Shown: positions 1 through 64,000 of the stretch, piece by piece
Position numbering within the stretch: the stretch's first letter is position 1
Layout of the letters: the number at the start of each line of letters is the position of its first letter
Origin: Pogonophryne albipinna
Taxonomy: Eukaryota > Chordata > Actinopteri > Perciformes > Artedidraconidae
DNA: 64,000 nt
Assembly (NCBI GenBank): GCA_028583405.1
Contig: CM053252.1
Location: forward strand, 37,192,740-37,256,739
Direction: 5' to 3'
Made by a program: the position numbers and the translations under genes
The notes under the pieces: generated by a model
Database searches by the model: none
What the model saw: only the letters and a program-made list of their open reading frames with translations
Told to the model about the DNA's origin: nothing

Positions 1-335
1 TATTGTGCCAAGGACCGGCAGATACATAAAAAAGAAAATCGCGGACCGGTTGTCAATTTTAACTGATTTTAATATTTACTCACCAGCAGGTAGCAACAGA
101 GCCTAATTGTATGTAACAGCCTGAACAAATACTAGAACAATATGCATCCAAAACATATTAACAACGTTTAAAAAAGAACCGTTGTCGTTTTTTGGTTTTT
201 CGGAAAAACGGAAAACCAAAAAACCGACGTTATTCAGTTTTTAAACCAAAACGGGAAAACAGATAAATCAACGTTTTGGTTGTTTGTATGATTTACGGAT
301 AATCCAGTGAATGCTGGGAAAACGAGGAGAAGGCG

Positions 336-1690
<1,355 letters not shown>

Positions 1691-1728
1691 GCACTTCCTG
1701 GGGGCTTGGACGGATCGGGTAGTGACAA

Positions 1729-1750
1729 GCCTCATCCCAATACCCCTCCT
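1729..1750 (+). repeat. left arm of a 22-bp perfect inverted repeat
   Basis: These 22 bases are the exact reverse complement of 8799-8820, and weaker inverted similarity continues inward (CT-rich left, GA-rich right). The pair encloses the RTE LINE at 2055-5229 and the DNA element at 5566-8698. They may be the ends of an older DNA transposon into which both were inserted. No TSD was identified, so this is an inference from the inverted match alone. Confidence 0.5.
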
Positions 1751-2054
1751 CGGCTCCTCCTTTCCCTCACTCGCGTCCCTTCCTTGCATCTTAGCTCCGC
1801 CTCCGTAAGATGCGAGCGAGAGACACGAGGAGGTAACGCGAGGACAGAGGAGTCCTCAGGTATTAATTGGGATGTCCTCGTTCACTCAAACGTCACTCTT
1901 AAACGACGTCTGTTAATGATGACATGTGCACAGCTGTATCCCCTCTCATCGGGCTTAACTGAATAACCCCTTAGAACCGGCCCATTTCTGGTTAAATATT
2001 TATTTAAATTAATTAATCTTTCTCTTGTTAGTCAAGGAATTCAATGTATGAAGC

Positions 2055-5000
2055 CCGGGGTCCCTTTCTGGAGCCAGGCCCAGAAGGAGGACTCGACGGC
2101 GAGCGTCTGGTGGCCGGGCTTGCCACGGAGCCCGGCCGGGCCCAGCCCGAAAAGGCAACGTGGGCAACACCTCCGCTTCTCCGTCCCGCGGGCCCACCAC
2201 CTACGGGAAACAACGATGGGGTCGGGTGCGCTGCCAGAAGGGTGGCAGTGAAAGCGGAGGGTCTCGACGGACCAGACCCGGGCGACAGAAGCTGGCTTTG
2301 GGGACGTGGAACGTCACCTCTCTGGGGGGGAAGGAGCCGGAGCTTGTGCGGGAGGTGGAGCGTTACCAGTTGGATCTGGTTGGGCTCACCTCTACGCACA
2401 GCGTCGGCTCTGGAACCTTACTTCTGGATAGGGGTTGGACTCTATTCTTCTCCGGAGTTGCTCAAGGTGTGAGGCGCCGGGCGGGTGTGGGGATACTCAC
2501 AAGTCCCCGGTTGGGTGCTTCGTTGTTGGAGTTTACCCCAGTGGACGAGAGGGTCGCCTCCCTACGCCTGCGGGTTATGGGGGGGAAAACTCTGACTGTT
2601 GTGTGTGCTTATGCACCCAACAGCAGTTCAGAGTATACGGCCTTCTTGGAGACCCTGGAAAGAGTCCTGTATGGGGCTCCTGAAGGGGACTCTTTAATCT
2701 TGCTGGGAGACTTCAACGCACATGTGGGCAATGATGGAGACACTTGGAGGGGCGTGATTGGGAGGAACGGCCCCCCTGATCTGAACCGGAGTGGTGGTTT
2801 GTTACTGGACTTCTGTGCTAGTCATGGATTGGCCATAACAAACACCATGTTCGAACATAAGGATGCTCATAAGTGTACGTGGTACCAGAGCACCCTAGGC
2901 AGAAGGTCCATGATCGATTTCGTTATCGTATCATCGGACCTGAGGCCGCATGTTTTGGACACTCGGGTAAAGAGAGGGGCGGAGTTGTCAACTGATCACC
3001 ATCTGGTGGTGAGTTGGGTCGAGTGGCGGGGGAAGCCTCTGGATAGACCTGGTAAGCCCAAACGTGTAGTTCGGGTGAACTGGGAACGTCTGGAGGAGGC
3101 CCAAGTTCAGGAGGCCTTCAACTCACACCTCCGGCGGAGCTTTTCAGGCATTCCTGTGGAGGTTGGGGACATTGAACCAGAGTGGTCGGTGTTCAAAGCC
3201 TCTATTGCCGAAGCCGCGGCGGGGAGCTGTGGACTCAAGGTCCTAGGTGCCTCAAGGGGCGGTAACCCTCGAACCTCCTGGTGGACACCGGTGGTCAGGG
3301 AAGCCGTCCGACTGAAGAAGGAGGCCTTCAGGGATTTGTTATCCCGGGGGACTCCCGAGGCAGTTGCAAGGTACCGACAGGCCCGAAGGGCAGCAGCCTC
3401 ATCCGTGGCCGAGGCAAAGCAGCGGGTGTGGGAGAAGTTCGGAGAGGACATGGAGAAGGACTTTCGGGCGGCACCAAAGTTGTTCTGGAAAACTCTCCGA
3501 CACCTCAGGAGGGGGAAGCAGGGAACCATCCAAGCTGTGTACAGTAAGGATGGGACGTTGTTGACCTCAACTGATGGAGTGTTGGGGCGTTGGAAGGAAC
3601 ACTTTGAGGAATTCCTGAACCCGACAACTCCGCCCTCTATGTTAGAGGCAGAGCTGGAGTATGACGGGGGATCGGCGCCAATCTCCCGGGGGGAGGTCAC
3701 TGAGGTTGTTAAACAACTCCACAGTGGCAAAGCCCCGGGGGTGGATGAGATCCGCCCAGAAATGCTGAAGGCTCTGGGTGTTGAGGGACTGTCATGGTTG
3801 ACACGTCTCATCAACATTGCGTGGAAGTCGGAAACAGTACCGAAGGAGTGGCAGACCGGGGTGGTGGTTCCCATTTTTAAAAAGGGGGATCAGAGGGTGT
3901 GTGCCAATTACAGAGGCATCACACTACTCAGCCTCCCCGGGAAAGTTTACTCTAAGGTACTCGAAAGGAGGGTCAGGCCGATTGTCGAACCTCAGATTGA
4001 GGAGGAACAATGCGGATTCCGTCCTGGTCGTGGAACGACGGATCAGCTTTTTACTCTCGCAAGGATCCTGGAGGGGGCCTGGGAGTACGCTTATCCGGTC
4101 TACATGTGTTTTGTGGACTTGGAGAAGGCGTATGACCGGGTTCCCAGGGAGTTACTGTGGGAGGTGCTGCGGGAGTATGGGGTGAGGGGGTCTCTACTCA
4201 GGGCCATCCAATCTCTGTACTCCCAAAGCGAGAGCTGTGTCCGGGTCCTCGGCAGTAAGTCGGACCCATTTCCGGTGAGGGTTGGCCTCCGCCAGGGCTG
4301 CGCTTTGTCACCAATCCTGTTTGTAATATACATGGATCGGATTTCGAGGCGTAGTCATGGGGGAGGGGGTCTGCAGTTCGGTGGACTAAGGATTGCACCA
4401 CTGCTTTTTGCAGATGATGTGGTTCTGATGGCTTCATCGGTCTGCGACCTTCAGCACTCACTGGATCGGTTCGCAACCGAGTGTGAAGCGGCTGGGATGA
4501 GGATCAGCACCTCCAAATCTGAGGCCATGGTTCTCAGCAGGAAACCGATGGACTGTCCACTCCAAGTAGGGAATGAGTCCTTACCCCAAGTGAAGGAGTT
4601 CAAGTATCTCGGGGTCTTGTTCTCGAGTGAGGGAACAATGGAGCGTGAGATGGGCCGGAGAATCGGAGCAGCGGGAGCGGTACTGCAGTCGCTTTACCGC
4701 ACCGTTGTGACGAAAAGGGAGCTGAGCCGGAAGGCAAAGCTCTCTGTCTACCGGGCCATTTTCGTTCCTACCCTCACCTATGGTCATGAAGGATGGGTCA
4801 TGACCGAAAGAACGAGATCGCGGATACAAGCGGCCGAGATGGGTTTTCTCCGCAGGGTGGCTGGTGTCTCCCTTAGGGATAAGGTGAGAAGTTCGGTCAT
4901 CAGGGAGGGACTCGGAGTTGAGCCGCTCCTCCTTCGCGTCGAAAGGAGCCAGTTGAGGTGGTTCGGGCACCTAGTTAGGATGCCACCTGGGCGCCTCCCT

Positions 5001-5229
5001 AGGGAGGTGTTCCAGGCACGTCCAGCTGGGAAGAGACCAAGGGGTAGACCTAGGACCAGGTGGAGGGATTATATCTCTTCGCTGGCCTGGGAGCGCCTTG
5101 GGATCCCCCAGTCAGAGCTGGTTGATGTCGCCAGGGAAAAGGAAGTTTGGGGCTCTCTGCTGGAACTGCTACCCCCGCGACCCGACCACGGATAAGCGGA
5201 AGAAGATGGATGGATGGATGGATGGATGG
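2055..5229 (+). mobile_element. near full-length RTE/Rex3-like LINE
   Basis: This non-LTR retrotransposon has one long ORF (2160-5195) followed almost at once by a tail of GATG repeats (5206-5229) and no poly(A). A short GATG tail directly after the ORF is typical of RTE-clade elements such as Rex3 of fish. The 5' boundary is approximate; it lies in GC-rich sequence after an AT-rich flank ending near 2045. A second copy, 5'-truncated and nearly identical in protein, lies at 23961-26433 on the opposite strand, so the family was recently active. The RTE/Rex3 name is by motif and tail only. Confidence 0.85.
2160..5195 (+). CDS. LINE endonuclease-reverse transcriptase polyprotein (1011 codons)
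   Basis: This ORF encodes an apurinic-like endonuclease followed by a reverse transcriptase, which nick target DNA and copy the element RNA into it. The endonuclease shows GTWNVTSL near residue 48, [10 protein letters not shown] near 180, SMIDFVIV and STDHHLVV. The reverse transcriptase shows [61 protein letters not shown] and the catalytic [12 protein letters not shown]. The C-terminus is basic ([15 protein letters not shown]). All key motifs are intact and there is no internal stop or frameshift. The listed start is a GTG with no strong support, and the true start may lie upstream in the same frame. It is a transposon gene, not a host gene. Confidence 0.88.
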
Positions 5230-5565
5230 TTGGTCCTGCTTTTGTGTTCCGTTTTGGTGTAAAATGTAGCCTACATTTAAATAAAAATATAATTATAGTA
5301 ATGTGAAGCCTTTTAGAAATTAATTGCACATAATAATTCCCACGGAGCTGTGAGCACTTATACATTTATGTGACGCTTTTCCACTCATCTTCCAGTTTTC
5401 AGTTTTCCTCTGTTGAAATTGACCAGCTGTGAAGGTGGGGGCGGGGCTTTTATACACGAGTAGTGAAAACACTTCCGCGTAGTCTGCTCACGTGTATCTT
5501 CCCTTTCGTCTCCTCCCGCACCCCTCCTCCCTCACCCCTCCGTGCATAGATATATATATATCTAT

Positions 5566-8500
5566 GGTTGCGTTCCAATAGTCCATTTAGCTTAGGAACC
5601 TTCCTAACCAAGTGAAATGACCCGGAAGTACGTCAGTGGCAGCCATGTTAAGTGCCGTTCCAATTCTCTAAATGAAAGGAAAGGTTTCAAACTTCCTTTA
5701 TAACCTCCTTTAGCTTAGGAACCACTGGACCTCCCTTACCGAAAGGAGAGGAGAAAATGCTGCCCCACAATGCCTTGCAGCCGCAGCATTTGGCGTCACA
5801 CAACAGTCGGCCGTTCACGGAAACAAACGATTATGACGGAGAAGTTATAGGCTATGAAAGTTACGATGCTTATTAAGCATAGCCGCGGGAAGTCATTTTG
5901 CTCAGGGGGTGCTGCCAAAAGTGGGGAGGGGGCCGCTTAAAAAAAAAAGAAAAAAGGCGGTGCCGGGCCGGGCCCGGCTGTCAGCGATGCGAGCCGCATA
6001 AATTGTTTGTTAAAGGCGAGACACCGCAAGCAAAAACATCGTTTTTCATGCACTGGTCAATTTTGAGATGTTGTGCTATTTTGATTCCATAACATGTTTT
6101 CTTTCAGGCTTTTGGAAGGAAAACGTACAAAATACACATTTAAGTGTTTATTTTACTACAGTATATTTCTCCTAAATTCACCAAAAGTTAGCATTCTAAC
6201 GTAACATAAAGTACCGCGACCGCTGTTTGCACCATGTCATCAGAGATATCGCTGGAAAGCTCCGTCTCTCCTGCACAATCTCATTGGATCCAAATATGGT
6301 CATTTCCTTTGTATTAGCAACCAATCGTGAAAGCACAAAGGGGTCTTAAACCAAGAAACGAAATCTCATTGGCTGGTGTCAACTTCTGACAACGTGATTC
6401 GTTCAGATGCGTCACGTGGTGTGCTAAAACACTTCCTGGTTAGCTTTCCGCTAGAAATTGTAATCTCAAAATGGCATAAGAACGGCGAAAAAAACGTTCA
6501 CAGAGAAGACGACAACAATTGTCACTTGCACGAAGCAAGGTTATACAAAAAACAAATGACCTCGAACATGAAATACCTTCAAGGAGTGGGTCGAGGCGCA
6601 AGCTATCATCCAAAGAACAGGAGGGTTTAGCTAGCGCCTCACTGCAATCTTTAAAGGTCGTTTTCTCAAAATGAGTTGTTTCTCCTACTCTGAGTCCGAC
6701 ATTTCCAGTTCAGTTGCACTTACATACACCAAACCTTCCAGTTATATTCCTATCAATAGTATGAAGGCTTTTACAGAAGGGTTTGTTCATATGTCATTCA
6801 TAGCCTGAATTATATAAGATGTTATACCTAGAAACATGGCGAAAATTGATATTTTAGGGCTGTTGACAGTATTTTCTGATTTATGGAGTGATAAAAAGAG
6901 ATATCAAAAATCCCTTCTGTAAAAGCATTAGATGCTAATATGACTACAACATGAAACGAGAATTTAGAACCTGGCTTTATCCAAAGTTCAGATTTCGGTT
7001 CCTGAAATGTGTTAAGATATGCACAAATTTAATGAGATAATGGTAATTTGCATATTCAGAAAACTTGTAATACAAGAAACAATTGCCTCATTGTAGGTAA
7101 TTAACTGGAGAAATTTCTAGCTGATATCTTTAAGTTAAAAAAAATTACCCTATTCACCTGGTGTCTCGCCTCTGTTAGGCTTAATACACCATTATAGACC
7201 AACATCACTTAGCAACAGCTGCACATGCCCACATGCTAACTATGGGTCTTACAAACCTACATAACATTACAAATAGTCAGGAAATATTATTTACAATATT
7301 AATAAAACTATGAATTCAATTTTAACTGATTGACAAGGCAAAACACTGCACAGCGGCAGCAGCATTAAAGGAAACATATCGTCTTACCTTGTGTTGGGGC
7401 TTCACAAAACTCCAAATGTAGCCTGGGGAGGCACTAATGAAGACCCTCATTAGAGCAGATACATCCACATTGTCCAAAATGTTTCTATGGACATGCATCA
7501 AAGTCAGATGTGTCAGTCTCTTCTGTGTCATATTACTCTAGTTGTAGAGGTGGTGGGCTGAGGAGTAGCTGGTGGTCCACTCTTTTTATTGGGTTGTTTG
7601 TTGGAGAAAAAAAATCCAAAATCCTTTTTTGCGCCATTCTAGAAAGTTGTCACTCTGCAGTGTGTGTGTGTCGCGTCAATTACGTCACTCTCCCACGACC
7701 TACGACCTAGATGACTCGGATTTTATTTATTTGGAAAATAAATTCTAGCCACCTGACTGATAGAAATATATACTATGACTATTATATGCTACTGTATACA
7801 GCTAATTTTATTTTAAGTAAAATCATAACTATTTTATGTAGTTTAATCATTTTTATTTAGGTGGTCATTCAGTTTTTCAAATGTACACCACTCGCCAACA
7901 CGGGGTGCTGCAGCACCCCCAGCACCCCTACTTCCCGCGGCTATGTTATTAAGCATTTTAAAACGTAAGTGGTAACTTGCCAAAGTGCTTTGTTTTGAAC
8001 GTTCATCAGTATTATAATCAAAAAGAGAAATATGAACATTAGTTTTTACTGAAATGATCAAATAAAGTCAACATTTCACAGTCTTTACTGAGCTGTGTGG
8101 TGTTTGTTCAACGTTTAAAAGATGTTTGAATGGTGATATACACAGTGATAGATGTTAAGAACTAACGTTTATAATAAATACATTTGTATTTATTTTAAGA
8201 TATTTTCATACAATCATACGTATTGGGATCATTTGTATTAATGTGGACCGGAGGGAGAGGGTGACGAGCATAAATTTCACTTTCCTTTTTTATTTCAATT
8301 ACAACTTTGGTCATGAAGAATATGTTTCTCTGTTGTCCACGTTCATAAAGCATAAAACAACAGCATCAGAGCACGGTGCAGAGTCTCTAGATGAGTTTAC
8401 AGTAGTCCCTCGTTCTTATTGAACATCCATGTTGTAGTCCGCTGTATAGAAAACTGTAGTTTCCATAGTTTCCCCACAGCAGCAGACGCACATTTATGAC

Positions 8501-8698
8501 GTCCTCTGGCGCATCATAAACACGTCGGATAGTGAAAGTGCATTCGGATTCTCTAAAGTACCGCAGTCTCTTCTCCTAAGTCCTTTTGAATTCTCATATC
8601 CACTATCCCTTAACCCTGTGACGTTTCACTCAGAGGTCAAGGAATAGGAGATAGGGTTAGAATTTAGGAGCTGATTTTTGGATTATCGGAACGCAACC
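5566..8698. mobile_element. DNA transposon with GGTTGCGTTCC termini, superfamily unresolved
   Basis: The left end (5566-5584) and the reverse complement of the right end (8680-8698) match at 17 of 19 positions, starting GGTTGCGTTCC. The trinucleotide TAT lies directly outside both ends and may be a 3-bp target duplication. That would suit a PIF/Harbinger-like element, but I cannot name the superfamily. The ~3.1 kb interior has no transposase ORF I recognise, so it would be non-autonomous or heavily decayed. It may contain further old insertions, for example the GC-rich patch near 7900. Confidence 0.5.
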
Positions 8699-8798
8699 TA
8701 TGCCTCCGTGTGCATTTCAGCTATTGGGACGTCCTTCAACATGGCGTGTCTTAATCGATTTCCGGGTCAAGTCCCGGAGGAGGGGAAGAGAGGAGTCA

Positions 8799-8820
8799 AG
8801 GAGGGGTATTGGGATGAGGC
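8799..8820 (-). repeat. right arm of the 22-bp inverted repeat
   Basis: This is the exact reverse complement of 1729-1750. It lies about 100 bp outside the right end of the 5566-8698 element. Confidence 0.5.
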
Positions 8821-8899
8821 TAATGTGACAGCGAAGACCGGCGGAAACAGGAAGTCTGGTTCATTAAAATGTCCGTGCAGAACAATACCCCAACCCATA

Positions 8900-11150
8900 G
8901 ATCCGTGGGTGAATAATGTCAATCACCACAGTGTACACATTAACAATAACTACACTATTTTGGCAGTGTAACAATTAAACAAGAACTACACTCTTTTGGC
9001 AGTAACAATTAGATAAATAATAAACTGTCAGACTGACTGAAGACAAACAAACTATGTTCAGCAATCAATCTGTTTAGTTGACTCTGGGTGACATGTGGCA
9101 ATTTAAAAAAATTGTTTTTTGGCTGTTTAGATGGTGTTACTCCATCTGGGTCACTGCCGGTGGTTGAGACGGTGGGGTCTTTTGCGACTAGTTTTATAGC
9201 CTCATGCAGTGGTGTAGTGGGGATTTTTTTACTGGGGGGACGCTATTTTAATTAGGTCATCCCAAACAATGCCACACAAGTGCGCACGCGCACAGTGCAC
9301 TCACAAGACGGGCAGACAGGTCCACAGAAACTACCGGTATGCTTAGTCCTACTTTAGTTACTGTACTGCAAAAAGCAGACGGCGGTGCGCTCAACACACA
9401 CACAGACTCAAAACCATGGACACACTGGCACATAAGTTACATAAACAATGTATAGACCTAAGTTGCATAAATGCTTGAGCTACAGTATTGCAACTAAGCA
9501 GACAGCGCTGCTTCTCTCTCTCTATCTCCACTTTCAAAATCTATTTAAAACTCATAACAAACAAACACAATTCCCAAAGTTGTCCTGAAATTAACTTATT
9601 AAATAAACGAAACGAAAAATATAGCCTACTTATGCAAACAATATTGAATCTGGACTTGAAATTATTCTGATTAGGCCTAGCCACATTGCAAATAAGCAGA
9701 CAGCGCTGCTTCACACACACACTCACACACACACACGCACGCGCACACACACACACACACATCCTTGTGCAACTCAATTGTGGGGCCCGAACTGATTTTA
9801 CCCAATTGTGGGGTCCACCCTTTCCAACTATACTAGACCTCCGTAAAAAATCAGGCAATATAGAAAAAAAATTAGAATCACAAAAATCACTTGAAATAAA
9901 CATAATTCCAAGCTTTTGTTATCACGCTAGTTTTTTACCCACTTAGTGGGGCTCAGTTTCTAGCGGTCAGCACTTATGAGGTCCATTATACACACACACA
10001 CACACATATTTCTAGTTTTCATATCTTGGAAGGGATCAGACACACACATATTTCTAGTTTACATATCTTGGAAGGGATCAGAGTTACTATAGACACATTA
10101 TTGAGTTGGATGGACTTTCCTTGTTACCAGGGTAGGAATTTCACGGCGACCACGGTGGCCATGGCCGTTGTTGCCCCTCGGTCTGGCCGTGATGCCCCGA
10201 AAATAATTTGTACGTGCTACAGCCACCATGGCCTTTGTGCCCCGCGCACTATTAACATCTCAAAGTTGCTTTAAAGGCGTCAGAACAGTGGTCTGGTATC
10301 TGAACTGCATTATGCTGCGTTCACACCGGACGCGATGCAAATATTTGCATCGCTCTAATTTCACCGTGGCTGTCAGCTGTGTTTACTTCTGTCATTCAAA
10401 CAGGACGTGCTGGAGGAGGGGGGGAGGGGCTTATACCCATGAACTTACTGTGATTTAATTGTAATACACGTTTCAAAATGATGCCGAAGAAACAACATAC
10501 TGATACCGGTTAGTAAAAACCATGAATTAATGCTTTGGCAAGTCTGCAGACAAGACGGCAGGCGAAAAACCTTTTAAAATGCGTCTTTTCTGAATGGAGA
10601 TCGGATCGACCAGGCTAAACTAACGTTGTATATGCTCCATCCGGACTCACAACAACATGATACAGACACAGATACAACAGCGACTGTATTCACCATGACA
10701 CAGACAGTCTGTGTTTTGTTCATGTTTAACTTTTGTCCAGTTTCTGAACAGATATGAGGAGCTGTGAGCTCTGAGTGCTAACAGCTAACGGCTGAGGTTT
10801 TGGTTTTCTGATCCAATGTCAGGCTGAGATCCTCACCGCTGATTGGCTACCGCGAGAACGCGTCACACAAATTTGACGCTAGAATTGAAAAAATTGATTA
10901 AAGAGACTCTCGTACACAACCACACACACTTTTGCATTTCAAAGTATTGCTTGTTCATACAGTTGAATGTTTGAGCTTCACTGTGCCCTGCTGAATGATG
11001 TATGTGCAGAGTTGGACCCTTGAAGGCTATTTCTTCTGCTCTGAAATGGAATATATTTGTTGCATATTAATAGATTTTTGAATGGGAGAAGTAGTAGATA
11101 GGAAACATACCCAACACTAATTATTAATAATAATAATTAATATAAACGCT
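8900..11150. other. intergenic, fragments of repeats only
   Basis: No gene is visible. There is a CAGTGGTGTAGTG motif near 9207 like hAT ends, without a partner. A near-direct repeat containing CATATTTCTAGTTT lies around 10000-10080. A region at 10309-10900 starts GCGTTCACACCGGACGCG and ends with a related GACGC motif, resembling a small MITE. None is strong enough to call. Confidence 0.4.
9712..9760. repeat. imperfect (CA)n microsatellite
   Basis: This CA-rich run is interrupted by CT and CG steps. A short related CA run follows near 9991. Confidence 0.8.
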
Positions 11151-11178
11151 CTTCAACATTCTTTTAATGCAATAAACA

Positions 11179-11184
11179 TTTATT
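11179..11184 (-). promoter_or_regulatory. polyadenylation signal AATAAA of the SET-YR gene
   Basis: AATAAA on the minus strand lies about 250 bp after the original stop codon (near 11430) in AT-rich sequence. It is the nearest signal downstream of the terminal exon. Confidence 0.5.
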
Positions 11185-11200
11185 TCAAAATTATTAGGGT

Positions 11201-11446
11201 TTTCTGTATTGTTTTAACAAAATGTACAAGTTCAGAAAATATCCGAAGACTCAAAACAAAAAAAGGCCTAACATCAGCCTAACATTGAAAGTAGTTTCCA
11301 ATGGTTTTATACCAATTTCCTTATGTTTTTCTGTATTGTTTAAACAAAATATACAACTTCAGAACATATCCGAAGACACAAAAAAAAGGCCTAACATCAG
11401 CCTAGCATTGAAAGTATTTTCAAATGGTTTCATACCAATTTCCTTC
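11201..11446 (-). repeat. tandem duplication (about 127 bp) over the stop codon and 3' UTR
   Basis: Segments 11201-11323 and 11328-11446 are imperfect copies. Both contain the AAGGCCTAACATCAGCCTA block and the CCAATTTCCTT block that carries the last codons on the minus strand. The duplication covers the end of the reading frame and the start of the 3' UTR. Confidence 0.75.
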
Positions 11447-11787
11447 GGAGAGCAGATATTCTATTTTTTTTTTTATCAACTTTCTTTATTGGAAGCAATC
11501 AGACCAACAAAACAACAGAGCAGTGTCACAGAGAAATTCCATTTTTCCTCGTCATTTTATCCCTCCCACAATCCCACCCAAAGGAGAACACTTCTCAGTA
11601 CACAAAATGAAAACAGTACAAAATACATACAAAAAATACATAAGTATGAAAAAAAAAGAAAAAAGGGGGGGGGGTGGCTCAGTTGTCAGGCAGGGATGTC
11701 AGAGATTCAATATGATTTAAGAAAGGTCTCCACGTTTTTTCAAAAGAACTTAAGGAGCAGTTGAGGGAAAACCTAAGCTTTTCGAGT

Positions 11788-14700
11788 CTAATGGACAGTA
11801 ACATTTCTTTCACCCACCTGATGAGATGGAGGTTGAGCGTGTTTCCAATTGAGGAGTATAAGTCGCCTGGCTAACAGGGTGGCAAAGGCTAGAACAGTCT
11901 GTATAATTTTAGAGGTGACAGGCTGCAGGGGGGCACCAAACAAGACCAAGAGAGGATCTGAAAGAATAGTAGTATTATATGCTGTGCTAAGAGTTTTGAA
12001 GACATCGGACCAGAATGTGGTGAGCCTAGGGCAGAGACAGAACATATGGGAATGATTGGCTGGGGATTGTTTGCACCTATTACAAGAGTCAGTTACATTG
12101 GGGTAAATCCGAGAAAGCCTCAAGTTAGTGTAGTGAACTTTGTGCACCACTTTACACTGTAGGAGGCCGTGCCTTGCACAGATTGAAGAGGAGTGAACCA
12201 ACCGTAAAACTTGTTGCCAATAATCATCGGGCAGTGTGATTCCAAGCTCCTGCTCCCAAGAATCCCTGGGGTCGGTCGCTGGGCTGTCAGTAGCAGAACT
12301 GATAAGGCTGTAAATGCTAGAAATTAGCCGCTTTTGTTCGGGATCAAGCGCCACTAACAAGTCAACCAGGGTTTCTGGGGTACGACTCGGGAATTTGGGG
12401 TTCTGATTCTGGAAAAAATGCCTTGTCTGAAAAAAACGAAATAGGTGGGTTCTAGGCAGGTCGAATTTCTTCGAGAGCTCAGGGAAGGACATAAAAGTCC
12501 CCTGGTTGTAGAGGTCCCTACATTTGGTTAACCCTTTGTCAAACCAAGTCCGAAAGGCCATATCGGTGCAAGAGGGTAGGAATAGGTGGTTATTTACAAT
12601 GGGGGAGAGATCTGAGGCCCTATGGAGGCCTAGGCTCTTCCTAAATTGAATCCAAATTCTAATGGTGTTAGTTACCACTGGATTTGAGGTGAAGTTGGAG
12701 ATAGATAGAGGGAGTTGGGAGCAAACCAGGGAGTGAAGAGAGAGTTTAGACGATGCAAGTTCCATATCCACCCACGTGGGGCGTAAGCCGTCTGCAGCAT
12801 TGTTAAACCAGTATAAAAGTTTATGAATATTACAGGACCAGTAATAGTGTAGGAGATTGGGCAATGCCAAGCCTCCAAGAGCCCTTGGGAGCTGTAGCAC
12901 TGATCTTCTGATGCGTGGATTTTTTTTGCCCCAGAGGAAAGAGCTTATTAGTTGATCGAGCAATTTGAAAAAAGACTTCTTAATAAGGATGGGGATATGT
13001 GAGAAAAGATATAGAAACTTGGGTAAAACAACCATTTTAACCAAATTAACACGACCCACTAGGGATAATGGGAGTGCAGACCATCTGACAAAGTCCAGTT
13101 TACACCTCTCAAGGAGAGGAGAGACATTTTTTGAGAAAAGGCGATCAATTGAGTCAATAATATGCACCCCCAAATATTTAAACCCGTCTGTAGAATATTT
13201 GAAAGGGAAAAAAGCTGGGGGTATACTTTTAGCTGTAGAATTGATGGGGAAAACTTCGCTCTTGTGGAGGTTAAGTTTATAGCCTGAATCGGACCCAAAT
13301 TTGTCGAGGATATCTAGAACCACGGGAAGAGAGGCAGCTGGATTAGATATGTATAAAAGGAGGTCGTCGGCGTATAACGATAATTTATGAACTTTCCCAG
13401 CTCTGGTGATGCCCTCAAACCCACCCTCCTGACGCAGCCAGATTGCTAAAGGCTCGATAGCTGGCAAATAAGAGGGGGGAGAGAGGGCAGCCCTGTCTGG
13501 TACCTCGATAAAGGGGAAATGGGACAGACTGGAGACCGTTTGTGTGGACTGAGGCGACTGGGCAGGCATAAAGCAATTTGACCCAAGATATAAATTCTGA
13601 ATTGAAACCAGATTTCTGCAACACAAAAAAAAGGAAGCTCCATTCCACCCTGTCGAAGGCCTTCTCCGCATCTAGTGAAATAATCAATTCCGGACTGCAT
13701 GAACTAGATAAGCCAATGATATTCAAGAGCCTCCTTGTGTTATGAAACGAGTGTCTTCCAAGCATGAAACCTGTTTGGTCAGTAGATATTATACTTGGTA
13801 GGACCCGTTGTAGGCGTTGGGCTAGGATCTTTGACAGGATCTTTAGGTCAACATTTAAGAGGGAGATGGGCCTATAGCTACCACACATAAGAGGGTCTTT
13901 ATCACTCTTAAGCAGAAGAGAAATGGAGGCCTCCGACAGGGTGGGAGGCAGGCGGCCCTCAGCAAAAGACTCATTATACATTCTCTGGAGGGCTGGTGCA
14001 ATTGTGCCAGGGAGTAACTTAAAAAATTGAACAGAAAACCCGTCAGGGCCTGGAGTTTTACCGTTCTGAAGTGACATAATTGCCTCCTGTACTTCCTTGA
14101 TAGAGATCATACTTCCCAGCTCCTTACACAAATCCTCATTTATTTTGGGGAAAACTGTCCTATCTAGAGGATTATCTCCATCCCAAACATCCGGAGGACA
14201 TTGGGAGGAATAGAGGTTAGTGTAGAAAGAACAAAATATCTTATTGATCTCTGTCGGGTCCGAGGAAACTTCACCTAAAGTAGATTTGATCTTGGGGATC
14301 AATCTGGATAGTGTAGCTGCACGCGCCTGGTGTGCTAATAATCTTCCCGCTTTGTCCCCAGTCTCAAAGAAACGTTGTCTAGCGAGGAATAACTGCTTCT
14401 GAGTCTTACATGTGGACATTAATCAATTTGGACTGAAGTTGAAGGCGTTCCTTATAAAGAGCAGGGGTAGGAGCTGAAGCATACAACTGATCAATTCTAA
14501 ATACCTCCTTAGTGAGCGCCTCCGACTCTCGCCTTTCTGCCTTCCTTAGGTTTGAGACATAGGAGATGATTTGGCCACGCATAAACGCCTTGCATGCTTC
14601 CCATAGCGTGCGTCTAGAGATCTCTGGAGAATCATTAGTATCAAAGAACAAGGAGATCTGCGTATGGAGGAATTCTTTAAAGGAAGTGTGGGCTAGTAGG

Positions 14701-15465
14701 GAGGAGTTAAGTCTGCATTGTCTGGATGAGGGGACCCGACTAGGAAAGCTAATATCAATAGATACGGGGGCATGGTCTGAGATAACAATGCTATGGTAAT
14801 CACGAGTGGTCCTCTGATCGAAAGTAATTATCCAAGAGAAAAAAATCTATCCGAGAGTACGAATGATGGACGTGTGAAAAAAATGAAAAGGCTTCAACTG
14901 ACTGGGATTTAGCTCTCCATGGGTCGAATAAACCTAAACTAGATTTATATGTGTCAAGGACTTTAGCTGACTTGGATAACGCCAGAGGCTTAGAGGAAGA
15001 CCTGTCTAGGGAGGGGTTTTGAGTTAAATTGAAATTGCCGCCGATAATTAAGTGGTCATCAACTTTAGGGAGTGAGGAGAAAAAATGTTTAATAAATGTA
15101 TCATCATCCCATGTTGGAGCATAAGCACAGGCCATAACCACCGGCATACTACACAGTCTACCAGAAATAATTACAAATCGACCATTTGGGTCCTCAATGG
15201 AGTTTGATAACTCAAATGGAACATTCTTGTGTATAAGGATAGCCGCACCTCTTGCCCTAACTGGGAATTTAGAGTGAAATACATCCCTTATCCAAGGTCG
15301 CTTGAGAAGGCCAATCTCTGAGGAACGAAGGTGGGTTTCTTGTAAAAAGAAAATATCACCCCTAAGTTGCTTTAAATGAGTCATTACCTTATTACGTCTG
15401 ATGGGCTGGTTGGCACCCTTCAGGTTCCAGGAGATAAAGCGAAGATTCTTACCCTGAGTCGTCAT
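11788..15465 (-). pseudogene. L1-like ORF2 (endonuclease, reverse transcriptase), frameshifted
   Basis: The endonuclease part (15465-14800) begins FISWNLKGANQPIRRNK and has FLQETHL and SYSRIDFFLL. The reverse transcriptase has GKTPGPDGFSVQFF, YRPISLLNVDLKILSK, SLDAEKAFDRVEW, TRQGCPLSPLLF and LSLYADDLLLYI. The C-terminal part has a Cys/His cluster (CNRCKQSPANHSHMFCLC). Frame changes occur between about 14800 and 14650, near 14410, and near 13460 between the RQGCPLSPLLF and YADD motifs. The endonuclease motif normally reading GGDFN is GGNFN here, so a catalytic-site Asp appears lost as well. Confidence 0.85.
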
Positions 15466-16304
15466 ATCATAAGGAGACGAGGGACACTAACTCTCCCATG
15501 GCTGACGTGACTCCCGAGCCAAAGGAAAAGGGGACAAAACAAAAACACATAACAAGAAAAACACACATACAAAAAAACAAAACAATAATCAACAACACTC
15601 CCACCCCCCATTCCCTTATACAAACCAAGCGCGACCACATCTTCACTCCCAACAGGGTATCCCTTTCTGCTTCCATAACCTACTCTTACTCAGAGGTCAA
15701 CCAGTTAAACAAATAAAAATATCCCACATTTTAAAGAACATATATGATTACAGTGAAGTAACATTAGTCCTCACCTTTAAACAAGCCGTCAATAAGTTTG
15801 CCTAAACAATTACCTCAACAAAAAAAAACATCCCACTTAAGAAACTCTACTGCAGGATAGCATATGGCAAGAGATAAAAGCAAACAAAAAGAGGCAATAA
15901 TAGTAATAATTAAATAAAGTGCCTGATATAGGATAGCCTAACCGTCTCATTGGAACAAACATAATATGTTTACCATCGTAATCAGAACAGAAAAAATGGT
16001 GATAAAATCACATGCGGCGACCACACCGTGCAATTGGAAGTAAACAAAGTCCCCATCGTAACAAAGAAAAATACATGGAGTCTATACACGTTGCTCCCGG
16101 AAAATACTGAGAGTAAGCACAACTCACGCGCCGACCCGTTTCCATGGACACCACGCCGCTCGTTCAAGGTGACCGCATAGCAGTGAGTCCACGGGGCAGC
16201 ATGCAGTAGCAGGAGCAGACGGCTTCCTCCAAGCAGACGGAGGAATACAGTCTTTTGGAGAAACCCTCAGTAGAGGGTGGCCGCCAGGAGCACCATACTG
16301 CCCC

Positions 16305-17195
16305 CTACTCTTTGCCCATCATCCGCTCGTTGTAGAATGCGTGCGCGTCCTCCGGAGTCTCAAAAGTGAACGTTCCATCCTCAAACGAGACTTGCAAGCG
16401 AGCGGGGAAGAGAAGCCTGAATTTCACTCCTTTCTGGTAGAGGGCTTGCTTGATTTTGTTGAAAGCAGCTCGTTTCTTTGCAGTGATGGCGCTGACGTCT
16501 GGGTACACTCGCAGCGATGTGTCGCGGTACTTAAGCTCGTGTTGTCTGGTCCAGCGAAGCACCTTCTCCCTCTCTTGAAAACGATGAAAGCATATCACAA
16601 AAGGCCTGGGTCTACCTCCCGGTCCAGGTCTGGGAGCTAGTGAGCGATGTGCTCTCTCGAGCTCCGGGGGTTTGGAGAGGACATCGGGGCCGAGGCTTCC
16701 CATCAGCAGGTCGGATATGAACTCGGTCGGGTCCCGGCCTTTTTCACTGCCCTCGGGAATATTTATTATCCGGAGGTTGACTCTACGGGACCGGTTCTCC
16801 ATGTCGTCGAGGCGATCTAGAAGAGACTTATTCTGGGTCAGTAGTGTTTCCACTGTTTTTTCCGTGCTTGTTATGCGCTCAAAGTTATCCCCCGCCAGGG
16901 TCTCTGCAGCAACGAGGCGGTTATTAAATTGATTCACCGTCTCGCGGAGTGCGTCCACCGAGCTCTGCAAAGGTTTGACAGACTCCTGGATTAACTCAGA
17001 CATATCTTTCCGGAGCGAGGCCCGTTGCTTCTCCAGTTCAGAAACCAGCTGGCTCATTGAAAAGGTGTCCGGTGTGTCGCTAGCGCCGGAGCTTGCAGCC
17101 GCCATTTTAGCAACTTTGCTAGCTACAGGAGTCGCACCGCCACGAGTAACTGGGCAGTTCAGCGTATTGCTCGCTTTAGATTTAGAACCACTCAT
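16305..17195 (-). CDS. L1-like ORF1 RNA-binding protein (296 codons)
   Basis: This ORF encodes the nucleic-acid chaperone of L1-type LINEs, which packages the element RNA. After a Ser/Ala-rich start comes a heptad-like coiled coil (about residues 45-140, with FSMSQLVSELEKQRASLRKD and later NKSLLDRLDDMENRSRR). It is followed by an RRM-like part (VNLRIINIPEGSE) and a basic C-terminal domain (ERAHRSLAPRP, PFVICFHRFQEREKVL, GVKFRLLFPARLQV). It starts with a true ATG and is uninterrupted. An ~840-bp spacer separates it from ORF2, longer than in mammalian L1. Confidence 0.88.
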   Translation of the reverse strand: MSGSKSKASNTLNCPVTRGGATPVASKVAKMAAASSGASDTPDTFSMSQLVSELEKQRASLRKDMSELIQESVKPLQSSVDALRETVNQFNNRLVAAETLAGDNFERITSTEKTVETLLTQNKSLLDRLDDMENRSRRVNLRIINIPEGSEKGRDPTEFISDLLMGSLGPDVLSKPPELERAHRSLAPRPGPGGRPRPFVICFHRFQEREKVLRWTRQHELKYRDTSLRVYPDVSAITAKKRAAFNKIKQALYQKGVKFRLLFPARLQVSFEDGTFTFETPEDAHAFYNERMMGKE

Positions 17196-17336
17196 TTCAC
17201 GACTGAATTGAAGTTATAACTGTAATCCGTCACTTTCCCGAATGAATTGTGGTATTTACAGAGATATATTAAAGTTAAAGTGCAACCGGGAGACCTCCTC
17301 CGTGCGACTTTCTCCTACAACATCACTACCGGAAGT

Positions 17337-17532
17337 CAGATATTCTATTTTTGATGTAATACTTAACACCTCTCCAGTCCCTATTTGATAGGGCTTGTGG
17401 TTCAGCAGAGATGCAATCCTCACAGGCCTCTTTTCCTGAAACCTGATTCATAAATATCCATCTTCTCAAGTGTCGTTCCACAGCAGCAATTTCCTCAGAT
17501 GTCCAGATGCGCTTCACAACCATTTCTTTCCC
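17337..17532 (-). pseudogene. terminal exon of the SET-YR gene: SANT/Myb-like module
   Basis: The acceptor CCACCTAG precedes GGAAAGAAATGG. The phase (one base carried over) matches the upstream exon. It encodes KEMVVKRIWTSEEIAAVERH followed by RWIFMNQVSGKEACEDC and ALSNRDWRGVKYYIKNRI, a Trp-rich helical module similar in pattern to SANT/Myb domains. The L1-like LINE cuts the exon after YYIKNRIS and adds three codons and a stop. Skipping the LINE, the reading frame continues past 11453 for ALRRKLV and then TGA, which is the probable original end. Confidence 0.72.
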
Positions 17533-17829
17533 TAGGTGGACATTAAAGAACATGTTATAGGTTTAAGAAGCCTAAGAGTCAGTATCATACAATTATGAAT
17601 CTCTCTTAGGTTTACCACAAGGTGAGTTTCTGTTTATTTCCTGCTTCTTTACACATACTCTCTCCAGTACAGGTTAGCTCTGTGTGTTAACGATGCTAAT
17701 GTTAACACAGACCATATTACTTCCAGAACACGTCTCACATTCATTGATCCATAGCAATAATTGATGAGGCACTGTCAGAGAATAAATTAAATGAATTGCT
17801 AGCATGAATATATGTCATATGGTTTACAG

Positions 17830-19470
17830 CAGGCATCCTCAAAGTCCGGATTTTGGTCCGGATCCGGACCGAACCGCAACTGTCTCTGGACTCTGAGCAA
17901 ATGATACTTTTCATATGTATTATCTGTATTATCTGTGTTATCTTTGAGACAACGCACCGAGTCAAAATTCTCCGCTATGTCCACTACAAACAGCGCTCTG
18001 CATGTACGACTGTTCCACTGTCTGTGTGTGTCTGTCAACGCATTGGTCCAATCACATTCAGCATCCCGTCAGCGTTTTTTCCCCCCACCAACAGTCTGCG
18101 AATCAGAGGCACAGTAGGGCGGGTGGGAAAAATGCGTGTGTGTTTAAAAAAAAAAATGTCAGAGCGAGAGTTAACAGCTCATCTAGTTGCATCTGCACTG
18201 TAGCTAGTAGCCTAGTTTCACCTACCGGGGACCCCGGGGTGGCAACTGCCACCCTAACAATAGGCCTTGCCACCCCAGCTGCCACCCCAGTTGGCAGCTT
18301 TGTTTTGAATGAAAAGTTGTGGCTCATCGGACATTTATGAGAGAAAGTCTCTAATGTCCGAGTGCAAGTGAATTCAGCACAAGACGCACGTCTTGTAACC
18401 CCTCCCCCGGCCCTGGCGCGAGCGTAGAAATATGATTGGCGGCGATTTCATTTGAACGGTACGGCGCAAAACGAGAAGCATTCGGACCCAAGTACTGAAG
18501 GAATGAGGTATTTGCGGTCTACAATGACAGAGAAGAGACTGTCAAGTTTGGCTGTACTCAGCATTGAATCAAAAAGCTGTCGATCTTAATACGTTTGTGA
18601 GGCGTTTTGCTGAACAAAATGGTAATCGCCGCATTCAGCTGTAATAGACATGTCAACTTGATGCTCTGCTCACGGATGAGCATACAAAACTGTTAAGATG
18701 ATGACCTTACGTGTGTAAATATATTTTTTTCTTTGTGGGGGTCTGCCCCCAAAAAACTGTTTTAAGTCTTGAGAAAATCAAATAAGCTGGTGATGTAAAA
18801 CTACACTGCCCAGCAAAAAAAAAGTAACCACTTTGATTTAACTAGGCCAGTAGGTAAGGAAATTCCACTGGATAATAACTGAAGTATAAAAGAATGCATG
18901 ACTAAAGTGATGGAGACCATGTTTGAAGGCAAACAAAAAGAGGAAATAACAGGTCAAATCAAGCAAATCCCTCTCTCAGATTCCACAGCAACCAGAAGAA
19001 CATAAATACTGGCTGGTGATTTGATTAATCAGCTTTGTGATGGAATACAAAATGCACAGTGCATTTCCTTAGCTGTGGATGAGTCCACTGACACCACTGA
19101 CAATGCTCAGTTGCTGGTGTTTGTGAGTTTTTATGATGAGGCAAAGGGGGAGTTTGTTGAAGATGTGTTGGGCCTGACGAACCTCAGTGGACACACAAGG
19201 GGGAAGACATTTATAAAGCAATAATGGGAATGCTGAACGAAAGAGGGTGCAGCTGCCTTTATTCATAACTGTGCAGCTCTTACACTGCGACTCTGAGGGA
19301 TCAAGCACAGACACAATAACAATGAAAACTTCTGCATACAGATTATTTTAGTTTTTGCAATAAGAATCTTGTTGCAATTGTTTAAAAGTTTGAATGACCG
19401 TAATAAACGGACCTTTGTCTTATTAAAAAAAATAGTTTGGACCTTTAAGATTTGTATTTGAGTACCCCTG
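17830..19470. mobile_element. decayed hAT element with ZBED/GTF2IRD2-like transposase remnant
   Basis: The element begins CAGGCATCCTCAAAG and ends with the inverse of CAGGGGTACTCAAAT. It is flanked by a perfect 8-bp duplication GTTTACAG (17822-17829 and 19471-19478). On the plus strand at 19021-19224 lies a transposase piece containing NAQCISLAVDESTDTTDNAQ and VFVSFYDEAKGEF, typical of hAT proteins. An in-frame stop just before it and loss of the rest show it is dead. It sits in an intron of the SET-YR gene. Confidence 0.87.
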
Positions 19471-19655
19471 GTTTACAGTATTGTTATCAGAATTAGAAAA
19501 TAAAAGGTATTTTTCATGAAATGTTTGATTTGTCAAACTGTATAAAAAAGGGATTTATTTAAACGGATGCTGATTCATCACTCTGCGTTATCCTCTTTTC
19601 AACCTATTAAACAGGGAAACAATCTAACCCTCATTGTAGTCACTTTTCATCTCAC

Positions 19656-19766
19656 CTCTCTTTTTAGCTGACTTCTGGTGTTTTGTCAGGACCTTTCTTG
19701 TACTATCTGGAAGGGATGACATGCTGGCCTCACCTTCAGACTCTTCAGTGTCTTGTATTACGGCAT
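19656..19766 (-). pseudogene. SET-YR gene exon 10: 37-residue Ser/Glu/Lys exon, second copy
   Basis: The acceptor TTTATCCAG and donor GAGAG|GTGAG frame 111 bp, phase 1 at both ends. It encodes DAVIQDTEESEGEASMSS followed by LPDSTRKVLTKHQKSAKKR. It is a duplicate of the exon at 20256-20366 and can be included or skipped without changing frame. Confidence 0.72.
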
Positions 19767-20255
19767 CTGGATAAAGAAAACATTTGATTAGAAATATATT
19801 AAAGAGAGACACGGAGACTTTAAATATGAAGTAGTTGTTTGTAAAAGTCATAGGATCAAGATCATTGTCATTGTTGGTGCTAGTTATTTGTTAACCCCAT
19901 GACAGAATTATTGTTTTCTCATAAGAAGTATAGCTTGATTGATAATGTCAGATGGTCCTTTACTTATAATCAAAATATAGTAGTATCTTTATTTGGTTTG
20001 AGTTTTGATTCATTTGGTTATGGTTTCTATATATTCAGCATATTTAGTTAAAGTGCTAACATGAAGTACTCAATATAAATGTTGGTAAAAAAAACTAAAT
20101 TGAGATCATCTTGCTATTTTCTAATGAGTAAATGCATTTTTGTACTTTTCAGGTAATTCTTTCTAGAAAGTGAACATCATGGTGATCAGTGTCATAGCTA
20201 GACTTGAGGCACTGTCAGAGAATAAATTAAATGAATTTCTAGCATGAATATATAC

Positions 20256-20366
20256 CTCTCTTTTTAGCCGACTTCTGGTGTTTCGTCAGGACCTTTCTTG
20301 TACTATCTTGAAGGGATGACATGCTGGCCTCACCTTCAGACTCTTCAGCTTCCTGCATACTGGCAT
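20256..20366 (-). pseudogene. SET-YR gene exon 9: 37-residue Ser/Glu/Lys exon, first copy
   Basis: The acceptor GTACCTAG and donor GAGAG|GTATA frame 111 bp, phase 1 at both ends. It encodes DASMQEAEESEGEASMSS followed by LQDSTRKVLTKHQKSAKKR. About 48 bp next to it (20206-20253) recur at 17765-17813, a trace of the segmental duplication. The function of this acidic-then-basic segment is unknown. Confidence 0.72.
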
Positions 20367-20579
20367 CTAGGTACAGAAAATCGTTTTTACAGACAAGAGA
20401 TATGGACTCAAAGTCAGTAAAAGAGGACAAATTTCATGCATATTATCTTCTGTCATTGTGAAAGCAATCAAATTGCCATGATCAAGACTATTTGGTTTAT
20501 CAAACATGACTTTTTCATATTGATTTAGCTTACATTGTTCCATGATATACTGGTCAACTATGCAGGATATAATCCTCCC

Positions 20580-20870
20580 TCCTTTTTCAGACGCGGACTA
20601 GCCCTCAAAATAGTAGTGCAAAACCAAGCGGCAAACTCTGGGGCAGAGCCGGGAGGCCAATAAGGAAGTGCCACAAAATGCAGTTAATCTATTGGCCGAT
20701 AGGGGATGACTGCAGAAAGGAGCAATTTCCATAGACCCCCATGTTAAAATGCCCAACTTTACAGCAGAAAAAAACATGTTTCTAACCCTGGATGCAATAC
20801 AAATTATTCGGGATATAGTTAGATTCCACCTTAATGATTATTAATTGTTGAGTGAATTGTTTTATAACTA
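20580..20870. other. probable older interspersed repeat around the next hAT element
   Basis: The stretch with CATAGACCCCCATG and the following AAATGCCCAACTTTACAGC resembles a non-coding repeat common in fish genomes. It may continue after the hAT insertion to about 22250. I cannot define its ends. Confidence 0.35.
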
Positions 20871-20878
20871 GGGCTGCA

Positions 20879-21924
20879 ACAAACGACTAATTTGATAATC
20901 GATTAATCTATCGATTAATGAAGCGATTAATCGACTATTCGGACTATTATGCCTTACACAATTTCACAAACGCTCTTATTTAGCCATCAAATTTTAGATT
21001 TAGCTTGAGGTTGTTTTAGGCATGTGGAAACTAACAATGAAGACAATAAAGATGAATACTTGATTCAAAAATACATATTATTAAATTAACTAAACATATT
21101 TTGAACAAAATTAACATTGCTTTTTATTTAAATTAAATAAATTATATTTCACATCAAAAGAAACAACAGTGTTTTAAACAAATGGTATTAAATAATCTGA
21201 TGACAGAACTGTAAACAGAATAGCTGAAACTTTAACATAATAAATAACTCAGTTACCTCTAATCATTAACCCATGTTTGTATAATGTAATTAACTCCATG
21301 TGTTGCTGCTAGCATACATAACACCTGACGTGGAACCGTTACTCGTGGATGGGGCTACAGAGCTACTAGAAAGACAGTCGAACCCGGTGCATTCCTCCGT
21401 CTGAATGTGGAGCACTTTTGATAAATGTTTAGACAAATTGCTCGTGTTACCGCCCTTACATGCTAAACTCTTATTGCACTTTTGGCAACGAGCATTGTCC
21501 ACATCGAGACGGGTAAAGTTTAACCAAACCTCGGAGCGAGTTCTCTCCGCCATCTCCGCAGTGTGTTGCTGCATGTAGCAGCTGAGCAGCTGCGTGTGTG
21601 TAAACTGCCCGCCCCCTCGCACACAGACGGGGGAGAGAGATCTCGTCTGATCGAAAATACATCATAGACGCATTTGTTTGTCTTTTTGCATATTAGAAAC
21701 GAGTTGGCGACACTAAGACTGCGATATAATGCTTATGTAGCAATAATACATGACATATCTTTTTTAAATGACTCCAGTACCGATAAAAAGACCAATAACG
21801 TGGAGCTTAACGGCGTGTTAAAACACACATGATGACGTCACCAACGAATCGACAACTGAATTAGTTGGCAACTAATTTGGTAATCGATTTTAATCGATTA
21901 AGTCGATTAGTTGTTGCACCCCTA
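20879..21924. mobile_element. hAT element with AATCGATTA-rich termini
   Basis: The termini start TAGGGCTGCAAC and, inverted, TAGGGGTGCAAC. Both continue into ACTAAT and AATCGATTAA blocks. The flanking 8 bp TTTATAAC is duplicated exactly (20871-20878 and 21925-21932). The interior keeps only a BED-finger coding end on the minus strand, so the element is non-autonomous. Confidence 0.88.
21290..21553 (-). pseudogene. BED zinc-finger N-terminus of a hAT transposase
   Basis: From a plausible ATG (MAERTRSEVWLNF) the reading contains ARCQKCNKSLACKGGNTSNL and SKHLSKVLH. This is the Cys-x2-Cys ... His-x-His layout of a BED finger used by hAT transposases to bind terminal repeats. The rest of the transposase (RNase-H-like core) is missing. 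Confidence 0.7.
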
Positions 21925-22478
21925 TTTATAACGCAACCCTTTTATTCATATTGGGTCTTAAACTTCTTGCATAAATTAGGGCGTGGTCACGTTGATGGAC
22001 AGGTATGTGCCTCACTGTCAGCTAACAGCAACTTGTCCTCTCTGCTAGGCTACAACGTTAGCTAGTTGTAGTTACTGTACTTGACCCTTTTGCCGTGTTC
22101 GTGGTGATTGTGCCTTTTAGGGAATGTTGTTACAAAAACCAGACAATTAAAATGTCGTGCTGTGCTGTGGAGCTAGCCCCCTGCGGCTCCGTTAGCTCCG
22201 GGTGGCGGAGTCCGGCGTTATAACTGGAGATCAAGGAATGCAACGAAACATGGACTTGGTTCGTATATATAATATGTCTATGTGCAAAACCCAGAGATGG
22301 CAGGTTTTGAATACGGCAACGGTTACCCCATATTTGTTTATGTCAAATCAATTCTCAAGTTTCAAATGATAAATGCCGTATTAAACTAGCCGTCAGGTAA
22401 TGCACTGCAGTGGACTGGTTCTGCATTAAATGGTGTGTGTTGTTGTGTTGTGTGTTTTGTTATAATAGCTTAACATAC

Positions 22479-22520
22479 CTTCCATGTCCTCTTGGTAACA
22501 GCCATCCATGTCAACAGTTT
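22479..22520 (-). pseudogene. SET-YR gene exon 8: 14-codon micro-exon
   Basis: The acceptor TCATTTCAG and donor GAAG|GTATG bracket 42 bp, phase 1 on both sides, encoding ETVDMDGCYQEDME. The phase fits the exon before (ends AACG|GT) and after (starts at ATGCC following AG). It is small, but the exact borders and phase support it. Confidence 0.6.
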
Positions 22521-22785
22521 CTGAAATGATAGAAAATGAACTAATGAGTTGAAAAGCTGAACATTTGTGATATACCTATGAATATCAACTGATTGGAAAA
22601 GTAATACATAAACAGCTCACCTAAGGATACAAATAGTTGGAATAAAATATTGTAGTTACATTTTAAAAACAAACTCCAAAAACGAAAATGTATTTTTATT
22701 CTGAAAGAGTATGATTTAAAGGTTGACAATGATGTCCCGTTTTAAATTGTATTTAAAAAAACAAAATATATATTGGATATTATAC

Positions 22786-25700
22786 CGTTCACATCAATGT
22801 GGATCTCATCCAGATTCATCCCTTTGTATTCGCCTATTCGTCCCTGTTCCAATGCCAGCAGAACCTTGTTTATTTTAGCAAGCTGGAGGGTTCCTTCTGG
22901 AAGGCGGTAGTGCTTTCGGTGGACTTCGATGTTATGCCCAAGGAAATCTGCTAACTGGTCAAGTTCTGTTGTCTTGAGATTCAGAACGGTTGAAAGAGTA
23001 GCAATGTGTTTCCTGAGTTTCGTTGAGGTCAGCGCTTTTGGATTCTTGATATCTTTACATTCACGCACAAACTGTCTCAAGCAATCAGAACCCCTGAGGT
23101 GATGGACAGAATTTGGCAACGCAAACAAGAAGACGTTTTCTTTGAGTACCCCACATTCTTCTCGCTTTTGAATCAGTGTCAAGTGATTCCCTCATCAGCG
23201 GGGTGAGGAGTACTGGAACTTTTCTTCCTCTCTTTCCAACTATGGTTATCCGGACAAAATGGTTGCAAAGCTTCTGTTCTAGTGTTGTTAGTGCCAAGTT
23301 TACATCCTCATGCGTTTCCAATAAGTCTCTGGATATATACGCTGAAACGGCCATTCTGGATACTTCTCCTTCTCTCCGGCGGTTGAAGAGGATCACTTGA
23401 GCCATGGTGACTTTGGCCAAGTCTTTCCAGTTAGACAGCGATACCTCTTCTTTTAGGTCCTTCACGCATTCAAGCTGTTTCTCAGATAAATGAGAATGAA
23501 GATGTTGGACGTCTTTTGTGAATGGAAGGAGTTGAGGAGAGTTCCACTTGGACTGTTCAAGTTGAGTTAGCGCTTGGCTTGCAATGTCAAATTTCCAACT
23601 TTCTCTGTATAGCTGCGCAAATTCCTCAGCATCTTTGGCAGTTTCTTTATCGTTGGACTTCATCCCTTCAGACTTGAGGAACATGGCCAATGAAAGCAAG
23701 CTGTGCCCAACTTTGCGGGCAAGAGATGGACGTTGATATTTGCCAGTGTCATCACTAAAACCAGCGAGGCATCTTGCAGCATTTACAACATCGCCATACC
23801 TGTCAGGCTTAATAAGTTCTTTGATTGTCTTCTTCACGGTCGTAACTTCTTTAGCTGCCAGCAACAGTCGACCCAGCTCCCTCAGTTTTTGTCGGATGTG
23901 TTGAAGTTGGCTGCTTGAACAATCTGTAACCAAACTGTCGAATAAATCTGTCTTCCTTCACCATCCATCCATCCATCCATCTTCTTCCGCTTATCCGTGG
24001 TCGGGTCGCGGGGGTGGCAGTTCCAGCAGAGAGCCCCAAACTTCCTTTTCCCTGGCGACATCAACCAGCTCTGACTGGGGGATCCCAAGGCGCTCCCAGG
24101 CCAGCGAAGAGATATAATCCCTCCACCTGGTCCTAGGTCTACCCCTTGGTCTCTTCCCAGCTGGACGTGCCTGGAACACCTCCCTAGGGAGGCGCCCAGG
24201 TGGCATCCTAACTAGGTGCCCGAACCATCTCAACTGGCTCCTTTCGACGCGAAGGAGGAGCGGCTCAACTCCGAGTCCCTCCCTGATGACCAAACTTCTC
24301 ACCTTATCCCTAAGGGAGACACCAGCCACCCTGCGGAGAAAACCCATCTCGGCCGCTTGTATCCGGGATCTCGTTCTTTCGGTCATGACCCATCCTTCAT
24401 GACCATAGGTGAGGGTAGGAACGAAAATGGCCCGGTAGACAGAGAGCTTTGCCTTCTGGCTCAGCTCCCTTTTCGTCACAACGGTGCGGTAAAGCGACTG
24501 CAGTACCGCTCCCGCTGCTCCGATTCTCCGGCCCATCTCACGCTCCATTGTTCCCTCACTCGAGAACAAGACCCCGAGATACTTGAACTCCTTCACTTGG
24601 GGTAAGGACTCATTCCCTACTTGGAGTGGACAGTCCATCGGTTTCCTGCTGAGAACCATGGCCTCAGATTTGGAGGTGCTGATCCTCATCCCAGCCGCTT
24701 CACACTCGGTTGCGAACCGATCCAGTGAGTGCTGAAGGTCGCAGACCGATGAAGCCATCAAAACCACATCATCTGCAAAAAGCAGTGGTGCAATCCTTAG
24801 TCCACCGAACTGCAGACCCCCTCCCCCATGACTACGCCTAGAAATCCGATCCATGTATATTACAAACAGGATTGGTGACAAAGCGCAGCCCTGGCGGAGG
24901 CCAACCCTCACCGGAAATGGGTCCGACTTACTGCCGAGGACCCGGACACAGCTCTCGCTTTGGGAGTACAGAGATTGGATGGCCCTGAGTAGAGACCCCC
25001 TCACCCCATACTCCCGCAGCACCTCCCACAGTAACTCCCTGGGAACCCGGTCATACGCCTTCTCCAAGTCCACAAAACACATGTAGACCGGATAAGCGTA
25101 CTCCCAGGCCCCCTCCAGGATCCTTGCGAGAGTAAAAAGCTGATCCGTCGTTCCACGACCAGGACGGAATCCGCATTGTTCCTCCTCAATCTGAGGTTCG
25201 ACAATCGGCCTGACCCTCCTTTCGAGTACCTTAGAGTAAACTTTCCCGGGGAGGCTGAGTAGTGTGATGCCTCTGTAATTGGCACACACCCTCTGATCCC
25301 CCTTTTTAAAAATGGGAACCACCACCCCGGTCTGCCACTCCTTCGGTACTGTTTCCGACTTCCACGCAATGTTGATGAGACGTGTCAACCATGACAGTCC
25401 CTCAACACCCAGAGCCTTCAGCATTTCTGGGCGGATCTCATCCACCCCCGGGGCTTTGCCACTGTGGAGTTGTTTAACAACCTCAGTGACCTCCCCCCGG
25501 GAGATTGGTGCCGATCCCCCGTCATACTCCAGCTCTGCCTCTAACATAGAGGGCGGAGTTGTCGGGTTCAGGAGTTCCTCAAAGTGTTCCTTCCAACGCC
25601 CCAACACTCCATCAGTTGAGGTCAACAACGTCCCATCCTTACTGTACACAGCTTGGATGGTTCCCTGCTTCCCCCTCCTGAGGTGTCGGAGAGTTTTCCA

Positions 25701-27196
25701 GAACAACTTTGGTGCCGCCCGAAAGTCCTTCTCCATGTCCTCTCCGAACTTCTCCCACACCCGCTGCTTTGCCTCGGCCACGGATGAGGCTGCTGCCCTT
25801 CGGGCCTGTCGGTACCTTGCAACTGCCTCGGGAGTCCCCCGGGATAACAAATCCCTGAAGGCCTCCTTCTTCAGTCGGACGGCTTCCCTGACCACTGGTG
25901 TCCACCAGGAGGTTCGAGGGTTACCGCCCCTTGAGGCACCTAGGACCTTGAGACCACAGCTCCCCGCCGCGGCTTTGGCAATAGAGGCTTTGAACACCGA
26001 CCACTCTGGTTCAATGTCCCCAACTTCCACAGGAATGCCTGAAAAGCTCCGCCGGAGGTGTGAGTTGAAGGCCTCCTGAACTTGGGCCTCCTCCAGACGT
26101 TCCCAGTTCACCCGAACTACACGTTTGGGCTTACCAGGTCTATCTAGAGGCTTCCCCCGCCACTCGACCCAATTCACCACCAGATGGTGATCAGTTGACA
26201 ACTCCGCCCCTCTCTTTACCCGAGTGTCCAAAACATACGGCCTCAGGTCCGATGATACGATAACGAAATCGATCATGGACCTTCTGCCTAGGGTACTCTG
26301 GTACCACGTACACTTATGAGCATCCTTATGTTCGAACATGGTGTTTGTTATGGCCAATCCATGACTAGCACAGAAGTCCAGTAACAAACCACCACTCCGG
26401 TTCAGATCAGGGGGGCCGTTCCTCCCAATCACAGCAATCGTAATCTTGTCTTGATGCATATGAGTTAAGAACTTCCAGTATGCGTCACTAAATCCATCTG
26501 GAGCTGGTTCAGCAAAAGCACATAATGCTTGGACTCTTGATCTGCCTTTAGATCTATTACCTTCGGGTTTGAATTTGCAGGATTGAAAATGGCGCCACAA
26601 ATCCTTCCTTGAAAACAAACCATTGCAATAGATACAATGCATAAATTCTTTTCCATCGGTATTTCTGCGGGGTTGCTTGTACGGAATAAGTTTTCCTTCT
26701 CCGTCCTCCAAAACTTGACTGTTGTGTCCAAAGTTCCCTTTATTTCTGATGAAATCTAATTGCAGTCGTCTTTCCTTGGACTTTATTGGGAAACTCATTG
26801 CTTTTGCAACTTCTACTTTATCGTTGTGTTTACGTACCAGGTGTCTGGAAATTTTTTGAACTTGTAGTTCACAATATTAGCAGTGGTGTTTTTATTATAT
26901 TTTCTTGATCCATCCTCTGTCTTCATTACTGCATTCACAAATACGGCCGGCTCGTTATCAGGGGGCATTGAGTCACTTGCTTTGTTTGTTGTATGTGACT
27001 GCTCCATGTTCCCTTTAGTTACTGCTCTGCAATGTGAAATGTTTTTGCTTTCCCTGGATGACTGACTGGACTTCTTGGTAATTGGTATTTCAATGCTGCC
27101 CTCACTGTCTGTGCTTTCTCTTTCTCTGGGACTTGGAACGTATTCTTCTTCGCTATCTGCCGTAGATACATCTGACCCTGCAAGATCCGTTTGAAT
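22786..27196 (-). pseudogene. SET-YR gene exon 7: fingers and tyrosine-recombinase-like domain, interrupted by a LINE
   Basis: The exon opens after CTCAAG with an acidic Ser-rich stretch (DVSTADSEEEYVPSPRE). A degenerate finger follows (SRHLVRKHNDKVEVAKAM in a shifted frame near 26845), then a C2HC finger HCIYCNGLFSRKDLWRHFQSC (about 26580-26640), then AEPAPDGFSDAYWKFL. After the LINE, the YR-like part has HIRQKLRELGRLLLAAKEV, an Arg box LFNRRREGEVSRMAV, a Lys strand IVGKRGRKVPVLL, LTSTKLRKHIATL, LADFLGH and VHRKHYRLPEG. These fit the R, K, R-x-H, LGH and nucleophile Tyr of tyrosine recombinases. Frame is lost near 23180 and between about 23890 and 23957. It ends at donor AACG|GTATAA. Proteins of this fold cut and rejoin DNA; whether this one did is unknown. 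Confidence 0.75.
23961..26433 (-). mobile_element. 5'-truncated RTE/Rex3-like LINE inserted in the YR exon
   Basis: This is the same family as 2055-5229. It lacks the first ~198 codons of the ORF and begins at the codons for VIGRNGPP. The rest is open through to the same stop and a GATG tail. It sits between host codons for ITIAV and KED. Only about eight residues differ from the complete copy over ~810 codons. The reading frame enters it from the host sequence without a stop, giving one chimeric ORF (26798-23991) of C2HC finger plus partial endonuclease and full reverse transcriptase. Confidence 0.93.
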
Positions 27197-27607
27197 CTTG
27201 AGAACAAAAAACATAGTTAATACTCGCCCTCAAAATTATTGTTTATTATAGCTTGAACTGACTACACTTGTTATCATTAATTCATATTAGGAAGGGTTGG
27301 CTGAAATTCAGAATACTTTGAGTTGAAGTCATTTTACAGATTTCAATATTCTATTAAATGTTGTCATAACTGATTGGATGTGTCAAATTCAGATGAAAGC
27401 TTAAAAGACAACAACCAGTAACACATCTTTAAAGACACTTTTGGAATTAGTATTGAAAACATTGAACATAATTACAACTTAAATGTAAGCACTACCTAAA
27501 ATGCATTGTCAATATGCATGCCTGGCACTCTAATAAGTGAAACTGTTGTTGATTTTGGTTGGTGCTACCCTTTAAGTGACAACATGGAAGAGTAAAAAGT
27601 GGCTTAC

Positions 27608-27712
27608 TGGACGGCAACAGGCTCTTCTCTGCCTGAGGGAAGCTCTTTCAGACTTTGAGGTCGAAGGGCACTCCGAACCTTCATCACTCGAAAAATCTGA
27701 AACTCTATCCAT
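27608..27712 (-). pseudogene. SET-YR gene exon 6: Ser/Arg linker
   Basis: The acceptor TTTTGCAG and donor CCA|GTAAGC frame 105 bp, phase 0 at both ends, encoding MDRVSDFSSDEGSECPS, then TSKSERASLRQRRACCRP. This is low-complexity linker with no domain. The first codon is ATG, but an internal exon fits better because phases match on both sides. Confidence 0.62.
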
Positions 27713-27849
27713 CTGCAAAACAAAAAAGATTTGTCATTGAATACTTATTTATTTATGTTTGCATTCCAATACAATCAACTGTAAAGGGAGGACCTTTGAA
27801 ACAGTGCAGAGAAAAAAAATGAACTTGTATTCAAAGTATCTGAGCCTAC

Positions 27850-27957
27850 CAGAACATCTTCTGTTATCCTGAGCTTCGGATTGCGTTCATCACAGTTTGG
27901 AATAACATCTTCAGTGTCAGGATAATCCACTAGAGAGTACCCTCTGACAGTAAAAAG
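27850..27957 (-). pseudogene. SET-YR gene exon 5: linker
   Basis: The acceptor TTTCTATATAG and donor CTG|GTAGGC frame 108 bp, phase 0, encoding LFTVRGYSLVDYPDTEDVIP, then NCDERNPKLRITEDVL. No domain is recognised. Confidence 0.62.
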
Positions 27958-28233
27958 CTATATAGAAATAAACACAAAACAGTATGCCTTAAAATAGTAA
28001 ATAAGTCATATATTGACATTAATAGGTTGCCTTCTGTAAAATGTGTTTCTGCAACAGCACTTTCGGTTAAAACAAATTGCACAGCATGTTCTAATACAGG
28101 GGTCTCAAAATGTAATCCATAAATCTGTCCATATTTTTCATATCTTTAAAATTACTTGAAATCATTACCGAAGAAAAGTAGATTAACAGACAAAAAAACT
28201 GATTGTGGAGACAGCTCTATATTACTGAATTAC

Positions 28234-28353
28234 CTCGGTAGAAGAACGGTCTGTTGTGGATGTTTTGAGGGAAGACAACTCTTTGAGGGAAGTCAACTCT
28301 AAGGGGAAGCTCTCCTCCTCAACTGCCTCTGGATAATACTGCTCATTCGTCAC
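28234..28353 (-). pseudogene. SET-YR gene exon 4: acidic exon, copy 3
   Basis: The acceptor AAGTTCCAG and donor GAG|GTAATT frame 120 bp, phase 0, encoding VTNEQYYPEAVEEESFPLEL, then TSLKELSSLKTSTTDRSSTE. It is almost identical to 29324-29443, 1090 bp away. Confidence 0.75.
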
Positions 28354-28559
28354 CTGGAACTTAGATAAAACAAGAATGCACTAAGAAGATAGTAAACATT
28401 TATGTTGAGATATTCATGAGTTGCCACAGTTAGCTAAATCAAAAACAGTTTCTGAAACTAGATTTTGATCAAAGCAAAGTCCTGGCATTATTCATTACTG
28501 TGGTCTGAACATATCATAAAGGGGTTGCAATGGATTGCATTAAAATTACCCCTTTCAAA

Positions 28560-29150
28560 CATGCACAGGCTCAGAGGGTGTCGAATGATGCCTACAACAA
28601 CTTGAGTTTAGAGACTAAAAAGGTGTTGCACAACTATTTAGAAATCACTTAAAAATATAACCAAACGGGAGGGCCCCATGAGGACAAGACTGGAAACAAG
28701 TGTGTGTGACAGGTTTCTGTAACAAGTCCCATCAAGGCTAAGGTAAACGATCACCGTTTGAAACATGCTTATGCTCAAATAGTATAAACATATGCCCACA
28801 ATAACTTGAGTTTAGACACTTAAAGGTTTTGCCAACATATTTTTAAATGACTTCAAGTTAAAACCAAACGGGAGGGCCCCATGAGGACAAGACTAGAAAC
28901 AAGTGTGTGTGACAGGTTTCTGTAACAAGTCCCATCAAGGCTAAGGTAAACGCTCACCGTTTGAAACATGCTTATGCTCAAATAGTATAAACATATGCCT
29001 ACAACAACTTGAGTTTAGACACTTAAAGGTATTGCCAAAATATTTTTAAATGACTTCAAGTTAAAAAAAACGGGAGGGCCCCATGAGGACAAGACTAGAA
29101 ACAAGTGTGTGTGACAGGTTTCTGTAACAAGTCCCAACTAGGCTAGTCTA
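28560..29150. repeat. intronic satellite, about 201-bp unit, first block
   Basis: Three units recur, with the GGGAGGGCCCCATGAGG block near 28668, 28869 and 29071. Each unit also contains a TGTGTGACAGGTTTCTG block and an AACTTGAGTTTAGA block. It lies in the intron between two copies of the acidic exon and was duplicated together with the exon. Confidence 0.88.
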
Positions 29151-29323
29151 AAAATATGAAACCAATTCAGTTTCCTCAGTCAGATCGTTCCAAATCACCC
29201 AATTAGAAACGGGATTTAAGCTGTATCAGAAAAAGAGATCGGAAAAAAAGTTCCTGTCTTGGTATGGGGACTACATAGTGAAAGGCACAACATAATGAGA
29301 TTGTGGAGACAACTCTGAATTAC

Positions 29324-29443
29324 CTCGGTAGAAGAACGGTCTGTTGTGGATGTTCTGAGGGAAGACAACTCTTTGAGGGAAGTCAACTCTAAGGGGAAGC
29401 TCTCCTCCTCAACTGCCTCTGGATAATACTGCTCATTCGTCAC
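29324..29443 (-). pseudogene. SET-YR gene exon 3: acidic exon, copy 2
   Basis: This 120-bp exon, phase 0, has the same borders as copy 3 (donor GAG|GTAATT), except the acceptor reads AATTTCCAG. The product differs from copy 3 at one residue (SSLRTS instead of SSLKTS). The downstream intron is also duplicated nearly base for base for over 200 bp. Confidence 0.75.
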
Positions 29444-29649
29444 CTGGAAATTAGATAAAACAAGAATGCACTAAGAAGATAGTAAACATTTATGTTGAGA
29501 TATTCATGAGTTGCCACAGTTAGCTAAATCAAAAACTGTTTCTGAAACTAGATTTGGATCAAAGCAAAGTCCTGGCATTATTCATTACTGTGGTCTGAAC
29601 ATATCATAAAGGGGTTGCAATGGATTGCATTCAAATTATCCCTTTCAAA

Positions 29650-30227
29650 CATGCACAGGCGGTGTAGAATGATGCCTACAACAACTTGAGTTTAGAGACT
29701 AAAAGGTGTTGCACAAATATTTAGAAATCACTTCAAGCTAAAACCAAACGGGAGGGCCCCATGAGGACAAGACTGGAAACAAGTGTGTGTGACAGGTTTC
29801 TGTAACAAGTCCCATCAAGGCTAAGGTAAACGATCACCGTTTGAAACATGCTTATGCTCAAATAGTATAAACATATGCCCACAATAACTTGAGTTTAGAC
29901 ATTTAAAAGTATTGCCAACATATTTTTAAATGACTTTAAGTTAAAACCAAACGGGAGGGCCCCATGAGGACAAGACTAGAAACAAGTGTGTGTGACAGGT
30001 TTCTGTAACAAGTCCCATCAAGGCTAAGGTAAACGATCACCGTTTGAAACATGCTTATGCTCAAATAGTATAAACATATGCCTACAACAACTTGAGTTTA
30101 GACACTTAAAGGTATTGCCAAAATATTTTTAAATGACTTTAAGTTAAAACCAAACGGGAGGGCCCCATGAGGACAAGACTAGAAACAAGTGTGTGTGACA
30201 GGTTTCTGTAACAAGTCCCATCAAGGC
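29650..30227. repeat. intronic satellite, about 201-bp unit, second block
   Basis: Three units match the first block. A fourth is split off at 31316-31530 by the hAT insertion at 30228-31315. This block therefore had one unit more than the first. Confidence 0.88.
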
Positions 30228-31315
30228 CAGTGGCGTTTTCTCCTGGAGGCCAAGGGAAGCCAGGCTTCCCCTGTTTTTTCGGATTGTATTATAATTTTAA
30301 TAAATAAATAAAAACACTTCGTTTAGTTTCGGAAATTCTTTGTTGTGTGTTGCTGCCGGCCCGTCTCTCCCCCATTCTCATTGAGTATTTTACAAAGAGT
30401 GAAACAGCTCCCCTCTAGATGTTATGGTGAAACAGTAGATTGCACTCTCTGTTGCGAGAGGAGGCCAGCCGAAATTGGCTTCCCTTGGTGAAAAAAAATT
30501 GAGGGATTGACCAATCAGACAAGGTTCACGTCATGCCTCTGCCAACCTGTGATTGGTCAGGGCCATGCCAAGGGAAGCCAGAGGCGGCTGGCTTCCCTTG
30601 CCTCACAATCCAATCAAATCGCATCAATTTAGTGTTGCAGTGACGCGTCCTAAAACCCGGAAGTAAGCTGCGCTCGGTTTCCCTCGACAAAAAAGCAATG
30701 AGATTTCTCCATAGGATTTTGGAAGATAGCTCGAAATAAGGTCAGTGGAAAACGAACCTGTTAGATAAATGCACGTTTTGTTCAGTCGGATCATATCCAC
30801 ATGTCTACCCTACTTTTATAATTTTCGAATCATAAATCTAATCGATAGAAGATAGATAGCGCCACTGCACCACACTCACCGCCGTTAGAAAGTAGCAAGC
30901 AACTGAAGCAAGTGCAATTATGGAGGGTGGAGATTTGGAGTATTTAATCAAACAGAATTGTACTAAACTTCCGCTACAGCAGCAACAACAAATACAATCT
31001 GATGACAGGTCAATGCCCAAACTGGAGCTGTGTACAACGAGGAAAAAAGGAGCGAATCGGACGTAAAACGTCTCCTGATTTAGTTTATGAATGAATGCTT
31101 ATTAGAGTTTGGGCTGGAGAGTGCGTGCGGACCTGTCGGTTAGATAACAGGCGTGTGTAAGTCCTGCATCTGTATGATACAAATGTGTGTAAAATGATAC
31201 CGGGTGCTGTAATCACTCATCTGGTTACGTTATTACATTGACCACCACCCCCCCGACCCAAAAGAAAGGACGTATTATTGGCTTCCCCTAATTTTTTCCC
31301 CACGCCACGCTACTG
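30228..31315. mobile_element. non-autonomous hAT element, 1088 bp
   Basis: The ends read CAGTGGCGTTTTC and, inverted, CAGTAGCGTGGCGTGG. A perfect 8-bp TSD ATCAAGGC flanks it (30220-30227, 31316-31323), and removing the element restores the satellite unit exactly. The interior has GGCTTCCCTTGG-type repeats but no transposase. Confidence 0.92.
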
Positions 31316-31530
31316 ATCAAGGCTAAGGTAAACGATCACCGTTTGAAACATGCTTATGCTCAAATAGTATAAACATATGCCTACAACAACTTGAGTTTAG
31401 ACACTTAAAGGTATTGCCAAAATATTTTTAAATGACTTCAAGTTAAAACAAAACGGGAGGGCCCCTTGAGGACAAGACTAGAAAGAAGTGTGTGTGACAG
31501 GTTTCTGTAACAAGTCCCACCTAGGCTAGT
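31316..31530. repeat. satellite unit split off by the hAT element
   Basis: This continues the ~201-bp unit interrupted at 30227. It is followed by sequence also found near 29140-29320, so the whole duplicated block ends here before exon copy 1. Confidence 0.85.
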
Positions 31531-31706
31531 CTAAAAATATGAAACCAATTCAGTTTCCTCAGTCAGATCGTTCCAAATCACCCAATTAGAAACGGGATTG
31601 AAGTTGTATCAGAAAAAGAGATCGGAAAAAAAGTTCCTGTCTTGGTATGGGGACTACATAGTGAAAGGCACAACATAATGAGATTGTGGAGACAACTCTA
31701 TATTAC

Positions 31707-31805
31707 CTCAGTAGAAGAACGGTCTGTTGTGGATGTTTTGAGGGAAGACAAGTCTAAGGGGAAGCTCTCCTCAACTGCGTCTGGATAATACTGCTCAGTC
31801 GTCAA
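31707..31805 (-). pseudogene. SET-YR gene exon 2: acidic exon, copy 1 (shorter)
   Basis: This 99-bp exon is phase 0 with acceptor GTTGCAG and donor GAG|GTAATA, encoding LTTEQYYPDAVEESFPLDL, then SSLKTSTTDRSSTE. Relative to the other copies it lacks seven codons in two in-frame deletions, so frame is kept. Its length difference suggests selection for frame before the gene died. Confidence 0.72.
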
Positions 31806-31862
31806 CTGCAACTTAGAAAAAACAAGAATGCACTAAGAAGATAGTAAACATTTATGTTGAGA

Positions 31863-32620
31863 CAACCCGTTGCTGCAGATACACGCTTTACAACATCAGG
31901 AGGATACGTCCCCTCCTGACCCTGAAAGCCACGCAGGTTCTGGTCCAGGCTCTCGTCACCTCACGCCTAGACTACTGCAACTCCCTCCTGGCTGGTCTAC
32001 CTGCATGTGCCATCCGACCTCTGCAGCTCATCCAGAATGCAGCGGCTCGTCTGGTCTTCAACCTTCCTAAATGTTCCCACACCACGCCGCTCCTCCGCTT
32101 CCTTCACTGGCTTCCAGTAACTGCTAGAATCCACTTCAAGACAATGGTACTTGAGTACCATGCTGCGAATGGATCTGGCCCTTCCTACATCCAGGACATG
32201 GTTAAACTGTACACCCCAGCACGTGCACTCCGCTCTGCATCAGCCAAACAGCTCGCTGCACCCTCACTGCGAAGGGGACCCAAGTTCCCATCAGCAAAAA
32301 CACGTGGGTTTTCTATCCTGGCTCCAAAATGGTGGAATGAGCTCCCCATTGACATCAGGACAGCAGATAGCTTACACACCTTCCGGCGCAGACTGAAAAC
32401 TCATCTCTTTCGACTCCACTTCGAGCGATAGAATTACTAACAAAGCACTTATATACTAATAAAGGACTGGCTTATCTAAAGCCAGTTGAGTAGCACTCAA
32501 GGCTCTATGAAACCTGATGTACTTATATGATTCTGTTTTCTTCAAGTTTGTATCTTGTTGGTCGATCGCACTTATTGTAAGTCGCCTTGGATAAAAGCGT
32601 CAGCTAAATGCAATGTAATA
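31863..32620 (+). mobile_element. L2 LINE 3' end (ORF2 C-terminus and tail)
   Basis: It is open on the plus strand from near the start, with VLVQALVTSRLDYCNSLLAG, AARLVFNLPKCSHTTPLL, HWLPVTARIHFKT, and near the end PKWWNELPIDIRTADSLHTF and RLKTHLFRLHFER, then a stop near 32429. These are hallmark C-terminal motifs of vertebrate L2. The tail ends in the GTAAGTCGCCTTGGATAAAA and GCGTCAGCTAAATGCAATG blocks of L2. It interrupts the duplicated intron between TTGAGA and TTCATGAG. Confidence 0.92.
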
Positions 32621-32934
32621 TTCATGAGCTGCAAACATTAGCTAACTGACAAGCAAGCAAGGGCATGCAAGTTTTGTCAGGTGAAATCTGTCAAGTTCTG
32701 CATTTAATTAAATACATCATCAATTAAAGTGTCACTCCCCCACTTGCTCATAGAGGTAGCAGACCAAACTTATAGCAAATCTAATGAATTCTCCAATACC
32801 AGTATAATTTGCCACATCTGAACCATCTAAAATGACTTGTTAATCGAACAACAAATTAATTAGGTACTATAATTATATGGAGGGAAACAAAAACATGTAT
32901 TAAATCACGTGTTACTTTTGAGTTATATGTGTAC

Positions 32935-33150
32935 CTGTTTGCGCCAAGGCCAGTCTGCATCCCCATAATTGTAGGATATTTCTTCCTCTGGGGCGATGTC
33001 TCTAAGGGCAAACAGGCAGAGATGTGGCATCCCATCAAGGACAATGGTTCTCATCTTGCAGTTGGCCGTTTTGTGGTCATCGTTTACAAGCCTACCCAGT
33101 GACTTGTCTTCAACCGATGCATCAAGATTTAAATAAATAGAGATTGAATG
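32935..33150 (-). pseudogene. SET-YR gene exon 1 seen here: C-terminal half of a KMT5A-like SET domain
   Basis: The minus-strand reading gives LDASVEDKSLGRLVNDDH, then NCKMRTIVLDGMPHLCLF, ALRDIAPEEEISYNYGD and WPWRKQ, ending at donor CAG|GTACAC in phase 0. The pattern GRL-N---NC, I--DG-PHL, A-RDIA--EE and Y-YGD matches the end of SET domains of the KMT5A/SET8 type, which methylate histone H4 Lys20. The usual Asn-His-Ser is Asn-Asp-Asp here. The frame meets a stop at 33151-33153 and no convincing acceptor or upstream exon is visible, so the 5' part is missing, decayed or outside my reach. Confidence 0.72.
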
Positions 33151-33262
33151 TTAGTTGTAGAACTTGCATACTTGGGTTGGATATAGTGTGGAGCATTGTC
33201 AGTTACATTTAAAAGAAAATCATGAAGAAAAAAAGATTAGACAGACAAGGTCAGGTTCTATT

Positions 33263-33360
33263 AGGACTGCACGATATTGGAAAAAACTGACATTGCGATA
33301 TTTCTTTCCCCTGCAATATGAAAAAATACAGGAATTGAAGAACAATATTTTATTATTATT
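33263..33360. mobile_element. end of a GCACGATATTG-type MITE
   Basis: TAGGACTGCACGATATTGG followed by AAAAACTGACATTGCGATAT is a familiar terminus of fish non-autonomous elements. No matching opposite end is found nearby. A similar terminus in the opposite orientation is at about 57570-57692. Confidence 0.4.
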
Positions 33361-33459
33361 ATTTTAACAATATTTAACTGTTTGAACGATTTATTCACGG
33401 ACTTCTGGATCTTAAGTTATCAGAGCAACAAGCTGAGCTAGCTCGGTTATCCTGCTGTG

Positions 33460-34488
33460 ATCAGAGACCTGAACTACGAAGCCGGTTCAACATAACCTGG
33501 ATATGTTTGAGTTACCCGGCTTACCTAATCCAAAACAAACGCGCTCTCGCTAAGCGGTCCTACGACGCTGGTTATCAACTCGTTAAGCCAGGGTTTCTCT
33601 GTCCGGCTGAGTGCGCGTTCACATGAAAGGGGCGGGGTTAGCAACATTTGACCAATCACAAACATGGACAAGCGTACTGACAGCGCAGCGTCATACTTCC
33701 TGAATGAAAAACTATAATATCAGACAAATATGAAGACGTTAAACTTTAAACATCCATGACTTAAACACTTTATCCAGGATCAAAGCCACATAGCTGCACC
33801 TGCAAGGTGAATACAGCTGGTAACAGAAAAAGTGTTTGAATGCGTACATTAACAGGTTTATGATATCACTGCCCCGTCTAAGACACGATCTGACTTTCAT
33901 TACATTTTACTCGAGTGTTTCGTCAAGTTAATGTGTTGCTTAAAATAATACTTCTGCATACAGTATGTGACACTGTGAGTGTTGCACGGCCAGATACGGC
34001 TCAGCTGACTCAGATAAGGAAATATATGATACATTATGATGTGATATGCCGCGGACCGTACTTAATGTTACTCTGATCCGGTTACTTATGTTGTGGCAGA
34101 TATTTAAGTAAGCTTTCTTAACGCTAATGTTATAATAGTCAGATTGCTCTGAAGATGGAGGTGATATTCTATTAATGTTCACGTTCACACAGTCGGTGAT
34201 TTTTGCCGGCCGTCTTTCCTGCAACGGCAGCTTTTCTGTATTTCCTTTCTCCTGTAATATGACGTGATCGCTTTAAACTCTGCACACTGAGCTCTGATTG
34301 GTCAGCAGGCAGTGCTTTCACTGAGTTGATCTCCTAGCCTGGAACCTAACCTGCTCCGGACCAGGTTAGCCGTTCAGCATAAGTTACCATGGAGATCTAG
34401 CCCGATAAGAAGAGAACCAACGTCGTAGGACCGGAAACCCAGAGTTTCCCCTGAAGTTAGCCCGCTAAGGGAAAATCCAGCTTCGTAG
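33460..34488. mobile_element. possible DNA element with CTACGAAGC termini
   Basis: AACTACGAAGCCGGTTCAA near 33472 is matched in inverse by ATCTACGAAGCTGGATTT near 34475. GTCCTACGACG near 33557 is matched by CGTCGTAGGACC near 34420. The inner parts are also inversely similar, suggesting long imperfect terminal repeats. It abuts the truncated left end of the Tc1 element. No TSD was identified. Confidence 0.45.
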
Positions 34489-36104
34489 ATGCAACACTTT
34501 TGTTTTTGCTCCCATTTTTCATGAGATGAACTCAAAGATCTAAAACATTTTCTATATACACAAAATAACCATTTCTCTCAAATATTGTTCACAAATCTGA
34601 AAAAATCTGTGATAGTGAGCACTTCTCCTTTGCCGAGATAATCCATCCCACCTCACAGGTGTGGCATATCAAGATGCTGATTAGACAGCATGATTATTGC
34701 ACAGGTGTGCCTTAGGCTGGCCACAATAAAAGGCCACTCTGAAACGTGCAGTTTTGCTTTATTAGGGGGGTCTGGGGGGTCCAAAAACCAGTCAGTATCT
34801 GGTGTGACCACCATTTGCCTCACGCAGTGCAACACATCTCCTTCGCATAGAGTTGATCAGGTTGTTGATTGTGGCCTGTGGAATGTTGGTCCACTCCTCT
34901 TCAATGGCTGTGCCAAGTTCCTGGATATTGGCAGGAACTGGAACACGCTGTCGTATACGCCGATCCAGAGCATCCCAAACATGCTCAATGGGTGACATGT
35001 CCGGTGAGTATGCTGGCCATGCAAGAACTGGGATGTTTTCAGCCTCCAGGAATTGTGTACAGATCCTTGCAACATGGGGCCGTGCATTATCATGCTGCAA
35101 CATGAGGTGATGGTCGTGGATGAATGGCACAACAATGGGCCTCAGGATCTCGTCACGGTATCTCTGTGCATTCACAATGCCATCAATAAAATGCACCTGT
35201 GTTCACCGTCCATAACATACGCCTGCCCATACCATAACCCCACCACCACCATGGGCCACTCGATTCACAACATTGACATCAGAAAACCGCTCACCCACAC
35301 GACGCCACACACGCTGTCTGCCATCTGCCCTGAACAGTGAAAACCGGGATTCATCCGTGAAGAGAACACCTCTCCAACGTGCCAGACGCCATCGAATGTG
35401 AGCATTTGCCCACTCAAGTCGGTTACGACGACGAACCGGAGTCAGGTCTTGACCCCGATGAGGACGACGAGCATGCAGATGAGCTTCCCTGAGACGCTTT
35501 CTGACAGTTTGTGCAGAAATTCTTTGGTTATGCAAACCGATTGTTGCAGCAGCTGTCCGAGTGGCTGGTCTCAGACGATCTTGGAGGTGAACATGCTGGA
35601 TGTGGAGGTCCTGGGCTGGTGTGGTTACACGTGGTCTGCGGTTGTGAGACCGGTTGGATGTACTGCCAAATTCTCTGAAACGCCTTTGGAGACGGCTTAT
35701 GGTAGAGAAATGAACATTCAATTCACGGGCAACAGCTCTGGTGGACATTCCTGCTGTCATCATGCCAATTGCACGCTCCCTCAAAACTTGCGACATCTGT
35801 GGCATTGTGCTGTGTGATAAAACTGAACATTTCAGAGTGGCCTTTTATTGTGGCCAGCCTAAGGCACACCTGTGCAATAATCATGCTGTCTAATCAGCAT
35901 CTTGATATGCCACACCTGTGAGGTGGGATGGATTATCTCGGCAAAGGAGAAGTGCTCACTATCACAGATTTTTTTCAGATTTGTGAACAATATTTGAGAG
36001 AAATGGTTATTTTGTGTATATAGAAAATGTTTTAGATCTTTGAGTTCATCTCATGAAAAATGGGAGCAAAAACAAAAGTGTTGCATTTATATTTTTGTTC
36101 AGTG
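34489..36104 (-). mobile_element. Tc1-type transposon with long inverted repeats
   Basis: Inverted arms of about 240 bp flank a transposase gene on the minus strand (left arm to about 34745, right arm from about 35830). The right end finishes at CAGTG followed by TA, the Tc1 target dinucleotide. The left arm lacks the outer ~18 bp present on the right and joins directly to the neighbouring CTACGAAGC element. It is probably no longer mobile on its own. Confidence 0.93.
34792..35805 (-). pseudogene. Tc1 transposase with one premature stop
   Basis: The ATG at 35805 opens MPQMSQVLRERAIGMMTAG, followed by paired helix-turn-helix DNA-binding parts (TRAVARELNVHFSTISRLQ; RISAQTVRKRL). The DDE catalytic residues lie in LFTDESRFSLF, LQHDNARPHVA and SPDMSPIEHVWD. 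Length is normal for Tc1 (~338 codons). The only break I see is a TGA at 35203-35205, with the frame continuing unchanged to 34792. A single CGA to TGA change at a CpG site would explain it. Confidence 0.9.
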
Positions 36105-36106
36105 TA

Positions 36107-38050
36107 CGACCCTCCGGAGTGTTTGCAATTGCCGCAAATTGTTGTTTCTTACACGACCACTAGAGGTGCTAAACTTTAAAACGTGACTATAGGTCGTAAT
36201 AAACTGCTAAACAATCGACCTATTTGGTCATTTTTTGGAGGAGGACAGGCTGATTCAATCTGTCTCCATGGAAAAAGGACTTCCTCTATTTACAGGAAGT
36301 GATCATATTAACAAAGGAAGTTCAGTACTTTTCAAAGTACAAGTCCCAACTAAAAGCTGCTTCATTACTGTGTGATAAAGTTCACTAGTTCCCTATAATT
36401 TTGAATGAGTGTTCCATTACAGGTATAGTGTGCGCTATCACTGCATCACTCTATTGTTCACAGATAATCTCACTTTGGAAGAAGAACTAGAACTTTGGCT
36501 TTATAGGCATCATAGGTCAACTATAGTAAAAGAAAATGTGAGGATTATCAAAAGTTTAGTCAAATTTGCCAGACAGTTAGATGGAAACAGCAAGAAAGGA
36601 AAAGACTGGGGCAAAAAGACTGCGGCAGAAAGAAGTGGATGCTGTCCTACATTCAAAGATTTGACTCATGTCAAACCTCAGTGCAGGGACTCTTGCAGGG
36701 AGGTCTGACTCTCCACCGGGGCTGAAAATAGCGCTCTGGTCAGTCACACATGGCGCTGTAGCCTATCCCACTGCTCTGGCCTGGTATCATTTACACTGCT
36801 CAGTACTCACATCGCCATCTGCCAGCAGAGTGTGTTGGAAAATCAATACTGATATGAGCTTCATCTCCAGTCTTGCAGGAAAGCAGCTGAATCATAAAAT
36901 AGAAAGGTGTCACGGTGGCTGAGATGAGGGACAAGAGGACATACAGAGATAAGGGCCATGAGATAAAAGGCCGACTGAATCGGAGGGAGGGTTGCCAGGT
37001 TTTACTCAGTGGTGGAAGGAGTATTTGGGTCCATCACTAAAGTTTAAGTAGTAGCACTAAGGTGACGCCCTAGTGTTTATTTGTTAAACAAAAAGGGGTG
37101 AATCAATGTTGGGTAAGCAAGGGTGAAATAGCATTTCTTTCTGAATAAAGAATGCAAAATCAAACAAATTCCCATCCTTCATTGAAAAACGAATGGAGAA
37201 ATATTGAATGTGTTTTACTCAAACTTTAAGGTGTGGCTCAGCTCGAATGGAACCATGTTGGTATTTTAAAAAAGTTCCAGGTACCACGTTCTATCCACAG
37301 CTTTACTTAATGGAAAAACAACAAGAGTTGGAGTTGAGTGGAGACGTGCCACACCATGCAGTGGAAACACAGCATTACAGTATGTCAACACAAAGACATT
37401 TCTTCCATCCCCTCTGTGTCAACAGAGGGGATGGCTTTAACTGTGATGAGATCGTTTGTGTGTGGACTGTGAACTGACTTTGGGCTTGAACACTGCCTTT
37501 CAGCAATCCACAGGAGGTATCAAGAATTAAGTGATTGAAACAAAACCATTTGCAAGGTTAGGCAATACAGAGACAAGAAGCTGGGTAAAGTATTGCTAAG
37601 GAAAGCCGGCTTTTAAGGCAAAAAGAAACAACATTAAACATCAGTCTCCTGTTCCTTTTAGGATGAAAACCATTATTTTCAAAGGTAGGTTAGAGCGTTC
37701 AGGGTCAAAGTGAATATGGACAGGACAAACCTCCTACCTAGGAGTTGAGACTCACATTCACATTGTAGGTAAATAACTGTAACTGCAGAAATAGAGAGAG
37801 TTAAGACAAATCTAATAACCACTATTCCACATTTGTCACTAGCAGGTAATCCAAAGATGTTCTGTTGCTTACAAAACTGACACTGACAGGGTAAGAAAAC
37901 CTCCCCACTCAAAGGCTAGTATAGTTTCCACTCGACTCAACACTTAACTATTCTAAATAAAAAACATGCGCTAGGGAGCGCTCTCTTTGACTTACAATAT
38001 ACAATAAGCTTTCTGAGGAAAAGGACTTTAAAATAGATCCGTTGTGGGAC
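36107..38050. other. intergenic, nothing recognised
   Basis: There is an open frame at 36409-36708 but no splice signals or domain. No RNA gene or transposon end with a partner is seen. Confidence 0.5.
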
Positions 38051-38057
38051 AAGGAAC

Positions 38058-38205
38058 ATCAAATCAAATCAAGTTTTATTTATATAGCACATATTGTTGC
38101 AACAACATGTTGAGGTTCTGGAGGACGGAGTTGATGTGATCACAGGAGCGGGTGAGCAGTCGAGCTGCAGAGTTCTGGATGTACTGGAGCGGGCAGTTAT
38201 TGGCA
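38058..38205 (-). mobile_element. LINE (L2/CR1 group) 3' fragment
   Basis: Read on the minus strand it has PLQYIQNSAARLLTRSCDH, a typical LINE C-terminal motif, joined to a tail with GTGCTATATAAATAAAACTT. It is very short and 5'-truncated. Confidence 0.65.
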
Positions 38206-38209
38206 AGGG

Positions 38210-41200
38210 AGACGGATATCAGTTATGTGTCTACAAAAAACAAGGCAATTTAATTTCTGGCTGTTTTTCACACCCGATAACTTTGAAATAGTGCATGTTT
38301 TAATGTAAGAGTCACAGTAAGCTGTTTGTTTAAGAGCAGCTGGAGACAAGCTGCTCTCCTCTTAATTCTCAACTAAGTATACATTTACTTATCCTTTGAA
38401 TCAACACTTTTCAACTGTAATTGTCTCACTGCTCATGTGTCTTAACCAGTGTGTCTCCGATGTTACATATTGGTAGAAATGAAGGCCAAAGCTACGAATG
38501 AAGAGCCGAGTTCTTATAACACAGATATGATACCTGAACACCTGTGGCCCTGCAGTTTAATATGTGCATACTATATGAGGATGGAGTAAAGCTGCCTTGT
38601 GATGTCAACCTGCCTGTGTTATCGAAAAAATAAGCTTTTAATTATTGTCTGTTCAACATAAAGGAAGACTTTCACTGATGAGTGATAGTCCTGTAGGTCA
38701 CAGATGTATTGGAAAGACCTTGATCTTTGTGCATCAGTAACAACATAAACCTCAAACGAGAAACGAAACCCTTAACATTAAATCAATTCTTCACACCAGA
38801 TCTGTAAGTCAATAAGGTAACAAATATGCAGGAAGCCCTGTGCAACCTAATCTCCTAACCGATAACGGCTGATCCGTTAACCTTCACATGATACTCCCAG
38901 CTCTCAGGACGTCTCCTCTGGCTGTGACCTCAGACCTCATTACCATGCTCTGTGAATGTTTCTTTAAGATTAAAGGGAATACCATTTAGAAGTGTGAAAC
39001 TGTACCACAGTAACCTTGTGTGCGTCTCCTTGTGGTTTTGTAACAGTTTCCATGCTACATAACTCAGAAAGGCACTTTTTTTTTAAATACAGGCTCAAAT
39101 GCAATCCCTATAAGGCTAGTGGCCTGGGTTTGAATCAAACCTGCGACCCTTTGACTAATGGCATCCCCTTTCTTTTCCCCTACATGTCTTTCTTCAGCTT
39201 CAATAATAAAAGCAAAAATGTATTCAATATTATTTATCCAACAATCTGTAAATGTATCAAACATGTATTATAATAATTAAAATTACTTAATAGCAAATGT
39301 TAATAATTTGTCATATAAATTCAATGTTTAATCCGACTTACATTATCCCAAATTTGCGTTTTTATCATTCATTAATAAATAACGGAAATATGTAACCTAA
39401 TGTAAATATTAGCCAAAGATGGGAGAGCAGTAAAACATACTACAGACTGTGAACACTGGGCAGCATGGTTTAACGAAACTGATCAGCCAAACAAACTAAA
39501 TCGTTCTGTCTGACTGATACCAGATTTTCCAGAGTGCTATAGTGAATATGACAGCGCAATGAAGCTCCAGCAGTGCGGTTCAGCAGTTTCCAGATAGTTG
39601 GACAACTTTTTTAATTGAATCAGTTCACACCACAGCTCTGAGCTCCAAATCAATATTGTTTAATTTGAGATCAACATAAGCTGTAACATTCCCTTCCCCT
39701 CCCTGATGTACACCACCTGTCTGACTGTATGTGAGAGAGAGACAGGAGGGTGTGCATGACCAACTTATTCCACCTACCTCCAGTGGGTCAGAATCCTAGC
39801 TATTTTGATTAGCTGGACCATGGACCATGGGGAGAGAGTAAAAACTCTCCTCATCAATACAGTATATATAAATATGCTTTATGAAATTCTGCTTTTTGAA
39901 AAAAGGAACTTCAAAGATGATGATACTGGTATGTCTGTCCACCCTTTTCCTCCTGATACAGATATTTCAACAGCTACTCATTTGAATGCTATAAGAGTTG
40001 GTATTATTGCACATCGACCCGGATCCTTCAATCTCCAATATAGCAGCGCAGTCATGAAAACTTGATCAACACTTCAAACTGACAGTTGGCGATTGTATGG
40101 AGCTTGGTTGTGAGAGAAAATATTCAGATTGGCAGTTCAGCAAAAGCTCTACGTTGGACACATTGTGGGTACTTGAGGTAATGCAAAGGTTGACTGTCGA
40201 ATGACTGTGATTACGGTAAGGTGTGTCTGGACCTTCAGTTAAGTAACACCTGGCTTATGTGTGTCATAGTCGTCCATTGACCACTTGTCATTGTGTATAG
40301 TTTATTACTTCAATTGATACAAAACAAAATATATAATATCCTGTAAGCCTATCAAGCATTGGTTGGCAGTTGGTGCCCCAACAAGACAGCACCTTTTTTT
40401 TTTAGCACAGCAATCAGAGCAAACGGTTTGGCTTTCACTTTAGTATTTTGGAGTGTGAAGAACTGATATTTTCATTTTTCATTTCAAACCTTAATTTAAC
40501 GAGATTGGTCCCATTGAGATCATAGATCTCTTTTTCAAGGGAGACCTGCAGCATATAGGTTCCACATGAAACAATAAAGGACATCATACATTATATTTAC
40601 AGGATACATTTACATAGTTATAGACATTTACAAGTGATATGAATGGTTTGAAATGTATTGGCAGCACTGTCAGTCAGAAGTTTCTTAATACAGTATAATT
40701 ATATATCAGAGCCAGCTACATGAATGGCTGTGTGACAATATCATTTCCACTTAAAGGTCTATTTACTGAACCAATAGAAATTGGTTTAGAGCTTTTAAAA
40801 CAACAAGCATTGCTGCAAATGGGCCACTGGTGATTGGGTGGTTTTCAGTGGAGCAGAGGGCAAGGGAGAGGCCGAAGAGTTAGGAAGGCTGATGGACTCA
40901 GAAGACATGAGGACAACATCTTCTACTTGGGACTCATGAGGGTAGCCCATGGATGTATAAAGAAAACAGGAGTGGTGCAGGGCCCTGTTCATTCCTATGA
41001 AAGCTGCTGATGAAGCCAAAATACCCAGATCTAAAAGTAATCTTCCGCATCAAATGGGCCCATTAAGCATTCACACTTGCATCTTCGATAATGTGAGCCA
41101 ATGGGAAACTTTTATTTGGGGAAATGGCATTACAAGTGATTGACATGGAAGTTGCAGTACCACCATTTGGCCTGCCACACTTCCTGGGGTCTTAGGGTAG

Positions 41201-42270
41201 CCCCTGAAGTATTTTGTAGGCCAAAGATTGTAGCAGAATAATCAAGGCTTAAGGTTGATATTAGGTTTGTATTTAAAAATGTATGCAAGTTTCAACCGTC
41301 TGGCCAACATTTCCTGTGATGTAAAGTGCCTTGCTGAGACCTTCCCCTTTCCTTTGTTTGAGTGTAAAGTGCTTGTATTTTCTGTTGTATGTTGTCAGAT
41401 CTAGTACGAACAATCTGTGCTCGACTCTGTCCTTTCAGCTGAAAACGATTAACTCTGATAAATGCTTTGAATCTTTTGACTTTATTAAATAACAAAACTT
41501 TGCTTTAAACTTCTATTATTTGTTCATTTCTTACCAAACAGTTTTTTTTTTTGTGGAATTTCCTCCACAAGCATCAACAAGGAGTCAAACTCTGTGTAGC
41601 CCGAGCTATCTTTGGAGGTACATTTCTCTCCATCACATGGTGAATTTGTGGACCCAAGTACAGTAGGCCAGACCAAATGTATGGAAGTAATCATCGCCCA
41701 ATTTATCAATGACTTTATTATTCCTCAAAAGGGCTATATTGCTTTAGGTGACCTCAAATATTTAATGTAAAAAAGGATCTCTGCTTGCTGATTTATTTCA
41801 CAGGGTGTAGATAATATGCAACACTGCCCAAAGTCTGTGACCTCCGGCTCAGATCTTCAAGAAAGAATATCATTTTATAATATCTAGTTGATCAATGTCC
41901 ATCATTTTAAAACGAGTGCCCAAGATGCCACCACTGTCATGATCTTTCATGGTTTTATGTGTTACGTTACGTCTGTTTTTCCTTCCTGTCTCTTGGTTTT
42001 CCCGCCTGTATAATTGTCTGGTTCTTTTCACCGGCTGCCCATTGGTTTTTACCTGCCCTTCCCACCTATGTCTTGTCAACATGATAAGTTCTGCATGTGT
42101 TTAACTTCTGGTTTTCTGAAAGAAATTTTTCATCCAAGAATCGGGTCACGATTCCAGATATCGGTAAGAAACCACTGGAAACCTCACTATTCCTTAGGAA
42201 ATATGCGTAGAAATAACTTGTGCTAAGAGAATGGCAGTCAGGACATGTGTTTGTTTGCTGTGTCCATGTT
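38210..42270. other. intergenic, nothing recognised
   Basis: AT-rich sequence. Open frames here are short, lack splice context and show no domains. Confidence 0.5.
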
Positions 42271-42274
42271 AAGC

Positions 42275-42730
42275 CAGATTGCAGTGTCACGAATGGGGAA
42301 TTTAGGCAACAGAGGGAGGAGGACACAAATTCTGACAAATGACACACTCACAAGGCAAGCTGGTACGGAGAAATTGAAGCTTGTTTTACTCACTACCAGG
42401 AACAGGGCTACAGTTTGGCAACAGCTCGGTAGTTCAAATGGTCAAACAAAACCCAAAGGCACAGCTGGTTAGGAAGGGCAGGAACAGGTGACAGGTCAGA
42501 ATACAGCAACATGTAACAACAGGTAACCTATTTGGCCAGATTGTAGTGTGACAAATGGGGAATCCACGCAACAGAGGGAGGAGGACACAAATTCAGACAA
42601 ATGCACACAAACACATGGCAAGCTGGTAGGATAAAAGGAAACCTGTTTTAGTTACCAATGGCCAAAAACAGGCCGCCAATGGAATAGTAGTTCATTGTAA
42701 AACACAACCCCAAACAAGGCACAAGTGTAG
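42275..42730. repeat. imperfect tandem duplication, about 265-bp unit
   Basis: The block from CCAGATTGCAGTGTCACGAA through the GAGGGAGGAGGACACAAATT motif and GGCAAGCTGGTA near 42275-42400 recurs from about 42536 onward with substitutions and small indels. No coding content. Confidence 0.72.
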
Positions 42731-42734
42731 GTGA

Positions 42735-45700
42735 CTGGTTTCAGAAGCTAAAAGCATCATAACAACATTGACAATCTTGTTGAGAATGAGTGGAAACGGG
42801 GCAGTTGTGTACTGCAGGACTGATGAAGTAAGTGAAAACAGCTGAGCTGGTGGATGTGAGAGTCTGGTGAATGGGACAGGTGGGAGAATCTGTGACAATC
42901 TGATACAGAGACGGAGTATGGTGTTGCAGAGCCCTTGAGATGTGGGAATGTTTGGGAAACAAGTACTGACTGATGACTTTTTATATATTTTTTGAAGTCC
43001 TACATTTTCAAATGTTTAAGTAAATTAGGAGGGTACTATGCCAACTAACTATGCCATCTATGGTTTAGTAAAAGTCATTTCTCTTCGTACTGTTTTGCCT
43101 TAGTGTCAGCATTGAGGTCCTAAATCCTTTTGTCTCTTAAACACATGACAGCATTAATTTAAATATCTGAAGCTGTTCCTACCACATTGAGAGTGGTGGG
43201 GTCAGGTGAGATGGTGTTAATGGCATATTGTCATTCAGCAGAGGTTTACATTGATATGGTCTCACACTATATAAACCCTGCTCATATCCACACTGTCTCC
43301 ATTCTCAGCCTGTCGCTGTCAGTAACTGTGAAAATAAGGATAAAGGAGAAAATTATCACATCCAAGTGGCACAAAGTGCCTCAATCACTCAGCATGCTTC
43401 AGGGATGTAGAATTGGACAGCCAGCAAAGACAACAAGAGAAAGAGGAACGATGTGTCATCACAGTGATCAATCCTGAAATCCAATAAGGAGCAGTCTTTC
43501 CCTGCGTATCGACTGAGAGGTTTGTGTCACCATAACAGAAAACATTTATTTATATCAGAGCTCTATGTCAGCGGTAGATTCTGAGGCTGGGCAGATGCTC
43601 CTAAAAAAGTCTTCATGTCGACAATCAAGAAAAACATACTTTTAAATGCTTGTGTATTCCAACCCATAAATTGCAAAGTAACTTTTATTCAATAGTCCGT
43701 TCATATTTGGATCCCCTTCCTATATTACATGCACTCTTGTTAGAATACACCACCTCCCCCATCTGAGTTCCTCACCGACTTGAAAACTAACGTTGCAATT
43801 TTTTCTCAAAAGCCAATCAGAACAGAGCTATATTCAAAGTCTCATAGCGTAAATTACAATATTAGACCTTATACATTCATGAGTTAAACACAAAGTCTAG
43901 GCTAAAAGCAACATGTTTGCAGTTGAAAGAAAGAAAAGCTGGTAATAGATTTGACTTTAATAACATTTGAGTATTGCATCAACTTAATGTGTTGTTTAGA
44001 TGCATATTTATGGGATATAATAGAGGATATAGGCTACTTTAATAATCCTCAAAAGTAAATGTACAAACATAATTTAACGTGTTAGCTAATACATTGGACT
44101 AATCATATTGACAAAACATAGCTGGAGAGGGAAGGTAAAGACATGTCACGGGGGAGAATACTGTTTCAAGTAAGATAATGAACCAAAGATCATCACAGAT
44201 GAGCATGGCAGGAACCATCACACTGGGTAACATTCCAAACTAATGTTGCATATTAGGGTATACAAGATCACCAAACAACATGAATCTTTAAATCAATTGT
44301 CAATAACATGCCATTTGCATTCTCTTTTGTAATTGCCAAAAGGAAAAAAGTACAGTTAATAACCTAAACCAATATTGTCTGTACCTTTTAAGCGATGTTA
44401 CATATCCTGTTTCAGACCTGTTTGATTGGAAACATGATTTTTCTCTCAGTTGGGTCTCAGTTTTCTTTCACAGTGACATTAATATTCAACAGAAGAAGAG
44501 AAGTTGGGTCCCTTGTGCAGATAATGGTTGTCCTGTACTGCACTTGGTTGGTAAGAACAAGTTACCTCGAGCACACAATGACAGGCTCACCAGCACATCT
44601 CCCCTTCTGTCTTGTGTTTGAAAGTTCATTTGAGAACTACATTTGATTGGCTGTTTATAGCAGAAAACACAGTGTTATGTATACAGTACCCCAGTCAGTC
44701 TCTTTAAGCCTCGGCCACTACATTGTAAAGCAGGAGGTCATTCGGGCAGAGCAGCCACTCCATAGTGTAATTGGTGGCTGGAAGGCGAAATGTAAGAGCA
44801 GTGTCCTTTACCTAATTGGTCTCTTTCATTCTGTTCCCAGTACATTTGATCAGACTTTAGGCTGGAAGGCATGGCTGCAGAAAAAGTGAGAATGAAATGA
44901 CAAGTTTCTAATGAGAGTTTGAAGGCTGCAAAATAAAGAGCTTTGTCTTTGTTATGTTGATAAGATCACGTCGGGTTGATGAGGAGAAGCAGACAGACAA
45001 GGAGGAGACAATCAGCCTGAGTGGGTTTCTGGTCCAAAGGAACTTTTAATTAGGCTTCAAAAAACTGACAAGATGCTTGTTAGCGGCAGGTCAAAGGATT
45101 TGTGATAAAACAAATCCAAAAAGTTAAACTGTTGTGTTGGTATGATTTCCATTTGCCAATCATTACGTTGGTCAGGAACATAACATAATGTCATCTAAAC
45201 GAGACAATGTTTAGATGACATTAAAATGTGTCTGCATTCAGTCCAAAATAATTTATTACAAGTGTATTGAAACCATTGAAAAGAAACATTTTAACATTCT
45301 AAGAGACGTTTTTAAACATTTCTTGCCAACATGGCACCAGAAGAGAAACGTATAACGTTGCTGTCCACAGTAAAATAATCTACACAGGGTTCAAGAAGCG
45401 CATACGGTAAATGTTTCTCATTTGGTAATGTGTGTGTGTTAATATTTAAGAGTGTGCTTTACATAGATTTTTAAACTGTATATGTAAAGTTATTTTATTT
45501 GGTGAGCCACATTTTATTGTGCTGATGTGTTAGCTGTTTATCAATGGGTATTGGCCTGAGAGACTGAAACGACCCAATGTAAACTTTGAATTTGTTGTTT
45601 ATCTTCTTGTAGTTTACACGGTGTCTTCAGAGAAAGACAGAGAGCGAAATAAAACAGTCAAACACATCAGTATGTTTCGTGGCCTTATTCATTGGACCGG

Positions 45701-46030
45701 TGTAGCTACATACCTCTCTCAACCAACTTAAATCACTTTGCAGTACAAGTAGTATGTTTTTTTCCTTCTAAATACTTGACATAAAACAGAAGACTCTGGC
45801 TTTGCTTAGAGTAAGTGTTAGGGTTTTGGAACAAATTATTATTTGCCAGTCTAAGTCTGAAACCTCTCAGACACACTCTGTCTTCTCTAACCAAACCTCT
45901 GTCAGCATTTTAGTGTACCTCTTCTGTTGCCTTTAACCTCTGTGGCCTTGCGCTGCTCATCCGTCATCATTAAAGCACCGTGGATAAATAACATATTGGT
46001 ATGCCTTTCTGTAGGTACAGGGCAGAAACT
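42735..46030. other. intergenic, nothing recognised
   Basis: I see no gene, RNA or element boundary. A short inverted repeat (CATCTAAAC...GTTTAGATG) lies near 45190-45220. Confidence 0.5.
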
Positions 46031-46035
46031 CTACT

Positions 46036-46080
46036 ACTTTTATCCAAAGCGACTTACAATAAGTGCATTCGACCAAGAAG
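46036..46080 (-). mobile_element. L2 tail remnant
   Basis: TTTTATCCAAAGCGACTTAC followed by AATAAGTGC is the inverse of the L2 3' tail seen at 32575-32605, with one or two changes. Only the tail remains. Confidence 0.7.
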
Positions 46081-46084
46081 ATTT

Positions 46085-47440
46085 TTTTTTATTGTAATTT
46101 ACCGTTAACAAGTATTATACACTAAACATCATTTACCGTAGTAACATGCACACACAATGAACAAACAATGACTATTCAAGTTCAATCATTTACAGATTTG
46201 TTGATGGATATCTAAACATTGTGATATATTAATCCAAGTGGTGTTATGTTTCCTATTAAATTGGTTTTGCTTTGATATGCATAATATCCTAAAGCAATAT
46301 GCAGATACTCATATCAGGATCTGAACATAATTGGTGAGAGTTAATAATGCCAGATAAATAAGCTAAATCTACTTTTTTGATTTGAAAAGTGATATGTGCA
46401 GACACTATTTTATTGCTATAGCAATTATCACAGTCAGTTCATTATGCCAGCAGTTATTTCCTTTTCACAGTACAAAATCCAGAAGACAGTCTTCTCGACA
46501 AACAGGATTATGTGTGATTAATCTTTGACTTTTGTCGTGCTATGGAAACACAGTACAAGGCAACATCATGTCCACCCCAGACATCTGAAAACAGAAATAC
46601 AAGTGTTTTTTTATTTTGCTCATTTTCAGGTTCATGTTTGTATTTGCCTCTACTGTGTTTGGGAGACAAAATCCCTATGTAGTGAATAAGGGACCATTTA
46701 CATGCACAAAAACCCATATAACCTTATAGGAAGGGGAAAACACCCCAAAGCATAATATGGCCTCTTTAACAGATTGTGTACATACCTGCCAGGAAATGTT
46801 TTCCTTTTCAGTGCACATTAGCTCCAATCTTCAGTCGGGTTAATACGAATTTACAAATGCTTGAAATTAAGTTATTGCCTAGTAGTGACAATGAAATGAT
46901 TAAAGTAAGAAGGAACCTTAAATTAACTATGTATCTCCACTCTGAAAGTAATTTATTTCATCACTGGAAGCGACAGTTTATGATATCTTCATGTTCCTTC
47001 TTCCACTGAACCATCTGACTTCATTAAATGGGAGTTCCTGTGTGCTTTGCAACATTTCCTTGGGTCTAAATAGCCTCTAGTTCAGACTACTATCTTTAAC
47101 AAACCTCCAGTCAGTCCACATTAACAGCCTGCTCTTCCACATATACAACCTACTGGCAAAAATGCAAGAAAATAGATGCTGTGACGATCGTGCCATCAAA
47201 GGACAGGAAGTGCGAACGTTAGTTTTGACATGGTGTTAAGAGTCGGGGTATGCTATAAACGCCGCACTTGTCATCCTTTGGGGACGTTAAGCGCGTTACT
47301 TTGGAAAAGGTGAGAAGTCACACTTGTCTTCAGTGTTTGTTTCCACATGATGGCCACACTCACAGTTTCAACACCTGAAGAGTAGAACAACGTTGGAGCT
47401 AGCAGAAATGAATTCCTTTCTAGGACAGTACATTTTCACT
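46085..47440. other. intergenic, nothing recognised
   Basis: No supported feature is visible between the L2 tail and the TG tract. Confidence 0.5.
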
Positions 47441-47443
47441 GGG

Positions 47444-47604
<161 letters not shown>

Positions 47605-47609
47605 ACGCA

Positions 47610-50290
47610 TCTACTCTTCCCTCTCGCTCTCTGTTGAGACACAACTGACAAATAGTGTTTGTGGTAGGTAATTCACAATCCACAAAAAGCTAGGATACTC
47701 GGTTGTTTTTACTAAATATTGTGGATGTTCTCCAGGAGAACAGCAAAAAGAGAAAAACAAAAAGCATTGGCAAGCATGAGATGCATATTTCATCATTAAT
47801 CAGATCCAAAAGCAGCTTGGCTGAAGTGTAGGAGGCGGGACACAGCAGCAACAATGAAACAGACACTCTCTGTTGAGTGAAATGATACCTATCACAAGAT
47901 TCTAGAAAAAAAGCTGTTTATTGGTTACAGATGGGTTCACAGTGTGAGGGTGGGGGTAACAACAGTATTGTGCTGTAGATGTCCTCAGGCTTAGATTCTT
48001 AAAAACATGTAAAGTTTGGTGGAAAATGTTGAATTAAGAAACTGTTTCATGGATATATGAAACGCTATTGCGAAGGCTTTTCACCAAAACTCTTGCTTTC
48101 ATTCTCCAGAATAATTTGCCCTATATGCTTCTGTATTTTAATCAATGGCATATTTTTGGGGTGAATGATCTGCATTGGGACTATTGGGGTTTTGACAACT
48201 AAGCAATGGCATGGCAACACCAACAGCGATGCTGGGATTTGGGCACCATTGTATTTGCAACTTTTCAAAAAGATTTAGGAAATATAATCTTTACAGACCT
48301 ATGGGGCTTCATGTTTCCTCTTTTACTTTTCTTACTTTTGAGAACAGTTTGCTGCTTATATATAAATAATTTCATTTGTAACATTGTTGCTACTGTAACT
48401 TAAGTTATCTTGACTTAACTTTACTTATTACTGCTGGAAATGGGTGATTTAAATTAATAGCTTTGCTCACTGGTTATATGATTAGAGACCAGTGGGTTTG
48501 GAGAAGAGTCCATTTTAAAAAATGTATCTTGGCCCCAGCTGATGACATCCAACCTTTCGAGTAAAGATCACTGGGTGTGAAATTACAGAAGGACCTCACA
48601 GCACAGCCAAATTATCGATAATGTGTGTTCACTGGCATTGTAATAGAGATGCATTGTCGGTCTCACAAATGCCATCTCCATACTTCCTAATCACATTCGT
48701 AACCAGGGGCTCCGATTTCCAAGAGGATTCATGCATATAAATATTCTTAGAAAAATAGTGCTGCTGTCACGCTGAGTGTTGTCAATACATATTAGTGAGG
48801 AGACACACACATTCACACACTGTTGCGACCTGGCTCAAAAGGCCACAACAAAAAGGAGACACAACATATCAACGGGTAGTTAAAGGTGTTTATTTAGGAC
48901 AAACAAGTCAAAACCAGTAAAGTATGAGGTGTGGAAGTCAGTGGTATCAGTAATGTAAATGCAGGGTGAGGATGGTATGGACATGTATGTGTGTGAGAGT
49001 GTTGAAGTGCACAAAGTAAAGCAACTGAATAAACTCCTATCATACTCAACAAAACCGGTGTGCCTGCAGGGAGAAGCAGAGAGAGAACAGAGAGGAGCAG
49101 AGAGGCGTTAAATAGTTGCAGGACACCAGACCCAGGTGCCCTGAGTTACTGCAATCACCAATCACCACAGCACAGCCACCTCCTCTCTACTGATGAACCC
49201 ACAGGGGCATCACACACACATAGAGCTTGCATCATACATATGAATAACTTCCTATGGCACTGACTGAGCCACATTGCTGATTGGCCACCATGCATCGTAA
49301 TCAGCTTCTATTCCTGGAAAACAATGATAGGAATTAGATCTGTTGGCCAAATTTATTTTCAGTCTCTCAATACATGAATATACTGTATGCAGAAGCCACA
49401 GGCACTAACCAGATGGTCTTATATGAAAGGTTAATCGACATATGCCAACACTTCCTTTTATGAAAGCCACCATTTGAAGGATTCAAAAGTATTCATTCTA
49501 GCATCGCCCGGTGGTGACATCCAAAAAAACGCGATGGAAGTCAGCCATATGCAGCACCAGGACATCATGTATTGCAATGGTATCCAGACTTTTTAAGCCT
49601 ATGAGAAAACAGTATAGTCCTTAATCATGAGGCTTTTAATTTAGGAAATGATATGAATAAGTTGGAAGCTCTTAGTGCTGTACACCTGATTCTGCAGGAA
49701 GTTGATTTTATCAGTACCCATTTCTATTCATAAGTGTCCTTAACGGGAGCAGTGATGCTGGGTCTTGGACTGAAGTTGCACACATATGTATGCAAAGTAA
49801 AATAAACTTCTCCTTTTGGCATGGAACCTCATCAAGGGAAATCTGAGAACAGATGCGTAGACACAAAAAACATGCATACACCATTTTTCCAAAGAGTGGT
49901 AAATAATAGAAGAACGTGATTTTGACCAGGTTTTGTATTCTCGTTCACAGGTCCAATGCACAGACCCTTTCAGCAAAGCAGAATTGATTCAGATGGTTTC
50001 TGCCTTCTGGAGTGTGTTGCAAGGGGTAGTAGTATTTTTGCTCTTTTCAGATGGAACAGAGAAAGGGCTGATGAACAGTTGTGGCATGAATGCCTAAAGG
50101 ATACGTATGTAACAACATATGAATAATGAAGTGTATATGAGATATCCCTTGCTACGGGCTCATAACACATGAATCTAAAACACATGAATCAGTAAAATAA
50201 ATACAACTATACAGTCAATTTACACCCAGGTGAGAATAGTCACACTACAGCTATTTGGTCATTCACCTGATCCCTAATTTGACTGTTTAA
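47610..50290. other. intergenic, nothing recognised
   Basis: No gene is visible. The part at 48830-49210 is GA-rich and may be an old repeat, but I find no ends. Confidence 0.45.
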
Positions 50291-50375
50291 TCGTGTTTAA
50301 CACAAGGTGGCACATCAGTTTTCTTCAGCCTATGTATCTGTATGATTATTATTGCTTTTGTTGTGTTACTTCCCA

Positions 50376-50445
50376 TTGTAAAGCGTCCTTGGGTTTCGTG
50401 AAAGGCGCTATATAAATTTAAATTATTATTATTATTATTATTATT
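50376..50445 (+). mobile_element. LINE 3' tail with (ATT)n
   Basis: TTGTAAAGCGTCCTTGGG followed by GGCGCTATATAAATTTAAAT and then an ATT repeat is a common fish LINE 3' end. The coding part is absent. Confidence 0.65.
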
Positions 50446-50939
50446 AGTTCTACCTCTACTGGACTCTATGGGTACTACTCTCATCAATGATACACGAGCG
50501 TTCACACTCGTACTCGTGCTGTACGCCGAACCGGTACTGGACTTGTAAAAAGTTTTGGTTCAAGTCTGGTTAAAACCGGAACGTCGGGAACCGGTACTTG
50601 GACTCGCAAAAAAACTAGCACTTACGTATATTGTCCTTTTTGTTCTAAACCATCTAAAACCTTCCATAGATCGAGAAATTTGCGCTGAGAATAGACGAAA
50701 AACATTGTGTCGGCTTCTGATATGGCGGCCATTACTGAACTCACGAAGTCTTGCAAAATATCGCAACTGCACAACAAGTTATAAGTCCGGACCTGAACCT
50801 GAACCTCTGGACTTGAGTCCGGACCTGAACCTGAATGTGAGTCCAGGTACGCAGCACTAGTTCACACACTGAAGTTGTATAAACGTAGCCGGCCAATCAG
50901 GGCGAGCCTACCTGAATGCGCACGCATATAAGGCAGCTA

Positions 50940-53500
50940 CAGCTCCTGACTGTCATCCTTTTCTCTTCAGCGAGCAGGACAACACCTGACAGAGAAAAGT
51001 AAAACGTTTGAAAGAAGAAGAAAGAAGTTACCATACCTTCATGGAGTCGCCACTTCTAGACACCCGGGCCTGTCCTTCGTGCCCTGGCTTAATAGCGGGT
51101 GCCGATCCCCACCGCCTCTGCTTCGAGTGTTTGGGAGACCAGGATATGGCCGAGGCGGTGCCCTTCACTGCCCCCTGTAGATGACCATGGCGGCGGAGCG
51201 TGTAGGGCTACCACTCCCCCCACCACTGCCGCCGAAACCGGTGAGCCGCCTCCGCCAGGGGTTCTACGGCCCGGTCCGACCAAGGCAGCCAGCCTTCGTT
51301 TCGCCCCCGTTGCTAGATATCTGGCAGTGTGTGGCGGCGTCGTGGCCACAGCCACTGAAGGTGAAGGCTCCGGTGGCTGGTATGGTGGGGAGCCTCAAGG
51401 TGCAGGGCCGCACGGACACAGCGTGCATTTCACCGTTAATATGAAACACAGCGTTAATACGAAGGCGCGCGGCCCCGCGAGAGTGGCCGCGGTGCGTTCA
51501 AGGACCTCCGCAGAAAATCTGCCCTTTTAATGTTGGTAACCCATAAGCCAATCTTCCTTTCATGGAAGGTTTGGCGGAGGAGAGGGCCACCAGAGAGTAC
51601 CACAGCTTCTTAGCTGCGGCTCCACAGCTCCTTGCATGTCCCCTAAAACACAGTTTTATGGGGAATGGAAGCTCAGCTGTGTAATGACAGAATGGGTGGA
51701 CAGGATACTGCGACTGGGTTACTCACTCCAGTTCTGCAGCATCCCTCCTCCATTCAGGGGTGTAAGAGAGGCACATCTATCATCCCAGGAGGAGATAGGT
51801 TTCCTTTCAACAGAGATTCAGGCCCTGTTGCAAAAACAGGCTGTGTCTGTTGTGCACTCTCAGGACAGAGAAAAGGGGCTTTACTCCATGTACTTCCTTG
51901 TTTCCAAGAAAACAGGATAATTCAGACCCATTCTGGATCTTCGCATCCTGAATCAGCACATTGTCTGCAAAAAGTTCCATATGTTAACTAAAAAACAATT
52001 ACTGGAACTGGTTCAGCCGGGCGATTGGTTCACAACCATCGACCTGAGGGATGCTTACTTTCATGTCAAATTGCTCCAAAGCACAGAAAGTATTTGCGTT
52101 TTGCCTTCCAGGGGATAGCCTACGAGTACAACAGACTACCGTTTGGCTATTCCCTATCCCCACGATGAGGGTTTTATTTTATCTCAACAACCTCATAGTC
52201 ATGGCCAGGTCCAGGGAATGGGCAATGTTCCACACAGCCCAATTGATCCTACACCTAACCAAGTTGAGATTTGCGGTCAATTGGAAGAAGAGCAGTCCCA
52301 TACCTCACCAGCAGGTGTGGTATCTGGGGATTTTGATTTGGGCTCTATTCTATCCTAGCTATAGCTACTGGTGGACAAGGGGCTTGCTCATGCCACAGTC
52401 AAGGTGTATGCAACAGCCATCTCGTCCTGTCATGCGGGATTTGGCGGCAGACCAGTCTTTAGCCAACCGCTTATGAAGCGTTTTTTGCAGGGGATCGGGA
52501 GACAGCACCCAGTGGTGCATGTCTCCACCCCGCAATGGGAACTGCCATAAAGAATGGTGCTCGAGGCTTTGGCTACAGAACCGTTGAGCCTCTGGAGCTC
52601 TCCTCCCTGTAGGCACTATCATTGAGAGAGAGAGAGAGAGAGAGAAGCAAAAAGAAACAGCTTTGCTGCTTGCTTTGACTTCTGCCAAGAGAGTAAGCGA
52701 ACTGACCACTCTATCGGTGCACCCGAGTTGCCTTCTGGTTCGTGGTGACAGTAGCAAGGTGACACTCAGACCGAAGCCCTCCTATGTTCCCAAGAACCTA
52801 AGGAGTTCTTCCAGGTCGAGGGTTATACAGCTAGACGGCTTTAGTCGTCCACCTATGCACGGCGGCGTATTGGTCTACGCCAGGCCCGTTCATGAGGTAA
52901 GTATCTCTTAGACATGTCTGGCTCCTTTTTCATCGTTGGTGCTTGCTGGGGCAACACAGGACTGGTGAAATGAGGAGGGCTGTGGGTCAGTAAGCTGTAT
53001 CTGACCCCCTTGGACATAATGCACTTACGTTGTCCCATGCTCCTTAGGGACCATGGAAACGTGGTGCGCATTAAGCCCCATACAGGGGACTCTCCCCGCC
53101 TGCCTATGGCGGGGTCAGTCCTCCAGCCCTAGAGCCTTCCCCACTACGGTCCATGCACACTCTACACGAGGTAAGCGTGTGTGAGTGTGGGGGACATGGT
53201 GCACTTACGTGCTCCCCATGCTCCTTAGGGACCTGGGAAACGTAGTCTGCAATGTATAGTCATTTGCGCTGGCACCTGCAGGGTGGAGCTATGGGCTTAT
53301 TCAGACTAATTAGGCTCTACCCAGCCAAGTAAGCTGCGGCCCCGACTTCTCCATGGTGACAACCGGATGATAGGAAGTCGGGGTGCAGTGGCTGTTAACC
53401 AAAGGTCGGTCAGGGGCAGTGATAATCAGCTCACGGCATATAGGTGTAATCAGGGGTAAAGTGCTATTTTTACAAGTGGGGAGTGGACCTCACCTCCTAT
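50940..53500 (+). mobile_element. decayed DIRS-type tyrosine-recombinase retrotransposon
   Basis: A gag-like start at 51041 (MESPLLDTRACPSCPGL, CFECLGDQD) is followed by reverse-transcriptase pieces (EIGFLSTEIQALLQKQAV, FRPILDLRILNQHIV, GDWFTTIDLRDAYFHVKL at about 51780-52075). A recombinase remnant lies at about 52660-52860 (LLALTSAKRVSELTTLSVHP, SKVTLRPKPSYVPK). That order, with Arg in AKRVSEL, is typical of fish DIRS elements. Many stops and frameshifts break it, and the RT catalytic box is lost. Repeated 3' blocks with GCACTTACGT and CCCATGCTCCTTAGGGACC (near 53022 and 53200) resemble DIRS terminal or internal repeats. Confidence 0.82.
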
Positions 53501-53525
53501 AGGAGGGTCCTCACCTTCCTCTAGT

Positions 53526-53700
53526 AGGGTCCGGGGGCATGCTCCCCCGGGAAGATTTTTTTTTAAATATTGAAGTTAAAAGCATCAATCTGGTGCACTT
53601 GGAGAGCAACATTAAGAGATCTATGGATACATCTCTCAACACCCATGAAACAGAACTATAAACAGATTTTCTATTTCTTTATGGATATTTTACAAATCAC
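53526..53700 (+). repeat. left arm of a ~175-bp inverted repeat
   Basis: It runs from GGGGGCATGCTCCCCCGGG through the ATCAATCTGGTGCACTTGGA block to ATATTTTACAAATCACTC. Its inverse is at 53997-54180 with few differences. This arm lies outside the hAT element at 53766-54487, the other arm inside it. Confidence 0.85.
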
Positions 53701-53765
53701 TCCCCTTTTAAAACAAACCGTTTGAGACCCACTGAGATAACTAGACTAAAGTGAACTATCTAAAC

Positions 53766-54487
53766 CAGGGGTGGGGAACCTCCATACAGTCAATAACTGT
53801 GTTGTTATTAGCATCTGGTTAGCTAGCTATGCTAACGAATATAAGAAGCTTTTTCTACAACCAGTGAGGTAAAGGCACATCTTTATATGATCATTATAGT
53901 TATAAAAAAATAAGAGAATAAAGTAAACAGGTATAAAATACTATATGACAGTAGAAAAAGTTGTTATTAATAAACAAGAATACAGTTTGAAAGGAGAGTG
54001 ATTTGTAAAATATCCATAAAGAAAAAGAAAATCTGCTTACAGTTATGTTTCATATGGGTGTTGAGAGATGTTTCGATAGATCTAATGTTGCTCTCAAAGT
54101 GCACCAGATTGATGCTTTTAACTTCAACATTTAAAAACAAATCTTCCCGGGGGAGCATGCCCCCGAACCCCCCTAGAGGAGGTTAGGTCCACCCCACTTA
54201 AATCATGTTCACATGGATAGGAAACTAAATACATTTGCACACATCTTGTGTCCATATCTTTCTGTTTTGGTGGTCATGCCACAACCGTGCATGTGCATGC
54301 ATGCGCGAGTCATGGTAAGATATCTGGATTAAGAGGTTGCTTTTTCTTTGCACAGCATGAAAGAAAGGTGAAATGAGTGGGCTGTGATTTTAGTATTTTT
54401 AAGCAGAGGTCAATAATTTGTACGGCCCTCGGAGGATGTTGAAAACATTGAAATGGCCCTTGAGAGGAAAAAGGTTCCCCACCCCTG
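53766..54487. mobile_element. non-autonomous hAT element, 722 bp
   Basis: The ends are CAGGGGTGGGGAACCTCC and, inverted, CAGGGGTGGGGAACCTTTTT. The flanking 8 bp ATCTAAAC is duplicated exactly (53758-53765, 54488-54495). It carries no transposase and contains one arm of the inverted repeat. Confidence 0.9.
53997..54180 (-). repeat. right arm of the ~175-bp inverted repeat
   Basis: Inverse copy of 53526-53700, located inside the hAT element. Confidence 0.85.
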
Positions 54488-54709
54488 ATCTAAACACTGA
54501 GAGAGTCCTTTACTTCACCTGAGCTGAGGCTATCTGAGACTCTCAGTCTGACAGGAGAGAGTTCTCCCTCCACCTTGTTGTTGAAAAAGCTCCTTATATC
54601 CGTTAGCTTGGCTAGTTAGCACCAGATGCTAACCACAACGATCTCCGGTAGATAGTAGATACCCACCGGTGCGCGAGCTCGCTCACTCGCGCACGCACAC
54701 AAAATGGCT

Positions 54710-54855
<146 letters not shown>

Positions 54856-55103
54856 CAGAGCTTGAATGAAACACAGAGACCCAGAAGTAAGCTACTTGTA
54901 CTAAAGTAAACAGATATTGTTCTAAACTGTATTAAAGTAAACAGGTATTATCTTGAACTGTATTGAAGTAAACATGTATTATTTTGGACTGTTTTAAGTA
55001 ATCCTATATATATAACCTTCTCACTTACACTCAATGACCCAGATACCCTGCTACACACACATACACCTCCTTCCACCAGCACACACACATATTCTTTGAT
55101 CAC

Positions 55104-56106
55104 CAGCGACGTGCAGTCAGGGGAGGCAGGGCCTCACCTGTCATACTCCAATGTAACGGAAAAACAACTAAAGAAAAACTAAATAGTAATAATAATAAAC
55201 TGTCTCCACTGATCTGTGTTGTAAGTGTGATTTCTGTATGATTCCAATCGCTTTTTATAGTCAAAATCAGCAAATTGACCGAGCTCCCCTACAACTACAT
55301 GGGAGCGAAGAGGAGTGAGGCAGGGACGAGCTCTGCCTCACTAAGCCCACAGTCACTGACTGGAGCGCGGGCACTAATTTAACGCGGGCACTTATTTTGT
55401 GAGCGCGCTCAAGCCAGTTACTGTGGGGTGAGGTGAGGCACAGATAAGCTCTGCCTCATCTCAGATGCGTCACCCCACAGAAACTGGCTGGAAAGCGGGC
55501 CCTAAGCGCATGCCTGCACCATCTCACTGTATGTCACCAATGTAATGTTTGTATCCCTTTATTACATTTATCCTCGCCATCCATAGTCTCTAAATAACTT
55601 ATTTCACGTATATATGATATTTAGGCTCGCTGGTCTCATCATACAACGGCAATGAAAAAAGCACCTGGAGAGGCAGCCACAACCTCTGCCGCACTGAAGG
55701 GGGCGCAAGTGAGCCCACAAGTTCTTGTTGCTACTGTTATTCTACGCAGAGACGGTAGACGCGAACAACAAACTAGACTTTTGTTTTGAAACTAGAGGAA
55801 GATAAGGACTTTTTCAAAAATGTAATGGAGATTGTTGTCCAGAAGGATAGCATGGACTTCATCTTCAAGTCAAGGTAAGACCACAATTGTAATGAACATG
55901 GGATCATACTAAGAAAGAACAATCCAATATTTAGACTTGGGGTATCCTTTTGTTGAACAGTCTGTTTAAAATGAATCGAAGCATCAGACCAAAAAAGCTT
56001 TTGAAAATAACCGAACATTTCGATTAAGGTAAAAATATAATATTTGTAAATCTGACTCTGAAAGAGTCAGTGCCTCACCAGCCATGAACGTCACCGCACG
56101 TCACTG
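55104..56106. mobile_element. non-autonomous hAT element, 1003 bp
   Basis: The ends are CAGCGACGTGCAGTCAGG and, inverted, CAGTGACGTGCGGTGACG. The flanks TTGATCAC and TTGCTCAC agree at 7 of 8 bases. The flanking CACTGACCCAGATACC motif is also repeated on both sides as part of a local duplication. No transposase is seen. Confidence 0.8.
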
Positions 56107-56109
56107 TTG

Positions 56110-57240
56110 CTCACCTACACTCACTGACCCAGATACCAGCACACACACATATTCTTTTCAAGGTTCTTTCTGGGGCCAATATAATCTCAAGCACCAATAT
56201 ATCTGTATACAATGTTTGATTGTCTGGGAAAGAATAGTTTGTGTGAAATATTCCTTGGGAAAGTAAAGGAGTGAACTCAGGTGCAAGTTAAAAAGTGACT
56301 CTGTCCTTGTTTACTTCCGAAGCTCTCACGCTCTGTTCAGAAGAAAAATACTTTTTTCCATTACTGATTCGCTGTATTGGGCCCGACCCGAAGTGAATCC
56401 AACCAGTAAGAACACCTAGGGGAGTGAGCAACCAACACAACTCCTCCCCACGGACTCTCTGATTCGCTTCGGAGTAAAATGGGACGGAAGAGCCGCACAA
56501 CTCCGCCCCAAATATGTCTATATATACTGTTGTTTATTCATGCAAAATGCCCCCTGTTTCTGACTGGCTGGTCCCGATATCTGTATCGCACAGCAGTAGA
56601 ACTGGGAGTCCAGAGTACTCTGTAACTTGTATTGGTGTTTTTTACCATTAAAATCAGATTATTGTTATAACTTTTATTCCGGTGTTTTGAACTCCTTCTC
56701 TTATTAATCTGACCAGGCTCATCTAACGGATGGCGCGGAGCGGAGGTGGGCTTTAAGCCACCACCACTGTGTTTGCTCCTACAGTACTCACGAAGCATAT
56801 TATGTGCAGAATCCCTCTCGCTTTCAGGTGGTTTTGATTGAGTATCCACACGTGGACGTTTAAGGACTAAAAAACGATCAATTTTTCACTTTGCTGTTAG
56901 CAAATAATTTGGCGCTCTAGCTAACAGGAAGTCACTCAAGTGTCACAAAGTAATTTAGCCAATGGATAGGTCAAAAATCTAATCGTGCTGGCCATTGGCC
57001 TAATCATATCACCTGTGTTGGCTTTATGTTTTTGGTCAAACATTTGTTTGTTTCACATTTGCATTGATGTAATCAATATTTTTTCTAATTTAATTTAATA
57101 AAAATAATAATAATCATTTAAAAAAAACAAAAAAAAACACATATTTCTTGGGGGTGCTTAGGGGGCGCTTTGGCAATCCTGGGGGGTGCTTCAGCACCCC
57201 CTAGCTCCCCCCTGGCGCCGCCCCTGTGTCAGGGGTACAT
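56110..57240. other. unassigned sequence ending in a hAT-like terminus
   Basis: The segment ends with a GC-rich run (57130-57225) finishing CTGGCGCCGCCCCTG, a common hAT terminus. I found no matching left end. No gene is seen. Confidence 0.4.
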
Positions 57241-57569
57241 AAGTGAGTGATATGCAGACTCTGCATGCACAGCAAACCACCAATCACAATCATTCTTGAT
57301 CAGATCACAGCAGGCCCCGCCCCGCTAGTTTGCAGACCATCAAAACACCGGTAAAAAATGAGCGAGGCACAGGAGGACAATACCGGTGAGAATGAAGATT
57401 TACTTCCAAAAACAAAAGCAACATCTGCCATCTGGAACTATTTTGGATACAAAAAGGTTCTTCTCTTCTTCATTCACAGATGAACCCCCTTATTTGAGGG
57501 TAAGCAACATGCATTATCATGACATGTTAGATCATGACTTAAGGTATGATGACGAGTCAACCAGTTAAG

Positions 57570-57692
57570 ATCCAGACGTCCGTGACTAAAATCCTTCATC
57601 CGGCTAAATATAGTTTAAAAAAACGCAATATATATCGCAGGGGATTTTTTTTTAGCAATGTCAGTTTTTTTCAATATCGTGCAGCCCTATTA
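57570..57692. mobile_element. end of a GCACGATATTG-type MITE
   Basis: It contains CGCAATATATATCGC, AGCAATGTCAG and TTTTTCAATATCGTGCAGCCC, the inverse of the terminus near 33263. The opposite end was not found. Confidence 0.4.
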
Positions 57693-58984
57693 GGTACCTA
57701 CTTACTTTAAGTCTTTTTGTTTTTCTTGTCATATAGTGACGCGATCTTCAGAGGCCTTGAATGATACGGTCCGGTATACTGAAGTTTTCTTGTTTGCATC
57801 ACCTGTGTACGGTGGCCGGCAGGTGCACACGCGGAACAACGGCAAAAAACGCACACATAAGCAGGAAACACCAGCAAATAATTAAATGAAAAACAAACAA
57901 ACCCTGAAAACAAATACAACAAAAAAAACGATGATGCAAACTAAATACAACACACAAACCTCAAAAGCACATACAAACCTAAGGGAGCGTGCTACGTGGA
58001 ACAGATTGATGTCTGACCAGACAAAGAGAGAACGAACGAGAGTGATGGAAATTGAAGCCGGAGGAAAGAAAGCTGATTGAAGTGGAGCAGATGTAGGATG
58101 GAAGTTTCCCTAACATGGCTTTGTATATAAAAATTTACCAGTGACTGAGCCTCCGTACAGTTAGCGAAGGCAAACCAGCCCTTGCATACAGGGTACAGTG
58201 ATGGGTTAATGCTTTACAGCAGTGACCACCAACTGTCGGCCCGCGGGCCACATCCGGCCGCCAGACATTCTCACCCGGTCCGCAGGACGGGGGTGACTGT
58301 GGCGTTGGCGGAGTGGTTACTGCATTCGCCTCCCACCCATTTTTTTTTTACAACGTCTCGTGAGTAAGGTGCAGTACCGGAGTCCAACAGAGAGGCAGCA
58401 GCTGCGGGACAGTAGACTGCGTACTGCGAAACCTTCCCTTCCTTGAAGAAGAAGAAGTGATCCTTCGTTGTTAGTGATGGGAATTCCGATTCCCTTCGGG
58501 GACACAAATCTTTTGATTCAGTTCACTTGAAAGATTCGTTCACTGATTCGTTCACCGGTTCGCGAACGACTTCTGGTGATTTGCACGTTCGCGAACGATT
58601 CGTCTTTGTACTTAATTCGTTCAGTGAGTCTTCACTACTGCCGAAGTCCGTACAAGAAGTTTGCTGGCGTAACATGTATGATATTAAAACACATTTTACA
58701 CCTCACCTTGTTGCCCCATGAATTATGCTCTGGGAATAGGCTACATATTATTTAAGAAATATAATTGGCCATTGTTAAATCTCTCATAAATGTGTGCCTG
58801 ACTATACGATGTATTACAGCAGACTAGCACGTTATACTTTCAAACCCATGCACGTACTATGTGGCCTAACTTAAATCCCAAAGCATTAAACTCCATTTGG
58901 CCGAGTTCAAAGTGAATAAAAAAATATATCCTCTACATCGGTGACGATTTATTCATATTCTATAGTATGTACCCATCTATGTTT

Positions 58985-59645
58985 ACCTTTAGCTAGCGGC
59001 TAAGCTAGCTGGACGCTACAGAGCCCAGCTATCCGCCCTCTGAAGCTTTTAGGGCCGACAGGGAGAGGAGAATGTCCCGCTAACGCTGTGTGTGTGTGTT
59101 TCACATTAGCGGGATGCTATGGAGCTCAGGTATCCGCCATCTGAAGCTTTTAGGGCCGACAGGGGGAGGAGAATACAACGCTGTGTGTATTTATCGCTAA
59201 GCTAGCGGCTAAGCTAGCTGGACGCTACGGAGCCCAGCTATCCGCCCTCTGAAGCTTTTAGGGCCGACAGGGAGAGGAGAATGTCCCGCTAACGCTGTGT
59301 GTGTGTGTTTCACATTAGCGGGATGCTATGGAGCTCAGGTATCCGCCATCTGAAGCTTTTAGGGCCGACAAGGGGAGGAGAATACAACGCTGTGTGTATT
59401 TATCGCTAAGCTAGCGGCTAAGCTAGCTGGACGCTACGGAGCCCAGCTATCCGCCCTCTGAAGCTTTTAGGGCCGACAGGGGGAGGAGAATACAACGCTG
59501 TGTGTATTTATCGCTAAGCTAGCTGGACGCTACGGAGCCCAGCTATCCGCCCTCTGAAGCTTTTAGTGCCGACAAGGGGAGGAGAATACAACGATGTGTG
59601 TATTTATCGCTAAGCTAGCTGGACGCTACGGTTCCGGTATCCGTC
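58985..59645. repeat. minisatellite, ~210-bp then ~100-bp units
   Basis: The blocks GCTAAGCTAGCTGGACGCTA and ATCCGCCCTCTGAAGCTTTT, followed by AGGGCCGACAGGG, recur about every 210 bp and then every ~100 bp, because alternating half-units differ (with or without GTCCCGCTAACGCTG). Confidence 0.9.
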
Positions 59646-59668
59646 CTCTTTATTGCGGACAGGTTGAG

Positions 59669-59670
<2 letters not shown>

Positions 59671-59716
<46 letters not shown>
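59671..59716. repeat. (GT)n microsatellite, 23 units
   Basis: A pure GT run inside the nested hAT element, directly after the minisatellite. Confidence 0.95.
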
Positions 59717-59717
<1 letters not shown>

Positions 59718-60001
59718 GGAGCTCAGGTGAGAGGGCTCTGATTACAGTACACTGTAGGAAACAGTTCTGAACTGTTTCCTACAGTTCTTTAAGTTCGTCG
59801 TTCGCGAACGAATCGTTTTGTGGGAGGAATCAGTTCATCTCGTTCACTTCAAAGATTCGTTCAAAAAGAACGAATCGTTCGCGAACGACCCATCACTATT
59901 CGTTGTGAAGAGTCTGCTTTGTGCGCTCCGCACCACAGCAGCAGCCCTGCTGCGACAGAGTCCAACAGAGAGGCAGGAGCTGCGGGACAGTAGCCTAGAA
60001 G

Positions 60002-60927
60002 CAGGGTTGGGTTGTAACGGAATATATGTAACGGCGTTACGTAATCAGAATACAAAAATCAAGTAGGCTAACTGTATTCAGCTGGCGTTACATTTGAAAA
60101 ACGAGTAATCTGATTACAGTTACTTTCGTAAACCTGAAGTGAATACATTTTGGAATACTTATTGGAATTATTGGTGGAAAAGTTTCCTCACAAAATGTAA
60201 TATTCATTACCGGCAGAACTGTGTGCACACTGCACAGCGCTGCAGCATGTCTGTGAGCGAGAGAGAGATGCAGCGTGTCTGTGAGGCCCCGCCCCCGCAC
60301 GCAGATGAGAGAGAGATCTCTCTTTTAAAATATATTGAAAGTTAGAAACGGAGATGGTTAGATAAAATGTGCAAGATAACGTTGATGTTGCATTTCTTTA
60401 TTGTAGAAATGATGACATTTATAACGGGATCAAATCAAAGTGAATGGCCTGCTGCTGCTGAATGCATGGGGCAAGTGACTGGAAACAGTTAAAAAAGTTA
60501 TTACATCGTTTCAGATAATAATAATAATAATAATGATAATTCATTCTATTTAGGGGTGCCTTTCAAAGCACCCAAGGACACCTTACAATTCATAACATAT
60601 TCTAAGGAAAGGTTTACAGTAGGAGAATGCAGTCCGGGTGATGTTTTTTATGTGGGGTGCAGATGAGAGGGAGCTGTCCAGAATGACACCAAGATGTTGT
60701 GTTTGAGTTCTTGATAAGCCATTAAAACAGTAAAACAAGTGTCTCCTGCTCACCAAAACATACCCATCTGTTATGGAAAAAGAAAGTATTCCAAAAGTAT
60801 TCTAAAAGTAACCTGAACACGTTACTTTTATAAGACACGTAACTGTAACTGTATTCTGATTACTTTCAGAGCATGTATTCAGTAATCAGTAACTGATTAC
60901 ATTTACAAAGTAACCCTCCCAACCCTG
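60002..60927. mobile_element. nested hAT element, 926 bp, carrying a LINE tail
   Basis: The ends are CAGGGTTGGGTTGTAACGG and, inverted, CAGGGTTGGGAGGGTTACTT. The TSD CCTAGAAG is perfect (59994-60001, 60928-60935). Inside at about 60512-60720 on the minus strand is a LINE 3' tail (GTGTCCTTGGGTGCTTTGAA and an ATT-type repeat), inserted later or captured. Confidence 0.9.
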
Positions 60928-61454
60928 CCTAGAAGTGATCCTTCGTTAGCGTGAAGAGTCTGCTAAGCTTTATGCAGTACCTGTACCTCCCCGGCCCGCG
61001 ATAGTGTCTATTGGATACATTTTGGGCCTTGGACAAATGTAGTTGGTGATCCCTGCTTTACAGTTTGTCACAAATCTTAGTGCACTGTGATACGCAGCAT
61101 CTAACTTGACCAGGCAATTGGCAGGTGCATTCATATACATCAGATCACCATAGTCCAGCACAGGTAAAAAGGTCACAGTGACTAGCCTTTTCCTGGCCTC
61201 AAGCGAGAAACAGGACTTGTTCCTGTAGAAGAAACCTAGCCTAACCCTCAGATTTTTAAGCAGATTTTTGACATGAAATGTACAAGTGACAGTAACTTCT
61301 ACACCAGCTGAGGAGAGCTTCACGTGAAGAGAAGAGAAGATAAAGTGAGGGAAGAACATTGTTAAAAGAGACGACAAATCAAGTGCAGGTAAATAACACG
61401 GGCCATAGAGAGTACCGCGGAAAAAGGACATTTGAATTCTTAGCAGTTTGTTTA

Positions 61455-61925
61455 TATGTTAAGTTAAGTTAAGTTAAAGCCTTTTATTGTCATTGTACAC
61501 AGAGTATAACGAGATTCAGAGTGCAACTCTGTCCCGGTGTGCAAAAAATACAAACAAATACATAACACTAAAAAACACGGCAATAGGACAGACAACATAC
61601 AATCATACGGGGGAATAAATAGTTAAAAATATTGATATAAAAAATAGTATATAAAGTGCATTAAAAGTGTGTGTGTGAGGATGGTTACGGTTATTGCATT
61701 ATGTGTGGTGGTTGAGCAGCCTGACGGCCCAGGGGTAGAAACTGTTTTTGAGTCTGTTTGTCCGTGACTTGAAGCTCCTGTATCTCCTCCCAGAAGGCAG
61801 GAGAGAGAACAGTCTGTGACCTGGGTGAGAGCTGTCCTTTATAATTTTGTTAGCTCTGCTGAGGCAGCGGGAGGTGGAGATGTGTTCCAGAGAGGGCAGG
61901 GGGCAGCTGATCGTTTTCTCTGCCA
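61455..61925 (-). mobile_element. Rex1-like LINE 3' end
   Basis: Minus-strand reading gives CPLPSLEHISTSRCLSRAN, IIKDSSHPGHRLFSLLPSGR and RYRSFKSRTNRLKNSFYPWA, then VRLLNHH, the hallmark C-terminus of Rex1/Babar LINEs. The tail has CAATGACAATAAAAGGCTTT and a short TTAAC repeat. It is 5'-truncated. Confidence 0.88.
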
Positions 61926-62193
61926 TCCATATGTATGTATTTGTGTATAGATGTTGCAACTATACAGAGCTTTATGTAACTGTGAAGAGGGACAAAGTAA
62001 TGACAGGAGAGTAGTGTGCATTAGACATGCTCAAGAACAAATATAGAGAAGACATTCAAGGAGAGAGAGACAAAACACAGATTCAACTGTAAACATGATG
62101 TATCTTTCTATTTATTTAGCTAACCACTATTTAGACTGTGTTTTTGATTGACTTGATTAAATGGATTTACTACATCAGTGTATGTCTTTTCAG

Positions 62194-62299
62194 GCCGCCA
62201 TGTTTTGTCCTTTCTGTGGCCAACATCTGGGGACAGTTCAAGTGCTCTGTGGCTCCTGTGGCAAACATGTACAGTTTGTGGCAGAAGTTGAACACAACA
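62194..62299 (+). CDS. first coding exon of a small zinc-ribbon protein (partial)
   Basis: An acceptor TGTCTTTTCAG precedes the exon and a strong donor ACA|GTAAGT follows. From the ATG at 62200 it encodes MFCPFCGQHLGTVQVLCGSC, then GKHVQFVAEVEHN. Two Cys-x2-Cys knuckles (CPFC, CGSC) form a likely zinc ribbon. The following exon is not identified in the window, and the gene is not recognised. It is the best candidate for a live host exon here, as there is no frame damage and both splice sites are good. Confidence 0.6.
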
Positions 62300-62304
62300 G
62301 TAAG

Positions 62305-64000
62305 TTCACTTTTTTTTATTGTATCTGTTTCAAATGCAAGAAATAAGGATTCAACACACTACTCTGTTTAGAATACTAATTGGCAGATGCATACACTAGT
62401 TATCAGCATGAAGGACACATTTTTTCATTGTCTGTTTATGTGAAATATGTAGAAGCCATCATTAAATTGTAGACCAATGCATGATTAAATACACAAAACA
62501 GCTTATATAATACATTCATAATTGTGTATTAGTTCTATCTTTATAGAGAACATTATACATTTAGAATCAGATTTTGAGACAGTGAGCGGCTGGGAAAGTC
62601 ACACCGCCATGGAGCACAAACAGTTGCTGACGTGATGTTTTCTCCACATTCTCAGGCATTCCATAAGGAGGGTCAGGAACTCACGCTTGGGACCACCGGT
62701 GTCCCCTCCATCCTCAGTTTGTCATCATCTGTGAACTTAACTGACATCTCATGAGAGGGGTCGAATGAGGCACCTTTGAAGCCGCGGGAGTTCTGCAACA
62801 ATGTCCTCCGCAGTCAGGTATTCTGTGCTGGGAAAGACAAAGTAATGTATTGTAATATTAAATGAAATAAGATTTACAGTATAGAATAGAACAATTAAGT
62901 GGTAATAGTAACAATTAATACCTTTGCTCCATTTTGTCTTCTGGCTCAGACTGGCTATCAATAATGATAAGTGCATACACAGTTGTGTAGTTGCTGCAGT
63001 GAGAAGACAGTTGAATAACTATTTTCAAATACATAATATATGGATGACAGTCATATTTACAAAAGGATGTCGATCCTCTTCCTGTTTTTTTCAATACATT
63101 GGGTTCTAAACTGACAACAGTACTTTGTCATACTCCTGCACAATCCTTGTAAACATTTGAAATGGATGCATCAAACAATATCTGATCTTTGAAAAATATT
63201 TGTGGGTGTTTTTTGTATCGTCTTCACTAAGATGTCAGATGTTGTGGGTGTCATTTGGAAATGTATGAAAGTATAATTGTTCTGCTTCCTGGCAATGTTA
63301 CCCACTGTGATTGGAGGCTATACAAACAAACAAACAAATGTAAAAATAAAGATACACACCAAGCAACTGTGTCACAATGCAACTGTCAACATCGTTCACC
63401 TATAGAAGTGGTTCTGACCCGGGGCAGACTGGACCTCTTCCTGGAATGGGGTTGGTGCTCCATCCTATTTTTACCCAGGAAATAAGTACAGTTTATCTAA
63501 TGACAGTGTCATTAGCACACAAAGGTATTTATTGATTTCATGTTCAAAAATTCAAGCCTACATGGTATAATTACATTTTTAATTAGTGTTATCCGATCAG
63601 ACGCTGGTTGTGGGTGCCTGAGAGGTCTGATAAAGGTAACCAACAAATATATTCAAACTACTGTACTGTTAAAACATTCTGCTTCTTGTGGCACAAAATA
63701 ATATGTTGACAATGTTTTCTTTGACCCTGGCAAACTATTGTCCATTCGTGGAGTGCTCACTTTTGGAACATTTGGAATGTCCCACACCTGCATACACACA
63801 AATGACTCACTGAAATACAATAAATTCACTTTAATTAATAATAAATGCCACAATAAATCCAAACTGACCAAGGTGTCAGAAAGAGAACTGTCTCCAGATG
63901 GCAAATTGACATGGAAGTATAAAATAAAAAATAATTTGTCCCCTCCGTCTGTACCTATCATCAAATGTTGGTTTGAATCCTGAATTATTACATTGACATA
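62305..64000. other. intron or intergenic sequence, nothing firm
   Basis: A minus-strand open piece near 62749-62830 (EYLTAEDIVAELPRLQRC) follows a pyrimidine-rich AG and might be an exon, but support is weak. No other feature is seen to the end of the window. Confidence 0.35.

Follow-up and report, generated by a model that had tools for sequence, protein, structure and literature searches.

A probable Crypton-type tyrosine recombinase transposon carrying a KMT5A-like SET domain in the genome of Pogonophryne albipinna

A 64,000-nucleotide stretch of Pogonophryne albipinna DNA (the window) holds, on its minus strand, part of a KMT5A-like SET domain followed by a tyrosine recombinase (YR), and raises the question of whether the two belong to one protein, and whether that protein serves the fish or a mobile element. 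The initial annotation joined them in one series of minus-strand exons and proposed either a domesticated recombinase or a mobile element carrying a SET domain. We conclude, with a probability of about 0.88, that the window contains a dead, LINE-interrupted copy of a Crypton-type tyrosine recombinase DNA transposon; in our best reading, this element has (TG)n as its target and acquired its KMT5A-like SET domain by capture.

The window presents on one strand, in order, the C-terminal half of a SET domain, linkers, fingers, a recombinase and a C-terminal exon. The SET exon (32935..33126, minus strand, as for every feature of this copy) encodes the KMT5A-like half running from GRLVNDDH to YNYGD and matches PF00856 (SET) in Pfam with E 4.5e-9 (33126-32935). 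Its splice border, read from the sequence, has a GT donor, and the splice-border check finds no AG acceptor ahead of its homologous part. Five linker exons follow, namely acidic exon a in phase 0 (31707..31805), its duplicates a' (29324..29443) and a'' (28234..28353), and exons b (27850..27957) and c (27608..27712), all bounded by AG/GT and with open frames in phase 0. Acidic linker d with two zinc-finger-like motifs (26430..27196) is placed by tblastn of relatives and by sequence, and the tyrosine recombinase exon (22786..23913) by protein relatives, overlapping ORFs and the fold predicted for P0001, a close relative. Downstream lie a short AG/GT-bordered exon (22479..22520) whose peptide ETVDMDGC.QEDME also occurs in the annotated Gymnodraco protein P0008, two copies of a repeat-type linker exon (DASMQEAEESEG... 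at 20256..20366 and DAVIQDTEESEG... at 19656..19766) whose peptides are shared with the same protein, and a C-terminal exon encoding a conserved helical domain and a stop (17326..17531; tblastn to P0015). The SET, finger and recombinase blocks are matched in order by all ten fused fish proteins queried, and the C-terminal exon by nine of the ten; because these proteins match the blocks in order, the set is not a product of chance.

This copy is decayed and is not an intact gene. A LINE, whose reverse transcriptase gives an RVT_1 match of E 2.6e-37 in ORF 23991-26876 (Pfam), lies inside the finger/recombinase exon at 23940..26430 (minus strand, borders approximate), where homology to relatives ends near 26388-26441 and restarts near 23894-23945. 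The recombinase exon carries a frameshift near 23176, visible as overlapping open frames at 23085-23957 and 22742-23191, and a frame change with an in-frame TAA near 26890 precedes the first finger. The first half of the SET domain was not found within the 64 kb (tblastn, 10 fused queries, E up to 0.01). The proposed exon series thus stands in its order, strand and linker borders, whereas its reading as an intact gene fails on these lesions and on the SET exon that lacks an acceptor; a domesticated recombinase at this locus is likewise contradicted by the several breaks. Unproven candidates for the ends of the window copy are two (CA)n arrays, one at 54711-54852 and the other near 9744-10006.

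The annotation had also assigned the second half to the tyrosine recombinases, of a type other than DUF3504, and both assignments hold, the second as far as the Pfam tables go. The predicted fold of P0001 matches Xer/Cre, showing, at the level of a structural model, the fold of a YR catalytic domain, and a Pfam scan yields Phage_integrase matches, one of which (P0288) exceeds the Pfam cut-off. Candidate R, K, R, H and Y motifs, assigned by motif and not by superposition, are present in 71 of the 78 near-whole proteins; the H-Y offset is 9 in 76 of the 78, and the first H of HxxR is replaced by T. DUF3504 is absent from all Pfam tables made, with no row among 7 proteins (E up to 1) or 4 proteins (E up to 5), and the YR alignment by itself, searched against PDB sequences, gives 0 matches up to E 1. 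A viral origin was considered and rejected: scanning viral_contigs with the YR alignment returned 19 pattern matches and no relative, and a PHROGs search with 3 proteins returned nothing.

Fish proteins that join SET to YR, the expectation raised by the first reading, were found as predicted proteins in many teleosts. The recombinase exon of the window has 231 protein relatives, 120 of them listed (the protein searches listed 120 of 231, 120 of 246 and 120 of 164 matches). A recombinase region is present in 106 of the 120 listed proteins with the element SET domain and is nearly whole in 78, which span 37 teleost genera among the matches listed. The prediction is a single, spliced protein of ~1000-1500 residues with, from N to C terminus, a KMT5A-like SET domain, a variable and often repeat-built acidic linker, two zinc fingers, the tyrosine recombinase and a helical domain; sea urchin and sea cucumber proteins have the same domain order. 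The helical end had been called SANT-like. It is indeed conserved in relatives, but two such ends match no SANT model in Pfam, and a solved-chain search with one C-terminal end found no relevant chain. On the transposon reading, many fish genes annotated as 'uncharacterized' or 'KMT5A-like' would be transposon genes.

Gene predictors might instead have fused two separate genes of one element, a reading to which linkers of differing length and a group of copies with SET and no recombinase match (group A, below) lend some weight. We consider it unlikely, given that the window SET exon reaches its splice donor without a stop, that near-whole fused models occur in 37 genera and fused models also in echinoderms, and that the order and strand of SET and recombinase are constant in the genome.

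The locus counts that follow refer to one fish genome, that of P. albipinna (1.07 Gb). A SET match lies at most 20 kb upstream on the same strand at 23 of 51 recombinase loci, with 0.05 expected, which rules out a chance neighbourhood; 27 of the 51 YR loci lack SET and count as misses, and 150 of 180 SET candidates in the genome were scored. Copies are dispersed, have distinct flanks and are mostly 97-99.8% identical. Complete copies measure ~8 kb, and others, swollen by minisatellites, reach 15 kb and beyond. On several chromosomes, the younger copies are embedded in microsatellites made of TG repeats. A (TG)n array adjoins all 14 recognised ends, of which 5 define the ends and 9 are independent (one end scan gave 13 ends, including the 5 defining pieces; a second, internal match in C16c was not counted as an end). 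In the three copies with both ends present (C8, C16a and C1b), (TG)n lies on both sides in the same orientation, in keeping with the short direct repeats that Cryptons have at both ends as a recombination substrate. The copy ends have short, imperfect inverted arms and no long terminal repeats; the GGAC motif was chosen post hoc, after inspection. Some older copies, three of group C among them, have no recognisable end, and the ends of C11a and C8b and the 3' end of C2 were looked for and not recognised; the group B copy C3 runs into N at its 3' side.

The window itself supplies an empty site. At 59200..59900 on the plus strand lies a paralogue of the site of the contig C16 insertion, with no element between the C16 flanks and (TG)22 in its place (59672-59715). 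The 5' flank of C16a aligns to it at 93% across 476 columns that reach to 59669, and the 3' flank at 77% across 208 columns that begin at 59737. Recent dispersed copies, (TG)n at the recognised ends, the empty site and the constraint on SET described below are all observed, and the first three support the proposal of a mobile element carrying a SET domain.

Six copies of group A (C8, C5, C13e, C16a, C3b and C19) keep SET and give no recombinase match; the call of this group as YR-less rests on these six, the copies out of nine that retain both SET and the 3' end; C1 and C551 break off in N, and in C10 the end is not reached. Group A copies are presumably moved in trans. Copy C58 fits none of the groups.

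Could the family nonetheless be a domesticated host gene, whose immobile recombinase forms with SET a fish chromatin regulator, in the manner of primate SETMAR? Gene models in many fish and the constraint on the SET protein sequence would suit such a gene, but selection on a transposon would equally be expected to leave constraint between groups, and the dispersed, near-identical copies with distinct flanks, the empty site and a window copy that a LINE, frame changes and a stop have disrupted make it very improbable. At the window locus, where there is a broken copy from a family of 51 YR loci and not an intact single copy, the lesions and the many copies speak strongly against a host gene. 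A retrotransposon of the DIRS/Ngaro type, which also employs a tyrosine recombinase according to a passage of PMC5753468, is more improbable still: one complete copy carries a YR, a Pfam scan of its six frames detects neither a reverse transcriptase nor a DDE transposase, and the reverse transcriptase of the window belongs to the LINE inserted in the exon.

We return to the transposon and its SET domain. KMT5A is the closest solved relative both by sequence and by fold, the predicted fold matching SET8/KMT5A, and the GRG, EY and YxYG motifs are for the most part retained. Comparisons of dN/dS between element groups (pairs excluding copy C58, which has a gap) show that the SET protein sequence is constrained. 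An NH motif is a feature of active SET domains. It is present in KMT5A and in 3 of 4 echinoderm proteins; fish element SET domains read ND there, and VNH occurs in 0 of the 78 near-whole fish proteins. Two roles may be weighed. The domain may act without catalysis, as a tether that binds nucleosomes and thereby places the recombinase on chromatin, a tentative view that fits a predicted SET fold without VNH in fish and the nucleosome binding of SET8 (titles of 5hq2, 7d1z and 7xpx), and against which stand the mostly kept residues linked to catalysis elsewhere in the domain. Alternatively, it might be catalytically active, writing a mark, H4K20 or a different one, on the chromatin of donor or target and so aiding integration or escape from silencing; the kinship to KMT5A, the kept motifs and the constraint speak for activity, the ND in place of NH speaks against it, and we regard this role as rather doubtful.

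A mechanism may be sketched from these features. The element would leave, or copy itself, as a circle, its two end arms meeting at a short TG core. Between this core and a (TG)n array of the genome the recombinase would carry out the exchange. Recognition of the end arms probably falls to the fingers and the C-terminal domain. Most speculatively, SET may dock the protein on nucleosomes, modify histones near the donor or target, or both, and this might favour integration or delay silencing. More broadly, it is close to an even question whether animals harbour a lineage of YR transposons with SET inside the recombinase protein, so that one protein would engage nucleosomes and insert into (TG)n, perhaps through two or more captures of SET, of the ND type in fish and the NH type in echinoderms. 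If so, a transposon supplies its own histone-type module to integration, chromatin-coupled integration becomes directly testable, and the family offers a recombinase acting at (TG)n and a ready source of SETMAR-like fusions.

SETMAR (Metnase) is a domesticated primate fusion with a mariner transposase. It likewise links a SET domain to a DNA-rearranging enzyme (PMC8327481), whereas the fish fusion is itself mobile and is found in many teleosts. Microsatellite targeting is already known from CryptonV, likewise YR DNA transposons, some families of which are microsatellite-specific (Kapitonov and Jurka 2012, via PMC8869645); compared by description and not by sequence, they differ in that the title names cnidarians and the passage in PMC8869645 mentions no SET, fingers or C-terminal domain. 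In searches of open PMC papers, no SET-YR element was found. Animal Cryptons (CryptonA/CryptonI) are YR DNA transposons with a proposed circular intermediate and non-autonomous derivatives, reported in PMC3212892 as DUF3504-related and as having neither a C-terminal domain nor terminal repeats; the fish family, in contrast, combines SET with fingers, a C-terminal domain and flanking (TG)n, and gives no DUF3504 match. Nimaviral telomere-associated tyrosine recombinases are similar in that they pair YR with a C2H2 finger and their elements lie in simple repeats, but by description only they are viral and target (TAACC)n, with SET unmentioned in the relevant section of PMC10871703. Retrotransposons with captured cytosine methyltransferases (PMC5890265) have also captured a chromatin-modifying enzyme, there joining retrotransposition to DNA methylation and not to a histone-type SET domain.

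The window (G000:C11:37192740-37256739, from a 1.07-Gb fish assembly) contains an inactive copy of a SET-bearing tyrosine-recombinase (YR) transposon that targets (TG)n microsatellites. Minus-strand blocks matching a single protein family keep the order SET, linkers, fingers, YR and C-terminal exon. The C-terminal half of SET lies at 33126-32935, linkers at 31805-27608, a linker with the fingers at 27196-26430, the recombinase at 23913-22786 and the C-terminal exon at 17531-17326, with small linker exons between the last two. Ten fused fish proteins were tried against the window; all of them hit SET, fingers and YR in that order, and nine also hit the last exon. The minus-strand SET-to-YR gene proposed in the initial annotation thus stands as a series of ordered blocks, but not as an intact gene. 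The copy is dead, because searches with the ten proteins found no first half of SET in the window, a frame change and a TAA precede the first finger, a LINE sits inside the finger/recombinase exon, and a frameshift falls within the recombinase. Its nearest relative found in the same genome is one copy on contig C3 (90%). Directly past the C-terminal exon, 14800-17213 holds an L1-like LINE, recognized by eye from frames resembling ORF1 and an endonuclease.

The SET-YR element is mobile. The P. albipinna genome yields 62 YR matches, merging to 51 loci. Of these, 23 have their nearest SET (among the 102 SET matches listed) no more than 20 kb upstream in the same orientation, versus about 0.05 such pairs expected by chance; it lies downstream for one locus and on the opposite strand for none, and 27 loci have no SET within that distance. 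Twenty regions around SET copies, plus six extensions, resolve into three groups and a single copy outside them. Nine copies form group A and are for the most part about 99% identical; five form group B, where identity is mostly above 97%, reaches 99.8% and drops to 94% in one piece; and five form group C, at about 85-99% with 79% in one piece. Between domestication and a mobile element carrying SET, the two options raised initially, these near-identical dispersed copies, together with (TG)n ends and an empty site, favor the latter.

Where 5′ ends of copy pairs were compared, a (TG)n array marks the limit of identity, and the sequences outside it differ. Five 120-nt pieces defining the ends were sought across all retrieved element copies. 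The group A 3′ piece was found in six copies and its 5′ piece in two, the group B 5′ piece in two, and the group C 5′ and 3′ pieces in two and one, respectively; additional sequence supplied one further group A 5′ end. (TG)n adjoins all 14 recognized ends in the same orientation (nine are not defining pieces; one has a few extra bases before the array), and only 21 arrays of at least 18 nt occur in the 255 kb compared. Copies lie between two arrays at C1:10187392-10195722 (group C, 8.3 kb), at C8:699757-707793 (group A, 8.0 kb) and on contig C16 (group A). By contrast, no array or end piece was seen at the expected 3′ end of C2 or at either expected end of C11a and C8b; all three are group C copies and may have lost these ends. 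GGAC/GTCC words number 13 in the five end pieces of groups A, B and C versus 4.0 in shuffles, the motif having been picked post hoc; they are a possible candidate binding site for the recombinase or fingers.

The group A insertion on C16 is flanked by members of a repeat family that also has an uninterrupted member in the window: the 5′ flank at 59200-59669 (93% over 476 columns) and the 3′ flank at 59737-59900 (77% over 208 columns), with (TG)22 at 59672-59715 and no element inserted. The array therefore occurs without the element, which lies inside it. The 3′ flank of the C19 insertion is that of the C16 insertion (99%). By luck, the window holds an empty target as well as the dead copy.

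The element works in the manner of Cryptons, which passages of PMC3212892 describe as YR DNA transposons, the animal members being reported there without a C-terminal domain or terminal repeats. Its target habit is common to CryptonV, some families of which are microsatellite-specific in an excerpt of PMC8869645. Pfam scans of seven proteins (E up to 1) and four proteins (E up to 5) return no DUF3504 match, in agreement with the earlier view that these YR motifs differ from that type. YR DNA transposons and microsatellite targeting are known; the SET domain on them appears to be new, and searches of the open PMC literature yielded no fusion of SET to such a recombinase.

A protein search with this SET domain, limited to about 465-1480 residues, listed 120 of 246 found. 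Among these best 120, a YR profile of 45 sequences (listed matches of an earlier YR search) detects the YR region at least partly in 106 and nearly whole in 78, so that predicted fish models bear out the joining of SET to YR. By protein name, the 78 near-whole fusions among the matches listed span 37 teleost genera; Brienomyrus, Alosa, Carassius, Silurus, Oryzias, Betta and notothenioids are represented. With a snail YR as query, the best 120 of 164 matches included 117 new proteins; SET occurs in 19 of these 117, and the mollusc proteins among these best 120 lack it. Echinoderm proteins with SET and YR come from Strongylocentrotus (P0282, P0293), Apostichopus (P0256) and Holothuria (P0269). 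In a 46-row YR tree, fish SET-bearing proteins share one clade of 26 rows (support 96/95) that also takes in SET-less models, some incomplete, and one frog; the echinoderm fusions fall outside it. The tree requires eight changes of SET presence, for which early capture followed by losses is a possible history, as is repeated capture.

The same SET type accompanies a P2RX7_C domain and YR in Melanotaenia P0159, and P2RX7_C without YR in tree frogs P0182 and P0191. Saccostrea P0251, a YR relative without SET, has domains that its precomputed Pfam accessions mark as BRCT-type. Residues 305-367 of P0122 and P0129, between SET and the fingers, resemble weakly a C1-like zinc domain (PF00130, below cut-off).

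The closest solved relative of the element's SET by sequence is KMT5A (about 6e-37), and its predicted fold is closest to SET8 entries among solved structures. The SET protein looks constrained, since dN between groups is 0.16-0.33 (64 codons) at saturated synonymous change and dN/dS is 0.19 and 0.25 in two pairs within group C. The NH motif reads ND in 70 of the 78 near-whole fish proteins among the matches listed and is retained in none of them; three of the four echinoderm proteins keep it. Conserved in sequence yet altered at this motif, SET may act as a nucleosome tether, at about even odds with a catalytically active writer, a role against which the ND substitution weighs.

Group A, comprising C8:699757-707793 (L034/L010) and eight near-identical copies, keeps the SET exons in all nine, one with a stop. 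These copies look non-autonomous while still carrying the SET gene, because no YR was seen where the sequence reaches the 3′ end and the middle region contains minisatellites. In group B, a minisatellite with a 24-residue unit lies in frame between the YR exon and the C-terminal exon (L028:5835-8204), and coding repeats also make up the linkers of several fish proteins.
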